Source: Empedobacter brevis NBRC 14943 = ATCC 43319
Lineage (GTDB): Bacteria > Bacteroidota > Bacteroidia > Flavobacteriales > Weeksellaceae
Assembly: GCF_000382425.1 (NCBI RefSeq)
Contig: NZ_KB908292.1
Location: 310,001 to 374,000 of the forward strand
Direction of reading: 5' to 3'
Length of the DNA stretch: 64,000 bases
Part shown: positions 1-64,000 of the stretch, in pieces
Layout of the letters: every line of letters starts with the position of its first letter
Numbering within the stretch: the first letter of the stretch is position 1
Made by a program: the position numbers and the translations under genes
The notes under the pieces: generated by a model
Told to the model about the DNA's origin: nothing
Databases searched by the model: none
The model's input: the letters and a program-made list of their open reading frames with translations, nothing else

Positions 1-399
1 AACATTATCTACGATCTTTTTCTTAAAAAAGAAACTGCTGTAAACCGGGAAGAATCAGAAGTCTTTTCTTTTTCTGATTATGCTTTAGATAAAGAAGAAC
101 CGGAAGCTGTAGGAATTGAAGATGTCGAGAACCTCAATCTGCCGCAATCGTTCACTCAAAAAGAAATCATCCCGAAACTTTCCCCGGAGCATGAAGAAAG
201 ACTGAGTCTGGATGAATTAAGACAGCGTTTTGAGTCCGAACAGGATTTGGATGACGTTTTGGAAAACGAGCCTGAAAGAACAAAAGAAGAATCGAAAAAC
301 AAAGATAACGGATGGCATCAAATCCTTAACCTTTCAGAAACTATGGTTCAGCTGGTTTCCAATATCGACGGGCACAAGGTGTATCATTCAACAATGTAA
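1..399 (+). CDS. 3' end of an unidentified ICE transfer-region gene (partial)
   Basis: Frame 1 is open from the window edge to a TAA at 397-399, giving 132 residues of a protein whose start lies outside the window. The visible part is acidic and charged (many E, K and D, with a central run rich in Glu and Arg) and has no membrane segment. It ends 46 nt upstream of traE, so by position it corresponds to the gene preceding traE in CTnDOT-type transfer operons (traD or a mob-region gene). I do not recognise the family. The frame has codon use like the following tra genes, and the 63-codon frame at 230-421 is a shadow of it. Confidence 0.6.
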   Translation, partial: NIIYDLFLKKETAVNREESEVFSFSDYALDKEEPEAVGIEDVENLNLPQSFTQKEIIPKLSPEHEERLSLDELRQRFESEQDLDDVLENEPERTKEESKNKDNGWHQILNLSETMVQLVSNIDGHKVYHSTM

Positions 400-445
400 A
401 TCAAATTCAACTCTTATTTAACCTAAATTTTAATTTTTTATTACG

Positions 446-766
446 ATGAAAAAGAATTTCAAAAAAAACGTGACAACAAAAAAGGCTCTAACCCTTGCTT
501 TAGTACTGTTGGCAACGGTTCCGATGTTTGCCCAGGGCGGAGCAACCGCAATCTCCAATGCAGCAAGTGACATCAGGGACTATTGGGACCCCATTAAGCT
601 GATTCTGAAAGCAGTTGGCGGATTGGTCGGATTTATCGGTGGCCTGCGGGTTTATAACAAATGGACCAACGGAGATCAGGATGTGAACAAGGAAATTCTT
701 GGTTATGGAGGAGCCATGATCTTTTTGCTTGTAGTTCCGGAATTTGTCACTGCATTCTTTGCCTAA
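446..766 (+). CDS. traE: Conjugative transfer protein TraE (DUF4134)
   Basis: Small integral membrane protein of 106 residues with the layout of the Bacteroidetes TraE/DUF4134 family, which occupies the position of the VirB2/VirB3-type small subunits in type IV secretion. A hydrophobic leader ending near PMFAQ (about residue 30) suggests signal-peptide cleavage as for a pilin-like VirB2. Two hydrophobic segments follow, the first glycine-rich around VGGLVGFIGGL and the second at the C-terminus. The start ATG at 446 follows a short AT-rich gap. TraF begins 1 nt after the stop, so the two are surely translated from one message. The family assignment is confident; the pilin analogy is inference from size, leader and topology. 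Confidence 0.85.
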   Translation: MKKNFKKNVTTKKALTLALVLLATVPMFAQGGATAISNAASDIRDYWDPIKLILKAVGGLVGFIGGLRVYNKWTNGDQDVNKEILGYGGAMIFLLVVPEFVTAFFA

Positions 767-767
767 T

Positions 768-1082
768 ATGGGGTTTTATCTCTACAAGGGGCTGAAAAAG
801 CCTCTTGTATTTTTCGGATTGAAAGGAAAGTACATTTTTTATGCTGTGGGTATTATCGCAGGTGGTGTCGTAAGCTCCCTTATCTTATCCAAATTCGGAT
901 TGTTAGGTTCTTTGCTTGGACTTGGTGTAACCGCAGGGTGTGTTTATCTCATTTTTAAAAGGCAGGACAAATACGGATTGTATGACAAAACCAAAAACTT
1001 CAATCAGATTTTAATTTTTCCCAAAAGGATAAGCAACAAAACACGATTAAAACGAAATGAAAACAAAAAAGCAAGCATTTGA
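768..1082 (+). CDS. traF: Conjugative transfer protein TraF (DUF4133)
   Basis: A 104-residue protein matching the Bacteroidetes TraF/DUF4133 family, a VirB3-like inner-membrane component of the conjugation channel. It opens with GFYLYKGLKKPLVFFGLKG, the family's typical amphipathic start, followed by two hydrophobic helices around residues 25-70 and a basic tail. An upstream TTG at 744 is in frame, but ATG at 768 is preferred because it begins exactly at the family N-terminus and sits 1 nt after the traE stop. The 3' end overlaps the traG start by 26 nt, indicating translational coupling with the ATPase that normally works with VirB3. Confidence 0.85.
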   Translation: MGFYLYKGLKKPLVFFGLKGKYIFYAVGIIAGGVVSSLILSKFGLLGSLLGLGVTAGCVYLIFKRQDKYGLYDKTKNFNQILIFPKRISNKTRLKRNENKKASI

Positions 1083-4000
1083 TATTCCTTTTATCGGCTA
1101 CGATTATGGCAAAGATATGGGATGGGATTTTGATGTTCTTTTTGGACAATATGGAAATCCGGTTATCGGTATCAGTATCAAGAATAGTGTAGAACAGTAC
1201 TCGGCAGACCCCGATAATTATCTCCATTTTCATACAGTTCTCAATCAGGTCGTAGCCATTATCGGAGAAGGACGAATTGTTCAAAAGCTCGACCTGTTTT
1301 CAAAAAAGAAATACACAGCTGAACCATTCAATCAATTTTTACAGCAAAAATATTCAGAACATTTTGATGGGCGACTTTTTAAAACAATTGAAACGGTACT
1401 TCTCTTCACAGATATTATAGATGACAAGCTGAAAAAGAAAAACAAACAGTACGACTTTTCTGATAAAAGTTACAAAGAACTTCGGGACAAATGCCAAAAA
1501 GTATTTATGCTTCTAAAGCAGAGCGATTGTGAGCCGGAATTCTTATTTGAAAAAGACTTTGAATACTATATTTCCGGGGCATTGTCAATGCAATTTACAA
1601 ATACACCATCTTTTGATAATATTAAAAGTACAAATGAGTATTTGCGAATCGGAAACCGATACGTTAAAAATATTTCCTACGTTGATGTTGAAAATATTGA
1701 TCTACCCTCTGAGATTGAACCTTATTCTATCTTGGGAGGTAACGGAGCAGCAGCAGAAACAGCAGTCGATAATTTTACGTTCATCAATGAGTTGGAAGAT
1801 TACGAAACGATTATTTACAATCAGGTTATTACCATTCCACCACAGGCACAGCAGCAAAGGGAACTCGACAAAAAAAAGAAAAAGCATGAAGGAGCAGCCA
1901 ATAATTCACCATCCAATGCCATTATCGCAGAAGAGATTGGGACGCTTTTACATCATATCGCCATTGATGGACAACTCGTTGTCAATGCTCATTTTTCTAT
2001 TCTGTTTTCAGCAGAAACACTGGAAAAAATGGAAAATATCCAGTCAATGATTGAGAATAAGCTTTTCACCAAAGGTATCAAAGTTTCGCAAAATGCCTAC
2101 AATCAATTGGAGCTTTTTCGTGCTGCAATTCCGGGCAATGCGACGGAACTTAGGGAATACGATTTATTTATGACAACAAGCGAAGCAGCCTTGTGTTTTT
2201 TTTTTAAAGAGTGTTACCCCGTGAATGAAGAATCGAACTTTTATTTAAGGTTTACAGACCGACAAGGTGTTCCTCTAAAAATAGACCCGGCAGATTTACC
2301 GATGAAAACAGGAAGAATCAACAACAGAAATAAGTTTGTTCTCGGTCCTTCAGGTAGTGGAAAATCTTTCCTGATGAATAATATCATCGAACAATATTTG
2401 ACCTACAATTATGACGTGGTGATTGTTGATACCGGAGATTCTTATTCGGGAACCTGTAAATACAAAGGCGGAAGATATATTCAATATACAGAGGAAAAAC
2501 CCATTACGATGAATCCATTTCTGATGGACAAGAAAGAATTCAATATTGAAAAAATCGAATTTTTAACCAATTTGATTTTTTTGATCTGGCAAGGTCCCGA
2601 CGCATCTGTATCTGCTGCACAGAAATCCATCCTGGATAATGTATTGATGTCATATTATCACCAGTATTTCAACAAAGGAACGCAGTGGTATGAGAATAAG
2701 AGTTCGGAAGATCTGATTCTTTATTTGAATAAATACAACATTTATGAAGAAGATATTTATGAAGAATTTGAGAATGAAGTAAACAAGCAAAATAGCTATT
2801 ACGATATTTTGGGAATCGCTTTTGATGCAGATGCACAAGAAATTAAAGAAGCCGGAAGAAAACTTTTGAAACGTTATCATCCCGATAAAAACCTTCATAA
2901 TCCCGATTATGACAGCGAGAAATTTTATAAGGTTTTTGAAGCCTACGAAATACTGAATGATGAAAACCGAAGAAAAATCTACAATGAAACCCGGTTAGCT
3001 CTCATTACATCCGATGAAATTATTAAAAGACCTGAAACAGCTGAAGAGTGGAATGAATCATTCAGAAAAGCCATTATCAAAAAAATCAAGGAACTTGAAG
3101 AAAAATTAGAATCAAAAGAACTTTCTTTCAATGGATTCTATGATTATTGTGATAAATTCCTTCCACTTTATCTGAATAATAAAAAGCATACGATCACAGA
3201 AAAAGAATTTAATCTGAGAACTTTTTTGTTTGTACTGAAAGATTTTTACAAAGGAGGACGATACGGAACCACTTTGAATGAATCAGCCGATAATACACTG
3301 TTTGATGAATCGTTCATCGTGTTTGAAATCGATAATGTAAAGGATAATCCAAAATTGTTTCCGATTGTAACGCTGATCATTATGGATACATTTATCCAGA
3401 AAATGCGATTGAGAAAAGACCGCCGAAAAGCCCTTATCATTGAAGAAGCGTGGAAAGCGATAGCGAGTAAATTAATGGGTGGTTATATTCTTTACTTGTA
3501 TAAAACGGTTCGAAAATTCTGGGGAGAGGCAGTTGTGGTCACACAAGAATTAGACGATATTATCGGAAATGCCGTGGTAAAAGACAGTATCATCAACAAT
3601 TCCGATACCTTCATTTTACTTGACCAGACCAAATTCAAAGATAATTTTGACCGTATTGCGGCTTTACTTTCATTGAATAAAGTGGAGCAAAATAAGATTT
3701 TCACCATTAACAATCTGAACAATAAATCCGGACGAAGCCGATTTAAAGAATTTTATCTCAAGCGAGGTTCTAAAGGAGAAGTCTATGGAAACGAAGTTGC
3801 CCTTGAGCAGTACTTGACCTACACGACAGAAAAACCTGAAAAATCCGCAGTTGAATACTATGTGCAAAAATATGGCAACTATGATGAAGCCTTGGTTAGA
3901 ATGGTAGATGATTTGAAAAGTTTCGGAGACAGCCTTGAAAACCTGGTGTCTTTAGTTAATCTGTACCAGAAGCCTTTAGACAAAAAAATTATTTCGTATT

Positions 4001-4122
4001 ACAAGATGATGAAGAATACCTATAAAGGGGAAAATATTTTCAAAATCATTTCACAGGAATTGGAAGACCAAAATATCAGTTTTTCTGAATTAATTAATCA
4101 AAAAGAATATGAAAAAGTTTAG
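1057..4122 (+). CDS. traG: TraG/VirB4-family conjugation ATPase with an inserted J-domain
   Basis: The energising ATPase of the Bacteroidetes conjugation system, acting at the inner membrane. Walker A lies near residues 429-437 (GPSGSGKSF) and Walker B near residues 792-798 (ALIIEEAW), followed by the VirB4 motif VVTQELDDI. At 1021 residues it is clearly longer than the roughly 800-850 usual for TraG. The excess is explained by a J-domain of about 65 residues at 579-645, with the order YYDILGI, a basic helix II, HPD at 608-610 and a C-terminal helix ending in the NDENRRKIY type, placed between Walker A and Walker B and flanked by charged helical linker. The frame is uninterrupted and overlaps traF by 26 nt and the next gene by 14 nt. 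A run of ten T at 2196-2205 lies in the coding region. The ATPase call is firm; the role of the J-domain is unknown. Confidence 0.9.
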   Translation: MKTKKQAFDIPFIGYDYGKDMGWDFDVLFGQYGNPVIGISIKNSVEQYSADPDNYLHFHTVLNQVVAIIGEGRIVQKLDLFSKKKYTAEPFNQFLQQKYSEHFDGRLFKTIETVLLFTDIIDDKLKKKNKQYDFSDKSYKELRDKCQKVFMLLKQSDCEPEFLFEKDFEYYISGALSMQFTNTPSFDNIKSTNEYLRIGNRYVKNISYVDVENIDLPSEIEPYSILGGNGAAAETAVDNFTFINELEDYETIIYNQVITIPPQAQQQRELDKKKKKHEGAANNSPSNAIIAEEIGTLLHHIAIDGQLVVNAHFSILFSAETLEKMENIQSMIENKLFTKGIKVSQNAYNQLELFRAAIPGNATELREYDLFMTTSEAALCFFFKECYPVNEESNFYLRFTDRQGVPLKIDPADLPMKTGRINNRNKFVLGPSGSGKSFLMNNIIEQYLTYNYDVVIVDTGDSYSGTCKYKGGRYIQYTEEKPITMNPFLMDKKEFNIEKIEFLTNLIFLIWQGPDASVSAAQKSILDNVLMSYYHQYFNKGTQWYENKSSEDLILYLNKYNIYEEDIYEEFENEVNKQNSYYDILGIAFDADAQEIKEAGRKLLKRYHPDKNLHNPDYDSEKFYKVFEAYEILNDENRRKIYNETRLALITSDEIIKRPETAEEWNESFRKAIIKKIKELEEKLESKELSFNGFYDYCDKFLPLYLNNKKHTITEKEFNLRTFLFVLKDFYKGGRYGTTLNESADNTLFDESFIVFEIDNVKDNPKLFPIVTLIIMDTFIQKMRLRKDRRKALIIEEAWKAIASKLMGGYILYLYKTVRKFWGEAVVVTQELDDIIGNAVVKDSIINNSDTFILLDQTKFKDNFDRIAALLSLNKVEQNKIFTINNLNNKSGRSRFKEFYLKRGSKGEVYGNEVALEQYLTYTTEKPEKSAVEYYVQKYGNYDEALVRMVDDLKSFGDSLENLVSLVNLYQKPLDKKIISYYKMMKNTYKGENIFKIISQELEDQNISFSELINQKEYEKV

Positions 4123-4762
4123 CATTTTATTTTTAGGAATTGGAAGTTTAGGCTTTGCTCAAAACACTTACATCGACCCGACTGTAACAGCGGCGATGAT
4201 CCTATATTCGGAAAACCTGAAAGCCAAGCAGAATGATGTCGTAGAAGAAACCTCTAAATTGAAAGATGCCCAAACATGGGTAGGCACTCAAATGGTTGCA
4301 GCCAATGACATTCAGAATAAACTACTGAAAGGGTTGAAAGAAGTTTCGGGAACCTTACAGAACGGGATTCAGTTAAAGGAAATCAATTCCGAACTTAATA
4401 AATGTTACACGTATTCTTATGAGGTTGTTAAGTTAGCATCAAAGCATCCCCAGTATGCCATTTTTGGAACGAAAGCTTCACAAAAAACATATGAGCAGAG
4501 TATAAAAATCGTAACCGATGTATCAGATATTTTGGCTTCAGGAGAGCTTAATCTTGCTACGGCAGGAGATCGGTATAAAATACTTCATAACATTTCCGGA
4601 AATGTAAAAAACCTGAAGCTTTGGCTTCTGGCGATAAAATTAAGACTGGAAAAAGCCAATCGGTTGGGATTCTGGAATTCCATCAATCCGTTTGCAGGAT
4701 ACATCAATACCGATAAAGCTATTGTAGAGGATATCATGCACCGATACAAACGAAACTTTTAA
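4109..4762 (+). CDS. TraI-position secreted transfer protein, copy 1 of 4
   Basis: A 217-residue protein with a signal peptide (hydrophobic residues 4-16, ending GFAQ) and an otherwise helical, soluble body. It sits directly after traG, where CTnDOT-like elements carry traI (a DUF4141-type protein thought to correspond to VirB5/TrbJ minor pilus subunits). The C-terminus INTDKAIVEDIMHRYK recurs in altered form in the next three genes, so this is the first member of a tandem family. The internal motif SKHPQYAIF also recurs in copy 3 as SAQHPQHAV. Its start overlaps the traG stop by 14 nt. The traI identity rests on position and general character rather than a recognised motif. Confidence 0.6.
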   Translation: MKKFSILFLGIGSLGFAQNTYIDPTVTAAMILYSENLKAKQNDVVEETSKLKDAQTWVGTQMVAANDIQNKLLKGLKEVSGTLQNGIQLKEINSELNKCYTYSYEVVKLASKHPQYAIFGTKASQKTYEQSIKIVTDVSDILASGELNLATAGDRYKILHNISGNVKNLKLWLLAIKLRLEKANRLGFWNSINPFAGYINTDKAIVEDIMHRYKRNF

Positions 4763-4772
4763 AAATCATACG

Positions 4773-5489
4773 ATGAAAGTGAAAATCAAACTTCACCGAT
4801 TTATCAGAAGTAGCATTTTTCTGAGTTTACTGATTCCTGTACTATTTGTCGTGTTGACTTCTATGGGAGGTGGATCTACACCACCGTGGCAAAAAGAAAA
4901 CGTTTCTTTTCCGATGATGAATATTCAAATCAATGCAGCGATGAAAGAACACGACAGGCAAAAGGAAATGAGGCAAAAACAAACCCTAAACGCAACTGTG
5001 GAAACAGCAAACCAATCAGAGTGGAAAGGTTTTAAAGAAAAGGTTACGAAAATTCAGGACCGATTGCGGATTGTTTCATTTGCTATTCAGGCAATACCTA
5101 CCGGAATTGCGATAAATAGGGAAATAACGAAAATAAAGAATAACCAGACAGCAATCATGAACGAGATCGGCACAGCACCTTATTCCATCATTTCTGTATT
5201 GCCTTCCCAGGTGCAGTTTGTCGATGAGCTACAAATGGTAACACGCCTGATAACCGGAATTGTTTTGTCTTACGGAGCAATCAACCAAATGGAAAAATCA
5301 GAACGTAAAATTTTACTGGATTATGCACTAAGCGAAGTCAAAACATTAAGCAGGAATTCTACCCATATGCTTTTAAAAATAAGAGACATTAAAGCCAAGG
5401 TTTTACGCAATAAAAGGGCATTCCAATTTTACGTCAACCGTGATAAACAAGTAGTTGAAAACATTATGAAAAACATTAAATCTTTTTAG
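4773..5489 (+). CDS. TraI-position transfer protein, copy 2 of 4 (membrane-anchored)
   Basis: A 238-residue protein with a basic N-terminus and one strong hydrophobic segment (residues 13-31), which could be an uncleaved anchor or signal peptide. The body is predicted helical, and the C-terminus YVNRDKQVVENIMKNIKSF is the divergent form of the motif shared with the neighbours. It begins 10 nt after copy 1 and stops 2 nt before copy 3. Compared with copy 1 it lacks the SKHPQ motif, so it is the more distant relative. By position it is part of the channel-assembly operon between traG and traJ; no specific function can be assigned. Confidence 0.55.
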   Translation: MKVKIKLHRFIRSSIFLSLLIPVLFVVLTSMGGGSTPPWQKENVSFPMMNIQINAAMKEHDRQKEMRQKQTLNATVETANQSEWKGFKEKVTKIQDRLRIVSFAIQAIPTGIAINREITKIKNNQTAIMNEIGTAPYSIISVLPSQVQFVDELQMVTRLITGIVLSYGAINQMEKSERKILLDYALSEVKTLSRNSTHMLLKIRDIKAKVLRNKRAFQFYVNRDKQVVENIMKNIKSF

Positions 5490-5491
5490 GC

Positions 5492-6157
5492 ATGAAGAAA
5501 AAATTAACTATTGGGTTATTTGCACTCTTAGGAATCTCTCTCTATAGTCAGCAAATCGTGATCAATGACAAACTATTAACTCAAATAACAAAGGATCATG
5601 CGGTACGATTGACAAGTGAACAGCTATTTCTGAATTCCTACGAAAAACAAAATGAGCTGTATAATAACATCAAAAATAAAACAGCCCAGGTAATTGCTAT
5701 TCAGGAGTACATCTACCAGCAGTTGAAAAATGTTAATTCAGCCCTTACACAGAGTAAAAAGCTGATCTATCTCTATGAGTATCTGGGGAAAATAGTAACG
5801 AACTCTAATAAAATGCGAAAATTATCGGCACAGCATCCGCAGCATGCCGTATTGGTTTCAAAATATTACGCAGCAATCGGTAGGCAGGTAACAAAGCTTC
5901 AGCAGGAAATATCACAGGATATTTTAAACGAAAACAAAGATTTTTTGATGGATGCGATGGACAGGGAAATGCTGATTGAAAAGATTTTTACGCGTGTCAG
6001 AAATATCAACGGAAATATTCTCTATATCATTTTGCGATTGGAAAATGCCAAGAAAATCCCTTACCTGTATCAGGTTCCTGTACTAAGAAACTATATCAAT
6101 GTAGACAAAGCCATTGTAGGAAACATTATTCAAAAATATAAATACCTATTCAATTAA
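5492..6157 (+). CDS. TraI-position secreted transfer protein, copy 3 of 4
   Basis: A 221-residue protein with a clear signal peptide (MKKKLTIGLFALLGISLYSQ) and a helical body. It resembles copy 1 most: both have a K/N-rich helical first half, the motif pair SKHPQYA / SAQHPQHA, a RNINGNILYIILRLE versus GNVKNLKLWLLAIKLRLE segment, and the C-terminal motif INVDKAIVGNIIQKYKYLF. The gene is packed 2 nt after copy 2 and 4 nt before copy 4. Tandem copies of a periplasmic, VirB5-like protein would be consistent with a surface or tip subunit of the mating apparatus, but that is inference. Confidence 0.55.
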   Translation: MKKKLTIGLFALLGISLYSQQIVINDKLLTQITKDHAVRLTSEQLFLNSYEKQNELYNNIKNKTAQVIAIQEYIYQQLKNVNSALTQSKKLIYLYEYLGKIVTNSNKMRKLSAQHPQHAVLVSKYYAAIGRQVTKLQQEISQDILNENKDFLMDAMDREMLIEKIFTRVRNINGNILYIILRLENAKKIPYLYQVPVLRNYINVDKAIVGNIIQKYKYLFN

Positions 6158-6161
6158 TATT

Positions 6162-6992
6162 ATGGAAAAGCTATTCAAAAAAATAAGTCTCTTACCGTTA
6201 TTGCTCCTTACAGTTTCAATGTACGGACAGGTAAGTGTAAAACGATTAAATGACCCTGCTATTGTCGCCCAGCATAAGAGAATGACCTTTGAAAGATGGG
6301 GAGATTGGCGGCCTTATCCTAAGTATTTTTTAGGCATTCAGAGAAATGTTGCCTACGCTACAGTTTGGGGAATGTGGGCACCGAAGATTAACAGGGATTA
6401 TAAAAAAGGAGATGATATAAGACCTTTAAAACCAACGGGAATACAAAACCAACGGTTTGCTGAGCTTAAATTCCAGGAAGAAGAAGCAAAGAAAATCAAG
6501 GCAGCATCCGACACTATTTATAAAAGAAGTGTTCAGGATTTTGCCCACTGGACTTCTACTACGGTTGACGCAGACCCCCTTTGGCTCTTGTATTACAAAC
6601 GGATGTTAAAACCCATTACAGAGTTTCCCGATGCACCACAGAATTTTATCCAATGGCGGTTGAAAGGCCAAGTAATTTACGAAATACTTAAAACCACAGG
6701 CACTTTAAAAAGGCTTCAGGAAGAACTGGATTTAATAAAAGAAAAATACGAGATGTCCCGATCTATGGATATGCCCAGAGGAAAACGTTTCGTCATGTAT
6801 CATGAAACCCTTATCAGGTGGCGAAAATTTGAACAGGAATTAAAAAGGTATAGCAATAAGACGACACTTCTTTTAGATTACAAAATGCTTTTAAAAAACC
6901 ATTCTTCTACCACCATACCACAGGGATTTACACCTCAAACGGATAAAGAGATTATACATAACAAAATGCAACACTACAAACACCGATATTAG
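6162..6992 (+). CDS. TraI-position secreted transfer protein, copy 4 of 4 (divergent)
   Basis: A 276-residue protein with a signal peptide (hydrophobic residues 8-20, ending SMYGQ). Its first half is unlike the other three copies, being rich in aromatic and Trp residues (WGDWRPYPKYFLG, VWGMWAPKINRDY). The second half returns to a helical layout and ends QTDKEIIHNKMQHYKHRY, the same closing motif (DK, then a paired hydrophobic, an M/I and YK) as the preceding genes. The stop is immediately followed by the traJ start at 6993. It is probably a periplasmic channel component that has acquired a different N-terminal domain. I do not recognise the family. Confidence 0.5.
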   Translation: MEKLFKKISLLPLLLLTVSMYGQVSVKRLNDPAIVAQHKRMTFERWGDWRPYPKYFLGIQRNVAYATVWGMWAPKINRDYKKGDDIRPLKPTGIQNQRFAELKFQEEEAKKIKAASDTIYKRSVQDFAHWTSTTVDADPLWLLYYKRMLKPITEFPDAPQNFIQWRLKGQVIYEILKTTGTLKRLQEELDLIKEKYEMSRSMDMPRGKRFVMYHETLIRWRKFEQELKRYSNKTTLLLDYKMLLKNHSSTTIPQGFTPQTDKEIIHNKMQHYKHRY

Positions 6993-8252
6993 ATGATAAA
7001 TAAAAAACTCACGCTATTTTGCTGCATTCTGGCAATTTTATTACCGGTAATCGGCTTTGCTCAAACTGATGCTGATTATAACAATCTGCTTCAGTTTTTG
7101 AAGGGAGACGGAGCTTTCGAGAAATGGTTTATGGAGGTCTTTACAAAACTAGACAACAAAGTACAGGATGAAGCAGTAGGATCTGCACTTGTCGGAAGAG
7201 CCATTGGTGGTCTGGGAGCTTTAATGTATCTCGGATATATGGGCTGGCAAATGGCAGCCGGAGACCGTGAATGGGAAATAACGCCTATGCTGAAACCTAT
7301 CCTGATAGGATTTACACTGGTGTATTGGAGTGGATTTGTCAATTTGATACAAGCTCCTTTTGAAGCTATTGCCGAGCCCGGAATTGCCATTTTCAGCGAC
7401 ATTGAATCCGAAGTGAATGATTTGCGTGTTCAACGATTTAAAAAACAACAGCAGTTGCTGGATGCCGTGATCAAACTAAAAGCAGAAGAAGATGCCAAGC
7501 AAGACGTTATTAACAATACGGGCAAAGATGCCGATGATTCGTGGTTTGATATCAGCGAAGGATTGGACAAATTAATTCAGCCCATTAAAGAATGGCAGAT
7601 TAGAATGCAGTTTCAGATGCAGAAACTGGTAGCCGAACTCATTGAGTTTGTCTGCCTATCCATTCTTCGGGTTTGCGTGTATCTTATTTTCTTCATCCAA
7701 AAGATCTGGGCGTATATACTCATTATTCTTGGCCCTATTGCTGTTGGAATGTCTCTTGTTCCGGGATTTGAAAACTCGTTATACAGCTGGGTATCCAAGT
7801 TTATCAACATCAATCTGTACACTTTTGTTGCGTACACCATTATCAATATCGGACAGCAACTCATCGCTTCCGGTTATATGATGGAAATTGAGCGGTACGA
7901 CACCCTGTTAACAAATGGAACGATCTCCAATTTAGATGCTTTGCTGGTGTATGTAAGTAATTCCGGAATGATTTATAACCAGCTTTTTACGTGCGTTGCC
8001 TATATCGTAACGGGAATAGGTGTCTTAATGACCCCGACCATAGCCGATACTATCGTAACAGCAGGCGGTGCCGGTGCAATGACCAAGATGAAAAGTGCAG
8101 CAGGAAAAATGGTAAGCGGTGCCAAAACAGCCGTATTGGCAGCTAAAACAGGAGGTGCTTCCACAGTTGTAGCAGCTAAGACAGCTTCAAAAGCTGCTGA
8201 GCTAAGTTCCGCTTTCGGAAGAGTTCAGAACGCAATGAAAAATGGAAAATAA
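6993..8252 (+). CDS. traJ: Conjugative transfer protein TraJ (VirB6/TrbL-like)
   Basis: A 419-residue polytopic inner-membrane protein with the layout of the Bacteroidetes TraJ family. It has a signal peptide ending GFAQ, a periplasmic segment, membrane spans near residues 65-90 and 100-115, a charged central stretch with KAEEDAKQD, then a cluster of membrane helices (about residues 215-350) and an Ala-rich basic tail (residues 360-419). VirB6/TrbL proteins form part of the inner-membrane channel for DNA. It starts directly at the preceding stop and is followed by traK after 33 nt, matching the traJ-traK order of CTnDOT-like elements. Confidence 0.85.
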   Translation: MINKKLTLFCCILAILLPVIGFAQTDADYNNLLQFLKGDGAFEKWFMEVFTKLDNKVQDEAVGSALVGRAIGGLGALMYLGYMGWQMAAGDREWEITPMLKPILIGFTLVYWSGFVNLIQAPFEAIAEPGIAIFSDIESEVNDLRVQRFKKQQQLLDAVIKLKAEEDAKQDVINNTGKDADDSWFDISEGLDKLIQPIKEWQIRMQFQMQKLVAELIEFVCLSILRVCVYLIFFIQKIWAYILIILGPIAVGMSLVPGFENSLYSWVSKFININLYTFVAYTIINIGQQLIASGYMMEIERYDTLLTNGTISNLDALLVYVSNSGMIYNQLFTCVAYIVTGIGVLMTPTIADTIVTAGGAGAMTKMKSAAGKMVSGAKTAVLAAKTGGASTVVAAKTASKAAELSSAFGRVQNAMKNGK

Positions 8253-8285
8253 TAAAACGTAGTCCTAACAATTAATCCCTAAAAA

Positions 8286-8900
8286 ATGCTTATCAGAAAC
8301 ATAGAACAACGAATTAAAATCAATAAAGTTGTTTCATTATCAGCCATTGTATTTGCTGTTTTTATCGTCATCAGTGGTTTTGTCTTTGCGTATAAAATGA
8401 TCCAGGATTCCCGAAAATCCATTTATATTTTGGACAATGGCGTTCCGGTTTTAGCCAAACAAACCGATGTTTTACTAAACAGGCCAGTGGAATACAAAGC
8501 GCAGATTGAATTATTTCATCGTTTGTTTTTCACATTAGCTCCGGATGACGCCTATATTAAAGAAAATATTCAAAAATCATTGTATCTCATAGACGACAGT
8601 GGAAAAAAAGAATATACCAACTTACGGGAAAAAGGGTTTTACAATCAGATTGTTGCCTCGAGTTCAATGGTTAGCATCCATACCGATTCGATAGCAGTCA
8701 ATATGGAACAACAGAAATTCTCTTTTTTTGGAAAACAAATGATAACAAGAAAATCGTCTGTCATTACCCGAAAATTGATTACTGAAGGATTTTTTGAAGA
8801 CATTATCCGAAGTCCTCATAATCCGCATGGTGTACTTCTCAAAAGCTGGCGAATCCTTAATAACGAAGAAATCTCAAATCAAACCAAAAATTCGTATTAA
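8286..8900 (+). CDS. traK: Conjugative transfer protein TraK (VirB8-like)
   Basis: A 204-residue bitopic protein with a short cytoplasmic N-terminus, one membrane span (about residues 16-36) and a periplasmic domain of about 165 residues, the classic VirB8/TraK architecture. Family features visible include the opening IRNIEQRIKINKVVSL, the SRKSIYILDNGVP segment after the membrane span and RPVEYKAQIELFHRLFFTL. VirB8 proteins nucleate assembly of the channel by contacting VirB9 and VirB10, here represented by TraN and TraM a few genes downstream. TraL starts 2 nt after its stop. Confidence 0.9.
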   Translation: MLIRNIEQRIKINKVVSLSAIVFAVFIVISGFVFAYKMIQDSRKSIYILDNGVPVLAKQTDVLLNRPVEYKAQIELFHRLFFTLAPDDAYIKENIQKSLYLIDDSGKKEYTNLREKGFYNQIVASSSMVSIHTDSIAVNMEQQKFSFFGKQMITRKSSVITRKLITEGFFEDIIRSPHNPHGVLLKSWRILNNEEISNQTKNSY

Positions 8901-8902
8901 AA

Positions 8903-9292
8903 ATGAATGCTTTTTTCAAACAAACCGGAAGAAAATGGCTGGATTGGGCTGTTACAAATCCCAAAAAGTTTTTTACCTATTCCATGCTTTTTTTATCGGT
9001 CTCATTCGTCATCTCCATGATACAGGGAATTTTCTTTCCCTCTGAAGCCGCATTTAAAATAAAGCCCCCAATGCTGTATTCCAAAAGCAATACAAGTCAA
9101 AACACAATTGTAAAGAATGAAAAGGAAATGGAAAAAATAGTCAATGAGCTTAAAACCCTGAAAGTAAAAAGAGATCAGAATGCTTTACAAAGAGAAGACA
9201 GTCTGAGAATTGAATATTTGTTTAACCACTATCAAAAATTAAAAAATGCCGGTAGCACCGGAAGCAATTTATCTAAAAATCAAAAAGAATGA
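8903..9292 (+). CDS. traL: Small membrane protein in the traL position
   Basis: A 129-residue protein with one membrane span (about residues 20-40) following a short cytoplasmic segment, then a periplasmic region with a coiled-coil-prone charged stretch (residues 65-110, many K, E, L). TraL of CTnDOT-like elements is a similarly small one-span protein (DUF3989) between traK and traM, and this gene occupies that slot. Its last 4 nt overlap the traM start. The symbol is given from position and topology; sequence similarity to TraL is not obvious to me. Confidence 0.6.
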   Translation: MNAFFKQTGRKWLDWAVTNPKKFFTYSMLFLSVSFVISMIQGIFFPSEAAFKIKPPMLYSKSNTSQNTIVKNEKEMEKIVNELKTLKVKRDQNALQREDSLRIEYLFNHYQKLKNAGSTGSNLSKNQKE

Positions 9293-10485
9293 AAAAAATT
9301 GATTTCAAACAAAAAAAATACATTTTGCCTCTTCTGGCGCTGCCATTTTTGCTCCTTTTTGTGTATGTAGGTACTCAGTTTGCAAAAGAGGATACTTCAG
9401 AAAAAGATAAAACCAAGGAGCTTTCCATTTCTTTAGGCGAATCCAAAGATTCCATTATGACAAAAGATGATGCCTATGATGCGTTTTTTAAAAAAGACGA
9501 CAACAGAACCATGCTGGAAGGGCTGAATAAAGAAGAGGACAGCTTGTTAAGCTATGAGGATCAGCTTTCATTAGACCAAAAAAGGAAGATCGATTCGTTA
9601 AAAGATGTCAGGGGAAGGCAACAAACTTATCAGGCAAAAGTAAATCCGTCATCGTATTATAATCCTAAAAATCAGCAAGACGACGATTACAAACGATCTT
9701 CGGATATTATCAGAATGCTCAATGATAAATCTTACGGAAAAACGGAAGATCATGACGTAGCAGAACAACCGAAAGCAAACAATCAGAATGACCCTGTCAA
9801 CTATTTGAAACAACAAATGCTGGTCATGGATTCGTTGGAAAAAGCAAGAGATCCCGAGTATCAAAAAGAACTTTTAGTAGAACAGAAATTAAAAGCCAAT
9901 AAAGAAAAAATGGATGCATTTCTTAATTCTACATTCAATGTCAGCAAATCCGGGATAAATAACGGATTCAATGCTTTCTACAAAGAAAAGGAAAACAGTT
10001 TTATAAAAGCTGTGATTGATGAAGACAACAAAGGTTTTTTGGGAAGCAGAATCCGATTTCGATTACTGGAAGACATTTTTGTGGGAAACCGGAAAATAGA
10101 AAAAGGCACTATATTATATGGGCTAATCTCCGGATTTTCAATGCAAAGGGTCAATCTTACGATTGTATCCGTATTTACTAGAGGAGAGATTTATCCTGTT
10201 AATCTTTCGATTTATGACATTGACGGTATGAAAGGATTGTATGTTCCTGAGAGTGTCTTTAGGGATATGCTTCGGGAAATGGGGAGTAATTCCGTTCAGG
10301 GAACCCAAATGGATATGGGCGGAGAAGGATTTTTTACCAGTCTTGGCGCTAAATTATTTACATCGACCTCAAAATCCATTGCCAATCTGATTAAAACGAA
10401 CAAAGCCAAACTGAAATACAATTCGTATGTCTTTCTGATTGATGAAAAACAACTAAAAAATTCACAAAACCAACAAAATAAATAA
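9289..10485 (+). CDS. traM: Conjugative transfer protein TraM (VirB10-like)
   Basis: A 398-residue protein with an N-terminal basic stretch, a single membrane span (about residues 11-28), a long charged low-complexity periplasmic linker (about residues 30-215) and a C-terminal beta domain with IRFRLLEDIFVGNRKIEKG and ILYGLISGFSMQRVNL, which is the signature of the Bacteroidetes TraM family. TraM corresponds to VirB10, which bridges the inner and outer membranes and senses ATP use by the coupling protein. It overlaps traL by 4 nt and is followed by traN after 4 nt. Confidence 0.9.
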   Translation: MKKIDFKQKKYILPLLALPFLLLFVYVGTQFAKEDTSEKDKTKELSISLGESKDSIMTKDDAYDAFFKKDDNRTMLEGLNKEEDSLLSYEDQLSLDQKRKIDSLKDVRGRQQTYQAKVNPSSYYNPKNQQDDDYKRSSDIIRMLNDKSYGKTEDHDVAEQPKANNQNDPVNYLKQQMLVMDSLEKARDPEYQKELLVEQKLKANKEKMDAFLNSTFNVSKSGINNGFNAFYKEKENSFIKAVIDEDNKGFLGSRIRFRLLEDIFVGNRKIEKGTILYGLISGFSMQRVNLTIVSVFTRGEIYPVNLSIYDIDGMKGLYVPESVFRDMLREMGSNSVQGTQMDMGGEGFFTSLGAKLFTSTSKSIANLIKTNKAKLKYNSYVFLIDEKQLKNSQNQQNK

Positions 10486-10489
10486 GAAA

Positions 10490-11356
10490 ATGAGAACGAT
10501 GATCTATACGCTGTTTCTGTTTACAGCCAACTTTTTAACGGCACAAACGGCAACGAAAGAACAAGTTATTTCGGATTTACCGGAAATAGAAATTACCAAA
10601 GGAATCAACCTGCATATTATTTCACCTGAACCCATTCAATATGTGGATTTATCAACAGAAAAACTAACGGGAGATTTACCGGCTTCCACGATCGGTAGAA
10701 TTAAAATTACAGATCATTCGGAAGAAGAAAAGGAAAAGACCAAACAATCAGCTCCTTTTTTTATTGGAGAAAATATCGGAATTATTACCGTAGTAGGTCA
10801 GTCTTTTATTGCGCAATACAAGGCGGTCTACAGAAATCCTAAAGATGTGAATACGGTTACCAATATTCATATTCAGCCCGAAGATATGCAACCTATTGAG
10901 TTTGATAAAATGACTTTTTCTCATCTGGAACTGAGAAAATTTGCATGGAACATTATTCAGAATAAATCAGATAAAAATCCGATTAGAGAAGAAAAAAATC
11001 TAAAATTAAATGTAAGACTCAACAATGTATACGTGATGAGTGATTATATCTTTTTGGATATGACTTTTCAGAATAACACCAATTTAAGCTATGATATGGA
11101 AGATTTAAAGTTTTCCATAGAAGATAAAAAAATCCACAAAGCAACAAACAATCAAAGCGTTGAAATGATGCCGATTTTTCGACTGAATCAGCAAAAACAT
11201 TTTAGAAAGAATTTCCGAAATATTTATGTGTTCAAAAAATTCACTTATCCAAATTCTAAAGTGATGATGATCCGCCTGATTGAAGAACAGCTTTCAGGAA
11301 GAACCATTGAAATGAAAATCAACTATTCTGATATTCTTAAAGCAGATACATTTTAA
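10490..11356 (+). CDS. traN: Conjugative transfer protein TraN (VirB9-like, DUF4138)
   Basis: A 288-residue secreted protein with a signal peptide ending LTAQ. It contains EITKGINLHIISPEPIQYVD near the mature N-terminus and a C-terminal beta domain with NNVYVMSDYIFLDMTFQN, matching the TraN/DUF4138 family, the VirB9 counterpart that forms the outer-membrane collar with VirB10/TraM. In CTnDOT-like elements traN follows traM, as here. Unlike CTnDOT, no traO-traP-traQ follows; the coupling ATPase comes next instead, which marks this as a different element subfamily. Confidence 0.88.
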   Translation: MRTMIYTLFLFTANFLTAQTATKEQVISDLPEIEITKGINLHIISPEPIQYVDLSTEKLTGDLPASTIGRIKITDHSEEEKEKTKQSAPFFIGENIGIITVVGQSFIAQYKAVYRNPKDVNTVTNIHIQPEDMQPIEFDKMTFSHLELRKFAWNIIQNKSDKNPIREEKNLKLNVRLNNVYVMSDYIFLDMTFQNNTNLSYDMEDLKFSIEDKKIHKATNNQSVEMMPIFRLNQQKHFRKNFRNIYVFKKFTYPNSKVMMIRLIEEQLSGRTIEMKINYSDILKADTF

Positions 11357-11391
11357 TAGACCGTGCTTACGTCAATTTTTAATCAAAGAAA

Positions 11392-13377
11392 ATGCAAGAA
11401 CAACAACATCAGATTAAAATTTACGGATTCCTGCAAAAAGTAGTGTATGCTGTTGTCGCATTGGATTGTGCATCGCTTTTTTATCTCAATGCTGATATTC
11501 CGGTTGTGTCCAATCTTTTAAAGAATTTTTCTAAACTGAGTTTTATTTCACCACCAATCAATGCCAAGTTTGCGACACTCATTTTGATTGGTTTAGTTTC
11601 AGTGGGTACAAAAGCAAAGAAAAAGAAAGACTTACATGTTGGGATTGAGATTGTGCTGCCAATGGTCTTAGGATTGGTCATGATTTTTTCATCACTGATT
11701 TGGCAGGGCGAAGCCGGAAATACCGAGCTTCCTAAACTATTTCCGGGGATGAATCTCTATCAGGTCATTTATACTGTTTTATCCTTTTTAGGAGCGGTTA
11801 TTCTTCAGATGGGAGCAGATTCTATCTCGAAATACATGCGTCAGAAAATGGGAAAAGACCGTTGGAATGTAGAAGAAGAAAGTTTCGACCAAAATAAAGA
11901 GCTGATCGATACAGATACAAGCATCAATATTCCGTACCTGTTTCGGTACAATGGAAAAAATAATAAAGGTTGGATGAACATTAATCCGTTTCGCGGAACA
12001 ATGGTCATTGGAACACCAGGTTCCGGTAAATCTTTTGGCATCATTAATCCGGCCATCCGTCAAATGATTGCGAAAGGCTTCTGTCTATGTATCTACGACT
12101 TTAAATTTCCTGACTTGGCACAGATTGCCTATTATCATTATTTATTGAAAAAAAGCAAAGATTCGGGTTATCATTACAGCTTTCATGTGGTTAATCTGAA
12201 TGAAGTCGAAAAATCAAAAAGAGTCAATCCGTTCAAAAAAGACTATGTAAAAACCTTAGCAGAAGCGCAAGAAATGGCGGAAGCAATGGTTTCATCCCTT
12301 CAAAAAGGTGGTGCAAGCGCCGGAGGTGGTTCAGATCAGTTCTTTACACAATCTGCTATTAATTTTCTTTCGTCTTGTATTTATTTCTTTGCTACGCACG
12401 AAAATGGAAAATATTCGGATTTACCTCATATTCTTTCCTTTATGAACCGTAGTTATAAAGAAATTTTCGATACGCTTTTTCATCATGAAGAATTGTATTC
12501 GCTTCTTTCACCTTTCAAAACGGCTTATGATAACAAGGCATTTGATCAATTGGAAGGACAGATAGGAACGCTTAAAATTTTTCTTTCACGATTAGCAACC
12601 AAAGAAAGTTTCTGGGTGTTTTCAGGTGATGAAGTAGAATTAAAAATTACAGATAGAGATAATCCGTCCATTATTATTCTGGCTTCTGACCCGGGTACAC
12701 AGGATATTAATTCCGCCTTGTATTCCGCCGTTTTAAACAGAACATTACGTTTGATAAACTCTAAGAAAAATTTACCCGGAGGAATTATCGCCGATGAGTT
12801 TCCAACGATTTACATTCATAAAATTGACAATGTAGTAGCTACGGCAAGAAGCAACAGAGTGGCTGTTTTGTTGGGACTTCAGGAAATACCACAACTTCGA
12901 CAGTTTTACAAAAAAGAAGTTGCAGACACCATTTCTGCTATTGTCGGAAATATCATTTCCGGTTCAGCGAGGGATAAGAATACGTTGGACTGGTTGGAGA
13001 AACTTTTTGGGAAAATAAAGCAAAAAACATATTCCCAATCCATATCACAGCAGGGAACTACAACAAGCATTAATGAAAAAATGGATAATATGATTCCTGC
13101 CGGAAAAATTGCAGCCTTAAAAACCGGTGAAATGGTCGGAATGATTGCGCAGGGTGAAGAAGTTACACAAGAGTATAAAACATCAGCAATAAGTGGGAAA
13201 ATCAATCTCAATATGAATGCGATTAAAAAAGAAGAAAACAGTTATCCTAAAATGCCCTCCTACTATTCTTTTGTGGATAAAGCAGGAAACAGTCGTAAAG
13301 AAGATGTTTTAATGACCAATTTCAGAAAAATAAATAAAGAAGTCGAACTAATTGTAAACGAACTTATAAGAGCGTAA
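11392..13377 (+). CDS. VirD4/TraG-type coupling protein (type IV secretion, MobC-like)
   Basis: A 661-residue coupling ATPase that would bring the relaxase-DNA complex to the channel. Three to four hydrophobic segments fill the first 150 residues. Walker A is at about residues 208-214 (TPGSGKS), followed by the family motif LCIYDFKFPDLAQIAYYHY; Walker B is GGIIADEFPTIY, with the downstream VATARSNRVAVLLGLQE motif typical of TraD/VirD4 proteins. In CTnDOT this gene (mobC) lies with the mobilisation genes; here it is within the tra operon after traN. The stop codon overlaps the start of the M23 peptidase. Confidence 0.88.
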   Translation: MQEQQHQIKIYGFLQKVVYAVVALDCASLFYLNADIPVVSNLLKNFSKLSFISPPINAKFATLILIGLVSVGTKAKKKKDLHVGIEIVLPMVLGLVMIFSSLIWQGEAGNTELPKLFPGMNLYQVIYTVLSFLGAVILQMGADSISKYMRQKMGKDRWNVEEESFDQNKELIDTDTSINIPYLFRYNGKNNKGWMNINPFRGTMVIGTPGSGKSFGIINPAIRQMIAKGFCLCIYDFKFPDLAQIAYYHYLLKKSKDSGYHYSFHVVNLNEVEKSKRVNPFKKDYVKTLAEAQEMAEAMVSSLQKGGASAGGGSDQFFTQSAINFLSSCIYFFATHENGKYSDLPHILSFMNRSYKEIFDTLFHHEELYSLLSPFKTAYDNKAFDQLEGQIGTLKIFLSRLATKESFWVFSGDEVELKITDRDNPSIIILASDPGTQDINSALYSAVLNRTLRLINSKKNLPGGIIADEFPTIYIHKIDNVVATARSNRVAVLLGLQEIPQLRQFYKKEVADTISAIVGNIISGSARDKNTLDWLEKLFGKIKQKTYSQSISQQGTTTSINEKMDNMIPAGKIAALKTGEMVGMIAQGEEVTQEYKTSAISGKINLNMNAIKKEENSYPKMPSYYSFVDKAGNSRKEDVLMTNFRKINKEVELIVNELIRA

Positions 13378-14219
13378 TGATGAAAAAATACATGTATAAA
13401 TTAATGATTTTGGGAATTTTCTTTTCAACTTCATTGGTTTTCGGGCAGTTTAATACGCTTAAACCGATGATACCGAAAAAGTCGGAAACGAAGATTTCCG
13501 AAAAGCTGAAAAAGGATAAAAAAACTGAAATCCAAGAAGAAAATAAGGAAAAGAAATCGCTTAAAAAAATACTCGGAATTACCACCAAATCTGATCTAAG
13601 AAATGAAATCGATTCTTTGAAAACCTGGATAAAAGAATTTAATTCTTCCCATCATCAAAAAAGGAATGACCAAAATTTGAAGGATTCCTTGATTTGGCAA
13701 TCACAACCGGAAAAAGTTAACATTCAAAAAAGAAAAACTACTGTCTCAAAATATGATTTTGTAGAAGAACCGGAAGATTATTTTCCTAAAATAGTCATGC
13801 CATTGAATCGAAAAATAGCAGTTACATCTCCTTATGGAATGAGAATACATCCGATTTCCGGGATATCGAAATTTCATAACGGAATTGATTTGGCAGCCCA
13901 TTACGAAAATGTATATGCTGTAATGGACGGAATTATCACCGAAGCGAGCTGGGATAATAAAGGAGGTGGCAATTATATCAAAATCAATCATTTTAACCGA
14001 TTTGAAACCGCTTATCTACATCTTTCTGAAATTTATTATCGTGTCGGAGAACGTGTAAATGCAGGATTCATCATTGCTAAGAGTGGCAATACCGGAAATT
14101 CTACGGGACCGCATCTGCATTTTGCAGTAAAAGAATTTGGACAACGAATTAACCCATCTCATTTTTTAAATGACCTAATCAAAGTAAACAATTTAATCGC
14201 AACTTATTATGCAAAATGA
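13377..14219 (+). CDS. M23-family metallopeptidase of the conjugation operon
   Basis: A 280-residue exported protein with a signal peptide (hydrophobic residues 8-20, ending FGQ), a Lys/Glu-rich linker (about residues 35-110) and a C-terminal M23 peptidase domain. Zinc ligands are visible: H167 and D171 in FHNGIDLAA and H246/H248 in GPHLHFA, so the active site looks complete. Such enzymes cut peptidoglycan cross-links and in conjugation systems replace the lytic transglycosylase (VirB1) that opens the wall for the channel. The start could be ATG 13377 or ATG 13380; the first overlaps the upstream stop by 1 nt. It overlaps the next gene by 11 nt. Confidence 0.85.
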   Translation: MMKKYMYKLMILGIFFSTSLVFGQFNTLKPMIPKKSETKISEKLKKDKKTEIQEENKEKKSLKKILGITTKSDLRNEIDSLKTWIKEFNSSHHQKRNDQNLKDSLIWQSQPEKVNIQKRKTTVSKYDFVEEPEDYFPKIVMPLNRKIAVTSPYGMRIHPISGISKFHNGIDLAAHYENVYAVMDGIITEASWDNKGGGNYIKINHFNRFETAYLHLSEIYYRVGERVNAGFIIAKSGNTGNSTGPHLHFAVKEFGQRINPSHFLNDLIKVNNLIATYYAK

Positions 14220-14925
14220 ACATTTACCGACTGATGATCTGAAAAAATTCGGAATCATCAACGAAGACTTATCATTCTCTAAAAAATTGAATGAAAACGA
14301 TATTCAAAAATTTCTGCAAGGCTATACGATCGTTGCGGACAATGACAAAAACAGAGCTACTTTTCAATTGGTAGAAAACAATACCAGACTGAAAGTTCAC
14401 TTTTTGGAACGGGATAAAACGATTTCTGAGATTCTTGAAAACAGTAAAAATAAAACCCAATATACCGATACTTTTTCAAGATACAATGTAAACAATGATG
14501 GAAATTCAGCGCAACTCAGTTGGTCAAAAACGGCTTTTATCTATGATAAAGAAAGTGAAAAAACTGTCGAATTCGATTTAATTAGAAATAAGACTGAACT
14601 AACGGCAATCATTGCCGATACAAAAGATATAACGGAAATAAACCGCTATAAGAACGAATTGCAAAAACTGCAAAGTTTCTTGCAAGATAAGATAGATCAG
14701 TATCCGGAAATAGCAAAAGACATAATCAATGACATGAATATTGTTTCGAACGAAATCAATACCGTAAACAGTATTGCAGCTGACGAAAAGCAATTATCTA
14801 AAGCAGATAATACTGAAATTTATTTGAATGTGAACGATAAAGATTTATATGAAGATGCAAACAGAATGAGAGAAGAACAAGAAGAGGAAGAAGAAATACA
14901 TAAACGCAAAGCAAGAGGAAGATAA
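14209..14925 (+). CDS. DUF4099/DUF3945-like element protein
   Basis: A 238-residue soluble protein. Its N-terminal part (LKKFGIINEDLSF, KLNENDIQKFLQGYTI) has the DUF4099-like layout found in Bacteroidetes mobile elements, where it is normally followed by DUF3945 in a larger protein. Here the following part instead continues as charged helices and ends in an acidic-to-basic tail (EEEEIHKRKARGR). The C-terminal half is probably coiled coil (about residues 150-190). It overlaps the peptidase gene by 11 nt and is the last gene before the terminator at 14968. The function is unknown; the family assignment is from memory of the motif and moderate. Confidence 0.6.
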   Translation: MQNEHLPTDDLKKFGIINEDLSFSKKLNENDIQKFLQGYTIVADNDKNRATFQLVENNTRLKVHFLERDKTISEILENSKNKTQYTDTFSRYNVNNDGNSAQLSWSKTAFIYDKESEKTVEFDLIRNKTELTAIIADTKDITEINRYKNELQKLQSFLQDKIDQYPEIAKDIINDMNIVSNEINTVNSIAADEKQLSKADNTEIYLNVNDKDLYEDANRMREEQEEEEEIHKRKARGR

Positions 14926-14967
14926 TTGTGGAAAGGGTCATTTTAAATGACATCTAAACCAAACTTT

Positions 14968-15000
14968 GACTGTTGCATTCATTTGCAGCAGTCTTTTTTT
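14968..15000 (+). terminator. Rho-independent terminator closing the tra operon
   Basis: A 9-bp stem (GACTGTTGC with GCAGCAGTC, one G-T pair) and an 8-nt loop, followed by seven T, lies 43 nt after the last tra operon stop. It separates the transfer operon from the DUF3945-like gene downstream. Confidence 0.8.
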
Positions 15001-15135
15001 ATACTATTTGTTCTTAGAGTAGTTTTTAGCCTCATTTGGTAGTTTTTAGTGTTCAACAAGTTGATTTTCTTTTGTTTATTGTTTTTAATCAGCAAATTAG
15101 CAGGATACATTTTGATAAATAATGAATGGGTAAAG

Positions 15136-17103
15136 ATGGAAAATAAACTATCCTTGTTTGATAAGTACGTTACAATAAGAACAAAAGCTTACAAAGATTT
15201 TGTAAAAGCAATGGAAAACACATCTCCCAAACATTTTTTTCGAGATGACGAGAAACAATTTACAGAGAAAGAGAAAAAGTTTCTTCACATATATCGGAGT
15301 AGGGAGGGAGAACTTATAGAGGATTCAAATTTTAGTGTGAAAATACAAGTTGATCTGAAACAAGATTTACTGGCAGTTACACGCCATTTTAATAAAGCAT
15401 CTGAAATGGTACACTTCATAGATGAACAACAATTAGGAAGTAAGAAGATGATGATTGTTCAAAACAATATAAAATTTACTGAAGCTACTTTTGACAATGA
15501 AGCATCAAAACAGAAATACCTGTCTGATCTGTGGGCAAAAGAATTTACAACACCAACGGAATTAAGTAAAGGATTGACCACTACACAAATTGACGAAAAA
15601 CAAGCCTATCATTACCGAAAATATGAAGCAGAAGCTAAAAAATCAGGTTTTGAAATTACGTCGCTTATTTGGGAGGAAAGCATGATCAATCATTCACAAC
15701 ACCCAACAAATTTTTCCTTTCGCTATGACGAAGAAATGGAAGCCACTTCTTCAGGTTTTCAATTAGAAAATGTGATAGATTACGAGAGAGAAGATTTGCT
15801 GAAAAAAAATAAAGACCGGGAAATAATAGAAAAACTTCAAAAAGAAACAAGTGATAAACTTAAAAACAGATGTAGACCGTTCAGCTCCTCTGACAATGAT
15901 TTCAAAGTTATGGAGCAATTTTCAAAAGTAAATATAGAATCTTTTAACAATTTTTTTGCAGATAGCTCATCTACTGTTGAACATAAAAAATACTCTAATC
16001 TAAAACAGGATTTAATTCGTAATAATTATCCTCCTGATAGAATTAAAGAAGTAGAAAATCTGGTAAAAGAAAGCACTTACACACAACAAGCTGAACCAAA
16101 TAAAGTTCATGTTGACCATTTTATTAAAATACTAAATGATTTAAAAGAAGAAAATTCAAAGGGAATTGAAGTTGTTCACCAAAATCCTGTAAATGATGCT
16201 CTAAAACAAATTTCTGAAAAAATACAGGCTTTACACAGAGAACGTGATTATGAATTATTAGCGGACAATTTTTCTACAGCAAAACAAATAGAACACGAAA
16301 TAAATGATTTAGAAGAACAAATAAAAAATAGTAACAATAAAAACCTCAATAGTATGACAACACAAGATTTTAACCAGGTACAGTATTTAAAAGACCAGAT
16401 GAAGTACCTTGGTTTCGGAGAAGATGAGAAACTTCACAAAGACCTGGAAAATGGAATTAAATCGAAGAAACAACAATTTGACATCAAAACCACATCCGAC
16501 AAAACCTTACCGGGAAACAAAGTTGATTTTACGTTGAATTACAGTAAAACGGAAAAAGGTGGCGTTTTTCTGAATTCTTACGATGCAAACTTAACCAATG
16601 AAAAAGGAGAATCCGTTGCCCAGAACTTTAGGATTTCAAGAGAGGATTCTTTCACGGCAAAAGAAGCGATCAACCTTTTAGAAGGACGAAGCGTTAAAAT
16701 CGAATTCGACAATCCGAAAACCAATGAGAGAGAACCCGCTTTTGTCAAACTGAATTTTAACGAAGAAAAAAATCAATACGGCAACTACAACTTCCAGACG
16801 TTCTACAAAAATTATGGAGTAGATGCCGCAGAAATTGTAGAAAAATCCAACTTGATTTTCGATAAACCGGAATATAAAGCCGATACCGTTAAATCTTTGG
16901 AAAAAGGAAATGCAGTCAAAGTAAAATTTAATCACGCAGATCAAATAATGGAAGGGAAAGCCGTTTTGAATCCGCAATACAAAAACCTTTCGCTGTATGA
17001 TAATTCCATGAACCGTATCAATACCAATAAACCTTTGGAAGGCCTCGATCAAGACAATAAACATGAAAAAAACAATGTGAAAGAACAAAGTATGAAACGC
17101 TAA
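15136..17103 (+). CDS. Large DUF3945-like mobile-element protein
   Basis: A 655-residue protein (683-684 if a GTG at 15049 is used; that longer form would add a hydrophobic N-terminal stretch, FFCLLFLISKLAGYILI). I prefer ATG 15136 because the body is clearly cytoplasmic and the GTG has no visible ribosome binding site, but the choice is open. The first two-thirds are charged, helical and unrecognised. The C-terminal third (from about nt 16380) has the Bacteroidetes DUF3945-like layout: MKYLGFGEDEKLHKDLENGI, then two repeated beta units (VFLNSYDANLTN, ISREDSFTAKEAINLLEGR, and YGNYNFQTFYKNYG). Such proteins are common beside Toprim and helicase genes in ICEs, but their function is unknown. Confidence 0.65.
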   Translation: MENKLSLFDKYVTIRTKAYKDFVKAMENTSPKHFFRDDEKQFTEKEKKFLHIYRSREGELIEDSNFSVKIQVDLKQDLLAVTRHFNKASEMVHFIDEQQLGSKKMMIVQNNIKFTEATFDNEASKQKYLSDLWAKEFTTPTELSKGLTTTQIDEKQAYHYRKYEAEAKKSGFEITSLIWEESMINHSQHPTNFSFRYDEEMEATSSGFQLENVIDYEREDLLKKNKDREIIEKLQKETSDKLKNRCRPFSSSDNDFKVMEQFSKVNIESFNNFFADSSSTVEHKKYSNLKQDLIRNNYPPDRIKEVENLVKESTYTQQAEPNKVHVDHFIKILNDLKEENSKGIEVVHQNPVNDALKQISEKIQALHRERDYELLADNFSTAKQIEHEINDLEEQIKNSNNKNLNSMTTQDFNQVQYLKDQMKYLGFGEDEKLHKDLENGIKSKKQQFDIKTTSDKTLPGNKVDFTLNYSKTEKGGVFLNSYDANLTNEKGESVAQNFRISREDSFTAKEAINLLEGRSVKIEFDNPKTNEREPAFVKLNFNEEKNQYGNYNFQTFYKNYGVDAAEIVEKSNLIFDKPEYKADTVKSLEKGNAVKVKFNHADQIMEGKAVLNPQYKNLSLYDNSMNRINTNKPLEGLDQDNKHEKNNVKEQSMKR

Positions 17104-17123
17104 TTTTTAATCGACATTATCTC

Positions 17124-17160
17124 AAAACGGTAAGTCAGCGAATGATTTGCCGTTTTTTTT
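17124..17160 (+). terminator. Rho-independent terminator after the DUF3945-like gene
   Basis: AAAACGGTAA pairs with TTGCCGTTTT (one G-T pair) around a 13-nt loop and ends in a run of T. It lies 20 nt after the stop of the large protein and just upstream of the lipoprotein gene, which starts at 17174. Confidence 0.7.
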
Positions 17161-17173
17161 AAACTTAAACATT

Positions 17174-17857
17174 ATGAAACCAATAATACCATTCTTTTAT
17201 CTGTTTCTTCTTTTCATAAGCAGTTCCTGCCATAAAAAAGAAATTCAATCCGAAAAAGGCGGAATCGATATGATTTCCAATATCTATTTCGATGCATCTA
17301 AAGGCTTGGAGAAACTTCAAAGTTTTCATTTGTCTAAAATAAATTATTCAGGAGACACCATTATAGAGTTGGTTCCCGATTTTACCTTTCCTGAAATCAA
17401 TCAAAGCTTACATTACATCAAAGATTCGATTTATTATTCTCTTGATCCGCAAAACAATGCCGTTATTCTCTCCGAAATGACCAAAACCCAAAATCCATTG
17501 TCCATTTGGAATAAAAAAGAAGGAGCCGTCTTTTCAATGGAAGAAATTCCGAATTACCAAAACAGAAGAAATTTATCAGACACCATTTTATTTAAGAAAA
17601 AATACAAACGTTTTGAAATCAATTCTCCGTGGAGTTATACCCGTTTTTATATTTATCAGACCGACACGATTCTACCGTATTCACTGTACAAGCACGCCGA
17701 AAATGATTATGGAGGACGACTGGAACGTATTGATTCCTACAATAAAAAAGAAGACATTTTTGTAACACTTCAACTCATTCCCAGAAAAAGCTGGGATGAT
17801 ACAGCAAAAGAATTATTTGAATTTAATCACTTTGTAAAAAACAGAAAAAATGAGTAA
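17174..17857 (+). CDS. Small lipoprotein of unknown function
   Basis: A 227-residue protein beginning with a lipoprotein signal (hydrophobic FFYLFLLFI followed by SSSC, the probable lipobox, then HKKE). The mature part is a mixed alpha/beta domain with no motif I know. ATG 17174 is chosen over an upstream TTG at 17147 because it starts the signal peptide properly and lies outside the terminator hairpin. The stop overlaps the helicase gene start by 8 nt, so the two are coupled. In conjugative elements small lipoproteins in this context often act in surface or entry exclusion, but nothing in the sequence shows that. Confidence 0.7.
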   Translation: MKPIIPFFYLFLLFISSSCHKKEIQSEKGGIDMISNIYFDASKGLEKLQSFHLSKINYSGDTIIELVPDFTFPEINQSLHYIKDSIYYSLDPQNNAVILSEMTKTQNPLSIWNKKEGAVFSMEEIPNYQNRRNLSDTILFKKKYKRFEINSPWSYTRFYIYQTDTILPYSLYKHAENDYGGRLERIDSYNKKEDIFVTLQLIPRKSWDDTAKELFEFNHFVKNRKNE

Positions 17858-20800
17858 TCAAGACACTTTACCTGTTTTTTCTGATGATATTTCCGAAATG
17901 ATAGGAAGTAAAAACGAAATCATTGTATTTGAAAACAATAAGGATATGCTTTCCTTTTTAGAACTTCTAAAACTGAACAATCAAACCAATAACAGAACAC
18001 TTATTACGCTTAATTCTGTGTTAAATTCTAAGAAATTTCTAAACAGATACCAGAATTTTGAAGGTAAAATATTTCTATGTTTAAGCAGAAATAAAGCCGC
18101 AGATGCGGCAACCGGAAAAATTCTGAAGGAGTTTAAGCATAAAGACATCAAAGATGTACGTACATTATATGACATTTGTGAAACGGGACATGAAAACCTA
18201 AGTGAATATTTAGAAAAGAAACTCAATCTTCAAAATAAAAATCCTATTTTAGTAGAACCTAAAAATCCAAAAGATGCAAATCGTATTAGATCCGAAGGAA
18301 TTTCCAAAACTCAGCAAGTGGAATCCGGAACATCTCGACAAAACGCTGGACAATCTATCGAGAAAAGCAAATCCGAACAAAACGAAAATCACACAGGAAG
18401 ACAAAATGTGGGCAGCAACCATGCTGGAAATGGACTTGCAGGCACAGAGCGGAGCGATTCGGGAAGAACCCGAGGAAGACCCAATGACAACACACAACAA
18501 AATGATGCTGGAAAAAATGCAACAAGAGAACATTCCCTGGGCGGAATCTTATCCGGGGGAATTATACCCGATAGATCAGGAAGAGGATTAAATTCATCGG
18601 TTCAAAATGAAGGGAATTTAGAAGTTCTCCTTTCAAAATACAAAGGTCAGAAGCTGACAAATGAACAAGTTGCAGAAGTCGTTTTTGCAGCTTGTTTTGT
18701 TTCTAATGACAATCAAATTCTTCTAAAAGAAAATCTTAACATTACCGAAGATTTAAAAGCCATCTGCAATCAGTACAAATCTGGTGGAACAGCAAAAGAA
18801 GGTCGGGGTATTCTTGATGAATATTACACCGATCAAAAAATAATTGATGCTGTTAAAAATCTTATTAAAGATAATTTCAAGGATAAAAAATCCATTTCGG
18901 TTCTGGAGCCAAGTGTTGGTACCGGAAACTTTATCAATCTTACAAAAGAGTTAAATAGTCCAACTTCGATAACAGGATTTGAAATAAACGAAACAACCGC
19001 TAAAATTACCAAAATACTTCATCCCGAAGCGGCTATTCATCTTCGTTCTTTTGAAACGGAATTTATTAATGAAAATGGCGGTAAAAAGGATTTTGCACAA
19101 GCGTACGATTTGGTGATCGGCAATCCGCCTTATGGGGAACACAGAGGTTATTACAAAGGATTGGGTGAAGAACCCAAAGTATCTAAATACGAGGACTATT
19201 TTGTTAAACGGAGTTTAGATGTTTTAAAAGACGGAGGAACTTTGGCAATGTTACTCCCATCGGGATGGCTGAATAGACAAAAAAGTTTGAAAAATGCTGA
19301 GATTTCTGAAGGTTTCCGATTGCCCAATGGCGCTTTTTCCGGAACACAAATCGGAACCGATATTATTATCCTCAAAAAGAATTCTTTAAAGCAAACACAG
19401 GATATTTCGAATTATTTTAAAGGAAATCCTGAAAGGATTTTAGGGAAGATCAAAGAAAAAAGCAACCGTTTCGGGCGAATGGAAGAATATGTTTCGGGAA
19501 ATTTAGACGAAGCACTTCTAAAAATCGAACAGATTCGAAATAAAAAGCATACGACAGCAATACAAATGAGTTTGTTTGATATTCCTGAAGAAGATGAACC
19601 ATTTCTAGTGCAGAAAGAAGAACTGAATCAAGTTCCCGATTTAGTTTCAAAAGATATTCAAGAAAATACAAAGAAAAATATCGAAAATGTGCTGTTACAT
19701 CTAAACAACATCAAATTCAAAACACCGGCAATAAAATCTGAAATCAAAAAATATGAGAAATACCGAGATAATTCAGACGCTTTATCTTCAAAAGAATTAG
19801 AAAAAATTTCTACCGCTTCAGCAAAAATTTTAGAAAGATATTCGGGGAACGGAAATTCAGAATATAAAGTTCAGACACAACCGACTATTCAAAAAAAGAT
19901 TCTCAAATATCAATTTAAAAAAGAAGATACGATCGTTCCTACTTCTTTGCAAAACAGTCCTGATATTTCTCCTGACGAATTAGAAGCTTTCCGGGATACC
20001 AATTACGAGGGAGTTTTGAATAAAAACGGTAAATTCCGTCAATATGCCAATTATATTGATGGGAAATGGATTCACGATTTTTATTACGCAGAAGGAAATA
20101 TTTATAAAAAGTTAAAGCAATTAGAAATTGATTTTAAATCTTCTTTTTCGGAAGGATATTCTGAGGTGCAATATGCAAAACAAAAAGCATTATTGGAAAA
20201 AGTCCTTCCTAAAGCCAAAACGTTGGATGAGATTTCAATCAGTCCAAACCATGAATTTGTACATCAATTTGATTTAGGTACCATTGAAAAGGAAAGATGG
20301 AACAGTAATTCCCGAACAACGGAAACCGTAACAGAACAATATAATTTAGCAGAAAAGTTTAAAGATTTTGTAAGCAATTTACCGTCTGAAGCTTTTCAAG
20401 GTTCTTCGTCTTGGGAAGTTCGTCAATTTGTCGATAATGAAACAGTAACAGGAAGCGACAAAGAACGAAATGCTTTAGTGCGTGAAAGACGAAAAGAAGC
20501 TGCAAATGATTTGTTTGGAAAATTTATCCATGAAGAACTTTCTGATGATTTACGGGAACGATTTGTCAAAGATTTTAATCGAAATTACAATAATATCCAC
20601 GTTCCGGATTATTCAAAGTTTCCGTTGTTTTCAAAAATTTACCAAAATTTCAAAGGAAAACCACTGCAATTAACCGAAGTTCAGAAAGGTGGAATCGGAA
20701 GAATGACCACGAAAGGCGTCGGACTTTTGGCGCACGAAGTTGGTTTTGGAAAAACACTTTCAGGTATTCTCTCGATGCATGAAGCAATGGAGAGAGGAAA

Positions 20801-22955
20801 TGCACAAAAACCACTTATAGTCGTTCCTAATGACAGTATTTTAAAACAATGGGTTGATACTATTTTTGAAACCATCCCAAATGCGAAAGTGAATGTTTTA
20901 GGGAATCTTGGGAAAGATTATGATCTTTCAAAATTTGATAATAAGGACGGAGAAATTACGCTTGTCACGTATGAAGGATTTAATAATATCGGTTTCTCGC
21001 AGGAAATTACGGAAAGACTAGCTTCCCGATTTAGTTATATTTCTGCAAGTGAACTCAAAGGGATAACGAATTCCGAAAGAGATTTTCAGAAGGAACTGGA
21101 AAAAGATAAAGAAATTCAAGGCAAAATGAAGCGTGGAAAAGTCTACGATTGGGAAGACTTCGGTTTTGACCATTTGACTTTTGATGAAGTTCATAATGCG
21201 AATCATATTGTAGGTAAAGTGAGGATTGAAGACAGAAAATTTGCTTCTGATTTCAGAAGCCAGAACCAGCAAACCTCAAAATTAGGAATCAATACCTGGA
21301 TGGCAGCTCAGTACATTCAGGAAAATTATGACGGTAGAAACGTTACGCTGCTTTCTGCTACGCCTTTTACCAACAAACCGTTGGAATATTATTCCATTCT
21401 TTCGCTGATTGCCAATAACCGTTTGGAAGAATCCGGCTATTTCAATGTCAACACGTTTTTTGAAACCTTTATGGAAGCGGATAACGATATGGAAATTGAT
21501 GCCAAAGGCGATGTGAAGTTCAAGACCAATGTCCGCAGATTTAAAAATAATACGCTGTTTCAACAGCTGTTATCGGAATTTATCGATATTAAAGGAGAGG
21601 AAGATAATCCGGAATTGATGCGTCCTGCAAAAATTAATAAGGAATATAAAATTGAACAAAACGATCTAACGAAAGAACAATACAATTTACTCCATGATAA
21701 TTTTGATTATGAACAGAAAGGTGCAATACTCACTCATATTCTTAATGCACGGTTAATTGCCATTTCACCGTATTTATCACCATATTATGATGGAGAAGAA
21801 CCTTCCTTTAAAGAATTTACAGAAAATTCTTCAAAGCTAAAGCAAACAATGGATTTAATCCGACAGAATAAAAAAGACATTCCGGATTCGGGACAGATTA
21901 TATATTCTGAATTGGCTGTCTCCGAATTTTCAAAGTTAAAGGAATACCTTGTACGTGAAGTTGGTTACAAACCCGAAGAAATTGGTATTATTACAGGAAC
22001 AACAAGCAAACCAAACCGTTTAAAAATTCAGAATGATTTCAACTCCGGGAAAATAAAAGTAGTCATTGGGAGTGAGGCCATTCAGGAAGGAATGAACCTT
22101 CAGGAAAATACGACAGATATTTATATGCTTTCATTGCCGTATAATTTCACTTCTTTACGACAGGTGGAAGGTCGTGCATGGCGACAGGGAAATAAAAATG
22201 AACATGTACGAATTAATTTTATGCTGACCAATGATAGTATTGACGTGTTTATGCTTCAGAAGTTGCAATCCAAACAAGCCCGATATTTGGAAGCAATGAA
22301 AAACGGAGCGGATGTTTTAGATATTTCGGATATCAGCACACAGGAACTGAAAACGGCAATTATTACAGACCCGATCACTAGAGCGAACATCGAAATTGAG
22401 TTGATGAAAAAACGATTTGAAGATGAAAAGAATAAGTTTCTTGCCGATAGTGCTTTTGTCCTGAGAAAGTATGAAGCTTTCATCAAGGTACAGGAAGAAG
22501 TGACTAAAGCTCAGCATAGTTACAATAGAGTTTTAGGCCATTCTAAAGACGAAAATGGAGATTACTGGAAAAACCAGCTGCCGTACTATCAAAAAGGAAT
22601 TGATTCAGCCAAAGAATTGGTTTTGGAAGCTATTGAAAATCTATCAAAAAAAGGGGTTAATGTAACAGAGATTGAACAGCAAACCAAAGCTACCGAACAT
22701 AAAATAGAGGAACTTGACAAAAAAATAGAAAATCTTCCGGAAGTGAGAAAGGAATTAGTCGTGCAATACAAATTAGAGAAAGAAGAATCGCTGAAAATCG
22801 CTGAAATCCAGAATTATGTAAAAGAAAGAGAAACCGAAAATTCCGAGTTATTTATAACTAAAGAATCTTACAAAACTTTAAACAATAATCACCCGGTAGA
22901 AAAAGAGAATGATTTGGAAGAAGAAACAGAAATATATGTAGGAAGAAAAAGGTAA
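17850..22955 (+). CDS. Toprim-like / N6-adenine methyltransferase / SNF2-type helicase fusion
   Basis: A 1701-residue multidomain protein. Residues 1-135 resemble a Toprim fold (IIVFENNKDMLSFLELL, and CLSRNKAADAATGKIL where functional Toprims have a DxD), so it is probably catalytically dead. Residues 140-250 are a low-complexity Gly/Asn/Ser/Gln linker. A DNA methyltransferase follows, with motif I LEPSVGTGNF (about 352) and motif IV DLVIGNPPYGEH (about 425). Next comes a superfamily 2 helicase with HEVGFGKTL (about 962), FDEVHNA (about 1111), LLSATPFTN (about 1168) and the motif VI EGRAWRQGN (about 1440), then a long coiled-coil tail. Such fusions are frequent on Bacteroidetes ICEs and resemble phage DarB-type anti-restriction proteins; whether this one modifies, protects or remodels DNA during transfer is not shown. 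It overlaps the lipoprotein gene by 8 nt. Confidence 0.85.
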   Translation: MSNQDTLPVFSDDISEMIGSKNEIIVFENNKDMLSFLELLKLNNQTNNRTLITLNSVLNSKKFLNRYQNFEGKIFLCLSRNKAADAATGKILKEFKHKDIKDVRTLYDICETGHENLSEYLEKKLNLQNKNPILVEPKNPKDANRIRSEGISKTQQVESGTSRQNAGQSIEKSKSEQNENHTGRQNVGSNHAGNGLAGTERSDSGRTRGRPNDNTQQNDAGKNATREHSLGGILSGGIIPDRSGRGLNSSVQNEGNLEVLLSKYKGQKLTNEQVAEVVFAACFVSNDNQILLKENLNITEDLKAICNQYKSGGTAKEGRGILDEYYTDQKIIDAVKNLIKDNFKDKKSISVLEPSVGTGNFINLTKELNSPTSITGFEINETTAKITKILHPEAAIHLRSFETEFINENGGKKDFAQAYDLVIGNPPYGEHRGYYKGLGEEPKVSKYEDYFVKRSLDVLKDGGTLAMLLPSGWLNRQKSLKNAEISEGFRLPNGAFSGTQIGTDIIILKKNSLKQTQDISNYFKGNPERILGKIKEKSNRFGRMEEYVSGNLDEALLKIEQIRNKKHTTAIQMSLFDIPEEDEPFLVQKEELNQVPDLVSKDIQENTKKNIENVLLHLNNIKFKTPAIKSEIKKYEKYRDNSDALSSKELEKISTASAKILERYSGNGNSEYKVQTQPTIQKKILKYQFKKEDTIVPTSLQNSPDISPDELEAFRDTNYEGVLNKNGKFRQYANYIDGKWIHDFYYAEGNIYKKLKQLEIDFKSSFSEGYSEVQYAKQKALLEKVLPKAKTLDEISISPNHEFVHQFDLGTIEKERWNSNSRTTETVTEQYNLAEKFKDFVSNLPSEAFQGSSSWEVRQFVDNETVTGSDKERNALVRERRKEAANDLFGKFIHEELSDDLRERFVKDFNRNYNNIHVPDYSKFPLFSKIYQNFKGKPLQLTEVQKGGIGRMTTKGVGLLAHEVGFGKTLSGILSMHEAMERGNAQKPLIVVPNDSILKQWVDTIFETIPNAKVNVLGNLGKDYDLSKFDNKDGEITLVTYEGFNNIGFSQEITERLASRFSYISASELKGITNSERDFQKELEKDKEIQGKMKRGKVYDWEDFGFDHLTFDEVHNANHIVGKVRIEDRKFASDFRSQNQQTSKLGINTWMAAQYIQENYDGRNVTLLSATPFTNKPLEYYSILSLIANNRLEESGYFNVNTFFETFMEADNDMEIDAKGDVKFKTNVRRFKNNTLFQQLLSEFIDIKGEEDNPELMRPAKINKEYKIEQNDLTKEQYNLLHDNFDYEQKGAILTHILNARLIAISPYLSPYYDGEEPSFKEFTENSSKLKQTMDLIRQNKKDIPDSGQIIYSELAVSEFSKLKEYLVREVGYKPEEIGIITGTTSKPNRLKIQNDFNSGKIKVVIGSEAIQEGMNLQENTTDIYMLSLPYNFTSLRQVEGRAWRQGNKNEHVRINFMLTNDSIDVFMLQKLQSKQARYLEAMKNGADVLDISDISTQELKTAIITDPITRANIEIELMKKRFEDEKNKFLADSAFVLRKYEAFIKVQEEVTKAQHSYNRVLGHSKDENGDYWKNQLPYYQKGIDSAKELVLEAIENLSKKGVNVTEIEQQTKATEHKIEELDKKIENLPEVRKELVVQYKLEKEESLKIAEIQNYVKERETENSELFITKESYKTLNNNHPVEKENDLEEETEIYVGRKR
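18274..18591 (+). CDS. Candidate overlapping gene inside the helicase-fusion linker
   Basis: A 105-codon ORF in the +1 frame relative to the methyltransferase-helicase gene, lying exactly over the segment that encodes its low-complexity linker. The +1 product looks like an ordinary soluble protein: it has a spread of hydrophobic and charged residues, three Trp, the phrases KLSKWNPEHLDKTL and KMWAATMLEMDLQ, and an acidic end. The main frame, by contrast, is Gly/Asn/Gln repeats. ATG 18274 is preceded by AAAAG. A purely compositional accident is possible, as the complementary strand is open here too (18249-18533). I regard it as a plausible overprinted gene with no known function. Confidence 0.35.
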   Translation: MQIVLDPKEFPKLSKWNPEHLDKTLDNLSRKANPNKTKITQEDKMWAATMLEMDLQAQSGAIREEPEEDPMTTHNKMMLEKMQQENIPWAESYPGELYPIDQEED

Positions 22956-22980
22956 AAGCTTTACTAAAACTCATAAAATA

Positions 22981-23010
22981 ACCAAAGGTAGACGTACGTC
23001 TACCTTTGGT
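22981..23010. terminator. Perfect 30-bp palindrome after the helicase-fusion gene
   Basis: ACCAAAGGTAGACGT is followed directly by its reverse complement, without a loop, 25 nt after the stop at 22955. It could fold as a strong hairpin terminator, although no T run follows, or be a binding site for a dimeric protein. The stretch from 23011 to the next gene at 23168 is AT-rich and shows nothing else. Confidence 0.55.
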
Positions 23011-23167
23011 GTTATTGTGAATGTTTAATTAATATATTGTGATACAATAATCAGAATACATCTGACTACCCAATTAAGGAAAGTCTCTATTAAATAAGTT
23101 TCTATCTGCTTCTAACCATATGCATGGTACTTTATTATAAAATAAGTTGCGCTAAAATAACATATCT

Positions 23168-23563
23168 CTATGAAATTTTTCTAAAACGGTCTCCCAAAAT
23201 AAAAAATATTACAATTATAAGTATAATAATAATCCAACTGATGATAATAAATAATGAAGCCTTTTTTTTAGGTAGTGCTTCGAATTCGATTAAATAAATT
23301 TTCCATTTTTCTGAGAAATCAAATATAATAATGTTTAATAAAATTATTACTCCACAAGGAATAAATACAATGGGCTCTGTTAAACTTAAGGTAGGCCTAG
23401 TTTTGTTAATTATAGAGTAACTAAAAATAATACAATAATAGATTAGTATTTTTATAATGATAAGAGAAAGCTCTGCTTTAAATTTAGAAAAAATTTTGGG
23501 AGCAGATATTTTCTCCCAAAATAATAATAACGTATAAAAGATAAAAAAATAAATTCTTTCCAT
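23168..23563 (-). CDS. Small membrane protein, probable immunity protein of the Rhs toxin
   Basis: A 131-residue protein with about four hydrophobic segments (residues 3-15, 32-50, 62-82 and 103-124), starting only 3 nt after the stop of the Rhs gene and last in its operon. A small gene directly downstream of a variable Rhs C-terminus is the classic place of the cognate immunity protein. A polytopic protein there suggests the toxin acts on, or at, the inner membrane. I do not recognise the family, and the immunity role is inferred from position alone. Confidence 0.55.
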   Translation of the reverse strand: MERIYFFIFYTLLLFWEKISAPKIFSKFKAELSLIIIKILIYYCIIFSYSIINKTRPTLSLTEPIVFIPCGVIILLNIIIFDFSEKWKIYLIEFEALPKKKASLFIIISWIIIILIIVIFFILGDRFRKIS

Positions 23564-23566
23564 TTA

Positions 23567-26500
23567 TTATAGTTTTTGAGCTCCCCAAGGAGCTATATAA
23601 AAATGAGTACGGTTATTTCCTGTGTTCATTATAGCATCTACTTCTTTTTGAAATTTCACGTTATCATTCATAGCATTTACTGCTCCTCCAGGATAAAAAG
23701 CTTCTAAGGTTCCATAAAGAAGTGATGCAGGAGTACCCCAACCAGTAAGCCCTAGAGCTCCCATTCCAATATTAGTACCAAGTTTACCGCCAGAAATTTC
23801 ATTATTAGAAAATTTATTCACATCCATGATAGCCCCTACAGCGAATAATGATTTACCCATTACACTTCCTATTCCATTTAAAGTATTACTTTTTAAGTAT
23901 GTCTTACCATTGCCATAAAATCTATTCCCTAAAAAATTTACAGGTGAGTTCGGTCTGGCTGTTCCTATATATAATTTTGAAGAAGTATTAGATAGACCTG
24001 AAGCGGCATAACCTAAAGTCCAATTAGATTGATCGAAAAAGCTACCACTCTGATAATTACCGGCCATTACTAAATGACCACTTGCAAAACCAAAGTCAGC
24101 TGTATTATTTTCTAATAATTGAGTTGTATTACCCATTGTTAGAGATGCTGTACCATTTTCATTAAGATTTAATGAACCTGTTTCTCCTGTAGCCTTGTTA
24201 TCAACATTTATAGATGCAGAGGGGCCTAAATATGTTTCACCTTCTGCTAATTTTGTAGAAGCATTTTCTTTTGTTAATGAAGCATCATAAACATAATTCC
24301 CAAGTCTATCTTGTTTCCAATCTTCAGCAGCCATCCCATCAGGGTCAATAAAATAAACAGGATTATTTAACGCATAAGTATAAGGAGAGAAGCGTCTTGA
24401 TTTTTCAGCTAACGGGTCAACATTAAACCAACGACCTATTGTTGGATCGTAGTTTCGTGCACCGTAATCATACAAATTAATATTAAAATCGTCTTGTAAC
24501 TCTTTACCATTGTATTTGTACTTATAGTTAGCATTCGCAACATTTGTATTGTTGTATCCCTTATGTTTTAAGCCAAACGGATAGTAATTGTTTTCTTCTA
24601 ATACTTTTAGAGTGCCATTACTTTCCTTTTGGTAGCTAAGACGAACATTCCCTAAATGATCAGTGTAATTGTACACATAATTAAAAGCTGTACCACCAGT
24701 TACATTTACATAACCTTCTGCTGTTGGAAAAAATTGTAAAACTGATTGATTTCCTTTTCCTGCTTCTTGAGAATACTGAAAACCATTCATATAATAAGTT
24801 GCTTCAGAATTTGATAGCAGATTCTTCTGTACATACTTTGCTAACTTTGTCCCGGTAGCATCATATGCATAGCTGATCTTATCTCCATTTCCCCAAAGAA
24901 CTTCTGTAGGTAAATTTAAGGAATTATACGAAATCTTCGTAATTCCTTTGTTTAAATCTTGAATTAAATTTCCATTAGCATCGTAGGCATAGTCGTTACC
25001 CGAAGTATTTCCATCTATAAAACCTACATCTTTGTACCCGGGACTATCTGTTACAGCCAGCAATTTATTTGAGTTGGCTTGATAGGTATAATTCGTATCA
25101 TCTATCCAAATCATATTGTTAGAGATATCTTGCTCACCCGAACGAGTTATTCCAATAATATTCCCATTCTTATCGTACCCCTTGATAATTTCATTATAAG
25201 CATTAACTATCTGATTAGCACCTTTGATATAAGTACCTTCTCTTAATCGATTGAGATTATCATATTGATAATTATAACTTCTGATAATATTGTCAGAGAC
25301 TTTCCAAATAGCTTCATTAATATTCCCATTGTACAAAGGTTTGAATCTTTGAGGTTCCCATGTCAAACGAGTTACTTTATCATAATTTAAACGAAATGAA
25401 AACAAATCTTTATACGTTCCGGTTTCCGTTACATCAATATTATTGATATCTGTTAACCATCCACGGATATTATACTTATAATCCACTTTTTGTAAAGGTG
25501 TAGACGAATTGGTGTTTCCAACTTTTTTCGAAGTCAATTGATTAATCTCGTTGTAAGAGTTCTGAACAATATATTCCTTTGGATTATTGTTGACCTGATG
25601 GGTTTGATACTTCAACAATTCATTGGGATAATAATCAAATTCTTCTTTTACTGTCATCTCATTACCTTCGGATTCTGACAGTTTGTGTTTGGTCATCGTA
25701 TTTTTAACCTTCCCTCTAAAATCTAAAACAGAAGCTGTTGTTTGGTAACCATCTAAATAATTCACCAAATGTGAAGCGACCGGACGAAGGTATTCTTCGT
25801 CGTAAAATGTATAGGCTTTGTTCCATGTTGTTTCACCCAAAACGTTGGTATAACTTGCAACAGCCAAACCTTTGGTTCTTGTATCATTAATTCCAATAAC
25901 ATTCTGTCCATCTATAATAGAAAAAGGAGTAACTCCTAAATTTTGATAATGATCGTAATACTGAACAGATTGAACGGTTAAACTTCCGTTAGGAAATTGA
26001 TTGTTGGTATAAAAAAGACCTGTACCATTATTTCCCAACCCTACACTTGTTCTTTCTTCGTTATTAGGCGTTCTTTTATTATTCAGCGCTGTTTGCATTG
26101 AACCTCGTGTGGCTGAATTTTTAAAGAAACCTGAATACACCATTCGTCCAAATTTATCGTATTTGAAGAAAGTCCATCCTTTATTTGTTCCTGTTCGTTG
26201 ATTGATATCTTGTTGTAGTGTTAAACGATCTTGAGTGTCATACACCATAAATTCTCTTCCTTTACCCGGAAGTTGTTTTTCAACCAACCTGTTCTTTTCA
26301 TCATAGACATACTGATAACCTAGTTCATCCATCAACTTTTGCCAATCGGCTCTCAGTGGATTCGAACCGTAATATAAATCTAGAAGTTTAGGAGGCAGCA
26401 CATAGGCTAAGTTTCCGTAAATATCGTATACGTAATAGGTATCGTGTCGGCCATCGCTTGTATCAATTCGTTTTAGGATCACCTGCCCTTCTTTATTTTT

Positions 26501-27292
26501 GAATTCAACAATAGGCTGTCTATTCTCATCAGTCGTCACCGTTTTATACAATGTCCCATTTGCATAATATACCGGAGAAATTCGCCTCGTTAATTCTATG
26601 TCATATACTTTTGTAGTGGCATTATAAGTTGTCTTTACCTCAAAAATAATGACTTCATCACTTGATTTATTGGCTTGATAACTAAATTTAATTTCATGTC
26701 CGCTTCCGGGAGCCCATGATTTTCCGGGAGCTGCTTGTGCCAATACACGATTCAATGGTGAATTTTCAAATGTTTTCTCAGAGAATGGAGTTGTATCACC
26801 TGTTAAAGTTGAATAAAATGTCGTTCCTGTTGAAATCGTATCTATCTGATTACTAGAGTTTGAAATAGGAAATGGCAAATATTCCCGTGCCTGTCTTCCG
26901 AATTCGTCGTATTCGATAGGGGTTACGATCGTTTTTCCTAATGGAGAAGCGCCTACTTGCAGCACTTGTTTTTCACGCCCTAATCCATCATAATAAACAA
27001 CGGTTTCCTTTTTCTCTGTACAATCTGCTTTTAAACATTCTGTGGTTTTAATGTAATTTTCTCCTAACGACGGCATAAACTGCTCTTGGTAATCAGAAAT
27101 ACCGTTCCCATTTGCATCAATAAAGGCAATAAAAGTTGAACCTGAACTTGCTTTTACATTAAATCCAGGCTGCATAGAAACAGTTCTTTTATCACTTACT
27201 GAGGTATTGGCAGAAGTAGGAGTATTAAGTATCTTCTGAGCAAAACTAAACCCAAAAAGATGAATGAGAAAAATGATATAGATTTTTTTCAT
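23567..27292 (-). CDS. Secreted Rhs-family protein with variable C-terminal tip (DUF6443 type)
   Basis: A 1241-residue protein with a signal peptide (ending FSFAQ) and the Bacteroidetes DUF6443 region (VYYDGLGREKQVLQVGASPLG, PIEYDEFGRQAREYLPF). Many YD/Rhs repeats follow (such as YDKFGRMVYSG, YDNLNRLREG, YDANGNLIQDL) and then the Rhs core motif YDYGARNYDPTIGRW...NVDPLAEKS ending YFIDPDGM at residue 987 (24332-24334). The last 254 residues after PDGM are the variable tip and include a Gly/Ala-rich hydrophobic stretch (about residues 1140-1210). Rhs proteins form a shell around a toxic tip in contact-dependent competition. No T9SS sorting domain is present, so its export route is unclear. It starts 5 nt after the upstream gene. 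Confidence 0.85.
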   Translation of the reverse strand: MKKIYIIFLIHLFGFSFAQKILNTPTSANTSVSDKRTVSMQPGFNVKASSGSTFIAFIDANGNGISDYQEQFMPSLGENYIKTTECLKADCTEKKETVVYYDGLGREKQVLQVGASPLGKTIVTPIEYDEFGRQAREYLPFPISNSSNQIDTISTGTTFYSTLTGDTTPFSEKTFENSPLNRVLAQAAPGKSWAPGSGHEIKFSYQANKSSDEVIIFEVKTTYNATTKVYDIELTRRISPVYYANGTLYKTVTTDENRQPIVEFKNKEGQVILKRIDTSDGRHDTYYVYDIYGNLAYVLPPKLLDLYYGSNPLRADWQKLMDELGYQYVYDEKNRLVEKQLPGKGREFMVYDTQDRLTLQQDINQRTGTNKGWTFFKYDKFGRMVYSGFFKNSATRGSMQTALNNKRTPNNEERTSVGLGNNGTGLFYTNNQFPNGSLTVQSVQYYDHYQNLGVTPFSIIDGQNVIGINDTRTKGLAVASYTNVLGETTWNKAYTFYDEEYLRPVASHLVNYLDGYQTTASVLDFRGKVKNTMTKHKLSESEGNEMTVKEEFDYYPNELLKYQTHQVNNNPKEYIVQNSYNEINQLTSKKVGNTNSSTPLQKVDYKYNIRGWLTDINNIDVTETGTYKDLFSFRLNYDKVTRLTWEPQRFKPLYNGNINEAIWKVSDNIIRSYNYQYDNLNRLREGTYIKGANQIVNAYNEIIKGYDKNGNIIGITRSGEQDISNNMIWIDDTNYTYQANSNKLLAVTDSPGYKDVGFIDGNTSGNDYAYDANGNLIQDLNKGITKISYNSLNLPTEVLWGNGDKISYAYDATGTKLAKYVQKNLLSNSEATYYMNGFQYSQEAGKGNQSVLQFFPTAEGYVNVTGGTAFNYVYNYTDHLGNVRLSYQKESNGTLKVLEENNYYPFGLKHKGYNNTNVANANYKYKYNGKELQDDFNINLYDYGARNYDPTIGRWFNVDPLAEKSRRFSPYTYALNNPVYFIDPDGMAAEDWKQDRLGNYVYDASLTKENASTKLAEGETYLGPSASINVDNKATGETGSLNLNENGTASLTMGNTTQLLENNTADFGFASGHLVMAGNYQSGSFFDQSNWTLGYAASGLSNTSSKLYIGTARPNSPVNFLGNRFYGNGKTYLKSNTLNGIGSVMGKSLFAVGAIMDVNKFSNNEISGGKLGTNIGMGALGLTGWGTPASLLYGTLEAFYPGGAVNAMNDNVKFQKEVDAIMNTGNNRTHFYIAPWGAQKL

Positions 27293-27297
27293 ATTGT

Positions 27298-30200
27298 TTA
27301 GTTTTTGTAATTGTATTTAAATGTTTTGATCACTTCTTTTTTGTCGTTTCTGATTTCTTCTAAACGATTGGAAGCATCATATTTATAATATTCTGTTTGA
27401 CCATTTGGAGTTGTGATACTCGTTACACCAACAAGTGGTTGGTAAACATATGTCGTGATCATTGCATGAGGGAATGCTGTACGTAAAGTATTAAAAGATT
27501 CTTTCGTCAGAGAACCATCATTACTTTTCGTTTCTAAATCACTGATATAAGCAGATACTTCACTATAAGCAGCTCCTTCAATTTTAGCGATAGGGTACTG
27601 CCCGTTATATCCCCAAATAATGGCTACTGAAATGCCATTCTGGAGAGCGTATTGAGTCAGATTCCCTTTGTTATCATAACTACTATAAATGACTTTACGA
27701 TCATCCGTTTTATTTATGTCTATACCACTTCCTTTCTTTTGATGAACAACAGACTTTTGAATAATTCCGTTGAATTCTGCATATTGATTGTGGATTTCAG
27801 AAATATACGTGTTTCCAACTTTTTGTTTTGTAATGACCGGTTCTGAAATACGGTTTTGAAGAACCAATTGTGACATCTTATTACTGTCTGTATAACCACT
27901 TGTCAAATCCGGTGGATACTGATATTCTGTCGTGATGATTTCGCCTTTAGAGGTTGTAGTAACTTCACTAATAGGTTTAATTTGGTTATAATTGTAATTA
28001 AATGTTTTAATTTTTTCTATAAATTGTTTATTTTCAAAAAAATCTACTTCTTTGGTTTCTTTTAGTTTTATCCATGTACTTGGATAATAATAAGCATTCA
28101 CATCGAAAGTAAATACTTCACTTCTTAAGGGACCTGCATAAGATGAACGAATACTTATATCCATTGCAGGATAAAGGTATTCAGGATAAGCACTATCATA
28201 TTTTGAAGAAAATTGATTGAAATAATTATCAAATTCGTAAATATTAGTGATTGTCCTAACAATACTTCCTTTATCATCTTTGTATGTTTCATTTTTCAAT
28301 AACCCTCCCATATAACCATTATAAGGGCCTTGGGAATAAGGTAATTGATACTGAGAATATCCTTTTCTATAAGGGATATAAAACTCTTTTTCAATTGTGT
28401 AATAAGAGCTATCTTTTAAATTAATTATTTTCTCTGTCACGTTAGGATAAACAATGGATTTATTTTCTAAAGCATATAAGTTAAAGTAGTTTTGACTTGA
28501 TACGTTTAAATATTCACAAAAGTTATCAGGATCTGTATTATATGTAGGCTGTTTAGTTCTGGTATAATAATTCATATTCATATCTCGACCAAGAAAAAAT
28601 CCGCTAGGTTCATCCGGTTGATCAAACTTTTTGTAGATGTACTGTTTTTTATAAGTTTCTGTATTTGCATCCTCTTTTAAAACCAATTCTTGTACACGAA
28701 GATTACCGGCTGTTCTATATACAAAGGGAATCTCCCTTTCTTTCTTAATAAAATAAGAGAGACCAATAGTAGCAGGAACATTGAAATTTAATGAAGGAGT
28801 ACTTCCTAAACCACGTACAAATACATATGTAAATTTAAAAGAAAGGATATCTCCTTTTTCCAAATTAACGGAATTAGCAACAGTAGGATCCCGATAAATA
28901 TCATGAGGACCTTTGTCATATAACTTTTTCCAAGGTTTATTATTTATAAAAACTTCTACATAATAATGGCTAACTGTAGGAAGAGATTGAGGTAAAGTAG
29001 TAGGATCATAATCTACTTTTTCCATTCCTTCATAAGAGAAAGTTAATTTAGGAGAAGTAAAATTGGAATCCTCTACTACAAAAGACTTAGTGACTGATTG
29101 TTGTACTTCAGATGCAGAAGCAAAAGTTCCAATATTTTTTTGTTCCTCATAATATTCTTTATACCCTTCATCATAAAAATCATCTAATTCATATTTTATC
29201 TGTTGAAATCCACCTGTCGGAAGTTGAATAGATTTCATAGAGCCGATAATAGCATCATTTAATCTCGGATTCTTATTGGCTCCTTCGTAAGAAGTTAAAA
29301 TTCCTGATTTATCTACATATTTGTTAGAAGAAGGAAGAAAATCTCCTGCACTGCTATAATTCCCCCAATAATCTTCTTTTCCGGAGAAACGTGAAGGAAA
29401 GTCTGTTTTTAGTGATCTTTTATCAACACCATAATAATTAAATGAATAATTGGTATTCGTTAAACTTTCATTCACTTTAAACAAGAATAAGCGTTTATTC
29501 AAATTCTCTTGATTATTTTGAGGAATAATTTGAGAAGGGGTTGTAGAAGTTGTAAAATCTGATTCTAAATTATAGTTCTTATATAATTCATTGTTTTGAT
29601 AAAATTTTATTGATTTTAAAACCTTTCCACCTATCACTTCTTGATTATTTGAAACATAATCAAATGTAATTTGACCATTTGGATAAATCACTTCCTTTAT
29701 GACCTGATCTGTAACGTGTTGATGATTTCTACTAACAGAGAATGCTTTTCCATAATCAGGACATGGCATCATTCTATCTTTGTCTGTACCATCGGTTTTT
29801 AAGTCTAAACTTTTATCGTAAGAAGCCGTAAAGTTATAACTATCAGATTCATATTTAAACTGAATGATTTCATTGGTTGGTAGCTTTATAGAGTCTAGAC
29901 GATATGAAAAGCCCACTTTTTCTGAATTGGTATAAGTGTTGTCCGTAGGAGTTGCGTGTAAATTACTATTGGTTATACTTCTATATTCAGAAAAAAAGTA
30001 GGTATTTCCTTGGTCATCTATTAGCGTAGTGATGTTTGAAATTTTTATATCATCTTTTGGAATCGTATGAAAATTTCCTTTACTATCTTGGATAAATCTC
30101 CCTGATTTTGAAGGAAGTGAATAAATAAAATAATCTTTATTTGCATCTAAAACAGGCAGTTTCCCTGGTAAATTATTTACACCAGTCAATCTTAGAGCCT

Positions 30201-30630
30201 TCATATAATCATTGTCTCCGGACGTCAGAGGCTTATCTTCATTTGGTTGAAATTCATAATATTTTTTATCCAATTTAAGTTCTTCAACCACATTATCAGA
30301 CACTCCTCTCACATCTCTATTCAATGAAATATTTCCTACATTCAGGACCCAGCCTGTTCCAACTCGTCCACTTATGTTATTCACTCTGATACCTGTAGTA
30401 GAATAATCCAATGAGATAGGTAAATTCAATTTTTTTAAAGAAATACTTCCCAAGTCAACTTTGTAACCATAAGTTCCGGTGTAAGTACCGGGAGGTAAAT
30501 CGATATTTTTAATCAAAGCTGCATTTTCAGGAGTTTTAGGATATATTTCAGGAATATATGAATAGCTTTTTTGCTGTGCTTGTGAATATGTTAAAAATAA
30601 TAGAGCGAGCAAAACTATATTTTTCTTCAT
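27298..30630 (-). CDS. Large secreted SpvB/YD-repeat companion of the Rhs protein
   Basis: An 1110-residue protein with a signal peptide ending SQAQ. The first 100 residues (LPISLDYSTTGIRVN, GRVGTGWVLNVGNISLNRDVRG) carry the LPVSLSYSSSGIKV...GLGWSLNAGG-type motif found at the start of Bacteroidetes SpvB/Rhs-like proteins. The rest is beta-rich and Tyr/Asn-rich, ending with true YD repeats (YYKYDASNRLEEIRNDK). It resembles the B-component shell half that precedes an Rhs C half, here as a separate gene lying 5 nt upstream of the Rhs gene. The partnership is inferred from operon position and family resemblance. Confidence 0.75.
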   Translation of the reverse strand: MKKNIVLLALLFLTYSQAQQKSYSYIPEIYPKTPENAALIKNIDLPPGTYTGTYGYKVDLGSISLKKLNLPISLDYSTTGIRVNNISGRVGTGWVLNVGNISLNRDVRGVSDNVVEELKLDKKYYEFQPNEDKPLTSGDNDYMKALRLTGVNNLPGKLPVLDANKDYFIYSLPSKSGRFIQDSKGNFHTIPKDDIKISNITTLIDDQGNTYFFSEYRSITNSNLHATPTDNTYTNSEKVGFSYRLDSIKLPTNEIIQFKYESDSYNFTASYDKSLDLKTDGTDKDRMMPCPDYGKAFSVSRNHQHVTDQVIKEVIYPNGQITFDYVSNNQEVIGGKVLKSIKFYQNNELYKNYNLESDFTTSTTPSQIIPQNNQENLNKRLFLFKVNESLTNTNYSFNYYGVDKRSLKTDFPSRFSGKEDYWGNYSSAGDFLPSSNKYVDKSGILTSYEGANKNPRLNDAIIGSMKSIQLPTGGFQQIKYELDDFYDEGYKEYYEEQKNIGTFASASEVQQSVTKSFVVEDSNFTSPKLTFSYEGMEKVDYDPTTLPQSLPTVSHYYVEVFINNKPWKKLYDKGPHDIYRDPTVANSVNLEKGDILSFKFTYVFVRGLGSTPSLNFNVPATIGLSYFIKKEREIPFVYRTAGNLRVQELVLKEDANTETYKKQYIYKKFDQPDEPSGFFLGRDMNMNYYTRTKQPTYNTDPDNFCEYLNVSSQNYFNLYALENKSIVYPNVTEKIINLKDSSYYTIEKEFYIPYRKGYSQYQLPYSQGPYNGYMGGLLKNETYKDDKGSIVRTITNIYEFDNYFNQFSSKYDSAYPEYLYPAMDISIRSSYAGPLRSEVFTFDVNAYYYPSTWIKLKETKEVDFFENKQFIEKIKTFNYNYNQIKPISEVTTTSKGEIITTEYQYPPDLTSGYTDSNKMSQLVLQNRISEPVITKQKVGNTYISEIHNQYAEFNGIIQKSVVHQKKGSGIDINKTDDRKVIYSSYDNKGNLTQYALQNGISVAIIWGYNGQYPIAKIEGAAYSEVSAYISDLETKSNDGSLTKESFNTLRTAFPHAMITTYVYQPLVGVTSITTPNGQTEYYKYDASNRLEEIRNDKKEVIKTFKYNYKN

Positions 30631-30633
30631 GTG

Positions 30634-32133
30634 TTACTTTTTGATAATTTTAATGGATTCGGTTTGGTTGTTGGTTTTGATTTTCAAGATGTAAACGCCG
30701 GCCGGATACTTTCCTAAAGAAACAGGCGTAGAACGGTATTTCACTTCTTTCGACTGTAAATGCTGCCCTGTTAAATTGTACACTTCAATAGTCGCTTTTT
30801 GAAAGTCTTTGTTGATCAATACATTCACAATATCCGGGGTTGGATTTGGATAGACTTCGATATCATCCCGTTTTGCTGCAACAGATTTATCGCCTAACTT
30901 CACCAAATAAAAATCCGATTGTCCTTTATTTCCTTTTGATTCCTGAGTAGAATTTCCAAATAGAATCAAGGAACCATCGCGTGTCGTAATGGCTTTTTCA
31001 AGGTAATTGAATCCTTTTTCACCAAACTGTTTTTTCCAGATTTCCGAACCATTTTGATCAAAAGATTTGGCCACGTAATAACTTTCAATTGAATGATCAT
31101 TACCACTTGTTCGTTTATTGGCTGTAAGAATAAAAGAATGGTCAATTGATTTGATTTCTGTAATTGCGACATCCTCATTTATTTCCAACGCAGTCATTCT
31201 TTGAGTTTGAAAATTAAAATCGGTCTGAATAACTTTGGGTTTTAATTGATTCTTCTCTTTTTCCAAAATAGAAAACAAATACCCTTTTTCATTTTCCTGA
31301 AAAGAAATCAACTGATGATCAGAAGTCAAATCGAACGCATATTCCGAAACCAGCTCTCCTTTTTGATCAACCTGTACAATCCATGTTGCATTTGAAGTTT
31401 GATCAATCGATTTATTTCCACTTGCAGGTGAATTTGAATTGCCAACTAAAACAAAACCATCTTTTGTTTCCACAACCGATTTGATTTGATCGTCAAATGC
31501 CCCTCCAAATGTTTTTTCCCAAAGGAGTTCACCTTTCTCATTCAGTTTGATGATGTAATAATCGTTTCCACCAAAATTTTCACTTTTTTTCAAGGAAGAA
31601 GAAGTTGAATTAGAGTTCGCAGCAATTAAATACCCTTTATCTTCTGTTCTGATGATGTCAACCGGAATATCATTTCCATTTCCGCCAAAAGATTGTTGCC
31701 ATTGTAACTGGCCTTTCGCATCAATTTTAATGATCCAAACATCTTCATTCCCTTGATTTTCACTTATTTTATCACCGGATTTCGAAGAAGTAGAAGCGCC
31801 TGCTAAAATATAACCTCCATCGGCTGTCGATTTCGCTGCGTAAAGAAAATCAGCTCCATTCCCACCAAAAGAATTCTGCCATTCCTGTTTGCCGTTCTCA
31901 TTCATTTTCCAGATAAAATAATCCAGACTGCCCTGGTTTTTCTTTTGAATATCACCTGTCGCATCAGAAGCAGAACTTCCCAAAATCAAGAAGCCATAAT
32001 CAGGTGTAGGAATTGCATTGTAAAGATATTCTGCAAATTCTCCCCCGATAGATTTTTCCCACAAAACTTCTTGTTGGGAAAAAGCAAGCATAGATGCCAT
32101 CAAAGAAAAGATAGAAAGTAGTTTTTTTCTCAT
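30634..32133 (-). CDS. T9SS type A sorting-domain protein with propeller-like repeats
   Basis: A 499-residue exported protein with a signal peptide (ending LAFSQ). It has about seven tandem repeats of roughly 58 residues marked by W-Q/E...FGG.G.D, then an aliphatic-G core (YILAGASTS, YLIAANSNS, FVLVGNSNS), probably forming a beta-propeller. The C-terminal 75 residues hold the type A T9SS sorting domain: VYPNPTPDIVNV, TIEVYNLTGQ, YPAGVYILKI and a basic end. The sorting domain targets it through the type IX system to the cell surface. It lies 3 nt upstream of the SpvB-like gene and 1 nt after the fibre-like gene, so it is a regular member of this operon. Confidence 0.85.
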   Translation of the reverse strand: MRKKLLSIFSLMASMLAFSQQEVLWEKSIGGEFAEYLYNAIPTPDYGFLILGSSASDATGDIQKKNQGSLDYFIWKMNENGKQEWQNSFGGNGADFLYAAKSTADGGYILAGASTSSKSGDKISENQGNEDVWIIKIDAKGQLQWQQSFGGNGNDIPVDIIRTEDKGYLIAANSNSTSSSLKKSENFGGNDYYIIKLNEKGELLWEKTFGGAFDDQIKSVVETKDGFVLVGNSNSPASGNKSIDQTSNATWIVQVDQKGELVSEYAFDLTSDHQLISFQENEKGYLFSILEKEKNQLKPKVIQTDFNFQTQRMTALEINEDVAITEIKSIDHSFILTANKRTSGNDHSIESYYVAKSFDQNGSEIWKKQFGEKGFNYLEKAITTRDGSLILFGNSTQESKGNKGQSDFYLVKLGDKSVAAKRDDIEVYPNPTPDIVNVLINKDFQKATIEVYNLTGQHLQSKEVKYRSTPVSLGKYPAGVYILKIKTNNQTESIKIIKK

Positions 32134-32134
32134 A

Positions 32135-33067
32135 TTACTTTTGTTTAAGTTGCTGGATTTGGTGAGTTAATTCTTCAATTTTCTCATTCTGTTCAATTAA
32201 ATGAAGCGTTAATTCTTCAATTTTTTGAAGAAGAAGATTATTCATTTCACCCACTTTTAATCCATTTTCTTGAATCTCTTTTGCCGATGGCAAATCAGGT
32301 AGATGATGATTTTTTACCGTAAACGCTTTTATTTCTTCTAAAGATTTGAACTGATAAGAAGGATTTAATAATGAATTTCCGGTATAATATTTTTGAAAAA
32401 CATAATCCGCAGGAACAGCCAAATCTACTTTAACCTCCTGTGCATGGATATTTCCTTTAACAGCCAACTTAGCATCAGGATTTAAAGTTCCTATTCCTAT
32501 GTTTCCATTCCCTAAAATAATCATTCGATTTGCAGCTGCTGTCAAAAAATTAATTGTTGTAACACCTCCTGAGCTAAATGTCGACTGAATATTTGCACCA
32601 TTCTCATTGGCAAATAAAATGATTCGGTTATTCCTTCCTTCAGCATTATCAAATAATGTTAGCTTCGCTCCGGACCCAAGGGTATTCTTTATTTCACCAT
32701 TCGTAGTAAGTCCTGAAACGACACCATTCGCATCTCCTAAAAGAACTTTTTGCCAAGCTCCCCATTCAGCATTAAGCGGTAAAGCATTTCTATAATACAT
32801 TCCCTCTCGATTAAAATTAAGTTGATAATTTTCTCCTCCTGAGTTATCCCTACTTGTCCAGGGAGAAATAGTCAAATTTGCAGAATAATTTCCCGAGCCA
32901 GGAACCCCAATAGTAGCTCTTTTTTTAAATTCAACTTGTAAACCACTTGCTTTTGCATTAGGCAAATCATTCACATCACGAGTATCAAGCGCTTTTAATT
33001 TAGTAGCATCTTGTGCATAAACTATTCCTATTGGAAAAAGTAGGAATGGAAGTAGATTTTTTTTCAT
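32135..33067 (-). CDS. Secreted fibre-like protein with C-terminal coiled coil, copy 2
   Basis: A 310-residue protein with a signal peptide (ending GIVYAQ). The middle is a beta-rich receptor-type domain (NFNREGMYYRNALPLNAEWGAW), followed by the Bacteroidetes fibre motif NIGIGTLNPDAKLAVKGNIHA, the conserved YVFQKYY...SLEEIKAF...NHHLPDLPSA region and a coiled coil (IEELTLHLIEQNEKIEELTHQI). These proteins are often annotated as tail-fibre-like and probably trimerise through the coiled coil. Its last 100 residues are nearly identical to those of the preceding gene, while the N-terminal parts differ. It starts 4 nt after that gene and ends 1 nt before the T9SS gene. Confidence 0.75.
   Translation of the reverse strand: MKKNLLPFLLFPIGIVYAQDATKLKALDTRDVNDLPNAKASGLQVEFKKRATIGVPGSGNYSANLTISPWTSRDNSGGENYQLNFNREGMYYRNALPLNAEWGAWQKVLLGDANGVVSGLTTNGEIKNTLGSGAKLTLFDNAEGRNNRIILFANENGANIQSTFSSGGVTTINFLTAAANRMIILGNGNIGIGTLNPDAKLAVKGNIHAQEVKVDLAVPADYVFQKYYTGNSLLNPSYQFKSLEEIKAFTVKNHHLPDLPSAKEIQENGLKVGEMNNLLLQKIEELTLHLIEQNEKIEELTHQIQQLKQK
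32193..32482 (-). repeat. 290-bp direct duplication, copy A (fibre C-terminus)
   Basis: The 290 bp here match 33151-33440 without gaps and with about a dozen base differences by eye, mostly at third codon positions. It covers the shared NPDAKLAVKG-to-coiled-coil part of the two fibre-like genes. Similarity falls off sharply at both ends, so only the 3' module was duplicated or homogenised. Confidence 0.85.
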
Positions 33068-33071
33068 CTGT

Positions 33072-33827
33072 TTATTTTTGTTTAAGTAATTCTATTTCCT
33101 GTTTTAATTCTTCGATATTTTGTGCTTGTACTTTATTTTGCTCATTCAGCTCAATTAAATGAAGTGTTAATTCCTCAATTTTTTGAAGAAGAAGATTATT
33201 CATTTCACCTACTTTTAATCCATTTTCTTGAATTTCTTTTGCCGATGGCAAATCAGGTAGATGATGATTTTTTGCCGTAAACACTTTTATTTCTTCTAAA
33301 GATTTGAATTGATAAGAAGGATTTAATAATGAATTTCCGGTATAATATTTTTGAAAAACATAATCCGCAGGAACGGCTAAATCTACTTTAACCTCCTGTG
33401 CATGAATATTTCCTTTAACGGCTAACTTAGCATCAGGATTATTTGTTCCAATCCCCACATTTCCTTGAAAGGAAGAAATTTTTGACTCAGGATAAATTCT
33501 TATCGTTGTATTGTTATAAGCAAGTCCAAGGTATAAATAATTTAACCCATTAGCCGGTCCAAATCCGCCAAATCCGCCAAAATTCAATGTAGGATCAGCT
33601 TTAGATGCAAAACTATAAGACCTGGCCCATCCCCCTGCATTTGCAGATGTTGATAATATTTTAATACCAGAAGCCGGAGCATTCCAATCTAATAAAATTT
33701 GATTTTGTATATCCAAAGCTACCTGAGGAGTAGAAGTTTTTATTCCCACATTCTGATTAAATATTTGTTGAGCATGTACAGAATAAATTGATAGGGTACA
33801 AAATAAAGAAAGTAGTTTTTTTTTCAT
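33072..33827 (-). CDS. Secreted fibre-like protein with C-terminal coiled coil, copy 1
   Basis: A 251-residue protein, first gene of the six-gene Rhs operon. It has a signal peptide ending SVHAQ and a short NQNVGIKTSTPQVALDI unit, a Gly-rich beta segment (LNFGGFGGFGPANGLNY), then VGIGTNNPDAKLAVKGNIHA and the same VKVDLAVPADYVFQKYY-to-coiled-coil end as its neighbour. The duplicated portion lies at 33151-33440. Proteins of this kind have no enzymatic motifs and probably form surface or extracellular fibres. The long 619-bp gene-free stretch upstream probably holds the operon promoter. Confidence 0.75.
   Translation of the reverse strand: MKKKLLSLFCTLSIYSVHAQQIFNQNVGIKTSTPQVALDIQNQILLDWNAPASGIKILSTSANAGGWARSYSFASKADPTLNFGGFGGFGPANGLNYLYLGLAYNNTTIRIYPESKISSFQGNVGIGTNNPDAKLAVKGNIHAQEVKVDLAVPADYVFQKYYTGNSLLNPSYQFKSLEEIKVFTAKNHHLPDLPSAKEIQENGLKVGEMNNLLLQKIEELTLHLIELNEQNKVQAQNIEELKQEIELLKQK
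33151..33440 (-). repeat. 290-bp direct duplication, copy B (fibre C-terminus)
   Basis: Partner of the copy at 32193-32482, same orientation, about 96 percent identical by eye. Most differences are synonymous, which suggests gene conversion or recent duplication with selection on the protein. Confidence 0.85.
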
Positions 33828-34446
33828 ATTACTTATATTTCTATTGTTGTTTTAATTTTGATTTTTTTTGATAAAGAAGAGAACTCATCTTATAACCTGT
33901 TACCTGTTTACGGAATTTGACTTCTATAAAAATAATTGGCATTCTATCCTATGAAAGATTCTTTTAAAGATTTAGAACATAAACAAAAAAACATGGTTTA
34001 CCTCCACAGATTTTGTTTTTAATATGCACAGTAGATAACTGAAAGTATTTTCAAGTGGAAAAGTTCTGTATAGTTTGATTTTAGTTACAGAAACGCTCTT
34101 AAAGTTGGAAGGTATAACCTGAATATATTCAGAAAATCTATTCTTATTGTTAAACAAAGTCAGAATATTCAGGAGTAGATGATTTATCATATTTTCTAGA
34201 TCAGTAAAAAATGATTACAAATCTAAACAAAATGTTAAAAGAAAAATAAATAAAAAACACAACTTTTATCATGTCAAGCATTTATTTAAGAAACAACAGT
34301 GGTAAATTATACACCGCAACTCTTATTAATAATTACCGTAATTGTTTTCTAAGAGTTTAAAATAAAATTTTCATACAATCACAATAAACAAATTCCCTAA
34401 CCTCAATTTTGAAGAGGTTAGGGAATTTTATCATTTGAAATTTTGA
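33828..34446. other. 619-bp gene-free stretch upstream of the Rhs operon
   Basis: Very AT-rich. It contains no convincing gene: the 72-codon frame at 33972-34190 (- strand) is unsupported. One - strand promoter-like -7 element (TAnnTTTG type, read as CAAATCTA on the + strand at 34218-34225) is present without a matching -33 element. The terminator at 34391-34427 closes the opposite end. Confidence 0.5.
34391..34427 (-). terminator. Terminator after the GMC oxidoreductase gene
   Basis: A perfect 14-bp stem, AATTCCCTAACCTC with GAGGTTAGGGAATT, and a 9-nt loop, 20 nt beyond the GMC gene stop on the - strand. It ends in TTTG-TTTATT on that strand. Confidence 0.8.
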
Positions 34447-36000
34447 TTAAACAGTCAAGGCTTGTTCTACTGATTGACTTTTCAGTTTATATGCCGTTTT
34501 AATCATATCAGCAGCTTTTTCTCCTACCATAATAGCAGGTGCATTTGTATTCCCGGAAGGAACATCTGGCATAATTGAGGCATCGGCAACCCTTAAACCT
34601 TCAATGCCATAAACCCGTAGCTCAGGATCGACAACCGCCGTCTTATCAATTCCCATTTTACAAGTTCCTGTCATATGATGATACGTACTGGATGCTTTTC
34701 GAATATAAGCAAGTACTTCTTCTTTTGTTTTATCTTTTCCCGGATATATTTCTTCTTTCATCCAATCTTTCAACGCATCAGTATATCCCAGTTTTCGACA
34801 AAGTTGTACTGCTTCGTATAAAGCATCTATATCAGCCTGTTCTGCCAAATAGTTCGGATCTATTAACGGAGAATCTTTTGGATCATTCGATTTTAATTTA
34901 ATGAAGCCCTTCGATACTGGTCGAATAATTCCGGCACAAAATGTAAAAGCATTTTCAGGCCCCTCAAAACCAGGTGCGTAATAAGGTAGTGCCATAAATA
35001 AAGGCTGCATATCGGGTACAGTCAATTCAGGTCTGCTTTTCCAAAAAATCTGTGCTTCCAATAAATTTGCTTTTGGTGGAACGATTTCCTGTTTTGCTTC
35101 AAAAATAACACTGCACAACAAATGATCTTGTAAATTTTTTCCTACGCCCGGTAAATGATGAACAACATGGATTCCAACTTCTCTTAATTCTTCCTGATCC
35201 CCAATTCCGGAAAGCATTAAAATTTGTGCCGAACCAATAGTTCCGGCAGATAATACTACTTCGTGTCTGACTTTTGCCTGAACCAATTCTCCTCCTTTTT
35301 CAAACTCTACTCCTACACACGTTTTATCTTTTATAAGCAATTTAGAAACTGTTGCTTCTGTAAGAACAGTTAAATTCTCCTTACCTAAATATGGTGTTAA
35401 AAAAGCCGCTGCTGTTGAACAGCGAATACCATCTTTTGTAACAGATAAATCATTTAATCCTGCCCCCCAAATCGTTTTATTAAAATCATCCGTTGTTGGA
35501 TACCCCAATTCTTTACATCCTTTAATAGCCGCAATTGAAATAGGATTAGGTTCTTTAATTTTAGTCACAGCCATAGGACCTTCTCCTCCATGCACTTCAT
35601 CCGCTCCTAGCTCATACGTTTCCGATTTTTTGAAATAAGGTAATACACTTTCATAATCCCAACCATAACATCCTTTGTACGCCCAATGATCATAATCTTC
35701 TTTAGCTCCACGAATGTAAATCATTCCGTTGATTGCACTGGATCCTCCTAGGGTTTTACCACGAGGCCAATATTTAGTTGTGTTTCCTGCATTTTCCTGT
35801 GGTACAGTATGGTAAGCCCAATCACGTGTTGTATTCCAAATCAAAGGCCATTTGGCAGGCGACTGTATTTCATCTGCTAAATCAGAAGGTCCTGCTTCTA
35901 AAAGCAAAACATGAATATTCGGATTTTCAGCTAAGCGGGAAGCCACTACTGCTCCTGCAGAACCGGCTCCAATCACAATATAATCGTATGTATTATTCAT
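34447..36000 (-). CDS. GMC-family FAD oxidoreductase (choline/alcohol dehydrogenase type)
   Basis: A 517-residue cytoplasmic flavoprotein oxidising an alcohol to an aldehyde. The FAD-binding motif is near the start (VIGAGSAGAVVASRL, then VLLLEAGPSD), the GMC signature follows (PRGKTLGGSSAINGMIYIRG), and a second signature VLSAGTIGSAQILMLSGIG lies near residue 260. The C-terminus has STYHHMTGTCKMG and RVADASIMPDVPSGNTNAP, with the His of YHHMTG as a typical catalytic position. Length and layout fit BetA-like enzymes. It lies 23 nt downstream of an aldehyde dehydrogenase gene, which would oxidise the aldehyde product. Choline-to-betaine is possible, but the substrate cannot be read from the sequence. 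Confidence 0.85.
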   Translation of the reverse strand: MNNTYDYIVIGAGSAGAVVASRLAENPNIHVLLLEAGPSDLADEIQSPAKWPLIWNTTRDWAYHTVPQENAGNTTKYWPRGKTLGGSSAINGMIYIRGAKEDYDHWAYKGCYGWDYESVLPYFKKSETYELGADEVHGGEGPMAVTKIKEPNPISIAAIKGCKELGYPTTDDFNKTIWGAGLNDLSVTKDGIRCSTAAAFLTPYLGKENLTVLTEATVSKLLIKDKTCVGVEFEKGGELVQAKVRHEVVLSAGTIGSAQILMLSGIGDQEELREVGIHVVHHLPGVGKNLQDHLLCSVIFEAKQEIVPPKANLLEAQIFWKSRPELTVPDMQPLFMALPYYAPGFEGPENAFTFCAGIIRPVSKGFIKLKSNDPKDSPLIDPNYLAEQADIDALYEAVQLCRKLGYTDALKDWMKEEIYPGKDKTKEEVLAYIRKASSTYHHMTGTCKMGIDKTAVVDPELRVYGIEGLRVADASIMPDVPSGNTNAPAIMVGEKAADMIKTAYKLKSQSVEQALTV

Positions 36001-36023
36001 TTTTATGTGGTTTTTTAATGTTA

Positions 36024-37442
36024 TTATTTTTTGTAACTAATTACTTTCGGTAGTGTAACAGCTTTAAGTCCTTCAATTCCAAACTCAACGCCATAGCCAG
36101 ACTGTTTTACCCCTCCAAAAGGAACAAACGGATGAATTGCACCATGCTGATTCTGCCAAACTGTACCTGCTTCCAATTGTAAAGCAATTTCTTCTAATTG
36201 ATCCGAATCAGTTCCCCAAACAGAAGCTCCTAAACCAATTTCCAACGCATTTGCTTTTTCAATTGCTTCCTCTATCGTTTGATATGTAATGATTGGTAAA
36301 ACCGGACCAAACTGTTCTTCGTCCACTATAGGATCTCCGTTCTTCACTCCTGTCACATAAGTAATCGGAATAAAATAACCTTCGGTTGGAACATCCGCTA
36401 TCGGAATATAAAGGTTAGCATGAGGGTTATTCTGTACTGTCGCAATCAAATCATTTACTTTATCAAATTGCATTTTATTTTGGATCGGACCTAATAAACT
36501 TTCTTCATTTAATCCATCTCCCATTTTAAACTTTTTTGTTACCTCAGTTAAGACATGAACTGCAGCATCCAAATCGTCTTCATGCACATACAAACGTTTT
36601 AAAGCGGCACAAGTTTGCCCCATATTCAAGAAACTTCCCCAAAATAAGCCTTCAGCAATTTGATCAAAATCAGTATTTGGCAATACAATTCCCGCATCAT
36701 TTCCTCCGCATTCCAATGTTAATCGAGCCATATTATGTGTTGAAGCTTCAATAATTCTTTTTCCTGTTGTAATAGAACCGGTAAACATAATTTTTCCAAT
36801 CATCTTGTGAGATGTAAGATGAGCTCCTATTTTACCATCTCCTGTCACGCAGTTCAATACACCTTCCGGCAAGACAGTATTAATCAATCTAAACATTTCC
36901 AAAGATGCAATCGTGGTATATTCGGAAGGTTTGATTACTACTGTGTTTCCCATTTTTAAAGAGGGAATAATTTGCCAAATCGCAATCATCAATGGCCAAT
37001 TCCATGGTGTTATTGCTGCAACTACTCCAATCGGAACTCTCTTTAAAATATCTTTTCTCGTCTCATCTTCAAAAATTAATTCATCTTCTAATTGAAGAGA
37101 AGCAGGCACCTGTGTCCATCCGATGCAGGCATCCATCTCAAAATTAGACCCTGGACCATTCAAAGGTTTTCCCTGCTCTTTTGTAATTAATTCTGCCAGG
37201 TACGCCTTATTTTCTGTTAAAACATCCGCTATTTTCAACATGTAATGATCTCTTTCTTCTTGTGATAAGAGCCTCCATTTAATTTGCGCTTTCTTTGCCG
37301 TATCAACTGCTTCCTCAACATCATCTATTGTCGACACGTAATAAGAACCTATTGTTTCGCCATTCGCGGGATTTTTTACTTCCGCTAATTGATTTGATGT
37401 TTTTTGTACACCATTAATTATATAAGAATATTTTTTCATCAT
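36024..37442 (-). CDS. NAD(P)-dependent aldehyde dehydrogenase
   Basis: A 472-residue enzyme oxidising an aldehyde to the acid. The fold hallmarks are present: ITPWNWPLMIAIWQIIPSL, VVIKPSEYTT, TGSITTGKRI (nucleotide loop), LECGGNDAG with the general-base Glu at about residue 245, and MGQTCAALKR with nucleophile Cys278. The C-terminus has EQFGPVLPI and FGGVKQSGYGVEFG, all standard. ATG 37442 opens MMKKYSYI. It is the first gene of a two-gene - strand operon with the GMC oxidoreductase and is divergent from an AraC regulator 117 nt away. Betaine-aldehyde, lactaldehyde or another substrate is possible. Confidence 0.85.
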   Translation of the reverse strand: MMKKYSYIINGVQKTSNQLAEVKNPANGETIGSYYVSTIDDVEEAVDTAKKAQIKWRLLSQEERDHYMLKIADVLTENKAYLAELITKEQGKPLNGPGSNFEMDACIGWTQVPASLQLEDELIFEDETRKDILKRVPIGVVAAITPWNWPLMIAIWQIIPSLKMGNTVVIKPSEYTTIASLEMFRLINTVLPEGVLNCVTGDGKIGAHLTSHKMIGKIMFTGSITTGKRIIEASTHNMARLTLECGGNDAGIVLPNTDFDQIAEGLFWGSFLNMGQTCAALKRLYVHEDDLDAAVHVLTEVTKKFKMGDGLNEESLLGPIQNKMQFDKVNDLIATVQNNPHANLYIPIADVPTEGYFIPITYVTGVKNGDPIVDEEQFGPVLPIITYQTIEEAIEKANALEIGLGASVWGTDSDQLEEIALQLEAGTVWQNQHGAIHPFVPFGGVKQSGYGVEFGIEGLKAVTLPKVISYKK

Positions 37443-37458
37443 GAGTTATTTTTATTAA

Positions 37459-37494
37459 TTTCAATTATTCAAATTTTGAAATATTTAATTGAAA
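37459..37494. promoter_or_regulatory. Nested palindrome between the aldehyde dehydrogenase and AraC genes
   Basis: TTCAAATTTTGAA (37468-37480, central base odd) is flanked by TTTCAATTA (37459-37467) and TAATTGAAA (37486-37494), which are reverse complements. The site lies in the divergent intergenic region, 17 nt upstream of the dehydrogenase start, and is a good candidate operator for the AraC protein. Confidence 0.4.
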
Positions 37495-37558
37495 TAAATT
37501 GACCTATCCTGTAAAATGATTGATTTATTCTACAATCTCATAAAACAAAACTCGCCAA

Positions 37559-38440
37559 ATGGAAAAAATAGAACATAAAACAGTGTACAGCATACCCTAT
37601 GGTGAAATATGCTTATATGAAACAAATGTTCCTTTTAAAGGACTTGATTTTAATTTTGACAGCCCTTCAATTTCCATGATGCTGCAAGGAGAAAAACATA
37701 TAAAATGGAAGAATGAAAGTTTTGAATTTGGCACAAAAAAAATATTAATCCCAGAAAAGAAACAAACATTGACCGTAGATGTTGAAACAGCGTCTCGGGA
37801 AAGACCTTTAAAATGTGCTATTTTATCGATTGACGAAAATTTTGTGACCGAGTTTTATGACGAGTTGACTTCCATTCAAAACAAAGATTGGTTAGATGTG
37901 ATTGGTGTAGACGAAAATGAAATCTTAAACTATTTTGTGTCTGAAGAAGATCTACTCATCAATAGTTTTTTTAATTTATTAAATGATCGTACTTCTTTAA
38001 AAGAAAAGGTCAATCGGTTGGATTATATTTTTCAATTAAAGATGAAAGAACTGACCTACCTCATCTTACAATCAAAGGCAAGAAAATTGCTAATTGACCA
38101 GTCTATTTCTCAAAACAATCCTCTTTTTGACGTCATTAATTACATTCATTCAAATTTTAAATCAAAGATTAAAATTGAAGAATTGGCAAAGTTAGCGTGT
38201 ATGAGCGAATCGAAATTATTTTTAAAATTTAAAGAAAATTTTGGCTGCTCTCCCAATCATTTTATTATCCATAAAAGATTGGAATATGCGTATTCAATAT
38301 TATCATCTAATCAACACAACCTTACAATTTCTGAAATCAGCTATAGATGCGGTTTTAATAATGTTGAACATTTTAACCGAAAATTTAAAGAAGTTTTTGC
38401 TGTAACCCCCGGAAAAATTAAACAATTGAACCATAATTAA
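37559..38440 (+). CDS. AraC-family transcription regulator
   Basis: A 293-residue regulator with an N-terminal ligand-binding cupin-like domain (residues 1-160, of the kind that begins HKTVYSIPYGEICLYE and includes FGTKKILIPEKKQTL) and a C-terminal AraC DNA-binding domain. The two helix-turn-helix units are seen in IEELAKLACMSESKLFLKFK and ISEISYRCGFNNVEHFNRKF, ending VTPGKIKQ. It is transcribed away from the aldehyde dehydrogenase/GMC operon, so it is likely the regulator of that pair, probably as an activator responding to the substrate. The DNA-binding call is firm; the target is inferred from divergence. Confidence 0.88.
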   Translation: MEKIEHKTVYSIPYGEICLYETNVPFKGLDFNFDSPSISMMLQGEKHIKWKNESFEFGTKKILIPEKKQTLTVDVETASRERPLKCAILSIDENFVTEFYDELTSIQNKDWLDVIGVDENEILNYFVSEEDLLINSFFNLLNDRTSLKEKVNRLDYIFQLKMKELTYLILQSKARKLLIDQSISQNNPLFDVINYIHSNFKSKIKIEELAKLACMSESKLFLKFKENFGCSPNHFIIHKRLEYAYSILSSNQHNLTISEISYRCGFNNVEHFNRKFKEVFAVTPGKIKQLNHN

Positions 38441-38521
38441 TTGAATAAAATCTGACAATATGAATAAACCGTCTAACAGTTTTCTTTTTAAATTCACAAA
38501 AAAATCAAGAAATTTTTCTAA

Positions 38522-39079
38522 ATGAAACAATACATCAAAAAATTCATTTTTCCGTTCATCAAAGAAATGCTACCTGTTATTGCAGGAATATTAATTGCGC
38601 TATTTATTGACAATTGGAACGAAAACAGAAAAGACAATCAATATATCAACCAAGCATTTTTATCCATCCATAGCGAATTGGATGAAACCAAAAAAAATAT
38701 CAATGAGATTATTCCTCTTCAAAAATTATTAATTGATTCTCTCGATTTTTATACTGACGACAAAAAAATTGACATTGCAGATATCTTACTAAAAAAATCG
38801 AAAGGAATTCATATTGCAACCATTAAAACAAACGCATGGAAGACGCTTTCTAATTCAAAAATAGAACTCATTGATTACAAAAAAGTAACAACTTTAACCG
38901 ATATTGAAGAACAAAAAGATATTTTAAAAACAAAAAGTGACTATTTAGGGCAATTTGTATACTCAAATCTGAATGAAACAGATAAAAACAAGAAAGAGGT
39001 TTTAAAAATTATTTTATTGGATATTATTCAGACTGAAAAAACAACATTATCGTATATTGAATACTTTGAAAAAAAATAA
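38522..39079 (+). CDS. DUF6090-like membrane-anchored protein
   Basis: A 185-residue protein with an N-terminal membrane segment in the stretch FIKEMLPVIAGILIALFIDNWNE, a layout typical of a Flavobacteriia family (DUF6090-like) with EMLPVIVGI...ALxINNWNE. The rest is a helical, charged domain, probably coiled coil (residues 45-150). The role of this family is not known. It lies 81 nt after the AraC gene and 83 nt before the FAD oxidoreductase, both in the same direction, but no shared motif links them functionally. Confidence 0.65.
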   Translation: MKQYIKKFIFPFIKEMLPVIAGILIALFIDNWNENRKDNQYINQAFLSIHSELDETKKNINEIIPLQKLLIDSLDFYTDDKKIDIADILLKKSKGIHIATIKTNAWKTLSNSKIELIDYKKVTTLTDIEEQKDILKTKSDYLGQFVYSNLNETDKNKKEVLKIILLDIIQTEKTTLSYIEYFEKK

Positions 39080-39162
39080 TTTAATTCCATCTTCTCAAAA
39101 TATAATTATTTTTTGATTCAATTTTCACCTAACTTTAATCAATCATGTAAACACAAATAAAT

Positions 39163-40377
39163 ATGGATTTACATTCGGGTTTACCTTATTGGATTGTAAA
39201 AAATGAATTTTATGATGCATATAATCCACTTCGAAAAAATCATAAAATTGATGTCGCCATTATTGGTTCAGGTATTACCGGGGCTTTAGTTGCTCACGAA
39301 TTATGTGAAGCCGGAATTCCATGTGCATTGATTGATAAACGTACCATTGCAACAGGAAGCTCTGCAGCCAGTACTGCTCAACTTCAATATGAAATTGATA
39401 CACCTTTATCTGAATTGGTTAAACTTGTTCCTGAAGAACTTGCTATTGACGCCTACTTCAATTGCTTACAAGCCATCACAGATCTTGAAAATATTTTCAA
39501 AAAAACAAACATTGATGCAGATTTCAAACGAGTACCAACCATCTTGTTAGCAAGTAATAAAGCAGGTGTCGAATTGCTGGATAAAGAATATGCAATCAGA
39601 ACCGAAGTGGGGTTACCGGTAACCTATCTGAATGCACAAGAATTGAAAGCCTATCAAAATATAGATGGAATTGCAGCATTACAAAATGATACTTCAGCCC
39701 AGATGGATGCCTACAAAGCGGCTATAAATTTATTAAAATATCATCAAGAAACACATCAACTTGAAATATACACGCATACCAAAGTCGAAAAAATTCAGGA
39801 AAATAAACATGGATGCGAATTACTAACAGAACATGGTTATACGGTTACATGCAAATATGTGATAGTTGCAACCGGCTTTGAAGCCGGACAGTTTCTTCCT
39901 GAAAAAGTAATGAATTTACTGTCTACCTATGCGATCATCTCAGCTCCGGTTGACAAGAAAATGGTTTGGCCTCATCGAAGTCTCATCTGGGAAACGGCAG
40001 AACCATATCTGTATATGCGCACAACCAATGACAACCGTCTTATCGTAGGCGGTGAAGACGAAGACTTTCAGAATCCTGAAAAAAGAGATGATTTACTTCG
40101 TCAAAAAATTCAAATTTTAGAAAAAAAATTCAAAAATCTGTATCCGGAAATTGAATTTAAAACCGAAATGGCATGGTGTGGAACATTCAGCTCTACAAAT
40201 GATGGTTTACCTTATATCGGACCTTGGAAACAAGGAGACCGTACATTATTTGCATTAGGTTATGGCGGAAATGGAATTACCTTTTCTATGGTCGCCGCCC
40301 AAGTTTTGAAAAATATTATTTTAAATCAAAAAGATAATCGTTTAAAAACATTTGGTTTTGACCGTGCAAGAAGATAA
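39163..40377 (+). CDS. FAD-dependent oxidoreductase (DAO / glycine oxidase-like)
   Basis: A 404-residue flavoprotein with an N-terminal Rossmann motif (VAIIGSGITGALVAHELCEAG), followed by CALIDKRTIATGSSAASTAQLQ, which is the DAO-family flavin-binding layout. The C-terminus carries RLIVGGEDEDFQ, WCGTFSSTNDGLPYIGP and LGYGGNGITFSMVAAQ. DAO enzymes oxidise amines, sarcosine, D-amino acids or glycerol-phosphate; the substrate cannot be read from the sequence. No iron-sulphur (Rieske) C-terminus is present, which some related proteins have. It is a monocistronic-looking gene after the DUF6090-like gene. Confidence 0.8.
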   Translation: MDLHSGLPYWIVKNEFYDAYNPLRKNHKIDVAIIGSGITGALVAHELCEAGIPCALIDKRTIATGSSAASTAQLQYEIDTPLSELVKLVPEELAIDAYFNCLQAITDLENIFKKTNIDADFKRVPTILLASNKAGVELLDKEYAIRTEVGLPVTYLNAQELKAYQNIDGIAALQNDTSAQMDAYKAAINLLKYHQETHQLEIYTHTKVEKIQENKHGCELLTEHGYTVTCKYVIVATGFEAGQFLPEKVMNLLSTYAIISAPVDKKMVWPHRSLIWETAEPYLYMRTTNDNRLIVGGEDEDFQNPEKRDDLLRQKIQILEKKFKNLYPEIEFKTEMAWCGTFSSTNDGLPYIGPWKQGDRTLFALGYGGNGITFSMVAAQVLKNIILNQKDNRLKTFGFDRARR

Positions 40378-40679
40378 AATATAACCTGAATCAATTTGCA
40401 TAAAAAATCATCGAAAAAGGAAATTGCGTGGTATAAAAAGAAAATACTATATTTGTTCACAATCAAAAGATTTTTATCTTAATTTCCCTCTGTATCAAAA
40501 AAATGTCTACTTTTTTACAATTCAGGTTTTGGGAATTTTAATAAAGGTTTATCCTCATCCGATTACAGCTGTTTTTGTTGCCTAATAATTTAATAAAAAA
40601 TTAGCAATCAATACACCTGATCTATCCAAATAATCGGATAGAATTTTGTAAATTTGTAACCAATACATTAGAAAATTTA
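40378..40679. other. 302-bp gene-free stretch before the DUF4290 gene, with promoter-like elements
   Basis: No gene seen. It contains a TTG (40424-40426), 21 nt, TATATTTG (40448-40455) promoter-like pair with no ORF longer than 12 codons directly downstream. Nearer the next gene are a CTATCC-N8-GGATAG inverted repeat (40622-40641) and a TAAATTTG -7 element (40649-40656), which fits transcription starting about 20 nt before the DUF4290 start. Confidence 0.45.
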
Positions 40680-41411
40680 ATGGAATATAATACACTTCGT
40701 ACGCAATTGATTATTCCTGAATATGGACGACATATTCAAGAAATGGTAAATCATTGTAAAACAATAACAGATGAAACAGAACGCAATGGGTTCGCAGAAA
40801 TTATAATTGAAGTAATGGGCGAATTAAATCCTCACTTGCGCGATGTACCGGATTTTCAACACAAACTTTGGGATCAGCTTTTTATAATGGCAGAATTTGA
40901 TTTGGATGTAAAATCCCCTTATCCTATTCCAACCCAAAAAGATACTGTAAATAGTAAGCCGAATAAAGTTGACTATCCGCAAAGCATTTACAAATACCGA
41001 TATTATGGGAATAATATTCGAAAAATGATTGATGTTGCAGTAACATGGGAAGAGGGTGAGAAACGTGAAGGATTGTACTTTGCAATTGCAAATCACATGA
41101 AAAAATGTTACTTACTTTGGAACAAAGATACAGTTGATGATCAGGTCATCTTCAATCATTTGTATGAATTATCTGATGGAAAAATTGACTTAAGAAAAGT
41201 GGATGACCAATTGGTTTCTCCTGAACGTTTGAATAACAATAACACCCATTCAAGCAACAATCAAAACAATAGAAGTCACCAAAATAACAGAAATCATCAA
41301 AATAACAACAACCGAAACCAAAATAACCGAAACAACAACCAAAATTCGAATAATCGAACGAATCAAAATAATAACAACCGAAACCAAAACAACCGAAACA
41401 ATAAAGGTTAA
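40680..41411 (+). CDS. DUF4290 protein with Asn-rich tail
   Basis: A 243-residue protein. Residues 1-175 match DUF4290, a Bacteroidetes-only family usually located beside murA (YNTLRTQLIIPEYGRHIQEM, MGELNPHLRDVPDFQHKLWDQLFIM). The C-terminal 55 residues are a low-complexity tail of Asn, Gln, Arg, His and Ser repeated in NNRNQNNRNN-like units. The gene lies 24 nt upstream of murA and is the first of the operon DUF4290-murA-dedA-aroE. The function is unknown; a link to cell-envelope growth is suggested only by the neighbour. The tail resembles intrinsically disordered or RNA-binding regions. Confidence 0.85.
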   Translation: MEYNTLRTQLIIPEYGRHIQEMVNHCKTITDETERNGFAEIIIEVMGELNPHLRDVPDFQHKLWDQLFIMAEFDLDVKSPYPIPTQKDTVNSKPNKVDYPQSIYKYRYYGNNIRKMIDVAVTWEEGEKREGLYFAIANHMKKCYLLWNKDTVDDQVIFNHLYELSDGKIDLRKVDDQLVSPERLNNNNTHSSNNQNNRSHQNNRNHQNNNNRNQNNRNNNQNSNNRTNQNNNNRNQNNRNNKG

Positions 41412-41435
41412 ATCAAAACTATTTAATACAACTAA

Positions 41436-42746
41436 ATGGCTACATTTCAAATAAAGGGAGGGAAACCTTTGAAAGGAGAAATTACTCCGCAAGGTGCAAA
41501 AAATGAAGTACTACAAATTTTATGTGCGGTTTTATTAACCAATGAACAAGTTCGTGTTAAAAATATTCCGGATATCCGTGACGTCAATCGTTTGATTGAG
41601 ATTTTAGGAGATTTAGGCGTTAAAACACAAAAAAATGGAAAAGGAGATTTCACTTTCCAAGCCGACGAATTACGATTAGATTATTTAAAAGGAAAACAAT
41701 TTCGCAAAGACGGTGCTGCCTTACGTGGATCAATCATGTTAATGGGACCTCTTTTAGCTCGTTTCGGGGAAGCTTTCATGCCAAAACCAGGAGGAGATAA
41801 AATTGGACGCCGTCGTCTGGATACACACTTCGAAGGATTTTTTGCCTTAGGAGCAAAATACCGTTTCAATCCTGATGAGGATTTCTACGGTGTAGAAGTG
41901 GACGAAAACGGATTACAAGGTTCTTACATGTTATTGGAAGAAGCTTCTGTAACCGGTACTGCCAATATCATTATGGCAGCTGTTTTAGCAAAAGGAACAA
42001 CAACCATTTATAATGCAGCCTGCGAACCATATATTCAACAATTATGCAAAATGTTGAATCGTATGGGCGCTAAAATTTCCGGAATATCTTCTAACCTTTT
42101 AACCATAGAAGGTGTGGAAAAATTAGACGGAACAGAACATACTTGTTTACCGGATATGATCGAAATTGGATCATGGATCGGTTTAGCTGCAATGACAAAA
42201 TCTGAATTGACCATCAAAAATGTTTCATGGGAAAACTTAGGTGTCATTCCGGATGTTTTTAGAAAATTGGGAATCAAATTAGAAAAAGTTAACGACGATA
42301 TTTATATTCCTGCTCAGGAAAATTATGAGATTGAACGTTTTATTGACGGCTCAATTCTGACTATTTCTGATGCGCCTTGGCCGGGATTCACTCCTGATTT
42401 ATTATCTATTATTTTAGTCATTGCCACACAAGCAAAAGGAAGTGTATTAATTCACCAAAAAATGTTTGAATCTCGTTTATTCTTCGTTGATAAACTAATT
42501 GAAATGGGCGCACAAATTATTTTATGCGACCCTCATCGTGCAACTGTAATTGGTCTTAACCACGAAACACCGTTAAAAGGAGCAGAACTGACTTCTCCGG
42601 ATATTCGTGCCGGTATGTCTTTGTTAATTGCTGCCCTTTCTGCGAAAGGCAAAACTGTTATCCATAACATTGATCAAATTGATCGCGGATACGAAGACAT
42701 CGATGTACGTTTGCGTGCAATAGGCGCTGATATTATAAGAGCTTAA
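41436..42746 (+). CDS. murA: UDP-N-acetylglucosamine 1-carboxyvinyltransferase MurA
   Basis: A 436-residue cytoplasmic enzyme that transfers enolpyruvate from PEP to UDP-GlcNAc, the first committed step of peptidoglycan synthesis. The Lys and Asn that bind substrate are in GAKNEVLQI (K22, N23). The mobile loop at residues 117-126 reads KPGGDKIGRR; D121 stands where E. coli has Cys115, the residue alkylated by fosfomycin. This predicts intrinsic fosfomycin insensitivity, as for other Asp-type MurA enzymes. The Arg-rich loop RRRLDTH and the inverted repeat fold are present. It follows the DUF4290 gene by 24 nt and precedes dedA by 10 nt. Confidence 0.95.
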   Translation: MATFQIKGGKPLKGEITPQGAKNEVLQILCAVLLTNEQVRVKNIPDIRDVNRLIEILGDLGVKTQKNGKGDFTFQADELRLDYLKGKQFRKDGAALRGSIMLMGPLLARFGEAFMPKPGGDKIGRRRLDTHFEGFFALGAKYRFNPDEDFYGVEVDENGLQGSYMLLEEASVTGTANIIMAAVLAKGTTTIYNAACEPYIQQLCKMLNRMGAKISGISSNLLTIEGVEKLDGTEHTCLPDMIEIGSWIGLAAMTKSELTIKNVSWENLGVIPDVFRKLGIKLEKVNDDIYIPAQENYEIERFIDGSILTISDAPWPGFTPDLLSIILVIATQAKGSVLIHQKMFESRLFFVDKLIEMGAQIILCDPHRATVIGLNHETPLKGAELTSPDIRAGMSLLIAALSAKGKTVIHNIDQIDRGYEDIDVRLRAIGADIIRA

Positions 42747-42756
42747 ACAAAACAAC

Positions 42757-43434
42757 ATGCAATCTATTATTGAATTTATCACCAATTTTGTTCAACGTCC
42801 GGATAAGGTATTAATGGACATCATCAATACATATGGCTATTGGATATATGCCATTTTATTCTTGATTATTTTTGCAGAAACAGGTTTAATCATCATGTCA
42901 TTTCTGATGCCTTTTTTACCCGGAGATGCCTTAATTTTTTCGGTTGGAATGATTGCTGCAAGTGATGAACAAAACCATTTACATATCGAATACATTATTC
43001 CTTTGTTAATGGTTGCAGCGATTCTTGGTGATAATGTAAATTATTATGTTGGTCGCAAATTCGGCGGATGGATCTTAGGACGAAAAGATTCCTGGTTTCT
43101 CAAAAAGAAACACATCGAAAAAGCAACAGAATTCTTTGAAGAGCATGGAAAAAAAGCAATTATCATTGCTCGTTTTATGCCTGTTGTTCGTACCATTATT
43201 CCATTTATTTGTGGTGTTACCAATTTAAACTACAAAACGTTTATTACCTATAGTTTTATCGGTGCGGTGCTTTGGGTTGGTGCTATTTCATTATTGGGAC
43301 ATACATTAGGCCAATTTGATGTAGTAAAAAATAATTTAGAAAAATTCATTTTCGGAATAATTTTATTGGCCAACATGCCATTGATTATTCGAATAGTAAA
43401 AGCTCAATTTAATAAAAACAAAACAGAAGAATGA
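42757..43434 (+). CDS. DedA-family membrane protein
   Basis: A 225-residue inner-membrane protein of the DedA/SNARE-associated family, members of which flip lipids or carry polyprenyl phosphates such as undecaprenyl phosphate. The family signatures are visible: FLPGDALIFSVGMIAA near residues 52-67 and FEEHGKKAIIIARFMPVVR (about residues 128-146) with the conserved Arg, then PFICGVTNLNYKTFITYS. Hydrophobic spans surround them. It lies 10 nt after murA and overlaps aroE by 4 nt, so it is expressed together with peptidoglycan and aromatic biosynthesis genes. Confidence 0.88.
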   Translation: MQSIIEFITNFVQRPDKVLMDIINTYGYWIYAILFLIIFAETGLIIMSFLMPFLPGDALIFSVGMIAASDEQNHLHIEYIIPLLMVAAILGDNVNYYVGRKFGGWILGRKDSWFLKKKHIEKATEFFEEHGKKAIIIARFMPVVRTIIPFICGVTNLNYKTFITYSFIGAVLWVGAISLLGHTLGQFDVVKNNLEKFIFGIILLANMPLIIRIVKAQFNKNKTEE

Positions 43435-44168
43435 GACAATTTGGATTAATCGGAAGAAATATTTCTTATTCATTTTCGAAATCTTATTTTGCTGAAAAAT
43501 TTAAAAACGAAAACATTGTGGACGCTGTCTACAATGTTTTTGATTTAAAGCATATTGATGAAATAGAAAATATATTCAAAACGAAAGATTTGGTAGGCTT
43601 TAATGTCACCATTCCATACAAACAAGAAATTATACCGTTTTTAGACGAATTATCTGATGAAGCAAAAGCAATTGGTGCAGTAAATACTGTATTGATTAAA
43701 GATGGAAAGAGGATCGGACACAATACAGATTGCTATGGCTTTCATCATTCATTAGAACCGCTTTTAACACCGGATCACAAAAAAGCATTGGTTCTTGGAA
43801 ATGGAGGTGCTGCAAAAGCCGTTTATTATATTCTTGATTTGCTGAAAATTGAGTATAAAATTGTGTCGAGAACAAAAATGGAGCATCATTTGACCTACGA
43901 TGAACTGAATGAAAAAATCTTGAATGAGCATCAAATTATTGTAAACTGCTCACCGGTTGGTACCTTTCCAAATATAGAAAACGCTCCACTACTTCCCTAC
44001 CAATTTACCAACGAAAGACATTTATTGTACGACTTAATTTACAATCCACCTTTGACGAAATTTCTAGAAAATGGTCAAAATCATGGAGCCAAAATAAAAA
44101 ACGGTCACGAAATGTTGGTTTTACAGGCTGAAAAAGCTTGGAAAATTTGGAACAATCTCACTAAATAG
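43431..44168 (+). CDS. aroE: Shikimate dehydrogenase AroE
   Basis: A 245-residue enzyme reducing 3-dehydroshikimate with NADPH in the chorismate pathway. It has the shikimate-binding SYSFSKS near residues 11-17, catalytic Lys in NVTIPYKQEI, Asp in NTDCYGF and the nucleotide loop VLGNGGAAKAV. The NADP-binding basic motif VSRTK follows. Length is slightly under the usual 270 residues, but all motifs are present. It overlaps dedA by 4 nt and is the last gene before the promoter at 44171-44201. Confidence 0.92.
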   Translation: MRQFGLIGRNISYSFSKSYFAEKFKNENIVDAVYNVFDLKHIDEIENIFKTKDLVGFNVTIPYKQEIIPFLDELSDEAKAIGAVNTVLIKDGKRIGHNTDCYGFHHSLEPLLTPDHKKALVLGNGGAAKAVYYILDLLKIEYKIVSRTKMEHHLTYDELNEKILNEHQIIVNCSPVGTFPNIENAPLLPYQFTNERHLLYDLIYNPPLTKFLENGQNHGAKIKNGHEMLVLQAEKAWKIWNNLTK

Positions 44169-44170
44169 AC

Positions 44171-44201
44171 TTGATATTGTCCTCAAATTTTATTAGATTT
44201 G
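44171..44201 (+). promoter_or_regulatory. Bacteroidetes-type promoter for the DUF349-ribD unit
   Basis: TTG (44171-44173), 20 nt, TAGATTTG (44194-44201). The predicted start of transcription, around 44208, agrees with translation from ATG 44223 and argues against the TTG at 44199 as a start codon. Confidence 0.6.
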
Positions 44202-44222
44202 AGAAACAAAACTTATTTTCTT

Positions 44223-46085
44223 ATGAATACTGAAATGGATAACCTGCAAAATGCAGATGGAGAACAATTACCTAAATCTGCACCCACAAACGACTCTAAC
44301 ACGGAAACATACAAAACAGAAGAGTCATCGAATCAAGAAAAAATAAATGATATTTCTTTCAAAGATTACGAGACATTTAGTTTTGATGTATTGATAAATG
44401 AAGCAAAAAATCTTTTGAGCAAATATGATGTTCAGGATATTCGCGAACATTTTAATCAAATCCGTGAAGCATTCAAAACTAAATTAGAGGAAGACGAAGC
44501 TGCTAAAAAAGAAGCTTTTTTGAATGATGGTGGTGATGAATTAGATTTTAAATACGAAACTTCTTTTCGTGCTAAATTTAATGCTGTTTACAATGATTTC
44601 AAAAATCAACTGGCCATTTTTCATAAGGAAAACGAAAAAAAGGAATCTGATAACCTGAAAGAGCGCTCAGAAATTATTGACGAGCTAAAAGCGTTGTATC
44701 AAGAACCAAGTGATTCATCAGCCGCAATGTTCAAAAAATTCCGTGAATTGAAAACGCGTTGGCATAATGCGGGAAGAGTTCCAAGTAAAAATGCGGAAAA
44801 TATTTTCAAAAATTACTTCTTTCATCTGGACAATTTCTACACTTATTTGGACATGAACAAAGAATTGCAAACACTTGATTATGCTCATAATCTAGAAGTT
44901 CGTTATTCAATCATCAAACGTGCAGAAGAATTAGTACAAGAAAATAATGTACAAAAAGCATTGAACGAATTACAATATCTTCACCGCTTGTGGAAAGAAG
45001 AAGCTGTTCCTGTACAAGAAGATTTACGTGAACCAACATGGTTAAAGTTTAAAGAATTAACCAATAAAATTCACGACCGTAAAGGAGAATTGAATGAAAA
45101 AATAAAACAAGAGCAAAAAGATAATTTAGAGAAGAAAAATCAAATAATAGCTCGTATCAAAGAAATAGCGTCTAATTCAACGAACAAATTACATAGCGAC
45201 TGGCAAAAAGCAATCAAAGAAGTCAATACATTACGCGAACAATTTATCACGTTAGGACGTGTTCCGAAAGAAAAAAATTCTGCTACGTGGGAAGCTTTTA
45301 AGGAAGTTACAAGAGAATTCAATCATATTAAAAATGATTTCTATAAAGATTTAAAATCTGAACAACAGGTGAATCTTGAAAAGAAATTGGCATTACTTGA
45401 AATTGCAAAGCAACACACAGATAGTACTGATTGGAATAAATCGGTTCAAGTGATTAAAAAAATCCAAAATGATTGGAAAAAAATAGGCCATGTACCTAGA
45501 AAAAATTCTGATAAAATCTGGAAAGAATTTAAAGATACATGTAATCAATTCTTCGACCGTTATAAAAAACGACACGAACAAGCGAATGAAAAATTTGAAC
45601 AGAATTTTGTAAACAAACAAGCTTTCTTAGAAAATTTCAAAAATCAGACAATTTCCGAAGACAAAGAAGAAGCGTTAAAGCAATTGGAAGAAATTCAAAA
45701 CAGTTGGACCAATTTAGGAAAAGTACCGTCTGACAAAACATCAATTAACCAAGAATTTACAGATGTTTACCACAAAAAGCTAGATGCTTTGAATCTTTCT
45801 AAAAATGAGCTGAACGACTATAAGCTACAATCTTTTGTCAATAAAGTAAAATCCGGTAATAATGGAAATTTATTAGACGATGAAATTAGAAAAACACGTA
45901 AAGCAATTGAAGATTTAGAAAAAGAAATCAATCAATTGGATAATAACGTACATTTCTTTTCGAATGCGGATAAAAACAGTCCTTTGTTGAAAGATGTTTA
46001 CAGACAAATTGACGAAAAACGTAAAAAATTAACTGAAGCAGAAATCAAATTGAAAACATTATTCAATATTGATTTTAATGCATAA
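44223..46085 (+). CDS. DUF349 repeat protein
   Basis: A 620-residue cytoplasmic protein (628 if an upstream TTG were used). An acidic N-terminus (about residues 1-110) is followed by four to five tandem DUF349 helical repeats, each about 70 residues, with the motif LW/WK..G.VP....IW..FK (seen as RHNAGRVPSKNAE-like, RTLGRVPKEKNSATWEAFK and KIGHVPRKNSDKIWKEFK variants). The end is a coiled coil (about residues 555-610). DUF349 proteins are widespread in Bacteroidetes but their function is not established. It is followed by ribD after 9 nt, which share a message. Confidence 0.85.
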   Translation: MNTEMDNLQNADGEQLPKSAPTNDSNTETYKTEESSNQEKINDISFKDYETFSFDVLINEAKNLLSKYDVQDIREHFNQIREAFKTKLEEDEAAKKEAFLNDGGDELDFKYETSFRAKFNAVYNDFKNQLAIFHKENEKKESDNLKERSEIIDELKALYQEPSDSSAAMFKKFRELKTRWHNAGRVPSKNAENIFKNYFFHLDNFYTYLDMNKELQTLDYAHNLEVRYSIIKRAEELVQENNVQKALNELQYLHRLWKEEAVPVQEDLREPTWLKFKELTNKIHDRKGELNEKIKQEQKDNLEKKNQIIARIKEIASNSTNKLHSDWQKAIKEVNTLREQFITLGRVPKEKNSATWEAFKEVTREFNHIKNDFYKDLKSEQQVNLEKKLALLEIAKQHTDSTDWNKSVQVIKKIQNDWKKIGHVPRKNSDKIWKEFKDTCNQFFDRYKKRHEQANEKFEQNFVNKQAFLENFKNQTISEDKEEALKQLEEIQNSWTNLGKVPSDKTSINQEFTDVYHKKLDALNLSKNELNDYKLQSFVNKVKSGNNGNLLDDEIRKTRKAIEDLEKEINQLDNNVHFFSNADKNSPLLKDVYRQIDEKRKKLTEAEIKLKTLFNIDFNA

Positions 46086-46094
46086 TTTTTAAAC

Positions 46095-47147
46095 ATGACA
46101 CAACAATCTATCGATGAGCATTATATGGCTCGTTGTATACAAATTGCTGCAAACGGGTTAGGAACAACGTATCCTAATCCGTTTGTTGGTTCTGTAATTG
46201 TACATAACAACCAAATTATTGGAGAAGGGTTTACATCTGAATATGGTGGTCCACATGCTGAAGTGAACGCCATAAATGCTGTTAAAAATCCTGAACTATT
46301 AAAAGAAAGTACCTTGTATGTTACATTGGAACCTTGTTCACATCATGGGAAAACACCGCCTTGTGCTGACCTGATTATTAAAAACGAAATTCCAAAAGTA
46401 GTCATCGGAACTTTAGATCCTTTTGCAAAAGTAAATGGCCAAGGTTATTTGCGTTTATTAAAAAACGGCGTTGATGTTACCTTAGGTATTTTAGAAAAAG
46501 AATGCCTTGAACTGAATAAACGATTTATCACTTTTCACCAGAAAAAACGTCCGTATATTATCCTGAAATGGGCACAAACAGAAGACGGTTACATGGGGCG
46601 TGATGATGTACAGTTGTGGATTACAAACCAATACACAAAACAATTGGTGCATAAATGGCGAACGGAAGAACAAGCGATTTTAGTTGGAAAAAATACGTCT
46701 TTGATTGATAATCCTCAACTCAATTCGAGATTATGGACAGGGCATAATCCGGTGAGAATAGCCATTGATAAAAATTTAGCCATTCCAAGAAGTTTTCATT
46801 TGTTTGATCAATCACAACCGACCATCATATTCAATTCGCTTGAACATGTTGTCGAAGAAAATTTAAGTCTGATCCAATTAGACTTTACACAGAAAATACT
46901 TCCCCAGGTCATGCAATATTTATATGAAAATAGTATTCAATCCCTGATTGTGGAAGGCGGAAGTGATACGATTCAGCATTTTATCGATGTAAATTTATGG
47001 GATGAAGCAAGAATTTTGAGTTCGGATACAATTTGGAATGAAGGGATTTTAGCGCCTCGCCTGAGAGGAACCCGTATCGCAAAACATCGCTTTTTAAACG
47101 ATGAATTAAACATCTTCGAAAATAGAATAGAACCTGAAGAACCTTAA
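46095..47147 (+). CDS. ribD: Riboflavin biosynthesis protein RibD
   Basis: A 350-residue bifunctional enzyme: an N-terminal deaminase removes the amino group of the pyrimidine intermediate, and a C-terminal reductase reduces its ribose. The zinc deaminase motif is HAEVNAI (about residue 54) with PCSHHGKTPPCADLII. The reductase has the motif ILKWAQTEDGYMG and GGSDTIQHFI near the C-terminus. It follows the DUF349 gene by 9 nt. The TAA stop lies within the terminator hairpin at 47137-47160. Confidence 0.92.
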   Translation: MTQQSIDEHYMARCIQIAANGLGTTYPNPFVGSVIVHNNQIIGEGFTSEYGGPHAEVNAINAVKNPELLKESTLYVTLEPCSHHGKTPPCADLIIKNEIPKVVIGTLDPFAKVNGQGYLRLLKNGVDVTLGILEKECLELNKRFITFHQKKRPYIILKWAQTEDGYMGRDDVQLWITNQYTKQLVHKWRTEEQAILVGKNTSLIDNPQLNSRLWTGHNPVRIAIDKNLAIPRSFHLFDQSQPTIIFNSLEHVVEENLSLIQLDFTQKILPQVMQYLYENSIQSLIVEGGSDTIQHFIDVNLWDEARILSSDTIWNEGILAPRLRGTRIAKHRFLNDELNIFENRIEPEEP

Positions 47148-47170
47148 ATTTAAGGTTCTTTTTTATTTTA
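47137..47170 (+). terminator. Intrinsic terminator overlapping the ribD stop codon
   Basis: A perfect 24-bp palindrome, AAGAACCTTAAA with TTTAAGGTTCTT (47137-47160), followed by TTTTATTTTA. The ribD stop codon (47145-47147) is in the left arm. Confidence 0.8.
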
Positions 47171-47227
47171 TCATTTTCATATTTTTTCTAAATCTAAAAA
47201 CCTTTTTCTTAAAACTACTATTTAAAC

Positions 47228-47235
47228 TATCTTTG
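47228..47235 (+). promoter_or_regulatory. Bacteroidetes -7 element upstream of the YigZ-family gene
   Basis: TATCTTTG, 20 nt upstream of ATG 47255, matches TAnnTTTG. The -33 region is only T-rich, without a clear TTG. Confidence 0.4.
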
Positions 47236-47254
47236 CGGTACTTTTCAATACAAC

Positions 47255-47866
47255 ATGACGGACAATTATCGTACAATCGAGAAACCTGTAGAAGATGTAA
47301 TTTTCAAAGAATTGGGCAGCAAATTTATTAATTTTGCTTATCCGATTGAAACCGAAGAAGATATTAAAATCTACTTGGAACAATTACGCGAAATTTATCC
47401 GGATGCTAATCATCATTGTTATGCCTACGCGCTTGGAATTGATGGTAAAAATCATCGTGCAAATGACGATGGAGAACCAAGTGGATCTGCTGGTTTACCA
47501 ATCTATAATCAAATTCTCTCAAGCGAAATAACAAATATTTTAATTGTTTCAGTGCGTTATTTTGGGGGGACTAAATTGGGGATTCCCGGTTTGGTAAAAG
47601 CCTATAAGTATGGTGCACAACTTGTATTAGAAGAAGCAAAAATTATTGAGAAGTTTGTTTCAAAACGCGTAAGAATGATTTTTAATTACGACCAACAAGG
47701 AATTGTTGAACGGAATGTAGATCGTATGAATGGTGAAATTAAAGACAAACATTTTACGGATAAATGCATGTTTACAATCTCGGTCCGCGAAAGTAAACTG
47801 GAGGAGTTTATACACATGTTTGATGAATATTACCAAATGGAAATTAAAATTATGGATAAATGCTAA
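47255..47866 (+). CDS. YigZ/IMPACT family protein
   Basis: A 203-residue protein of the YigZ/IMPACT family. The hallmark is the central block AYALGIDGKNHRANDDGEPSG and VSVRYFGGTKLGIPGLVKAY (about residues 55-125), which is nearly invariant in the family. A C-terminal ferredoxin-like domain follows. In eukaryotes IMPACT inhibits GCN2; the bacterial role is less clear. It overlaps the acyltransferase gene by 7 nt. Confidence 0.9.
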   Translation: MTDNYRTIEKPVEDVIFKELGSKFINFAYPIETEEDIKIYLEQLREIYPDANHHCYAYALGIDGKNHRANDDGEPSGSAGLPIYNQILSSEITNILIVSVRYFGGTKLGIPGLVKAYKYGAQLVLEEAKIIEKFVSKRVRMIFNYDQQGIVERNVDRMNGEIKDKHFTDKCMFTISVRESKLEEFIHMFDEYYQMEIKIMDKC

Positions 47867-48909
47867 ATAGCTTAACTTCTTTACGTTTTTTCTTCGCTTT
47901 TTCCGTTTTCTTAAGTCATTTAACATTTGTAAAAACAGATTTAGCTTGGTACAATTGGTTGAAAAACAATGTTTTTTTTGAGGGGTATCTTGGAGTTGGA
48001 TTCTTTTTTATTTTGAGTGGATTTGTTTTGGCCTTGAACTATGAACATAAAATTCTAGCACAACCAAACTTTGATAAAAAGAAATTTTATATTGCTCGAA
48101 TTGCTCGAATTTACCCGTTGCATGTCCTTACATTCTGTATTATGATGCCTTTTATTTTGCTTCATGTCTGGCAAGGCTATTTTCATTGGGATATTGTTGC
48201 TTCAAATTTATTTTTACTTCAATCTTATGTTCCAATAAAAGATTTTTATTTTTCTATTAATAACGTTTCGTGGAGTATTTCTACCGAATTATTCTTCTAT
48301 CTCATGTTTCCTTTTTATGTTATTTGGCTTTATAAATTTCCAAAACTGAACTATATTTTATTAGCAGCCATTCCAATTATCATTTTTGCAGAACCCTATT
48401 TCAGAACAAATCTGAAACTTGAAAAAGCTATTTTCTATATTAATCCATTCGTAAGAAGTTTAGATTTTATTTTAGGCATTATAACTTGTCAATTTTACAA
48501 AAAAATCAAAGATTCGAATATCAATTTTTCGAAAGGAACGTTCATGGAATTATCAGCGATTCTCCTCTTAATTCTATTTTTTTATTTTCACCATGACATC
48601 GCAAGAGCTTTTCGTTATGGAATTTATTATTGGGTACCAATGGTTGGAATCGTTTTAGTTTTCGCTTTACAAAAAGGATTTTTCTCTCGACTACTTCAAC
48701 ACAAAAGCCTTGTCTATTTAGGTGAAATCAGCTTTGCCTTTTATATGATTCATATGATTGTAATCAAATATGGCAATCAATATCTGCCTCCTATTAACGA
48801 TTTTACTAAAATTGGAATCTATTTTATTGTTGCATTAATCCTAAGCGCTTTAACTTTTGAATATTTTGAAAAACCTGTCGCAAAATGGATAAAAGAGAAA
48901 AGTAAGTAG
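47860..48909 (+). CDS. Acyltransferase family 3 membrane protein (OafA/YrhL type)
   Basis: A 349-residue polytopic membrane protein with about ten transmembrane helices. It starts LNSLTSLRFFFAFSVFLSH (family motif with the catalytic His region) and has YLGVGFFFILSGFVLALNY and RIARIYPLHVLTF, characteristic of acyltransferase family 3. A SWSISTELFFYLMFP motif follows. Members O-acetylate surface polysaccharides, lipid A sugars or peptidoglycan. The acceptor cannot be determined. ATG 47860 overlaps the preceding stop by 7 nt. The 254-bp stretch after the stop holds only an imperfect hairpin (49085-49113) and AT-rich sequence. Confidence 0.88.
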   Translation: MLNSLTSLRFFFAFSVFLSHLTFVKTDLAWYNWLKNNVFFEGYLGVGFFFILSGFVLALNYEHKILAQPNFDKKKFYIARIARIYPLHVLTFCIMMPFILLHVWQGYFHWDIVASNLFLLQSYVPIKDFYFSINNVSWSISTELFFYLMFPFYVIWLYKFPKLNYILLAAIPIIIFAEPYFRTNLKLEKAIFYINPFVRSLDFILGIITCQFYKKIKDSNINFSKGTFMELSAILLLILFFYFHHDIARAFRYGIYYWVPMVGIVLVFALQKGFFSRLLQHKSLVYLGEISFAFYMIHMIVIKYGNQYLPPINDFTKIGIYFIVALILSALTFEYFEKPVAKWIKEKSK

Positions 48910-49084
48910 TATAGAGTTTTTTGGCTATAATCAATTTAAATAATTTATTATCAACGAGATTGTAACAATACTAATTACGACTACAATCAATATATCTAGA
49001 TAGCTTATTTTTTTTGAACCAAAATTTGTAGTTCTTTTTCTTTTTTTTGAAAACACTATTTCTTTTTTCATTTTCATAAACAAA

Positions 49085-49113
49085 ATAAGCCGCAATAATT
49101 ATCGCGACTTATC
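49085..49113. terminator. Possible bidirectional terminator between convergent genes
   Basis: ATAAG-C-CGC and GCG-A-CTTAT form an imperfect stem with one C-A mismatch around a 10-nt loop. It lies between the acyltransferase and the convergent secreted-protein gene at 49164. Confidence 0.4.
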
Positions 49114-49163
49114 CATCAAATAATTAATAGTACATTATATAGTTTAAATAGTGTAATCCACTT

Positions 49164-49661
49164 TTATTGGTACTTGTAACAGCTACCTGTCTTCTTTGCT
49201 GATTTTCCTGTCATTTTATCAGATAGTAGTAAGATAAACGGACATCTTACTTCGGCAGCTTGCTGTTTAAGTACTTTTTCAGCACGTTCGTCTTTTCCAT
49301 TTCCTGTTCTAAAATTTATCATTCCGGTTTTAGACTTTAAATCATCTCCTTTTTTTAAGCCTGCTACTAAAGATTTATCTTCTAAAATAACAACCTTATG
49401 CCAATCCTTATCGTCTGTAATTTCAATCTTATCAGAGACATCTTCAATACGAGTGCTTTTTCCGTAAAATACTTTATTGACAGAATAACGACTAAGAGAC
49501 TGTATCGCGTCTTCCCCATCGTATGTAAATTCTACTGTAAATTCTCCAACTCTTTTTATCTGTCCTTCAACAATTTCCCCAGAATGTTTGTAGATTTTAT
49601 CTACCTGTCCAAAAGAAACAGAAGCCATAAGGCTTAAACCAAGAATAAAAATGTTTTTCAT
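49164..49661 (-). CDS. Secreted protein of unknown function
   Basis: A 165-residue exported protein with a signal peptide ending VSFGQ. The mature protein has a beta-strand N-terminal part (IYKHSGEIVEGQIKRVGEFTVEFTYDGE) with the KIYKHxGExIxGxIxxV start seen in a family of small Flavobacteriia secreted proteins. Two Cys, including the SCYKYQ end, may pair. No function can be given. It is 27 nt downstream of the next - strand gene, so the two form a pair. Confidence 0.55.
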   Translation of the reverse strand: MKNIFILGLSLMASVSFGQVDKIYKHSGEIVEGQIKRVGEFTVEFTYDGEDAIQSLSRYSVNKVFYGKSTRIEDVSDKIEITDDKDWHKVVILEDKSLVAGLKKGDDLKSKTGMINFRTGNGKDERAEKVLKQQAAEVRCPFILLLSDKMTGKSAKKTGSCYKYQ

Positions 49662-49688
49662 TGTTAATTTAATTTTTAATTATATAAT

Positions 49689-50216
49689 TTAGTTTATTGT
49701 CAAAATACATGATGTATGATCTATAGTAATTGTAGCATTGAGTGAATTGGCTTCTAAAAGTCCATGATTTTGAGAAAGATCAGTTGTTGGTTTTTTCAAT
49801 AATTCTACCAATTGATTTATTGATTCTTGGTACATTTTCTTCTTAGTAGAATTCTTAACCAAAGAAATATAATATGTTTTATAGTTTTTCTTAACCGGAG
49901 AAGCTAGTTGTATTTCTTCCGCAAAGTTTTGAAAGAAACTCGTTCTATTCTTAGAATTAATTACAGTAATTTTTTTTATGTTTTTTCCTTCAGTTTCAAC
50001 GACCATATTAATTTCATAAGGAGCTATCTCTATATCGGAATAAGATACTTTTTGATTTCCAAAATTATCTTCAATGGAAGATGATTGTATTCCATAATAT
50101 TCTTCCAATTCTACTACTCTATTTCCTATAAAAGATTTTAATGTTTTGTAATCTAATTTTTGAGCATAATTACAAATAGACAACAGCACTAATGATAAAG
50201 TAAAAAATGATTTCAT
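49689..50216 (-). CDS. Secreted protein of unknown function
   Basis: A 175-residue exported protein with a signal peptide (ending NYAQ). The mature part has no motif I know and two late hydrophobic/beta segments, ending in HTSCILTIN with a lone Cys. It is the first gene of a two-gene - strand unit with 49164-49661 and is divergent from the TPR-LuxR regulator, separated by 166 bp. The regulator could control the pair, but nothing shows it. Confidence 0.5.
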   Translation of the reverse strand: MKSFFTLSLVLLSICNYAQKLDYKTLKSFIGNRVVELEEYYGIQSSSIEDNFGNQKVSYSDIEIAPYEINMVVETEGKNIKKITVINSKNRTSFFQNFAEEIQLASPVKKNYKTYYISLVKNSTKKKMYQESINQLVELLKKPTTDLSQNHGLLEANSLNATITIDHTSCILTIN

Positions 50217-50298
50217 GGGATGATTTAATTGATTAATAATCTGTATAAAAATTAAGATTAATTCTTAGGCAAATTTTATAATTCCATGTTAAAAAGCC

Positions 50299-50306
50299 TA
50301 TTTTTG
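50299..50306 (+). promoter_or_regulatory. Bacteroidetes -7 element for the TPR-LuxR gene
   Basis: TATTTTTG (TAnnTTTG type) lies 77 nt upstream of ATG 50383; no clear -33 TTG at the usual spacing. Confidence 0.35.
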
Positions 50307-50382
50307 CAAGTATAGTTAAAGGGTAGTTTATCAATTACTACCTATGGGTAGTAATGTTAACAAATTGATAATCAATAAAAAA

Positions 50383-51591
50383 ATGAGTTTATCCAAAAAA
50401 TACTTATTCATTTTCTTTTTAATTCTATTTACACAAATAGGAGTTTGTAATGTTATAAATTCCGAAATGTTAAAGAATGAGATTGCCAAGAATAATGAAA
50501 TTGGAAATTATAATCAATCGATTCTTAAACTTGATGAAATAATTCATCATCCCAAAGCAACGAATTATGATTTATACAATGCCTATTTATTAAAATATCT
50601 TACTTATAAAACTTTATTGAATTATCCCGAAGCAGAAATAAATTTGAATGTTGCTGAAAAATATGGCATAAAGGATAAACATCATAAAAATGAAATAGAA
50701 ATAAGAATTTTAGTTGAAAGAGTTTTTATAGAATATGATTATTTACGATTTGAAAATGTAAATAAATTTATAAAAAATGTGAATCAAGAAAATCTAAAAT
50801 ATTTAGATGCTGAAACGCATTCTTTTTTTATTTCTGTCTTAGCTACGATTGAAATAATGAATAAAAATTATGACAAAGCCGAAACTACTCTTTTTGAAGC
50901 GGTAAAAATCCTGGAAAAGAAATCGCCGAAGCATTTACCAAATATATACCGAAAATTACTTCATTTTTATACCGATACAAAGGAGAGTGACAAAGCAATT
51001 AACGCTTTTGACAAAGGTATTTTTTATGCTAAAAAATACCAAATGAGACTCTATACGTTGAATATGTACGAATCGCTTACTTGGCATTATGCACAAAATG
51101 AAAACTGGGAAAAGGCATACAAAACCCGAATCATTGTAAATCAACTGGCTACGGATTATGACGCCGGAAATCAAAGTGGAAAAATTCAAAGTTTAGAAAG
51201 AGAAATTCTTAACAAACGAAACGATTTAGAACTTAGAAATCAAAAAAACATCAAATTCTTTTTAGGAACAACTTCTGTTATATTTATTATTTTACTGCTT
51301 GTTTTGTTTAAATTATACAAAACAAATCAAGAAAAAAGAAAACTTGTAGAAAATGAAAATAACCGAATTCGAGCTAAATTATCGGATTTGATGAATAAAG
51401 TAAATGATAAAGAAATAACGCTAAGTAATTATCAATTATCTGATAGACAATTAGAAATTATAGACCTGGTAAAAAAAGGACTTACAAACAAAGAAATTGC
51501 AACCCAACTTTATATATCAGAAAACACAGTCAAATATCATTTAAAAATTATTTACAATACATTAGGAATTGATAATCGAAATTCTTTATAA
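50383..51591 (+). CDS. TPR-containing membrane regulator with LuxR-type HTH
   Basis: A 402-residue protein with a signal/anchor (residues 6-20), a periplasmic tetratricopeptide-like region (about residues 25-245), one membrane span (about residues 288-308), a cytoplasmic coiled-coil linker and a C-terminal LuxR/GerE HTH of about 55 residues (LSDRQLEIIDLVKKGLTNKE, TVKYHLKIIYNTLGI). This one-protein sensor plan is common in Flavobacteriia and would respond to an outside signal. An upstream in-frame ATG at 50344 exists, but ATG 50383 is chosen because it opens directly with the signal segment (LSKKYLFIFFLILF). Confidence 0.8.
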   Translation: MSLSKKYLFIFFLILFTQIGVCNVINSEMLKNEIAKNNEIGNYNQSILKLDEIIHHPKATNYDLYNAYLLKYLTYKTLLNYPEAEINLNVAEKYGIKDKHHKNEIEIRILVERVFIEYDYLRFENVNKFIKNVNQENLKYLDAETHSFFISVLATIEIMNKNYDKAETTLFEAVKILEKKSPKHLPNIYRKLLHFYTDTKESDKAINAFDKGIFYAKKYQMRLYTLNMYESLTWHYAQNENWEKAYKTRIIVNQLATDYDAGNQSGKIQSLEREILNKRNDLELRNQKNIKFFLGTTSVIFIILLLVLFKLYKTNQEKRKLVENENNRIRAKLSDLMNKVNDKEITLSNYQLSDRQLEIIDLVKKGLTNKEIATQLYISENTVKYHLKIIYNTLGIDNRNSL

Positions 51592-51595
51592 AAAA

Positions 51596-51617
51596 TAAGC
51601 CGCTTTACAGCGGCTTA
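51596..51617. terminator. Bidirectional terminator between convergent genes
   Basis: TAAGCCGCT and AGCGGCTTA form a perfect 9-bp stem with a 4-nt loop TTAC, 5 nt after the regulator stop and 20 nt from the M42 peptidase stop. Confidence 0.7.
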
Positions 51618-51636
51618 TAATTAACTTTTCAATATT

Positions 51637-52728
51637 CTAAACGTTATGATATTTAAAACTCTGGTCATTTTTGATGGATTTAACCGATTCGTAAATCAAT
51701 TCGATTACATTTTTCACATCAGATTGATGAACCATCTCCACTGTCGTATGCATATAACGCAAAGGTAATGATATTAAAGCAGAAGGAACCCCTCCATTAC
51801 TATACGCAAAAGCATCTGTATCTGTTCCTGTAACACGAGAACTTGCCGCTCTTTGGAAAGGAATATTATTTTTTTCAGCCGTCTCTATAATCAGCTCACG
51901 GACATTATTCTGTACAGCGGGCGCATAATAAACAACCGGTCCATCTCCACATTTTTGTTCTCCTTCTTTTGATTTTGTAATCATAGGTGTGGTTGTATCA
52001 TGCGTTACATCTGTAATAATTGCTACATTTGGTTTGATTGTTTGCGTAATCATTTCCGCTCCGCGCAACCCTACTTCTTCCTGTACAGCGTTCACAACAT
52101 ATAACCCAAAATCTAACTGATCTTTATTTTCTGCAAGTTTACGTGCCACTTCAGCAATCATAAACCCTCCCATTCTATTGTCAATTGCCCGGCAAACAAA
52201 ATAGCGATCATTCAATGTAAAAAATTCATCAGGATATGTAATCACACAGCCTACATGGATTCCAAGCTCTAGGACTTCTTCTTTAGAGGTGCAGCCTGTA
52301 TCAATCCAAATTTTATCCGGTGTTGGAGCTTCGTCTTTTCCAGCTTGACGCAAATGAATTGCAGGCCAGCCAAAAACGCCTTTTACAATTCCTTTTTTTG
52401 TATGAATATTTACAACTTTAGAAGGTGCTATCATATGATCTGAACCTCCATTTCTAATGACATAAATTAACCCATCTTCTGAAATATAATTTACAAACCA
52501 CGAAATCTCATCTGCATGTGCTTCTATGACAACTTTATATTTTGCATCAGGATTAATCACGCCGTAAGCAGATCCATAATTATCTGTCTTTACTTCATCT
52601 ACGTATGGTTTGATGTAATCCATCCAGACTTTTTGCCCTTCGCTTTCAAAACCTGTTGGCGAAGCTGTATTTAAATAGTTCGTCAAAAAATCCAACGATT
52701 GTTGATCAAACAAATTATTTGTACTCAT
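51637..52728 (-). CDS. M42-family aminopeptidase (glutamyl aminopeptidase type)
   Basis: A 363-residue cytoplasmic metallo-aminopeptidase. The metal ligands of the family can be placed: VVIEAHADEIS with the first His, ACRAIDNRMGGF with Asp, AVQEEVGLRGA with the catalytic Glu-Glu pair, AIITDVTHDT with Asp and YMHTTVEMVHQSD with the late His. M42 enzymes trim short peptides and often form large tetrahedral assemblies. The gene stands alone. It has a -7-like element at 52748-52755 (TACATTTG on the - strand). Confidence 0.88.
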   Translation of the reverse strand: MSTNNLFDQQSLDFLTNYLNTASPTGFESEGQKVWMDYIKPYVDEVKTDNYGSAYGVINPDAKYKVVIEAHADEISWFVNYISEDGLIYVIRNGGSDHMIAPSKVVNIHTKKGIVKGVFGWPAIHLRQAGKDEAPTPDKIWIDTGCTSKEEVLELGIHVGCVITYPDEFFTLNDRYFVCRAIDNRMGGFMIAEVARKLAENKDQLDFGLYVVNAVQEEVGLRGAEMITQTIKPNVAIITDVTHDTTTPMITKSKEGEQKCGDGPVVYYAPAVQNNVRELIIETAEKNNIPFQRAASSRVTGTDTDAFAYSNGGVPSALISLPLRYMHTTVEMVHQSDVKNVIELIYESVKSIKNDQSFKYHNV

Positions 52729-52790
52729 TTTTAGTTTATTTATCTAACAAATGTACTAATTTTAGGAACAATTTTTGAGCATATTCGAAC

Positions 52791-53444
52791 ATGAAATATT
52801 ACATCTATCATATCACTTTAATTCTCTCATTACTTGGTTTGTCAAATCTAAAAGCCCAAATCTTTGGTTTGGATTTAGGCGGTAAAAATCCTTCTCAAGA
52901 AATTAAAAATGATTCAATAGATATAGACGAACTATCTTTCAATCCGTTAGATACCATCCATCTAAATGAATCGAATTTTTATGCTGTTCACTTAAAATCT
53001 GATTTAGAAAAAAAATATTATTTATGGTTGAGAAAGCGAGTACGTGATGTTTGGCCTTATGTCCGAACTGCAGTAAGAGAGTACAACTATGTCTCGGATA
53101 CCATTCAATATATGGATAAAAGACGTGACAAAAAACGTTTTATAAAATCTCGTCAAAAAGAATTAGCAGATCAGTTTGAAAATCAATTGAAAAATATGTC
53201 CAGCTCTCGTGGTCAAATTTTAACGAAATTGATTTATAAAGAAACTGATAAAACAACATACGATATTATTAAAGAACTTCGAGGCGGACTAAATGCTTTT
53301 CTTTATCAAGCTGCAAGTGGTGCATTTAATATAGACCTGAAACAAACTTTTGATCCAAAACGCACCCGAGAAGATTTGTATATTGCAGTTATTCTTCAGC
53401 GGGACTTTGCCGATGGAACATTAAAACCTATTGACGAAGATTAA
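52791..53444 (+). CDS. DUF4294 protein
   Basis: A 217-residue exported protein with a signal peptide (ending LKAQ) and a Bacteroidetes-only DUF4294 core (KKYYLWLRKRVRDVWPYVRTAV, RFIKSRQKELADQFE, MSSSRGQILTKLIYKETD, LRGGLNAFLYQ). The function is unknown. The gene is divergent from the M42 peptidase and lies 72 nt upstream of pfkA, which has its own promoter element. Confidence 0.85.
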   Translation: MKYYIYHITLILSLLGLSNLKAQIFGLDLGGKNPSQEIKNDSIDIDELSFNPLDTIHLNESNFYAVHLKSDLEKKYYLWLRKRVRDVWPYVRTAVREYNYVSDTIQYMDKRRDKKRFIKSRQKELADQFENQLKNMSSSRGQILTKLIYKETDKTTYDIIKELRGGLNAFLYQAASGAFNIDLKQTFDPKRTREDLYIAVILQRDFADGTLKPIDED

Positions 53445-53489
53445 TCTATCTTTAATCCTACCTCTTATAATAATATCCTGTTTTTTTAT

Positions 53490-53497
53490 TATATTTG
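53490..53497 (+). promoter_or_regulatory. Bacteroidetes -7 element for pfkA-gap
   Basis: TATATTTG lies 19 nt upstream of the GTG start of pfkA. The -33 region has no TTG at standard spacing. Confidence 0.4.
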
Positions 53498-53516
53498 ATT
53501 TAATAAAGGGAAAAAC

Positions 53517-54500
53517 GTGGGAAATAATATAAAAAGAATTGGTGTATTAACCTCCGGAGGTGATGCACCGGGAATGAATGCGGCCTTACGCGCCGTAGTT
53601 AGAGCTTGTAAGTACTACGATATACAATCAGTCGGAATTCGTCAAGGTTACGAAGGCTTGATCAATAATGATATGATAGAGCTTGGTCCTCGTTCAGTAA
53701 AAAACATTATAAATCAAGGCGGTACAATTCTTAAAACAGCTCGTTCTTCGGAATTCAGAACCCCTGAAGGACGTCAAAAAGCTTACAACCATCTAAAAGA
53801 AAATAAAATCGATGCATTAGTGGTTATCGGTGGTGACGGTTCGTTTACTGGAGCAAATATCTTCCATAAAGAATTTGGCGTTCCATTTATAGGAATTCCC
53901 GGAACCATTGACAACGATATTTTTGGAACAGATTTTACAATTGGGTATGACACAGCTTTAAATACTGTGGTTGAAGCAATTGATAAATTAAGAGACACTG
54001 CAACTTCTCACGACCGTGTATTCTTTGTAGAAGTAATGGGACGTGATGCCGGTTTTATTGCTTTAAATAGCGGTATCGCCTCAGGGGCTCAAGATATTTT
54101 AATTCCTGAACAGCGTGACAGCGTAGAAGAATTATGTTCTTCTTTAGAACGTTCGGAGAAATCTGGTAAAAAATCAAGTATTGTTGTCGTTGCCGAGGGC
54201 GAAAAATTAGGCGGTGTGTTCGAATTGGCAAAGCAAGTTCAACAACGTCATCCTGAATATGATATTCGTGTAACAGTTTTAGGTCATATTCAACGTGGAG
54301 GATCTCCATCTTGCCATGATCGTGTATTGGCTAGCCGTTTAGGTATTTCTGCTGTGGAAGGTTTATTAGAAGGAAAAACAAACTTAATGGCAGGAATTCG
54401 TTCAAACAAAGTCGTTTTTACACCTATAGACGAAGCTATTAAAAAACACAACGAAATCGATTCAGAATTAATAAAGGTTGCTAATATTTTAGCTATCTAA
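53517..54500 (+). CDS. pfkA: ATP-dependent 6-phosphofructokinase
   Basis: A 327-residue enzyme of glycolysis, phosphorylating fructose 6-phosphate. The nucleotide motif TSGGDAPGMNAALRAVVR lies near residue 11. Substrate and catalytic residues are in IGGDGSFTGA, PGTIDNDIFGTDFTIGYDTA, MGRDAGFIAL and GHIQRGGSPS, all intact. It uses a GTG start with AAGGG 8 nt upstream (no in-frame ATG fits the N-terminus). It is followed by gap after 37 nt, so the two glycolytic genes are probably cotranscribed. Confidence 0.95.
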   Translation: MGNNIKRIGVLTSGGDAPGMNAALRAVVRACKYYDIQSVGIRQGYEGLINNDMIELGPRSVKNIINQGGTILKTARSSEFRTPEGRQKAYNHLKENKIDALVVIGGDGSFTGANIFHKEFGVPFIGIPGTIDNDIFGTDFTIGYDTALNTVVEAIDKLRDTATSHDRVFFVEVMGRDAGFIALNSGIASGAQDILIPEQRDSVEELCSSLERSEKSGKKSSIVVVAEGEKLGGVFELAKQVQQRHPEYDIRVTVLGHIQRGGSPSCHDRVLASRLGISAVEGLLEGKTNLMAGIRSNKVVFTPIDEAIKKHNEIDSELIKVANILAI

Positions 54501-54519
54501 AACAAAAATTAAAATATAA

Positions 54520-55542
<1,023 letters not shown>

Positions 55543-55566
55543 GCGTAATATAACTTCGTTTATTTT

Positions 55567-55602
55567 AAAAGTCTTTCCAAAATGGAAAGACTTTTATTTT
55601 TT
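55567..55602 (+). terminator. Terminator after gap
   Basis: AAAAGTCTTTCC and GGAAAGACTTTT form a perfect 12-bp stem with a 5-nt loop, followed by ATTTTTT, starting 25 nt after the gap stop. Confidence 0.85.
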
Positions 55603-55660
55603 AATACTTTTTTAATATTTTATGGACTAATATTTGATTTGGTCTTGAAAACACTTCAAG

Positions 55661-55789
55661 ATGAGAAAAAACAGACAAATTATTGAGCCGAAAAAATCTA
55701 CAATTGACAAAATACTAGCTTTTTCTAAATCGCTCTCACATGTTAAAAATCCAAAACTAAATTCAAAAATTAATTATCATTTGAATTAA
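55661..55789 (+). CDS. 42-residue conserved-motif microprotein, copy 1
   Basis: A 42-codon ORF (ATG 55661, TAA 55787-55789) too short for usual gene finding. Its product contains STIDKILAFSKS at residues 13-24. A second ORF of the same size at 56653-56784, on the other side of the sigma-factor gene, has FTIDKILYFSKS at the same place, so the two are paralogues. Short Flavobacteriia proteins with a T-I-(D/Q)-x-(I/L)-L-x-(F/Y)-S-(K/R)-S/A motif seem familiar to me as unnamed hypotheticals. The function is unknown. The rest of the 471-bp stretch before the sigma factor holds the gap terminator and the sigma promoter. Confidence 0.6.
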   Translation: MRKNRQIIEPKKSTIDKILAFSKSLSHVKNPKLNSKINYHLN

Positions 55790-55923
55790 TTTAACTTTAT
55801 CTCTTCTATTTATAAAATTCGTAGTAATGTTAATTTAATATTATTAATAAGTATAAAATTTAACATTTATTTATTTTTTTAAGAACTTTTTAAAAAATTT
55901 TTAGATTTTTTATGTTAAAATAC

Positions 55924-55953
55924 TTGTAACAAATTTTTGTTTAACTATATTTG
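55924..55953 (+). promoter_or_regulatory. Bacteroidetes-type promoter for the sigma-factor gene
   Basis: TTG (55924-55926), 19 nt, TATATTTG (55946-55953): a close match to the Bacteroidetes -33/-7 consensus, giving a 5' leader of about 55 nt before ATG 56014. Confidence 0.65.
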
Positions 55954-56013
55954 GGTAAACAAAAAACACAGCCTATAGATTAAATTCTACTTTATAATTA
56001 ACAATTTACTATT

Positions 56014-56607
56014 ATGAACTATGAAGATGACTCTTTATTAATCCAAGATTATTTAAGAGGTAATGAAAATGCTTTAGAAACATTGATAGAGAAATACAAA
56101 GGAAGAATCTATAGTTTTATATACTCTAAAGTCTTAGATAAAGATGTAACTGAAGATATTTTTCAGGATACTTTTATCAAGGTTATCCTTACACTGAAAG
56201 GTGGACGATATAACGAAGAAGGCAAATTTTTGCCTTGGGTTATGCGTATTGCTCACAATTTGACTATTGACTATTTTCGATCAAACAAAAGAATGCCTAC
56301 TGTCAGTGAAACAGTTGGGTACAACGAAGATTTTAATATTTTTGATTTTATCGGAATTTGTGACGAATGTTCCGAGACTAAAATTATTAAATCACAAATT
56401 GAACATGATTTAAGGAATCTTGTGACACAATTGCCTGATGATCAACGAGAAGTTCTGGAGTTAAGAATTTTTAAAGAATTAAGTTTCAAAGAAATTGCAG
56501 AAGAAACAGATGTAAGTATAAACACTGCACTAGGAAGAATGCGTTATGCCATTATTAACCTTAGAAAAGTAATTGAAAATAATAACATTATTTTAACATT
56601 CGATTAA
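56014..56607 (+). CDS. ECF-type RNA polymerase sigma-70 factor
   Basis: A 197-residue sigma factor with regions 2 and 4 only. Region 2 contains EDIFQDTFIKVILTL and LPWVMRIAHNLTIDYFRSNKR; region 4 contains LPDDQREVLELRIFKELSFKEIAEETDVSINTALGRMRYA, with the helix-turn-helix. No anti-sigma (FecR-type) gene follows; instead a 43-codon microprotein lies 45 nt downstream and another lies upstream. Sigma factors with this plan are core members of Flavobacteriia genomes; the regulon is unknown. Confidence 0.88.
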   Translation: MNYEDDSLLIQDYLRGNENALETLIEKYKGRIYSFIYSKVLDKDVTEDIFQDTFIKVILTLKGGRYNEEGKFLPWVMRIAHNLTIDYFRSNKRMPTVSETVGYNEDFNIFDFIGICDECSETKIIKSQIEHDLRNLVTQLPDDQREVLELRIFKELSFKEIAEETDVSINTALGRMRYAIINLRKVIENNNIILTFD

Positions 56608-56652
56608 AAAATAAACTTATCTATTTAGCGTTTTCACAATAAATAAGTTTAA

Positions 56653-56784
56653 ATGATAGAATTTTACTCTGAAAATTTACAACCACAACAATTTACAATT
56701 GATAAAATATTATATTTTTCAAAATCAGTTAGGTTTATTAAGTCAACACTATTACATGAGGATTTTATCATAAATATGAACTAA
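56653..56784 (+). CDS. 43-residue conserved-motif microprotein, copy 2
   Basis: A 43-codon ORF (ATG 56653, TAA 56782-56784) 45 nt after the sigma-factor stop and probably cotranscribed with it. FTIDKILYFSKS at residues 14-25 matches STIDKILAFSKS of the ORF at 55661-55789, and both end in a hydrophobic/Asn tail (INMN versus YHLN). The pairing on either side of a sigma gene suggests a small regulator of the sigma factor or a duplicated accessory peptide. The terminator at 56805 follows directly. Confidence 0.6.
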   Translation: MIEFYSENLQPQQFTIDKILYFSKSVRFIKSTLLHEDFIINMN

Positions 56785-56804
56785 ATTTGTTTTGAATTTT
56801 CAAT

Positions 56805-56842
56805 AAAAAAGGTCTAAAATGTTAAACATTTTAGACCTTTTT
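56805..56842. terminator. Bidirectional terminator between the sigma unit and aspS
   Basis: AAAAAAGGTCTAAAATG pairs with CATTTTAGACCTTTTT around a 5-nt loop TTAAA. The stem is 16 bp, with T tracts on both strands, serving the convergent sigma/microprotein unit and aspS. Confidence 0.85.
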
Positions 56843-56866
56843 GTATGATGTGATTCTTCTTATAAA

Positions 56867-58624
56867 TTATTTTGATGTAAAAGTAGAAGCTATAAATAAC
56901 TCATCCATTTGAGTCTGATCAATCGGAGCCGGAGCATCAATCATCACATCGCGTCCTGAATTATTTTTCGGAAATGCAATGTAATCACGAATTGTCTCAG
57001 AACCATCTAAAATTGATACAAAACGATCAAAACCGAATGCCAGTCCTCCATGAGGTGGGGCTCCATATTTGAATGCATTCATTAAGAAACCAAATTGTGC
57101 TTCTGCCTGTTCAGGTGTAAATCCTAATAATTCGAACATTCTTGCTTGAATATTTTTATCAAAAATACGAATAGAACCTCCTCCGATTTCATTTCCATTC
57201 AACACTAAATCATAAGCATTGGCACGAACTTCTCCGGGATTCGAATCAATCAAATCCATATCTTCAGGTTTTGGAGAGGTGAACGGATGATGCATCGCAT
57301 GGTATCGCTCAGATTCGTCATCCCATTCTAATAATGGGAAATCTACAACCCATAATGGAGCAAAAATTTCAGGATTACGTAATCCTAAACGTTCTGCAAT
57401 TTCCATACGTAAAGCAGACAATTGAGAACGAACCTTATTTGTATTACCAGACATCACTAACAATAAATCTCCAGCCTTAGCATTCATACGTTCTGCCCAA
57501 GCCGCTAAATCTTCCTGAGAATAAAATTTATCCACAGAAGATTTGTAAGTTCCATCTTCATTGCAACGCACCCAAACCAAACCAGTTGCACCGATTTGCG
57601 GACGTTGTACCCATTCAATTAATTTATCAATTTCCTTACGCGTATAAGAATTACATCCCTCTGCAGCAATTCCTACAATTAGTTCTTGCTCATCAAATAT
57701 TTTGAAATCATGACCTTTTGCTAAATCAGTAATTTCGCCGAATTCCATTCCGAAACGGATATCCGGTTTATCATTTCCATAACGGCGCATTGCATCTGCA
57801 AATGTCATTCGAGGAAATTGTTCAAAATCTAATCCTTTGAATGTTTTTAATAAATGTTTTGCCAGACCTTCGAAAACATTCATGATATCCTCTTGTTCAA
57901 CAAACGACATTTCACAGTCAATTTGTGTAAATTCTGGTTGACGATCCGCACGTAAATCTTCATCACGGAAACATTTTACAATTTGGAAATAACGATCTAA
58001 TCCTCCTACCATTAACAATTGTTTGAATGTCTGAGGAGATTGTGGTAATGCATAGAATTCTCCCGGATTCATGCGAGATGGAACCACAAAATCACGTGCA
58101 CCTTCTGGAGTAGATTTAATTAAAACAGGTGTTTCAACTTCTACAAATTCTTGTGCATCTAAATATTTACGAACCTCTTGCGCTACTTTAGAACGGAAGA
58201 TTAATTTTTCTTTTACCGGGTTACGACGAATATCTAAATAACGATATTTCATACGAATATCTTCTCCCCCGTCCGTATTATCTTCGATAGTAAAAGGAGG
58301 TAAAGCTGATTCATTCAAGATAGTGATGTTTTCAGCTAAAATTTCGATATCTCCTGTCGGAATATTTGGGTTTTTTGAAGCTCTTTCAATCACAGTACCT
58401 GTAACTTGAATAACAAACTCGCGTCCTAAGTGACGAGCTGTTTCAAATAATTCTTTGGAAGAGCGTTCTTCGTCTAAGATAATTTGTGTGATTCCATAAC
58501 GGTCACGTAAATCGATCCACATCATAAAACCTTTATCACGTAACGTTGATACCCAACCGCTTAACGTAACTTTTTCATTAATGTTGGCTTGTGTTAGTTC
58601 ACCACAAGTATGAGTTCTAAACAT
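56867..58624 (-). CDS. aspS: Aspartyl-tRNA synthetase
   Basis: A 585-residue class II synthetase of bacterial type. An N-terminal OB-fold anticodon domain ([25 protein letters not shown]) is followed by motif 2 ([18 protein letters not shown]), the bacterial GAD insertion (about residues 280-410) and motif 3 ([15 protein letters not shown]). The [20 protein letters not shown] segment is the usual substrate region. Length and motif order are those of the family, with no break. The gene is monocistronic, with a TACCTTTG -7 element on the - strand at 58645-58652. Confidence 0.95.
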
Positions 58625-58644
58625 TTGTCGTCAAATTTATAGGG

Positions 58645-58652
58645 CAAAGGTA
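58645..58652 (-). promoter_or_regulatory. Bacteroidetes -7 element for aspS
   Basis: TACCTTTG on the - strand, 20 nt upstream of the aspS start; no convincing -33 TTG. Confidence 0.4.
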
Positions 58653-58710
58653 AAGTTTTGGTGTGAAATAAAGAAGTTATCTCATTCTTTTGAGTAAATA
58701 AATTTTACTC

Positions 58711-58742
58711 AAAAAAGCGATTCAAATTTGAATCGCTTTTTT
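58711..58742 (-). terminator. Terminator after the APC permease gene
   Basis: A perfect 32-bp palindrome, AAAAAAGCGATTCAAA with TTTGAATCGCTTTTTT, 5 nt after the permease stop on the - strand, ending in six T. A second hairpin (TTTTGAGTAAA with TTTACTCAAAA, 58688-58714) abuts and overlaps it by 4 nt. Confidence 0.85.
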
Positions 58743-58746
58743 AGTA

Positions 58747-60654
58747 TTATGAATTTTGATTTCTCAATTTACTATGTTTATACCCATATGTAAAATATAT
58801 GGTTAAACCGATCGCAATCCAAACCAAGAAAATCATCCAGTTTTTAAGTCCTAATTGTGCCATCATATAAAAACAGCACAGCATACCTGCTAACGGAATA
58901 ATAGAAGTTCGTTTAAAAAATGTTCTAATGACCATAAAAACATAGATCATTAAAAAGATAATCATCGGAATTTTGTGTTTAAAAACATCCCATCCTTTTT
59001 CCATTTTTTTATCTTCATAAACAGGTAATTTACTTAGAGTTGATTCATATTGTTCTGCTGTCAGTCCAGTCAAATAATCATCTAAATGTTCTACTTCATC
59101 TCCTGTCAAATTATTGATCGTTGCATAAGAATCTTTCAGCTCTTTTGGAGTTAACGAACCAACAAATTGTTCCACAGGCATTACTTGTGGTTTATTTGTA
59201 AAGAAAGTAATCGAATCATCTTTGAAAGTTGTTGCGCATAAAAATACAATTGCAGCCGTCACAATTGGCATGATAAATTTTGCATCAATAAAAGGTGTTT
59301 TAAAATTTCCTCGCTTGGCATTCGGGTCAGCATCCATTTTAAGAACAGCTGCACAAACCAATACAAAGGCGAACAAAGTTCCGATAGAACAAGCGTCTAC
59401 AACCAGTTCCAAATCAGTAAATAAAATTGGCACACCTACTACAAATCCGGTAAACACTGTCGCAAAAGATGGGGTTTTAAATTTGGGATGTATTTTTGAG
59501 AATTTCTTAGGCAGCAAACCATCACGCGACATTGTCATCCAAATACGAGGTTGTCCAATCTGAAATACAATAAAAACACTGGCCATGGCAACTACAGCTG
59601 AAAAAGCAATAATTCCGGCAAGCCATTTCAAATCTTTTATTTTATCAAAAACATAAGCCAAAGGATCGCCCACATTCAATTCAGAATAATGCACCATTCC
59701 TGTAATAACCAAAGCAATTAAAACATACAAAATGGTACAAATAATGATTGATGCAAAAATACCACGTGGCAAATCTCGTTTTGGATCTTTACATTCTTCT
59801 GCTGTTGTACTAATCGCATCAAACCCTATGTAGGCATAAAATACAGAAGAAACACCAGCCAAAACCCCTCCTATTCCATTCGGAGCAAAAGGATCCCAGT
59901 TATCAGGATTCACATAAAAAGCTCCTACAATTATCACTAAAAATACAACCGCTAATTTCAAAACAACCATTGCATTACTTGCCTTCCTCGATTCGTTAAT
60001 CCCACGATAAACCAAAGCTGTAATCAAGAATGTAATGATTAAAGCTGGGATATCCACAACCAAATTAAATCCCACATAAGGTGCATCTTTAAATGCCAAA
60101 TACTTTGGAATCTCTTGTGCATAGGGTGAATTTGCAATACCTTCTAATGTCTTACCTTTTGCTAATTCATTCGACACAAATTCAAATCCTTCTTTTGCCG
60201 TAAAATAATCCATGGTCATCCATTCCGGAAGATGAATTCCAAGCCCGGAGAGCAGTGTCGTGAAATAATCGCTCCACGAAATAGCCAGTACTATATTTCC
60301 AATTGCATATTCCATAATCAATGCCCAACCAATAACCCAAGCAAACAATTCGCCGAAAGCAACATAGCTGTACGTGTAAGCACTACCGGAAACCGGCACT
60401 AATGAAGCAAATTCGGCATAAGCAAAAGCAGTAAATCCACATGCAATTGCGGTAAATATAAATAAGAAGATAACTGCTGGACCACCTTCAAAACTCGCTC
60501 GGCCAATGGTACTAAAAATACCTGCTCCAACAATTGCGGCAATACCAAAACCTGTTAAATCTCGAACACCTAGAGTTCTTTCCATTTTAGCCGAATTTTT
60601 GGCTGATTCTGCTAAAATAGATTCGACAGATTTTTTTCTGAATAATTGTGACAT
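58747..60654 (-). CDS. APC-superfamily amino acid permease
   Basis: A 635-residue inner-membrane transporter with about 12-14 hydrophobic helices. It starts with a cytoplasmic arm (KNSAKMERTLGVRDLTGFGIAAIVGAGIFSTIG), the canonical first-helix GAGIF motif of APC transporters. The helix-6 region is GVSSVFYAYIGFDAISTTAEECKDPKRDLP, as in cationic amino acid transporter-like permeases. Two large loops are inserted, one before helix 5 (about residues 150-200) and a long acidic one near the C-terminus (about residues 485-560). The substrate is unknown. The stand-alone gene has a TATATTTG -7 element on the - strand at 60673-60680 and a strong terminator. Confidence 0.88.
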   Translation of the reverse strand: MSQLFRKKSVESILAESAKNSAKMERTLGVRDLTGFGIAAIVGAGIFSTIGRASFEGGPAVIFLFIFTAIACGFTAFAYAEFASLVPVSGSAYTYSYVAFGELFAWVIGWALIMEYAIGNIVLAISWSDYFTTLLSGLGIHLPEWMTMDYFTAKEGFEFVSNELAKGKTLEGIANSPYAQEIPKYLAFKDAPYVGFNLVVDIPALIITFLITALVYRGINESRKASNAMVVLKLAVVFLVIIVGAFYVNPDNWDPFAPNGIGGVLAGVSSVFYAYIGFDAISTTAEECKDPKRDLPRGIFASIIICTILYVLIALVITGMVHYSELNVGDPLAYVFDKIKDLKWLAGIIAFSAVVAMASVFIVFQIGQPRIWMTMSRDGLLPKKFSKIHPKFKTPSFATVFTGFVVGVPILFTDLELVVDACSIGTLFAFVLVCAAVLKMDADPNAKRGNFKTPFIDAKFIMPIVTAAIVFLCATTFKDDSITFFTNKPQVMPVEQFVGSLTPKELKDSYATINNLTGDEVEHLDDYLTGLTAEQYESTLSKLPVYEDKKMEKGWDVFKHKIPMIIFLMIYVFMVIRTFFKRTSIIPLAGMLCCFYMMAQLGLKNWMIFLVWIAIGLTIYFTYGYKHSKLRNQNS

Positions 60655-60672
60655 AATTTATTTAAAAACGGG

Positions 60673-60680
60673 CAAATATA
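60673..60680 (-). promoter_or_regulatory. Bacteroidetes -7 element for the APC permease
   Basis: TATATTTG on the - strand, 18 nt upstream of the permease start; the -33 region is unclear. Confidence 0.4.
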
Positions 60681-60794
60681 AAAAAGTCAATTCCAAAATC
60701 GGATAGATTTCGCATAAATATTGGTTTTTTATGCAAATTTTCTTTTTTCTTTTGCGGGGTTAGATTAATTTTAAATTTAAATCAAAAAATTAAC

Positions 60795-61820
60795 ATGAAA
60801 CAATTTTTATTTGCAATTGTGATAGCGGCAACGTTGGTAAGTTGCGATTCCACAAGATCAATCTCTCAGGAGAAGTACCAGAAAAGTCTTGTAAAATACT
60901 CAGACAAAATTTCTGAAGCTGAGTTGAAAAAGAATCTATATATCATTGCTGGAAATGAAATGGAAGGTAGAAACGCCGGAAGTGAAGGCGAAATAAAGGC
61001 TGGTAATTACATTGCCAATTATTACAAAGAATTAGGGATAAATGGTCCTAACAATAATTATTTCCAAATTATTCCTGCTCAAACATTCAATCGTGTAAAA
61101 GGGGAAATGCGCAACGTTATGGGATTTATCAAAGGTTCTGAAAAACCTGATGAAATAGTTGTCATTTCTGCTCATTATGACCACGAAGGCATTAAAAATG
61201 GAAAATTATATGCAGGTGCTGATGATGATGGTTCAGGGACTGTTGCTGTGATGGAAATTGGCCGTATTTTCCGTGAAGCCGAAAAAAAAGGAATTCATCC
61301 AAAACGCTCTGTTTTATTATTACATGTTTCGGGTGAGGAAAAAGGTTTATTAGGTTCTAAATATTATTCAGATCACCCAATTTTTCCATTAGTAAATACT
61401 GTTGCAAATGTAAATATAGATATGATTGGACGTGTTGATTACGAACATAACGAACAAACACGGGATTTTGTTTATGTAATTGGGTCTGAAATGTTATCTT
61501 CTGATTTACATAAAGCTGTATTAGCGGCCAACGAAGGTTTAGGAATTGATTTAGACATGCGTTATAACACACCAGATGATCCAAATCGTTTCTATTACCG
61601 CTCTGATCATTATAACTTTGCAAAACATAATATTCCTTCTGTTTTCTTTTTTAATGGTGTTCACGATGATTACCATCAACCGGGAGATACGCCAGATAAA
61701 ATTGAATATGATTTGTTAACACGTAGAACAAAGTTGGCATTCAATACAATTTGGTTATTAGCAAATGCAGAAAGCAGACCTGTTGTAGATAAAAATTCTC
61801 CGATGCCTTCGACAAGATAG
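60795..61820 (+). CDS. M28-family peptidase lipoprotein
   Basis: A 341-residue exported metallopeptidase. The signal ends in a lipobox (TLVSC, Cys at about residue 17). The M28 zinc ligands are clear: ISAHYDHEG, GADDDGSGTVAVMEI, the SGEEKGLLGS catalytic Glu, NVNIDMIGR and the final FNGVHDDYHQPGDTPDKI His. An SAHYDH motif of this kind suggests a processive aminopeptidase acting in the periplasm or at the surface. It is a single gene with no clear operon partner; the 125 bp after it hold no feature. Confidence 0.9.
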   Translation: MKQFLFAIVIAATLVSCDSTRSISQEKYQKSLVKYSDKISEAELKKNLYIIAGNEMEGRNAGSEGEIKAGNYIANYYKELGINGPNNNYFQIIPAQTFNRVKGEMRNVMGFIKGSEKPDEIVVISAHYDHEGIKNGKLYAGADDDGSGTVAVMEIGRIFREAEKKGIHPKRSVLLLHVSGEEKGLLGSKYYSDHPIFPLVNTVANVNIDMIGRVDYEHNEQTRDFVYVIGSEMLSSDLHKAVLAANEGLGIDLDMRYNTPDDPNRFYYRSDHYNFAKHNIPSVFFFNGVHDDYHQPGDTPDKIEYDLLTRRTKLAFNTIWLLANAESRPVVDKNSPMPSTR

Positions 61821-61966
61821 TTGAGAGAATATACATAAAAAATCCCTTCTGATTTTATTAAAGTTCCAAAAACAGAAATAATTAATACTTTTTACATTAA
61901 AGAATTAAAAAGCCTTAATTTATTTATAACTTATGGAACGATTCAATGATAATACATAACATAAAA

Positions 61967-62611
61967 ATGAAATTTAAAATATTAAAATTCACCCTTATAT
62001 CTATTTTATTTATTTGTACAACTATATTAATTCAAAGTTGTGCGTTATCTGCAATTTCAAGTGAACTAATGCATTTCAAAAAAGAAACTGCACAAAATGG
62101 ATTAATTGTTGGTTCAATAACATTTCCCTCAGAAAAAGCGAGATATACTGGATACTTTATTAGAATAACTTCAATAGATTCTGATGAAAAAGTTGCTAAA
62201 AAAAATTCTACTGAAATTCATATAAGTCCTGATCAAATATTTAAAATGAAACACACAGGCCAATTAGACAATCAAAAAACTTATTTATTCGCAATTGAAA
62301 GACCAGAAGGAAATTATGAAATACCAAGTATACGTTTGTTTACAAATAGTGGAGTTCCATCACTACAACGAACTAATTACGTTGGTGGTTTTTCAATCCC
62401 ATTCAATGTTAAAAAAGGAGAAATTACTTATGTAGGAAATATTGTATTTGATGAGTATGCTAATAAAGATATTATTCCAGTTAACTATAGAAATAATTTT
62501 CAAAAAGATATAAATGCTATAAAAATAATTCAACCTTATGTTGATTGGGACACAGCTATTAATGATACAAATAGAAATATTGATTACAATAATAAAAAAG
62601 TAAAAAAATAA
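61967..62611 (+). CDS. Lipoprotein of unknown function
   Basis: A 214-residue protein with a lipoprotein signal: hydrophobic ISILFICTTILI followed by QSCALS (Cys at about residue 23). The mature part is a beta-rich domain (QNGLIVGSITFPSEKARYTGYFIRITSI, KKGEITYVGNIVFDEY), a layout of the Bacteroidetes lipoproteins that carry small carbohydrate- or protein-binding modules. ATG 61967 is preferred over ATG 61946 because it opens directly with the basic signal-peptide start. No family is recognised. Confidence 0.6.
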   Translation: MKFKILKFTLISILFICTTILIQSCALSAISSELMHFKKETAQNGLIVGSITFPSEKARYTGYFIRITSIDSDEKVAKKNSTEIHISPDQIFKMKHTGQLDNQKTYLFAIERPEGNYEIPSIRLFTNSGVPSLQRTNYVGGFSIPFNVKKGEITYVGNIVFDEYANKDIIPVNYRNNFQKDINAIKIIQPYVDWDTAINDTNRNIDYNNKKVKK

Positions 62612-62674
62612 AAAGGTTGGTTGAGAATCAAAAAAAATTAAAACTCCTTTCTTTTAACTATTCCGGCAATTCCG

Positions 62675-62682
62675 TAACTTTG
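62675..62682 (+). promoter_or_regulatory. Bacteroidetes -7 element for the dipeptidase gene
   Basis: TAACTTTG, 20 nt upstream of ATG 62703, matches TAnnTTTG. The -33 position is T-rich only. Confidence 0.45.
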
Positions 62683-62702
62683 AGGAACAAAAAATACAAA
62701 CA

Positions 62703-64000
62703 ATGAATAATGATATTCTAAACTTGGAGCCTAAAGCAATCTGGAAAAATTTTTCAGCATTGAACTCAGTTCCAAGGCCTTCGAAAAAAGAAGAAAAAGT
62801 ACGTCAGTTTATCATCAAATTTGGTGAAGACTTAGGATTACCTGTCGAAACTGATGAAGTCGGAAATGTATTAATTAAAAAAGCCGCATTTCCGGGTATG
62901 GAAGACCGTAAAAAAGTTGTGATGCAATCGCATTTGGATATGGTTTGTCAAAAAAATAATGATGTAGAATTCGATTTTGATACTCAAGGAATTGAAATGT
63001 ACATTGAAGATGATAAATTTGTAACTGCAAATGGAACAACCTTAGGTGCTGACAATGGAATCGGAGTTGCAACAATTATGTCTATTTTAGAATCGAAAGA
63101 CATTCCTCATCCTGCTATTGAAGCTTTCTTTACAATTGATGAAGAAACTGGAATGACAGGTGCTTTGGGATTAAAAGCTGGTTTCTTATCTGGTAAAATT
63201 CTTTTGAATTTAGATACAGAAGAAGATGATGAATTGGACATTGGTTGTGCCGGTGGTGTTGATGTTACAGCTACAAAAGCTTATACTGCAGAAGCTACAA
63301 ATGGAACTGCTTTTACATTAACATTAAAAGGCCTAAACGGAGGTCACTCTGGGGTACAAATTCATGAAGGTTTAGGGAATTCGAATAAATTAATCGCTCG
63401 TTTGTTAAACGCCGGAACTGAATTTGGGTTGAAAATCGCTCATATGGAAGGTGGAAGTTTGCGTAATGCAATTCCTCGCGAATCTTGGGCTAAAATTATA
63501 ATTCCTACGGATAAAGTAGATGCTTTCAAAGCGGCTTATGAAACTTTACGTTCAGAAATTATTGAAGAATACGAAACGAAAGAACCTAAAATGGTGATTA
63601 CTTTAGAGGCTGCCGAAGCAACTTCTGCAATATCAGCACAAGACTCTAAAGTTTTTGTTCAAACTATAATGGCTGCTTTTAATGGTGTTTATAGAATGAG
63701 TCCAGATGTTGAAGGTTTAGTAGAAACGTCTAATAATGTAGCGCGCGTAGAAGTTATCAACGGCAACGCTCGTGTTTTATGTTTGACACGTTCTTCTATA
63801 GAATCAGGTAAAGAGGCATTAGCACAGACGTTAAAATCTGGATTCGAGTTAGGTGGTTTTGAGGTTAAATTTTCTGGTTCATACCCTGGTTGGAAAGCAA
63901 ATACACATTCAGAAATTTTAGAATTGATGAAAGGTATTTATGTTTCAAAATTCGGAGAAGAACCAAAAGTTGTAGCCTGTCATGCCGGATTAGAGTGTGG
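62703..64000 (+). CDS. pepD: Aminoacyl-histidine dipeptidase PepD (partial, runs off window)
   Basis: The frame is open from ATG 62703 to the window edge: 432 residues of a protein usually about 485 long. It is an M20-family metallopeptidase hydrolysing Xaa-His dipeptides. The metal sites are in VVMQSHLDMVC (His, Asp), TTLGADNGIGVA (Asp), TIDEETGMTGALGL (catalytic Glu-Glu) and LLNLDTEEDDELDIGCAGG (Asp). The lid domain includes LKGLNGGHSGVQIHEGLGN, the family motif. The final His-bearing motif is beyond the visible part. All visible motifs are intact. Confidence 0.9.
   Translation, partial: MNNDILNLEPKAIWKNFSALNSVPRPSKKEEKVRQFIIKFGEDLGLPVETDEVGNVLIKKAAFPGMEDRKKVVMQSHLDMVCQKNNDVEFDFDTQGIEMYIEDDKFVTANGTTLGADNGIGVATIMSILESKDIPHPAIEAFFTIDEETGMTGALGLKAGFLSGKILLNLDTEEDDELDIGCAGGVDVTATKAYTAEATNGTAFTLTLKGLNGGHSGVQIHEGLGNSNKLIARLLNAGTEFGLKIAHMEGGSLRNAIPRESWAKIIIPTDKVDAFKAAYETLRSEIIEEYETKEPKMVITLEAAEATSAISAQDSKVFVQTIMAAFNGVYRMSPDVEGLVETSNNVARVEVINGNARVLCLTRSSIESGKEALAQTLKSGFELGGFEVKFSGSYPGWKANTHSEILELMKGIYVSKFGEEPKVVACHAGLEC

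Follow-up and report, generated by a model that had tools for sequence, protein, structure and literature searches.

Why does a conjugation ATPase carry a J-domain between its Walker motifs? The question is raised by traG at positions 1057..4122 (plus strand) of the 64,000-nucleotide stretch of Empedobacter brevis DNA analysed here (the window), whose open reading frame, together with Pfam and NCBIfam matches, specifies a VirB4-type conjugation ATPase of 1021 aa with an internal J-domain. By family score, Walker motifs and operon context the protein belongs to TraG/VirB4: it scores 427 bits against Pfam P-loop_TraG (PF19044, cut-off 25.8) and 474 bits against NCBIfam TIGR03783 (TraG family conjugative transposon ATPase, cut-off 261.55), and its N-terminal part has the VirB4 N-terminal fold. 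By eye, from sequence and alignment, we assigned Walker A to GPSGSGKS (residues 430-437; 2344..2367, plus strand) and a Walker B region to LIIEE (residues 793-797; 3433..3447, plus strand).

The original prediction had placed a J-domain at residues 579-645 and its HPD at 608-610, between a Walker A motif at about 430 and a Walker B motif at about 795, and these placements agree with what we find. Pfam DnaJ (PF00226) matches residues 580-643 (2794..2985, plus strand) over all 63 profile positions with 68.3 bits (cut-off 27.8, E 6.2e-19), and the HPD tripeptide occupies residues 608-610 (2878..2886, plus strand), in the loop that joins helix II to helix III according to sequence, alignment and model. 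The E. brevis genome contains four DnaJ-domain places, one of which is TraG (73.4 bits; G000:C2:312794-312985, which corresponds to 2794-2985 of the window). AlphaFold2 predicted a four-helix J-fold within residues 500-735 (mean pLDDT 77), with helices at 581-585, 593-607, 620-634 and 636-653 and with helical linkers on both sides; its placement in the loop suggests that the HPD is accessible. In a model of the whole protein, for which 30 close relatives were aligned, the pLDDT of the P-loop part was mostly 20-40 and stayed below 50 in residues 367-487 and 709-863, and with this part so poorly folded the model gives the J-domain no position against the motor ring. Viral contigs, scanned twice for a wider range of sequences, yielded none.

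Compared with sister TraGs, the whole insert spans about residues 541-688 (2677..3120, plus strand; alignment and model) and consists of a helical linker, the J-domain and a second helical linker. It falls between the segments '...YY' and 'LSFNGFY', which enclose 166 residues in the E. brevis TraG versus 21 in ordinary TraGs. About 190 extra residues had been attributed to the J-domain, and the protein is indeed 183 aa longer than a second, ordinary TraG of the same genome that lacks the J-domain (L115, 838 aa), but only about 145 of the additional residues lie at the J-domain site. The sister-clade TraGs L147-L151, L171 and L172 have a short loop at this position. Three further TraGs (L169, L170 and L173; Mucilaginibacter, Bacteroides fragilis plasmids) carry inserts of about 105 residues in the same loop, which are helical by eye and gave no DnaJ match in Pfam. 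Short loops on the one hand and other inserts on the other indicate that the loop tolerates insertions, and as the site accepts other inserts, an insert there need not be functional.

The insert is a J-domain by sequence and by predicted fold, and it is absent from ordinary TraGs, so it is not an ordinary feature of the family. TraG sequence flanks it on both sides, and no G/F-rich region or C-terminal client-binding domain was matched beside it in Pfam up to an E value of 1. The J-bearing protein, which we call J-TraG, is not a DnaJ of class A or B; if it is to be classed at all, we take it to be a J-protein of the class C type.

The gene lies in a tra operon on the plus strand, downstream of a DUF4134 gene (446-766) and a DUF4133 gene (744-1082). 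The remainder of the operon (4109..11356) includes small genes mostly without a family, a TrbL/VirB6-like gene whose match is below the cut-off (6993-8252), TraM (9289-10485) and DUF4138 (10490-11356); it is followed by a VirD4-type coupling protein (TrwB_AAD_bind, TraG-D_C and YWFCY; 11392..13377, plus strand), in which no DnaJ match was found, and then by an M23 peptidase. To the left of the window, genes labelled by eye encode a tyrosine recombinase, a restriction-type methylase, MobC- and relaxase-like proteins and ParA (L175), and the traG-bearing region is apparently an integrated conjugative element extending leftwards beyond the window edge. In a search for its ends, no exact repeat longer than 14 bases was found to be shared by L175:7900-8620 and positions 22900-36500 of the window, and no tRNA was found in L175. 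The genome encodes one full-length DnaK, outside the element, and no Hsp70 match was found within the element.

Several other genes of this region were observed alongside. A 1701-aa protein that joins a helicase and an Eco57I-type methylase lies near the end of the element (17850-22955); it has distant relatives of 1805 aa on contigs C4 and C18 and resembles large DarB-like proteins, which probably accompany the DNA in transfer. Two very long open reading frames on the minus strand (1241 and 1110 aa; 23567-30630) look RHS/YD-repeat-like by eye and are followed by smaller genes that look surface-protein-like. Next to the integrase, a methylase-like protein of 1041 aa and a 238-aa partner, both labelled by eye (L175:10632-14470), are possibly a restriction-modification system borne by the element.

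Among 246 genomes of the host family, the Weeksellaceae, 73 have a J-TraG-type match, which is either full-length (69-100% identity) or divided between two frames (58-88%), and another has a degenerate J-domain (G022), as counted by hand, the HPD being read in those genes whose locus was retrieved. At the level of the order, TraG is matched in 59 of 395 genomes (E <= 1e-40), 20 of them of the J-TraG type by hand count; among 395 genomes of the phylum, 39 have a TraG match and three are of the J-TraG type, and in both surveys all J-TraG-type matches are in the host family. The named hosts among the best 80 of 112 matches include Chryseobacterium, Epilithonimonas, Kaistella, Cloacibacterium, Elizabethkingia, Riemerella, Weeksella, Halpernia and Capnocytophaga, the last of which lies outside the Weeksellaceae. 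The gene is also present on two complete plasmids, p1 of Chryseobacterium sp. JJR-5R and pWB8 of Sphingobacterium faecium, the latter with a DnaJ match of 80 bits.

In a tree built without the insert columns, 20 J-bearing sequences and L120 group in a clade (100/100) that excludes the J-less sister TraGs; this fits a single gain of the J-domain within TraG, the simplest reading. L120 (L120:4614-7607, genome G022) is a divergent TraG with a degenerate J-domain that has no HPD and a DnaJ score of 13.3 bits, below the cut-off; it sits on a long branch, for which the tree program warns that the exact placement is unsure. Its Walker A and B motifs are kept and its operon looks intact, indicating that the J-domain is an accessory that this motor family can do without, and making L120 a natural loss-of-J control. 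As for origin, a 71-column tree of 42 J-domains separates those of TraG from the sampled DnaJ and CbpA types and does not point to a donor. The best 28 non-TraG J-domains with loci belong, one short frame apart, to proteins of DnaJ or CbpA length (45-52% identity), and the phage J-domains are no closer (37-49% identity among the 15 listed of 66). Among the 60 plasmid matches listed of 540, two are annotated as TraG (H41 and H59) and many others are unannotated.

Conservation was followed in an alignment of 91 J-TraG genes, all distinct as proteins, 74 of them taken from named genomes and one from a plasmid record; L120 was set apart, and identical proteins, short frames (<940 aa, or <600 aa in later sets), broken genes and sequences with <55 residues in the J columns were left out. 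The HPD is retained in 91/91 in spite of silent changes in its codons (His 78/13, Pro 31/31/21/8, Asp 66/25), and Y582, L585, Y630, L633, R639 and Y642 are likewise invariant. This constancy holds across 69 distinct J segments whose pairwise identity falls to 34% (median 70%). Since the HPD decays when it is unneeded, as in L120, its retention in the other 91 genes is meaningful. The pooled Nei-Gojobori dN/dS of the J-domain is 0.020 (96/4095 pairs with pS 0.1-0.4) or 0.037 (286 pairs with pS 0.1-0.6), close to the values of the two P-loop parts (0.029/0.032 and 0.024/0.021) and well below those of the flanking linkers (0.08-0.12); the pairs are not independent and these values are descriptive, with no test attached. 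The mean entropy per column is lowest in the P-loop parts (0.25-0.27 bits), reaches 0.65 bits in residues 1-250 and 0.90 bits in the J-domain, and is highest in the linkers (1.2-1.3 bits). Over the 91 genes the J-domain thus drifts more than the motor core, whereas the HPD and the core residues stay fixed. Taken together, profile match, predicted fold, conservation and selection support a complete, folded and selectively maintained J-domain in a VirB4/TraG motor.

Helix II departs in part from the basic helix of the original prediction. Residues 597, 601 and 602 are basic in 91/91, 91/91 and 87/91 genes, but 594 and 598 are acidic in 80/91 and 81/91. We take 597, 601 and 602 to correspond to R22, K26 and R27 of DnaJ. 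In these terms, the position of R19 is Asp or Glu in 80/91, that of K23 is Glu in 73/91, that of K26 is Arg or Lys in 91/91, and Gly or Phe replaces Tyr25 in 89/91. K23, K26 and R19 are described as coevolving J-domain positions in the available part of PMC5519331, and with two of them acidic and the third basic J-TraG keeps one of the three. The acidic positions and the change at Tyr25 count against a plain DnaJ-like contact with DnaK; residues at J-domain/Hsp70 interfaces do differ among pairs, as noted in the accessible portion of PMC7289447.

What, then, would a J-domain do in a conjugation motor? According to the same portion of PMC7289447, J-domains bring ATP-bound Hsp70 to a given place and the HPD triggers hydrolysis. 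On the strength of this J-domain biology we consider it very probable that the domain binds and activates host DnaK at the cytosolic base of the type IV secretion system (T4SS). That J-TraG as a whole is a VirB4 motor which gained a J-domain once and by it recruits host DnaK to the transfer machine seems to us a probable, if less secure, account. ATP-loaded DnaK would dock chiefly on the basic face of helix II, and the HPD would trigger ATP hydrolysis, upon which DnaK would clamp onto a polypeptide located at the motor; DnaK would thereby be concentrated at the base of the machine. A protein entering the machine, the relaxase and possibly other co-transferred proteins, might in this way be held, or drawn, in an unfolded state where it enters the channel, a use of Hsp70 analogous to that by Sec63 and Pam18 at other translocons.

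Unfolding or holding of the relaxase or another substrate is the purpose that we rank as the most likely, ahead of machine assembly, pilin handling and a stress gate, although we put it forward tentatively. The relaxase must be unfolded for transfer, and the text of PMC5826034 available to us regards the responsible unfoldase as unclear, with the three ATPases of the machine as candidates; PMC11288057, in the part at hand, assigns the unfolding to the channel-entrance ATPases and cites PMC5826034. A J-domain within one of these very ATPases brings the host Hsp70 into consideration as another candidate. The J-less TraGs are natural controls, and the question of the unfoldase could be addressed with a single HPD substitution. 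If the proposal is true, it provides a direct physical link between the protein-folding state of the host and gene transfer.

Assembly or remodelling of the machine and pilin handling, considered together, are a conceivable purpose to which we would lend somewhat doubtful credence. As a full alternative, DnaK would be recruited for the machine itself, either for assembly or remodelling of the VirB4 ring (hexamer of dimers versus trimers of dimers) or for extracting pilin-like subunits from the membrane, and this we regard as rather unlikely. VirB4 powers pilus biogenesis and a rearrangement between two ring forms has been proposed (PMC12624023, in the part available), and Hsp70s also have complexes among their substrates, for instance the initiators RepA and RepE in their dimeric form (PMC8215388, accessible text). 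It also suits a machine role that the J-domain resides on VirB4 and not on the substrate-recruiting coupling protein. Yet ordinary TraGs manage without a J-domain and the HPD-less L120 keeps its operon, and the sequence itself carries no information on the client.

Less probable still, the J-domain could be a regulatory sensor, with DnaK availability under stress gating the motor, or DnaK being titrated, such that transfer is tied to the chaperone state of the host. A domain that is constrained and nevertheless dispensable in one lineage would agree with this, and the variable, predicted-helical linkers could relay a signal to the motor; the annotated neighbours, however, give no pointer to such regulation, and the sequence reads alike for a sensor and for a client-handling domain. 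That the J-domain is a structural spacer or a passive insert in a tolerant loop we hold to be very unlikely. The other inserts of about 105 residues in this loop, the degenerate J-domain of L120 and the greater variability of the J-domain relative to the motor core across the 91 genes would suit it, but a spacer would not keep the HPD, much less with silently changing codons, nor would one expect the low dN/dS of close pairs, the invariant R639 and the basic residues 597 and 601. Nothing was found in favour of chance similarity, a fault of the assembly or fusion with an adjacent dnaJ gene, and these readings are ruled out by the full-length profile match, the open frame and the recurrence of this architecture in dozens of independently assembled genomes and on two complete plasmids.

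A second feature of traG may bear on which forms of the motor are made. Among the 296 two-fold-degenerate columns with a conserved amino acid in the 91 genes, a single codon reaches at least 98.5% (counted among sequences keeping the residue) in only four, and these are exactly the consecutive codons C380-F383, which form a T10 run (2196..2205, plus strand); elsewhere in traG, Phe is encoded by TTT in 64%. The run is T10 in 89/91 genes and T9 in 2/91, whereas 34 ordinary TraGs have no run of more than 7 T at this site. It is broken in L120, L147-L151, L172 and L173, and T9-T10 is found in the J-less L169-L171, so the link between run and J-domain is not a strict one. In E. brevis, a transcript that slipped by one base in either direction would give a product stopping at residue 383 or 388, past the N-domain and short of Walker A. 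The codon constraint makes the run look like a selected slippage site yielding an N-domain-only TraG without ATPase and J-domain, and programmed transcriptional slippage or a phase switch is its probable nature. In six further traG copies the break falls exactly at the run: L136 and L212-L215 are each split into two frames, and L022 has an in-frame stop there. They may reflect real phase variation, frames tolerated through slippage, or homopolymer sequencing errors, and sequencing error could account for the six broken copies but not for the codon constraint. It is an attractive but unlikely thought that both features belong together, the J-TraG lineage practising an Hsp70-assisted conjugation with DnaK as the missing relaxase unfoldase or holdase and with N-domain-only subunits, made at the T10 run, mixed into the ring with J-bearing motors.

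Among the papers listed in literature searches, judged by title and the first part of the abstract and mostly from literature outside subscription, we found no published description of a J-domain in VirB4 or TraG. One paper with the terms 'DnaJ domain', 'TraG' and 'conjugative transposon' concerns, in its available part, an unrelated gene, and the main text of a T4SS nomenclature review contains no DnaJ, DnaK, J-domain or Bacteroid. Like the VirB4 proteins of Bacteroidota elements (TIGR03783/Bac_Flav_CT_G/PF19044), the E. brevis TraG scores over the cut-off, has Walker A and B and holds the same position in the tra operon; unlike the ordinary TIGR03783 members examined, it has an insert of about 145 residues with a J-domain. 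J-TraG differs also from TrwK/VirB4 of plasmid R388 (7o41, 8rtb, 8rtd), in which a J-domain is not known.

With the J-domains of DnaJ and CbpA (Hsp40; DnaK-bound J-domain in 5nro) that of TraG shares the fold, the HPD and the helix I-IV signature, but it comes without a recognised G/F region or client-binding domain, lies inside a motor protein and forms a branch apart from the sampled host-type DnaJ and CbpA J-domains. Sec63 of the endoplasmic reticulum and Pam18/Tim14 of mitochondria are J-proteins built into translocons, where they recruit Hsp70. Sec63 chains are weak sequence matches, and the likeness, a J-domain fixed to a translocation machine, is one of analogy and not of membership. 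In the Sec63 and Pam18 systems Hsp70 pulls on the far side, during import, whereas with J-TraG it would act on the near side, in the donor, during export, and in J-TraG the domain is built into the ATPase.
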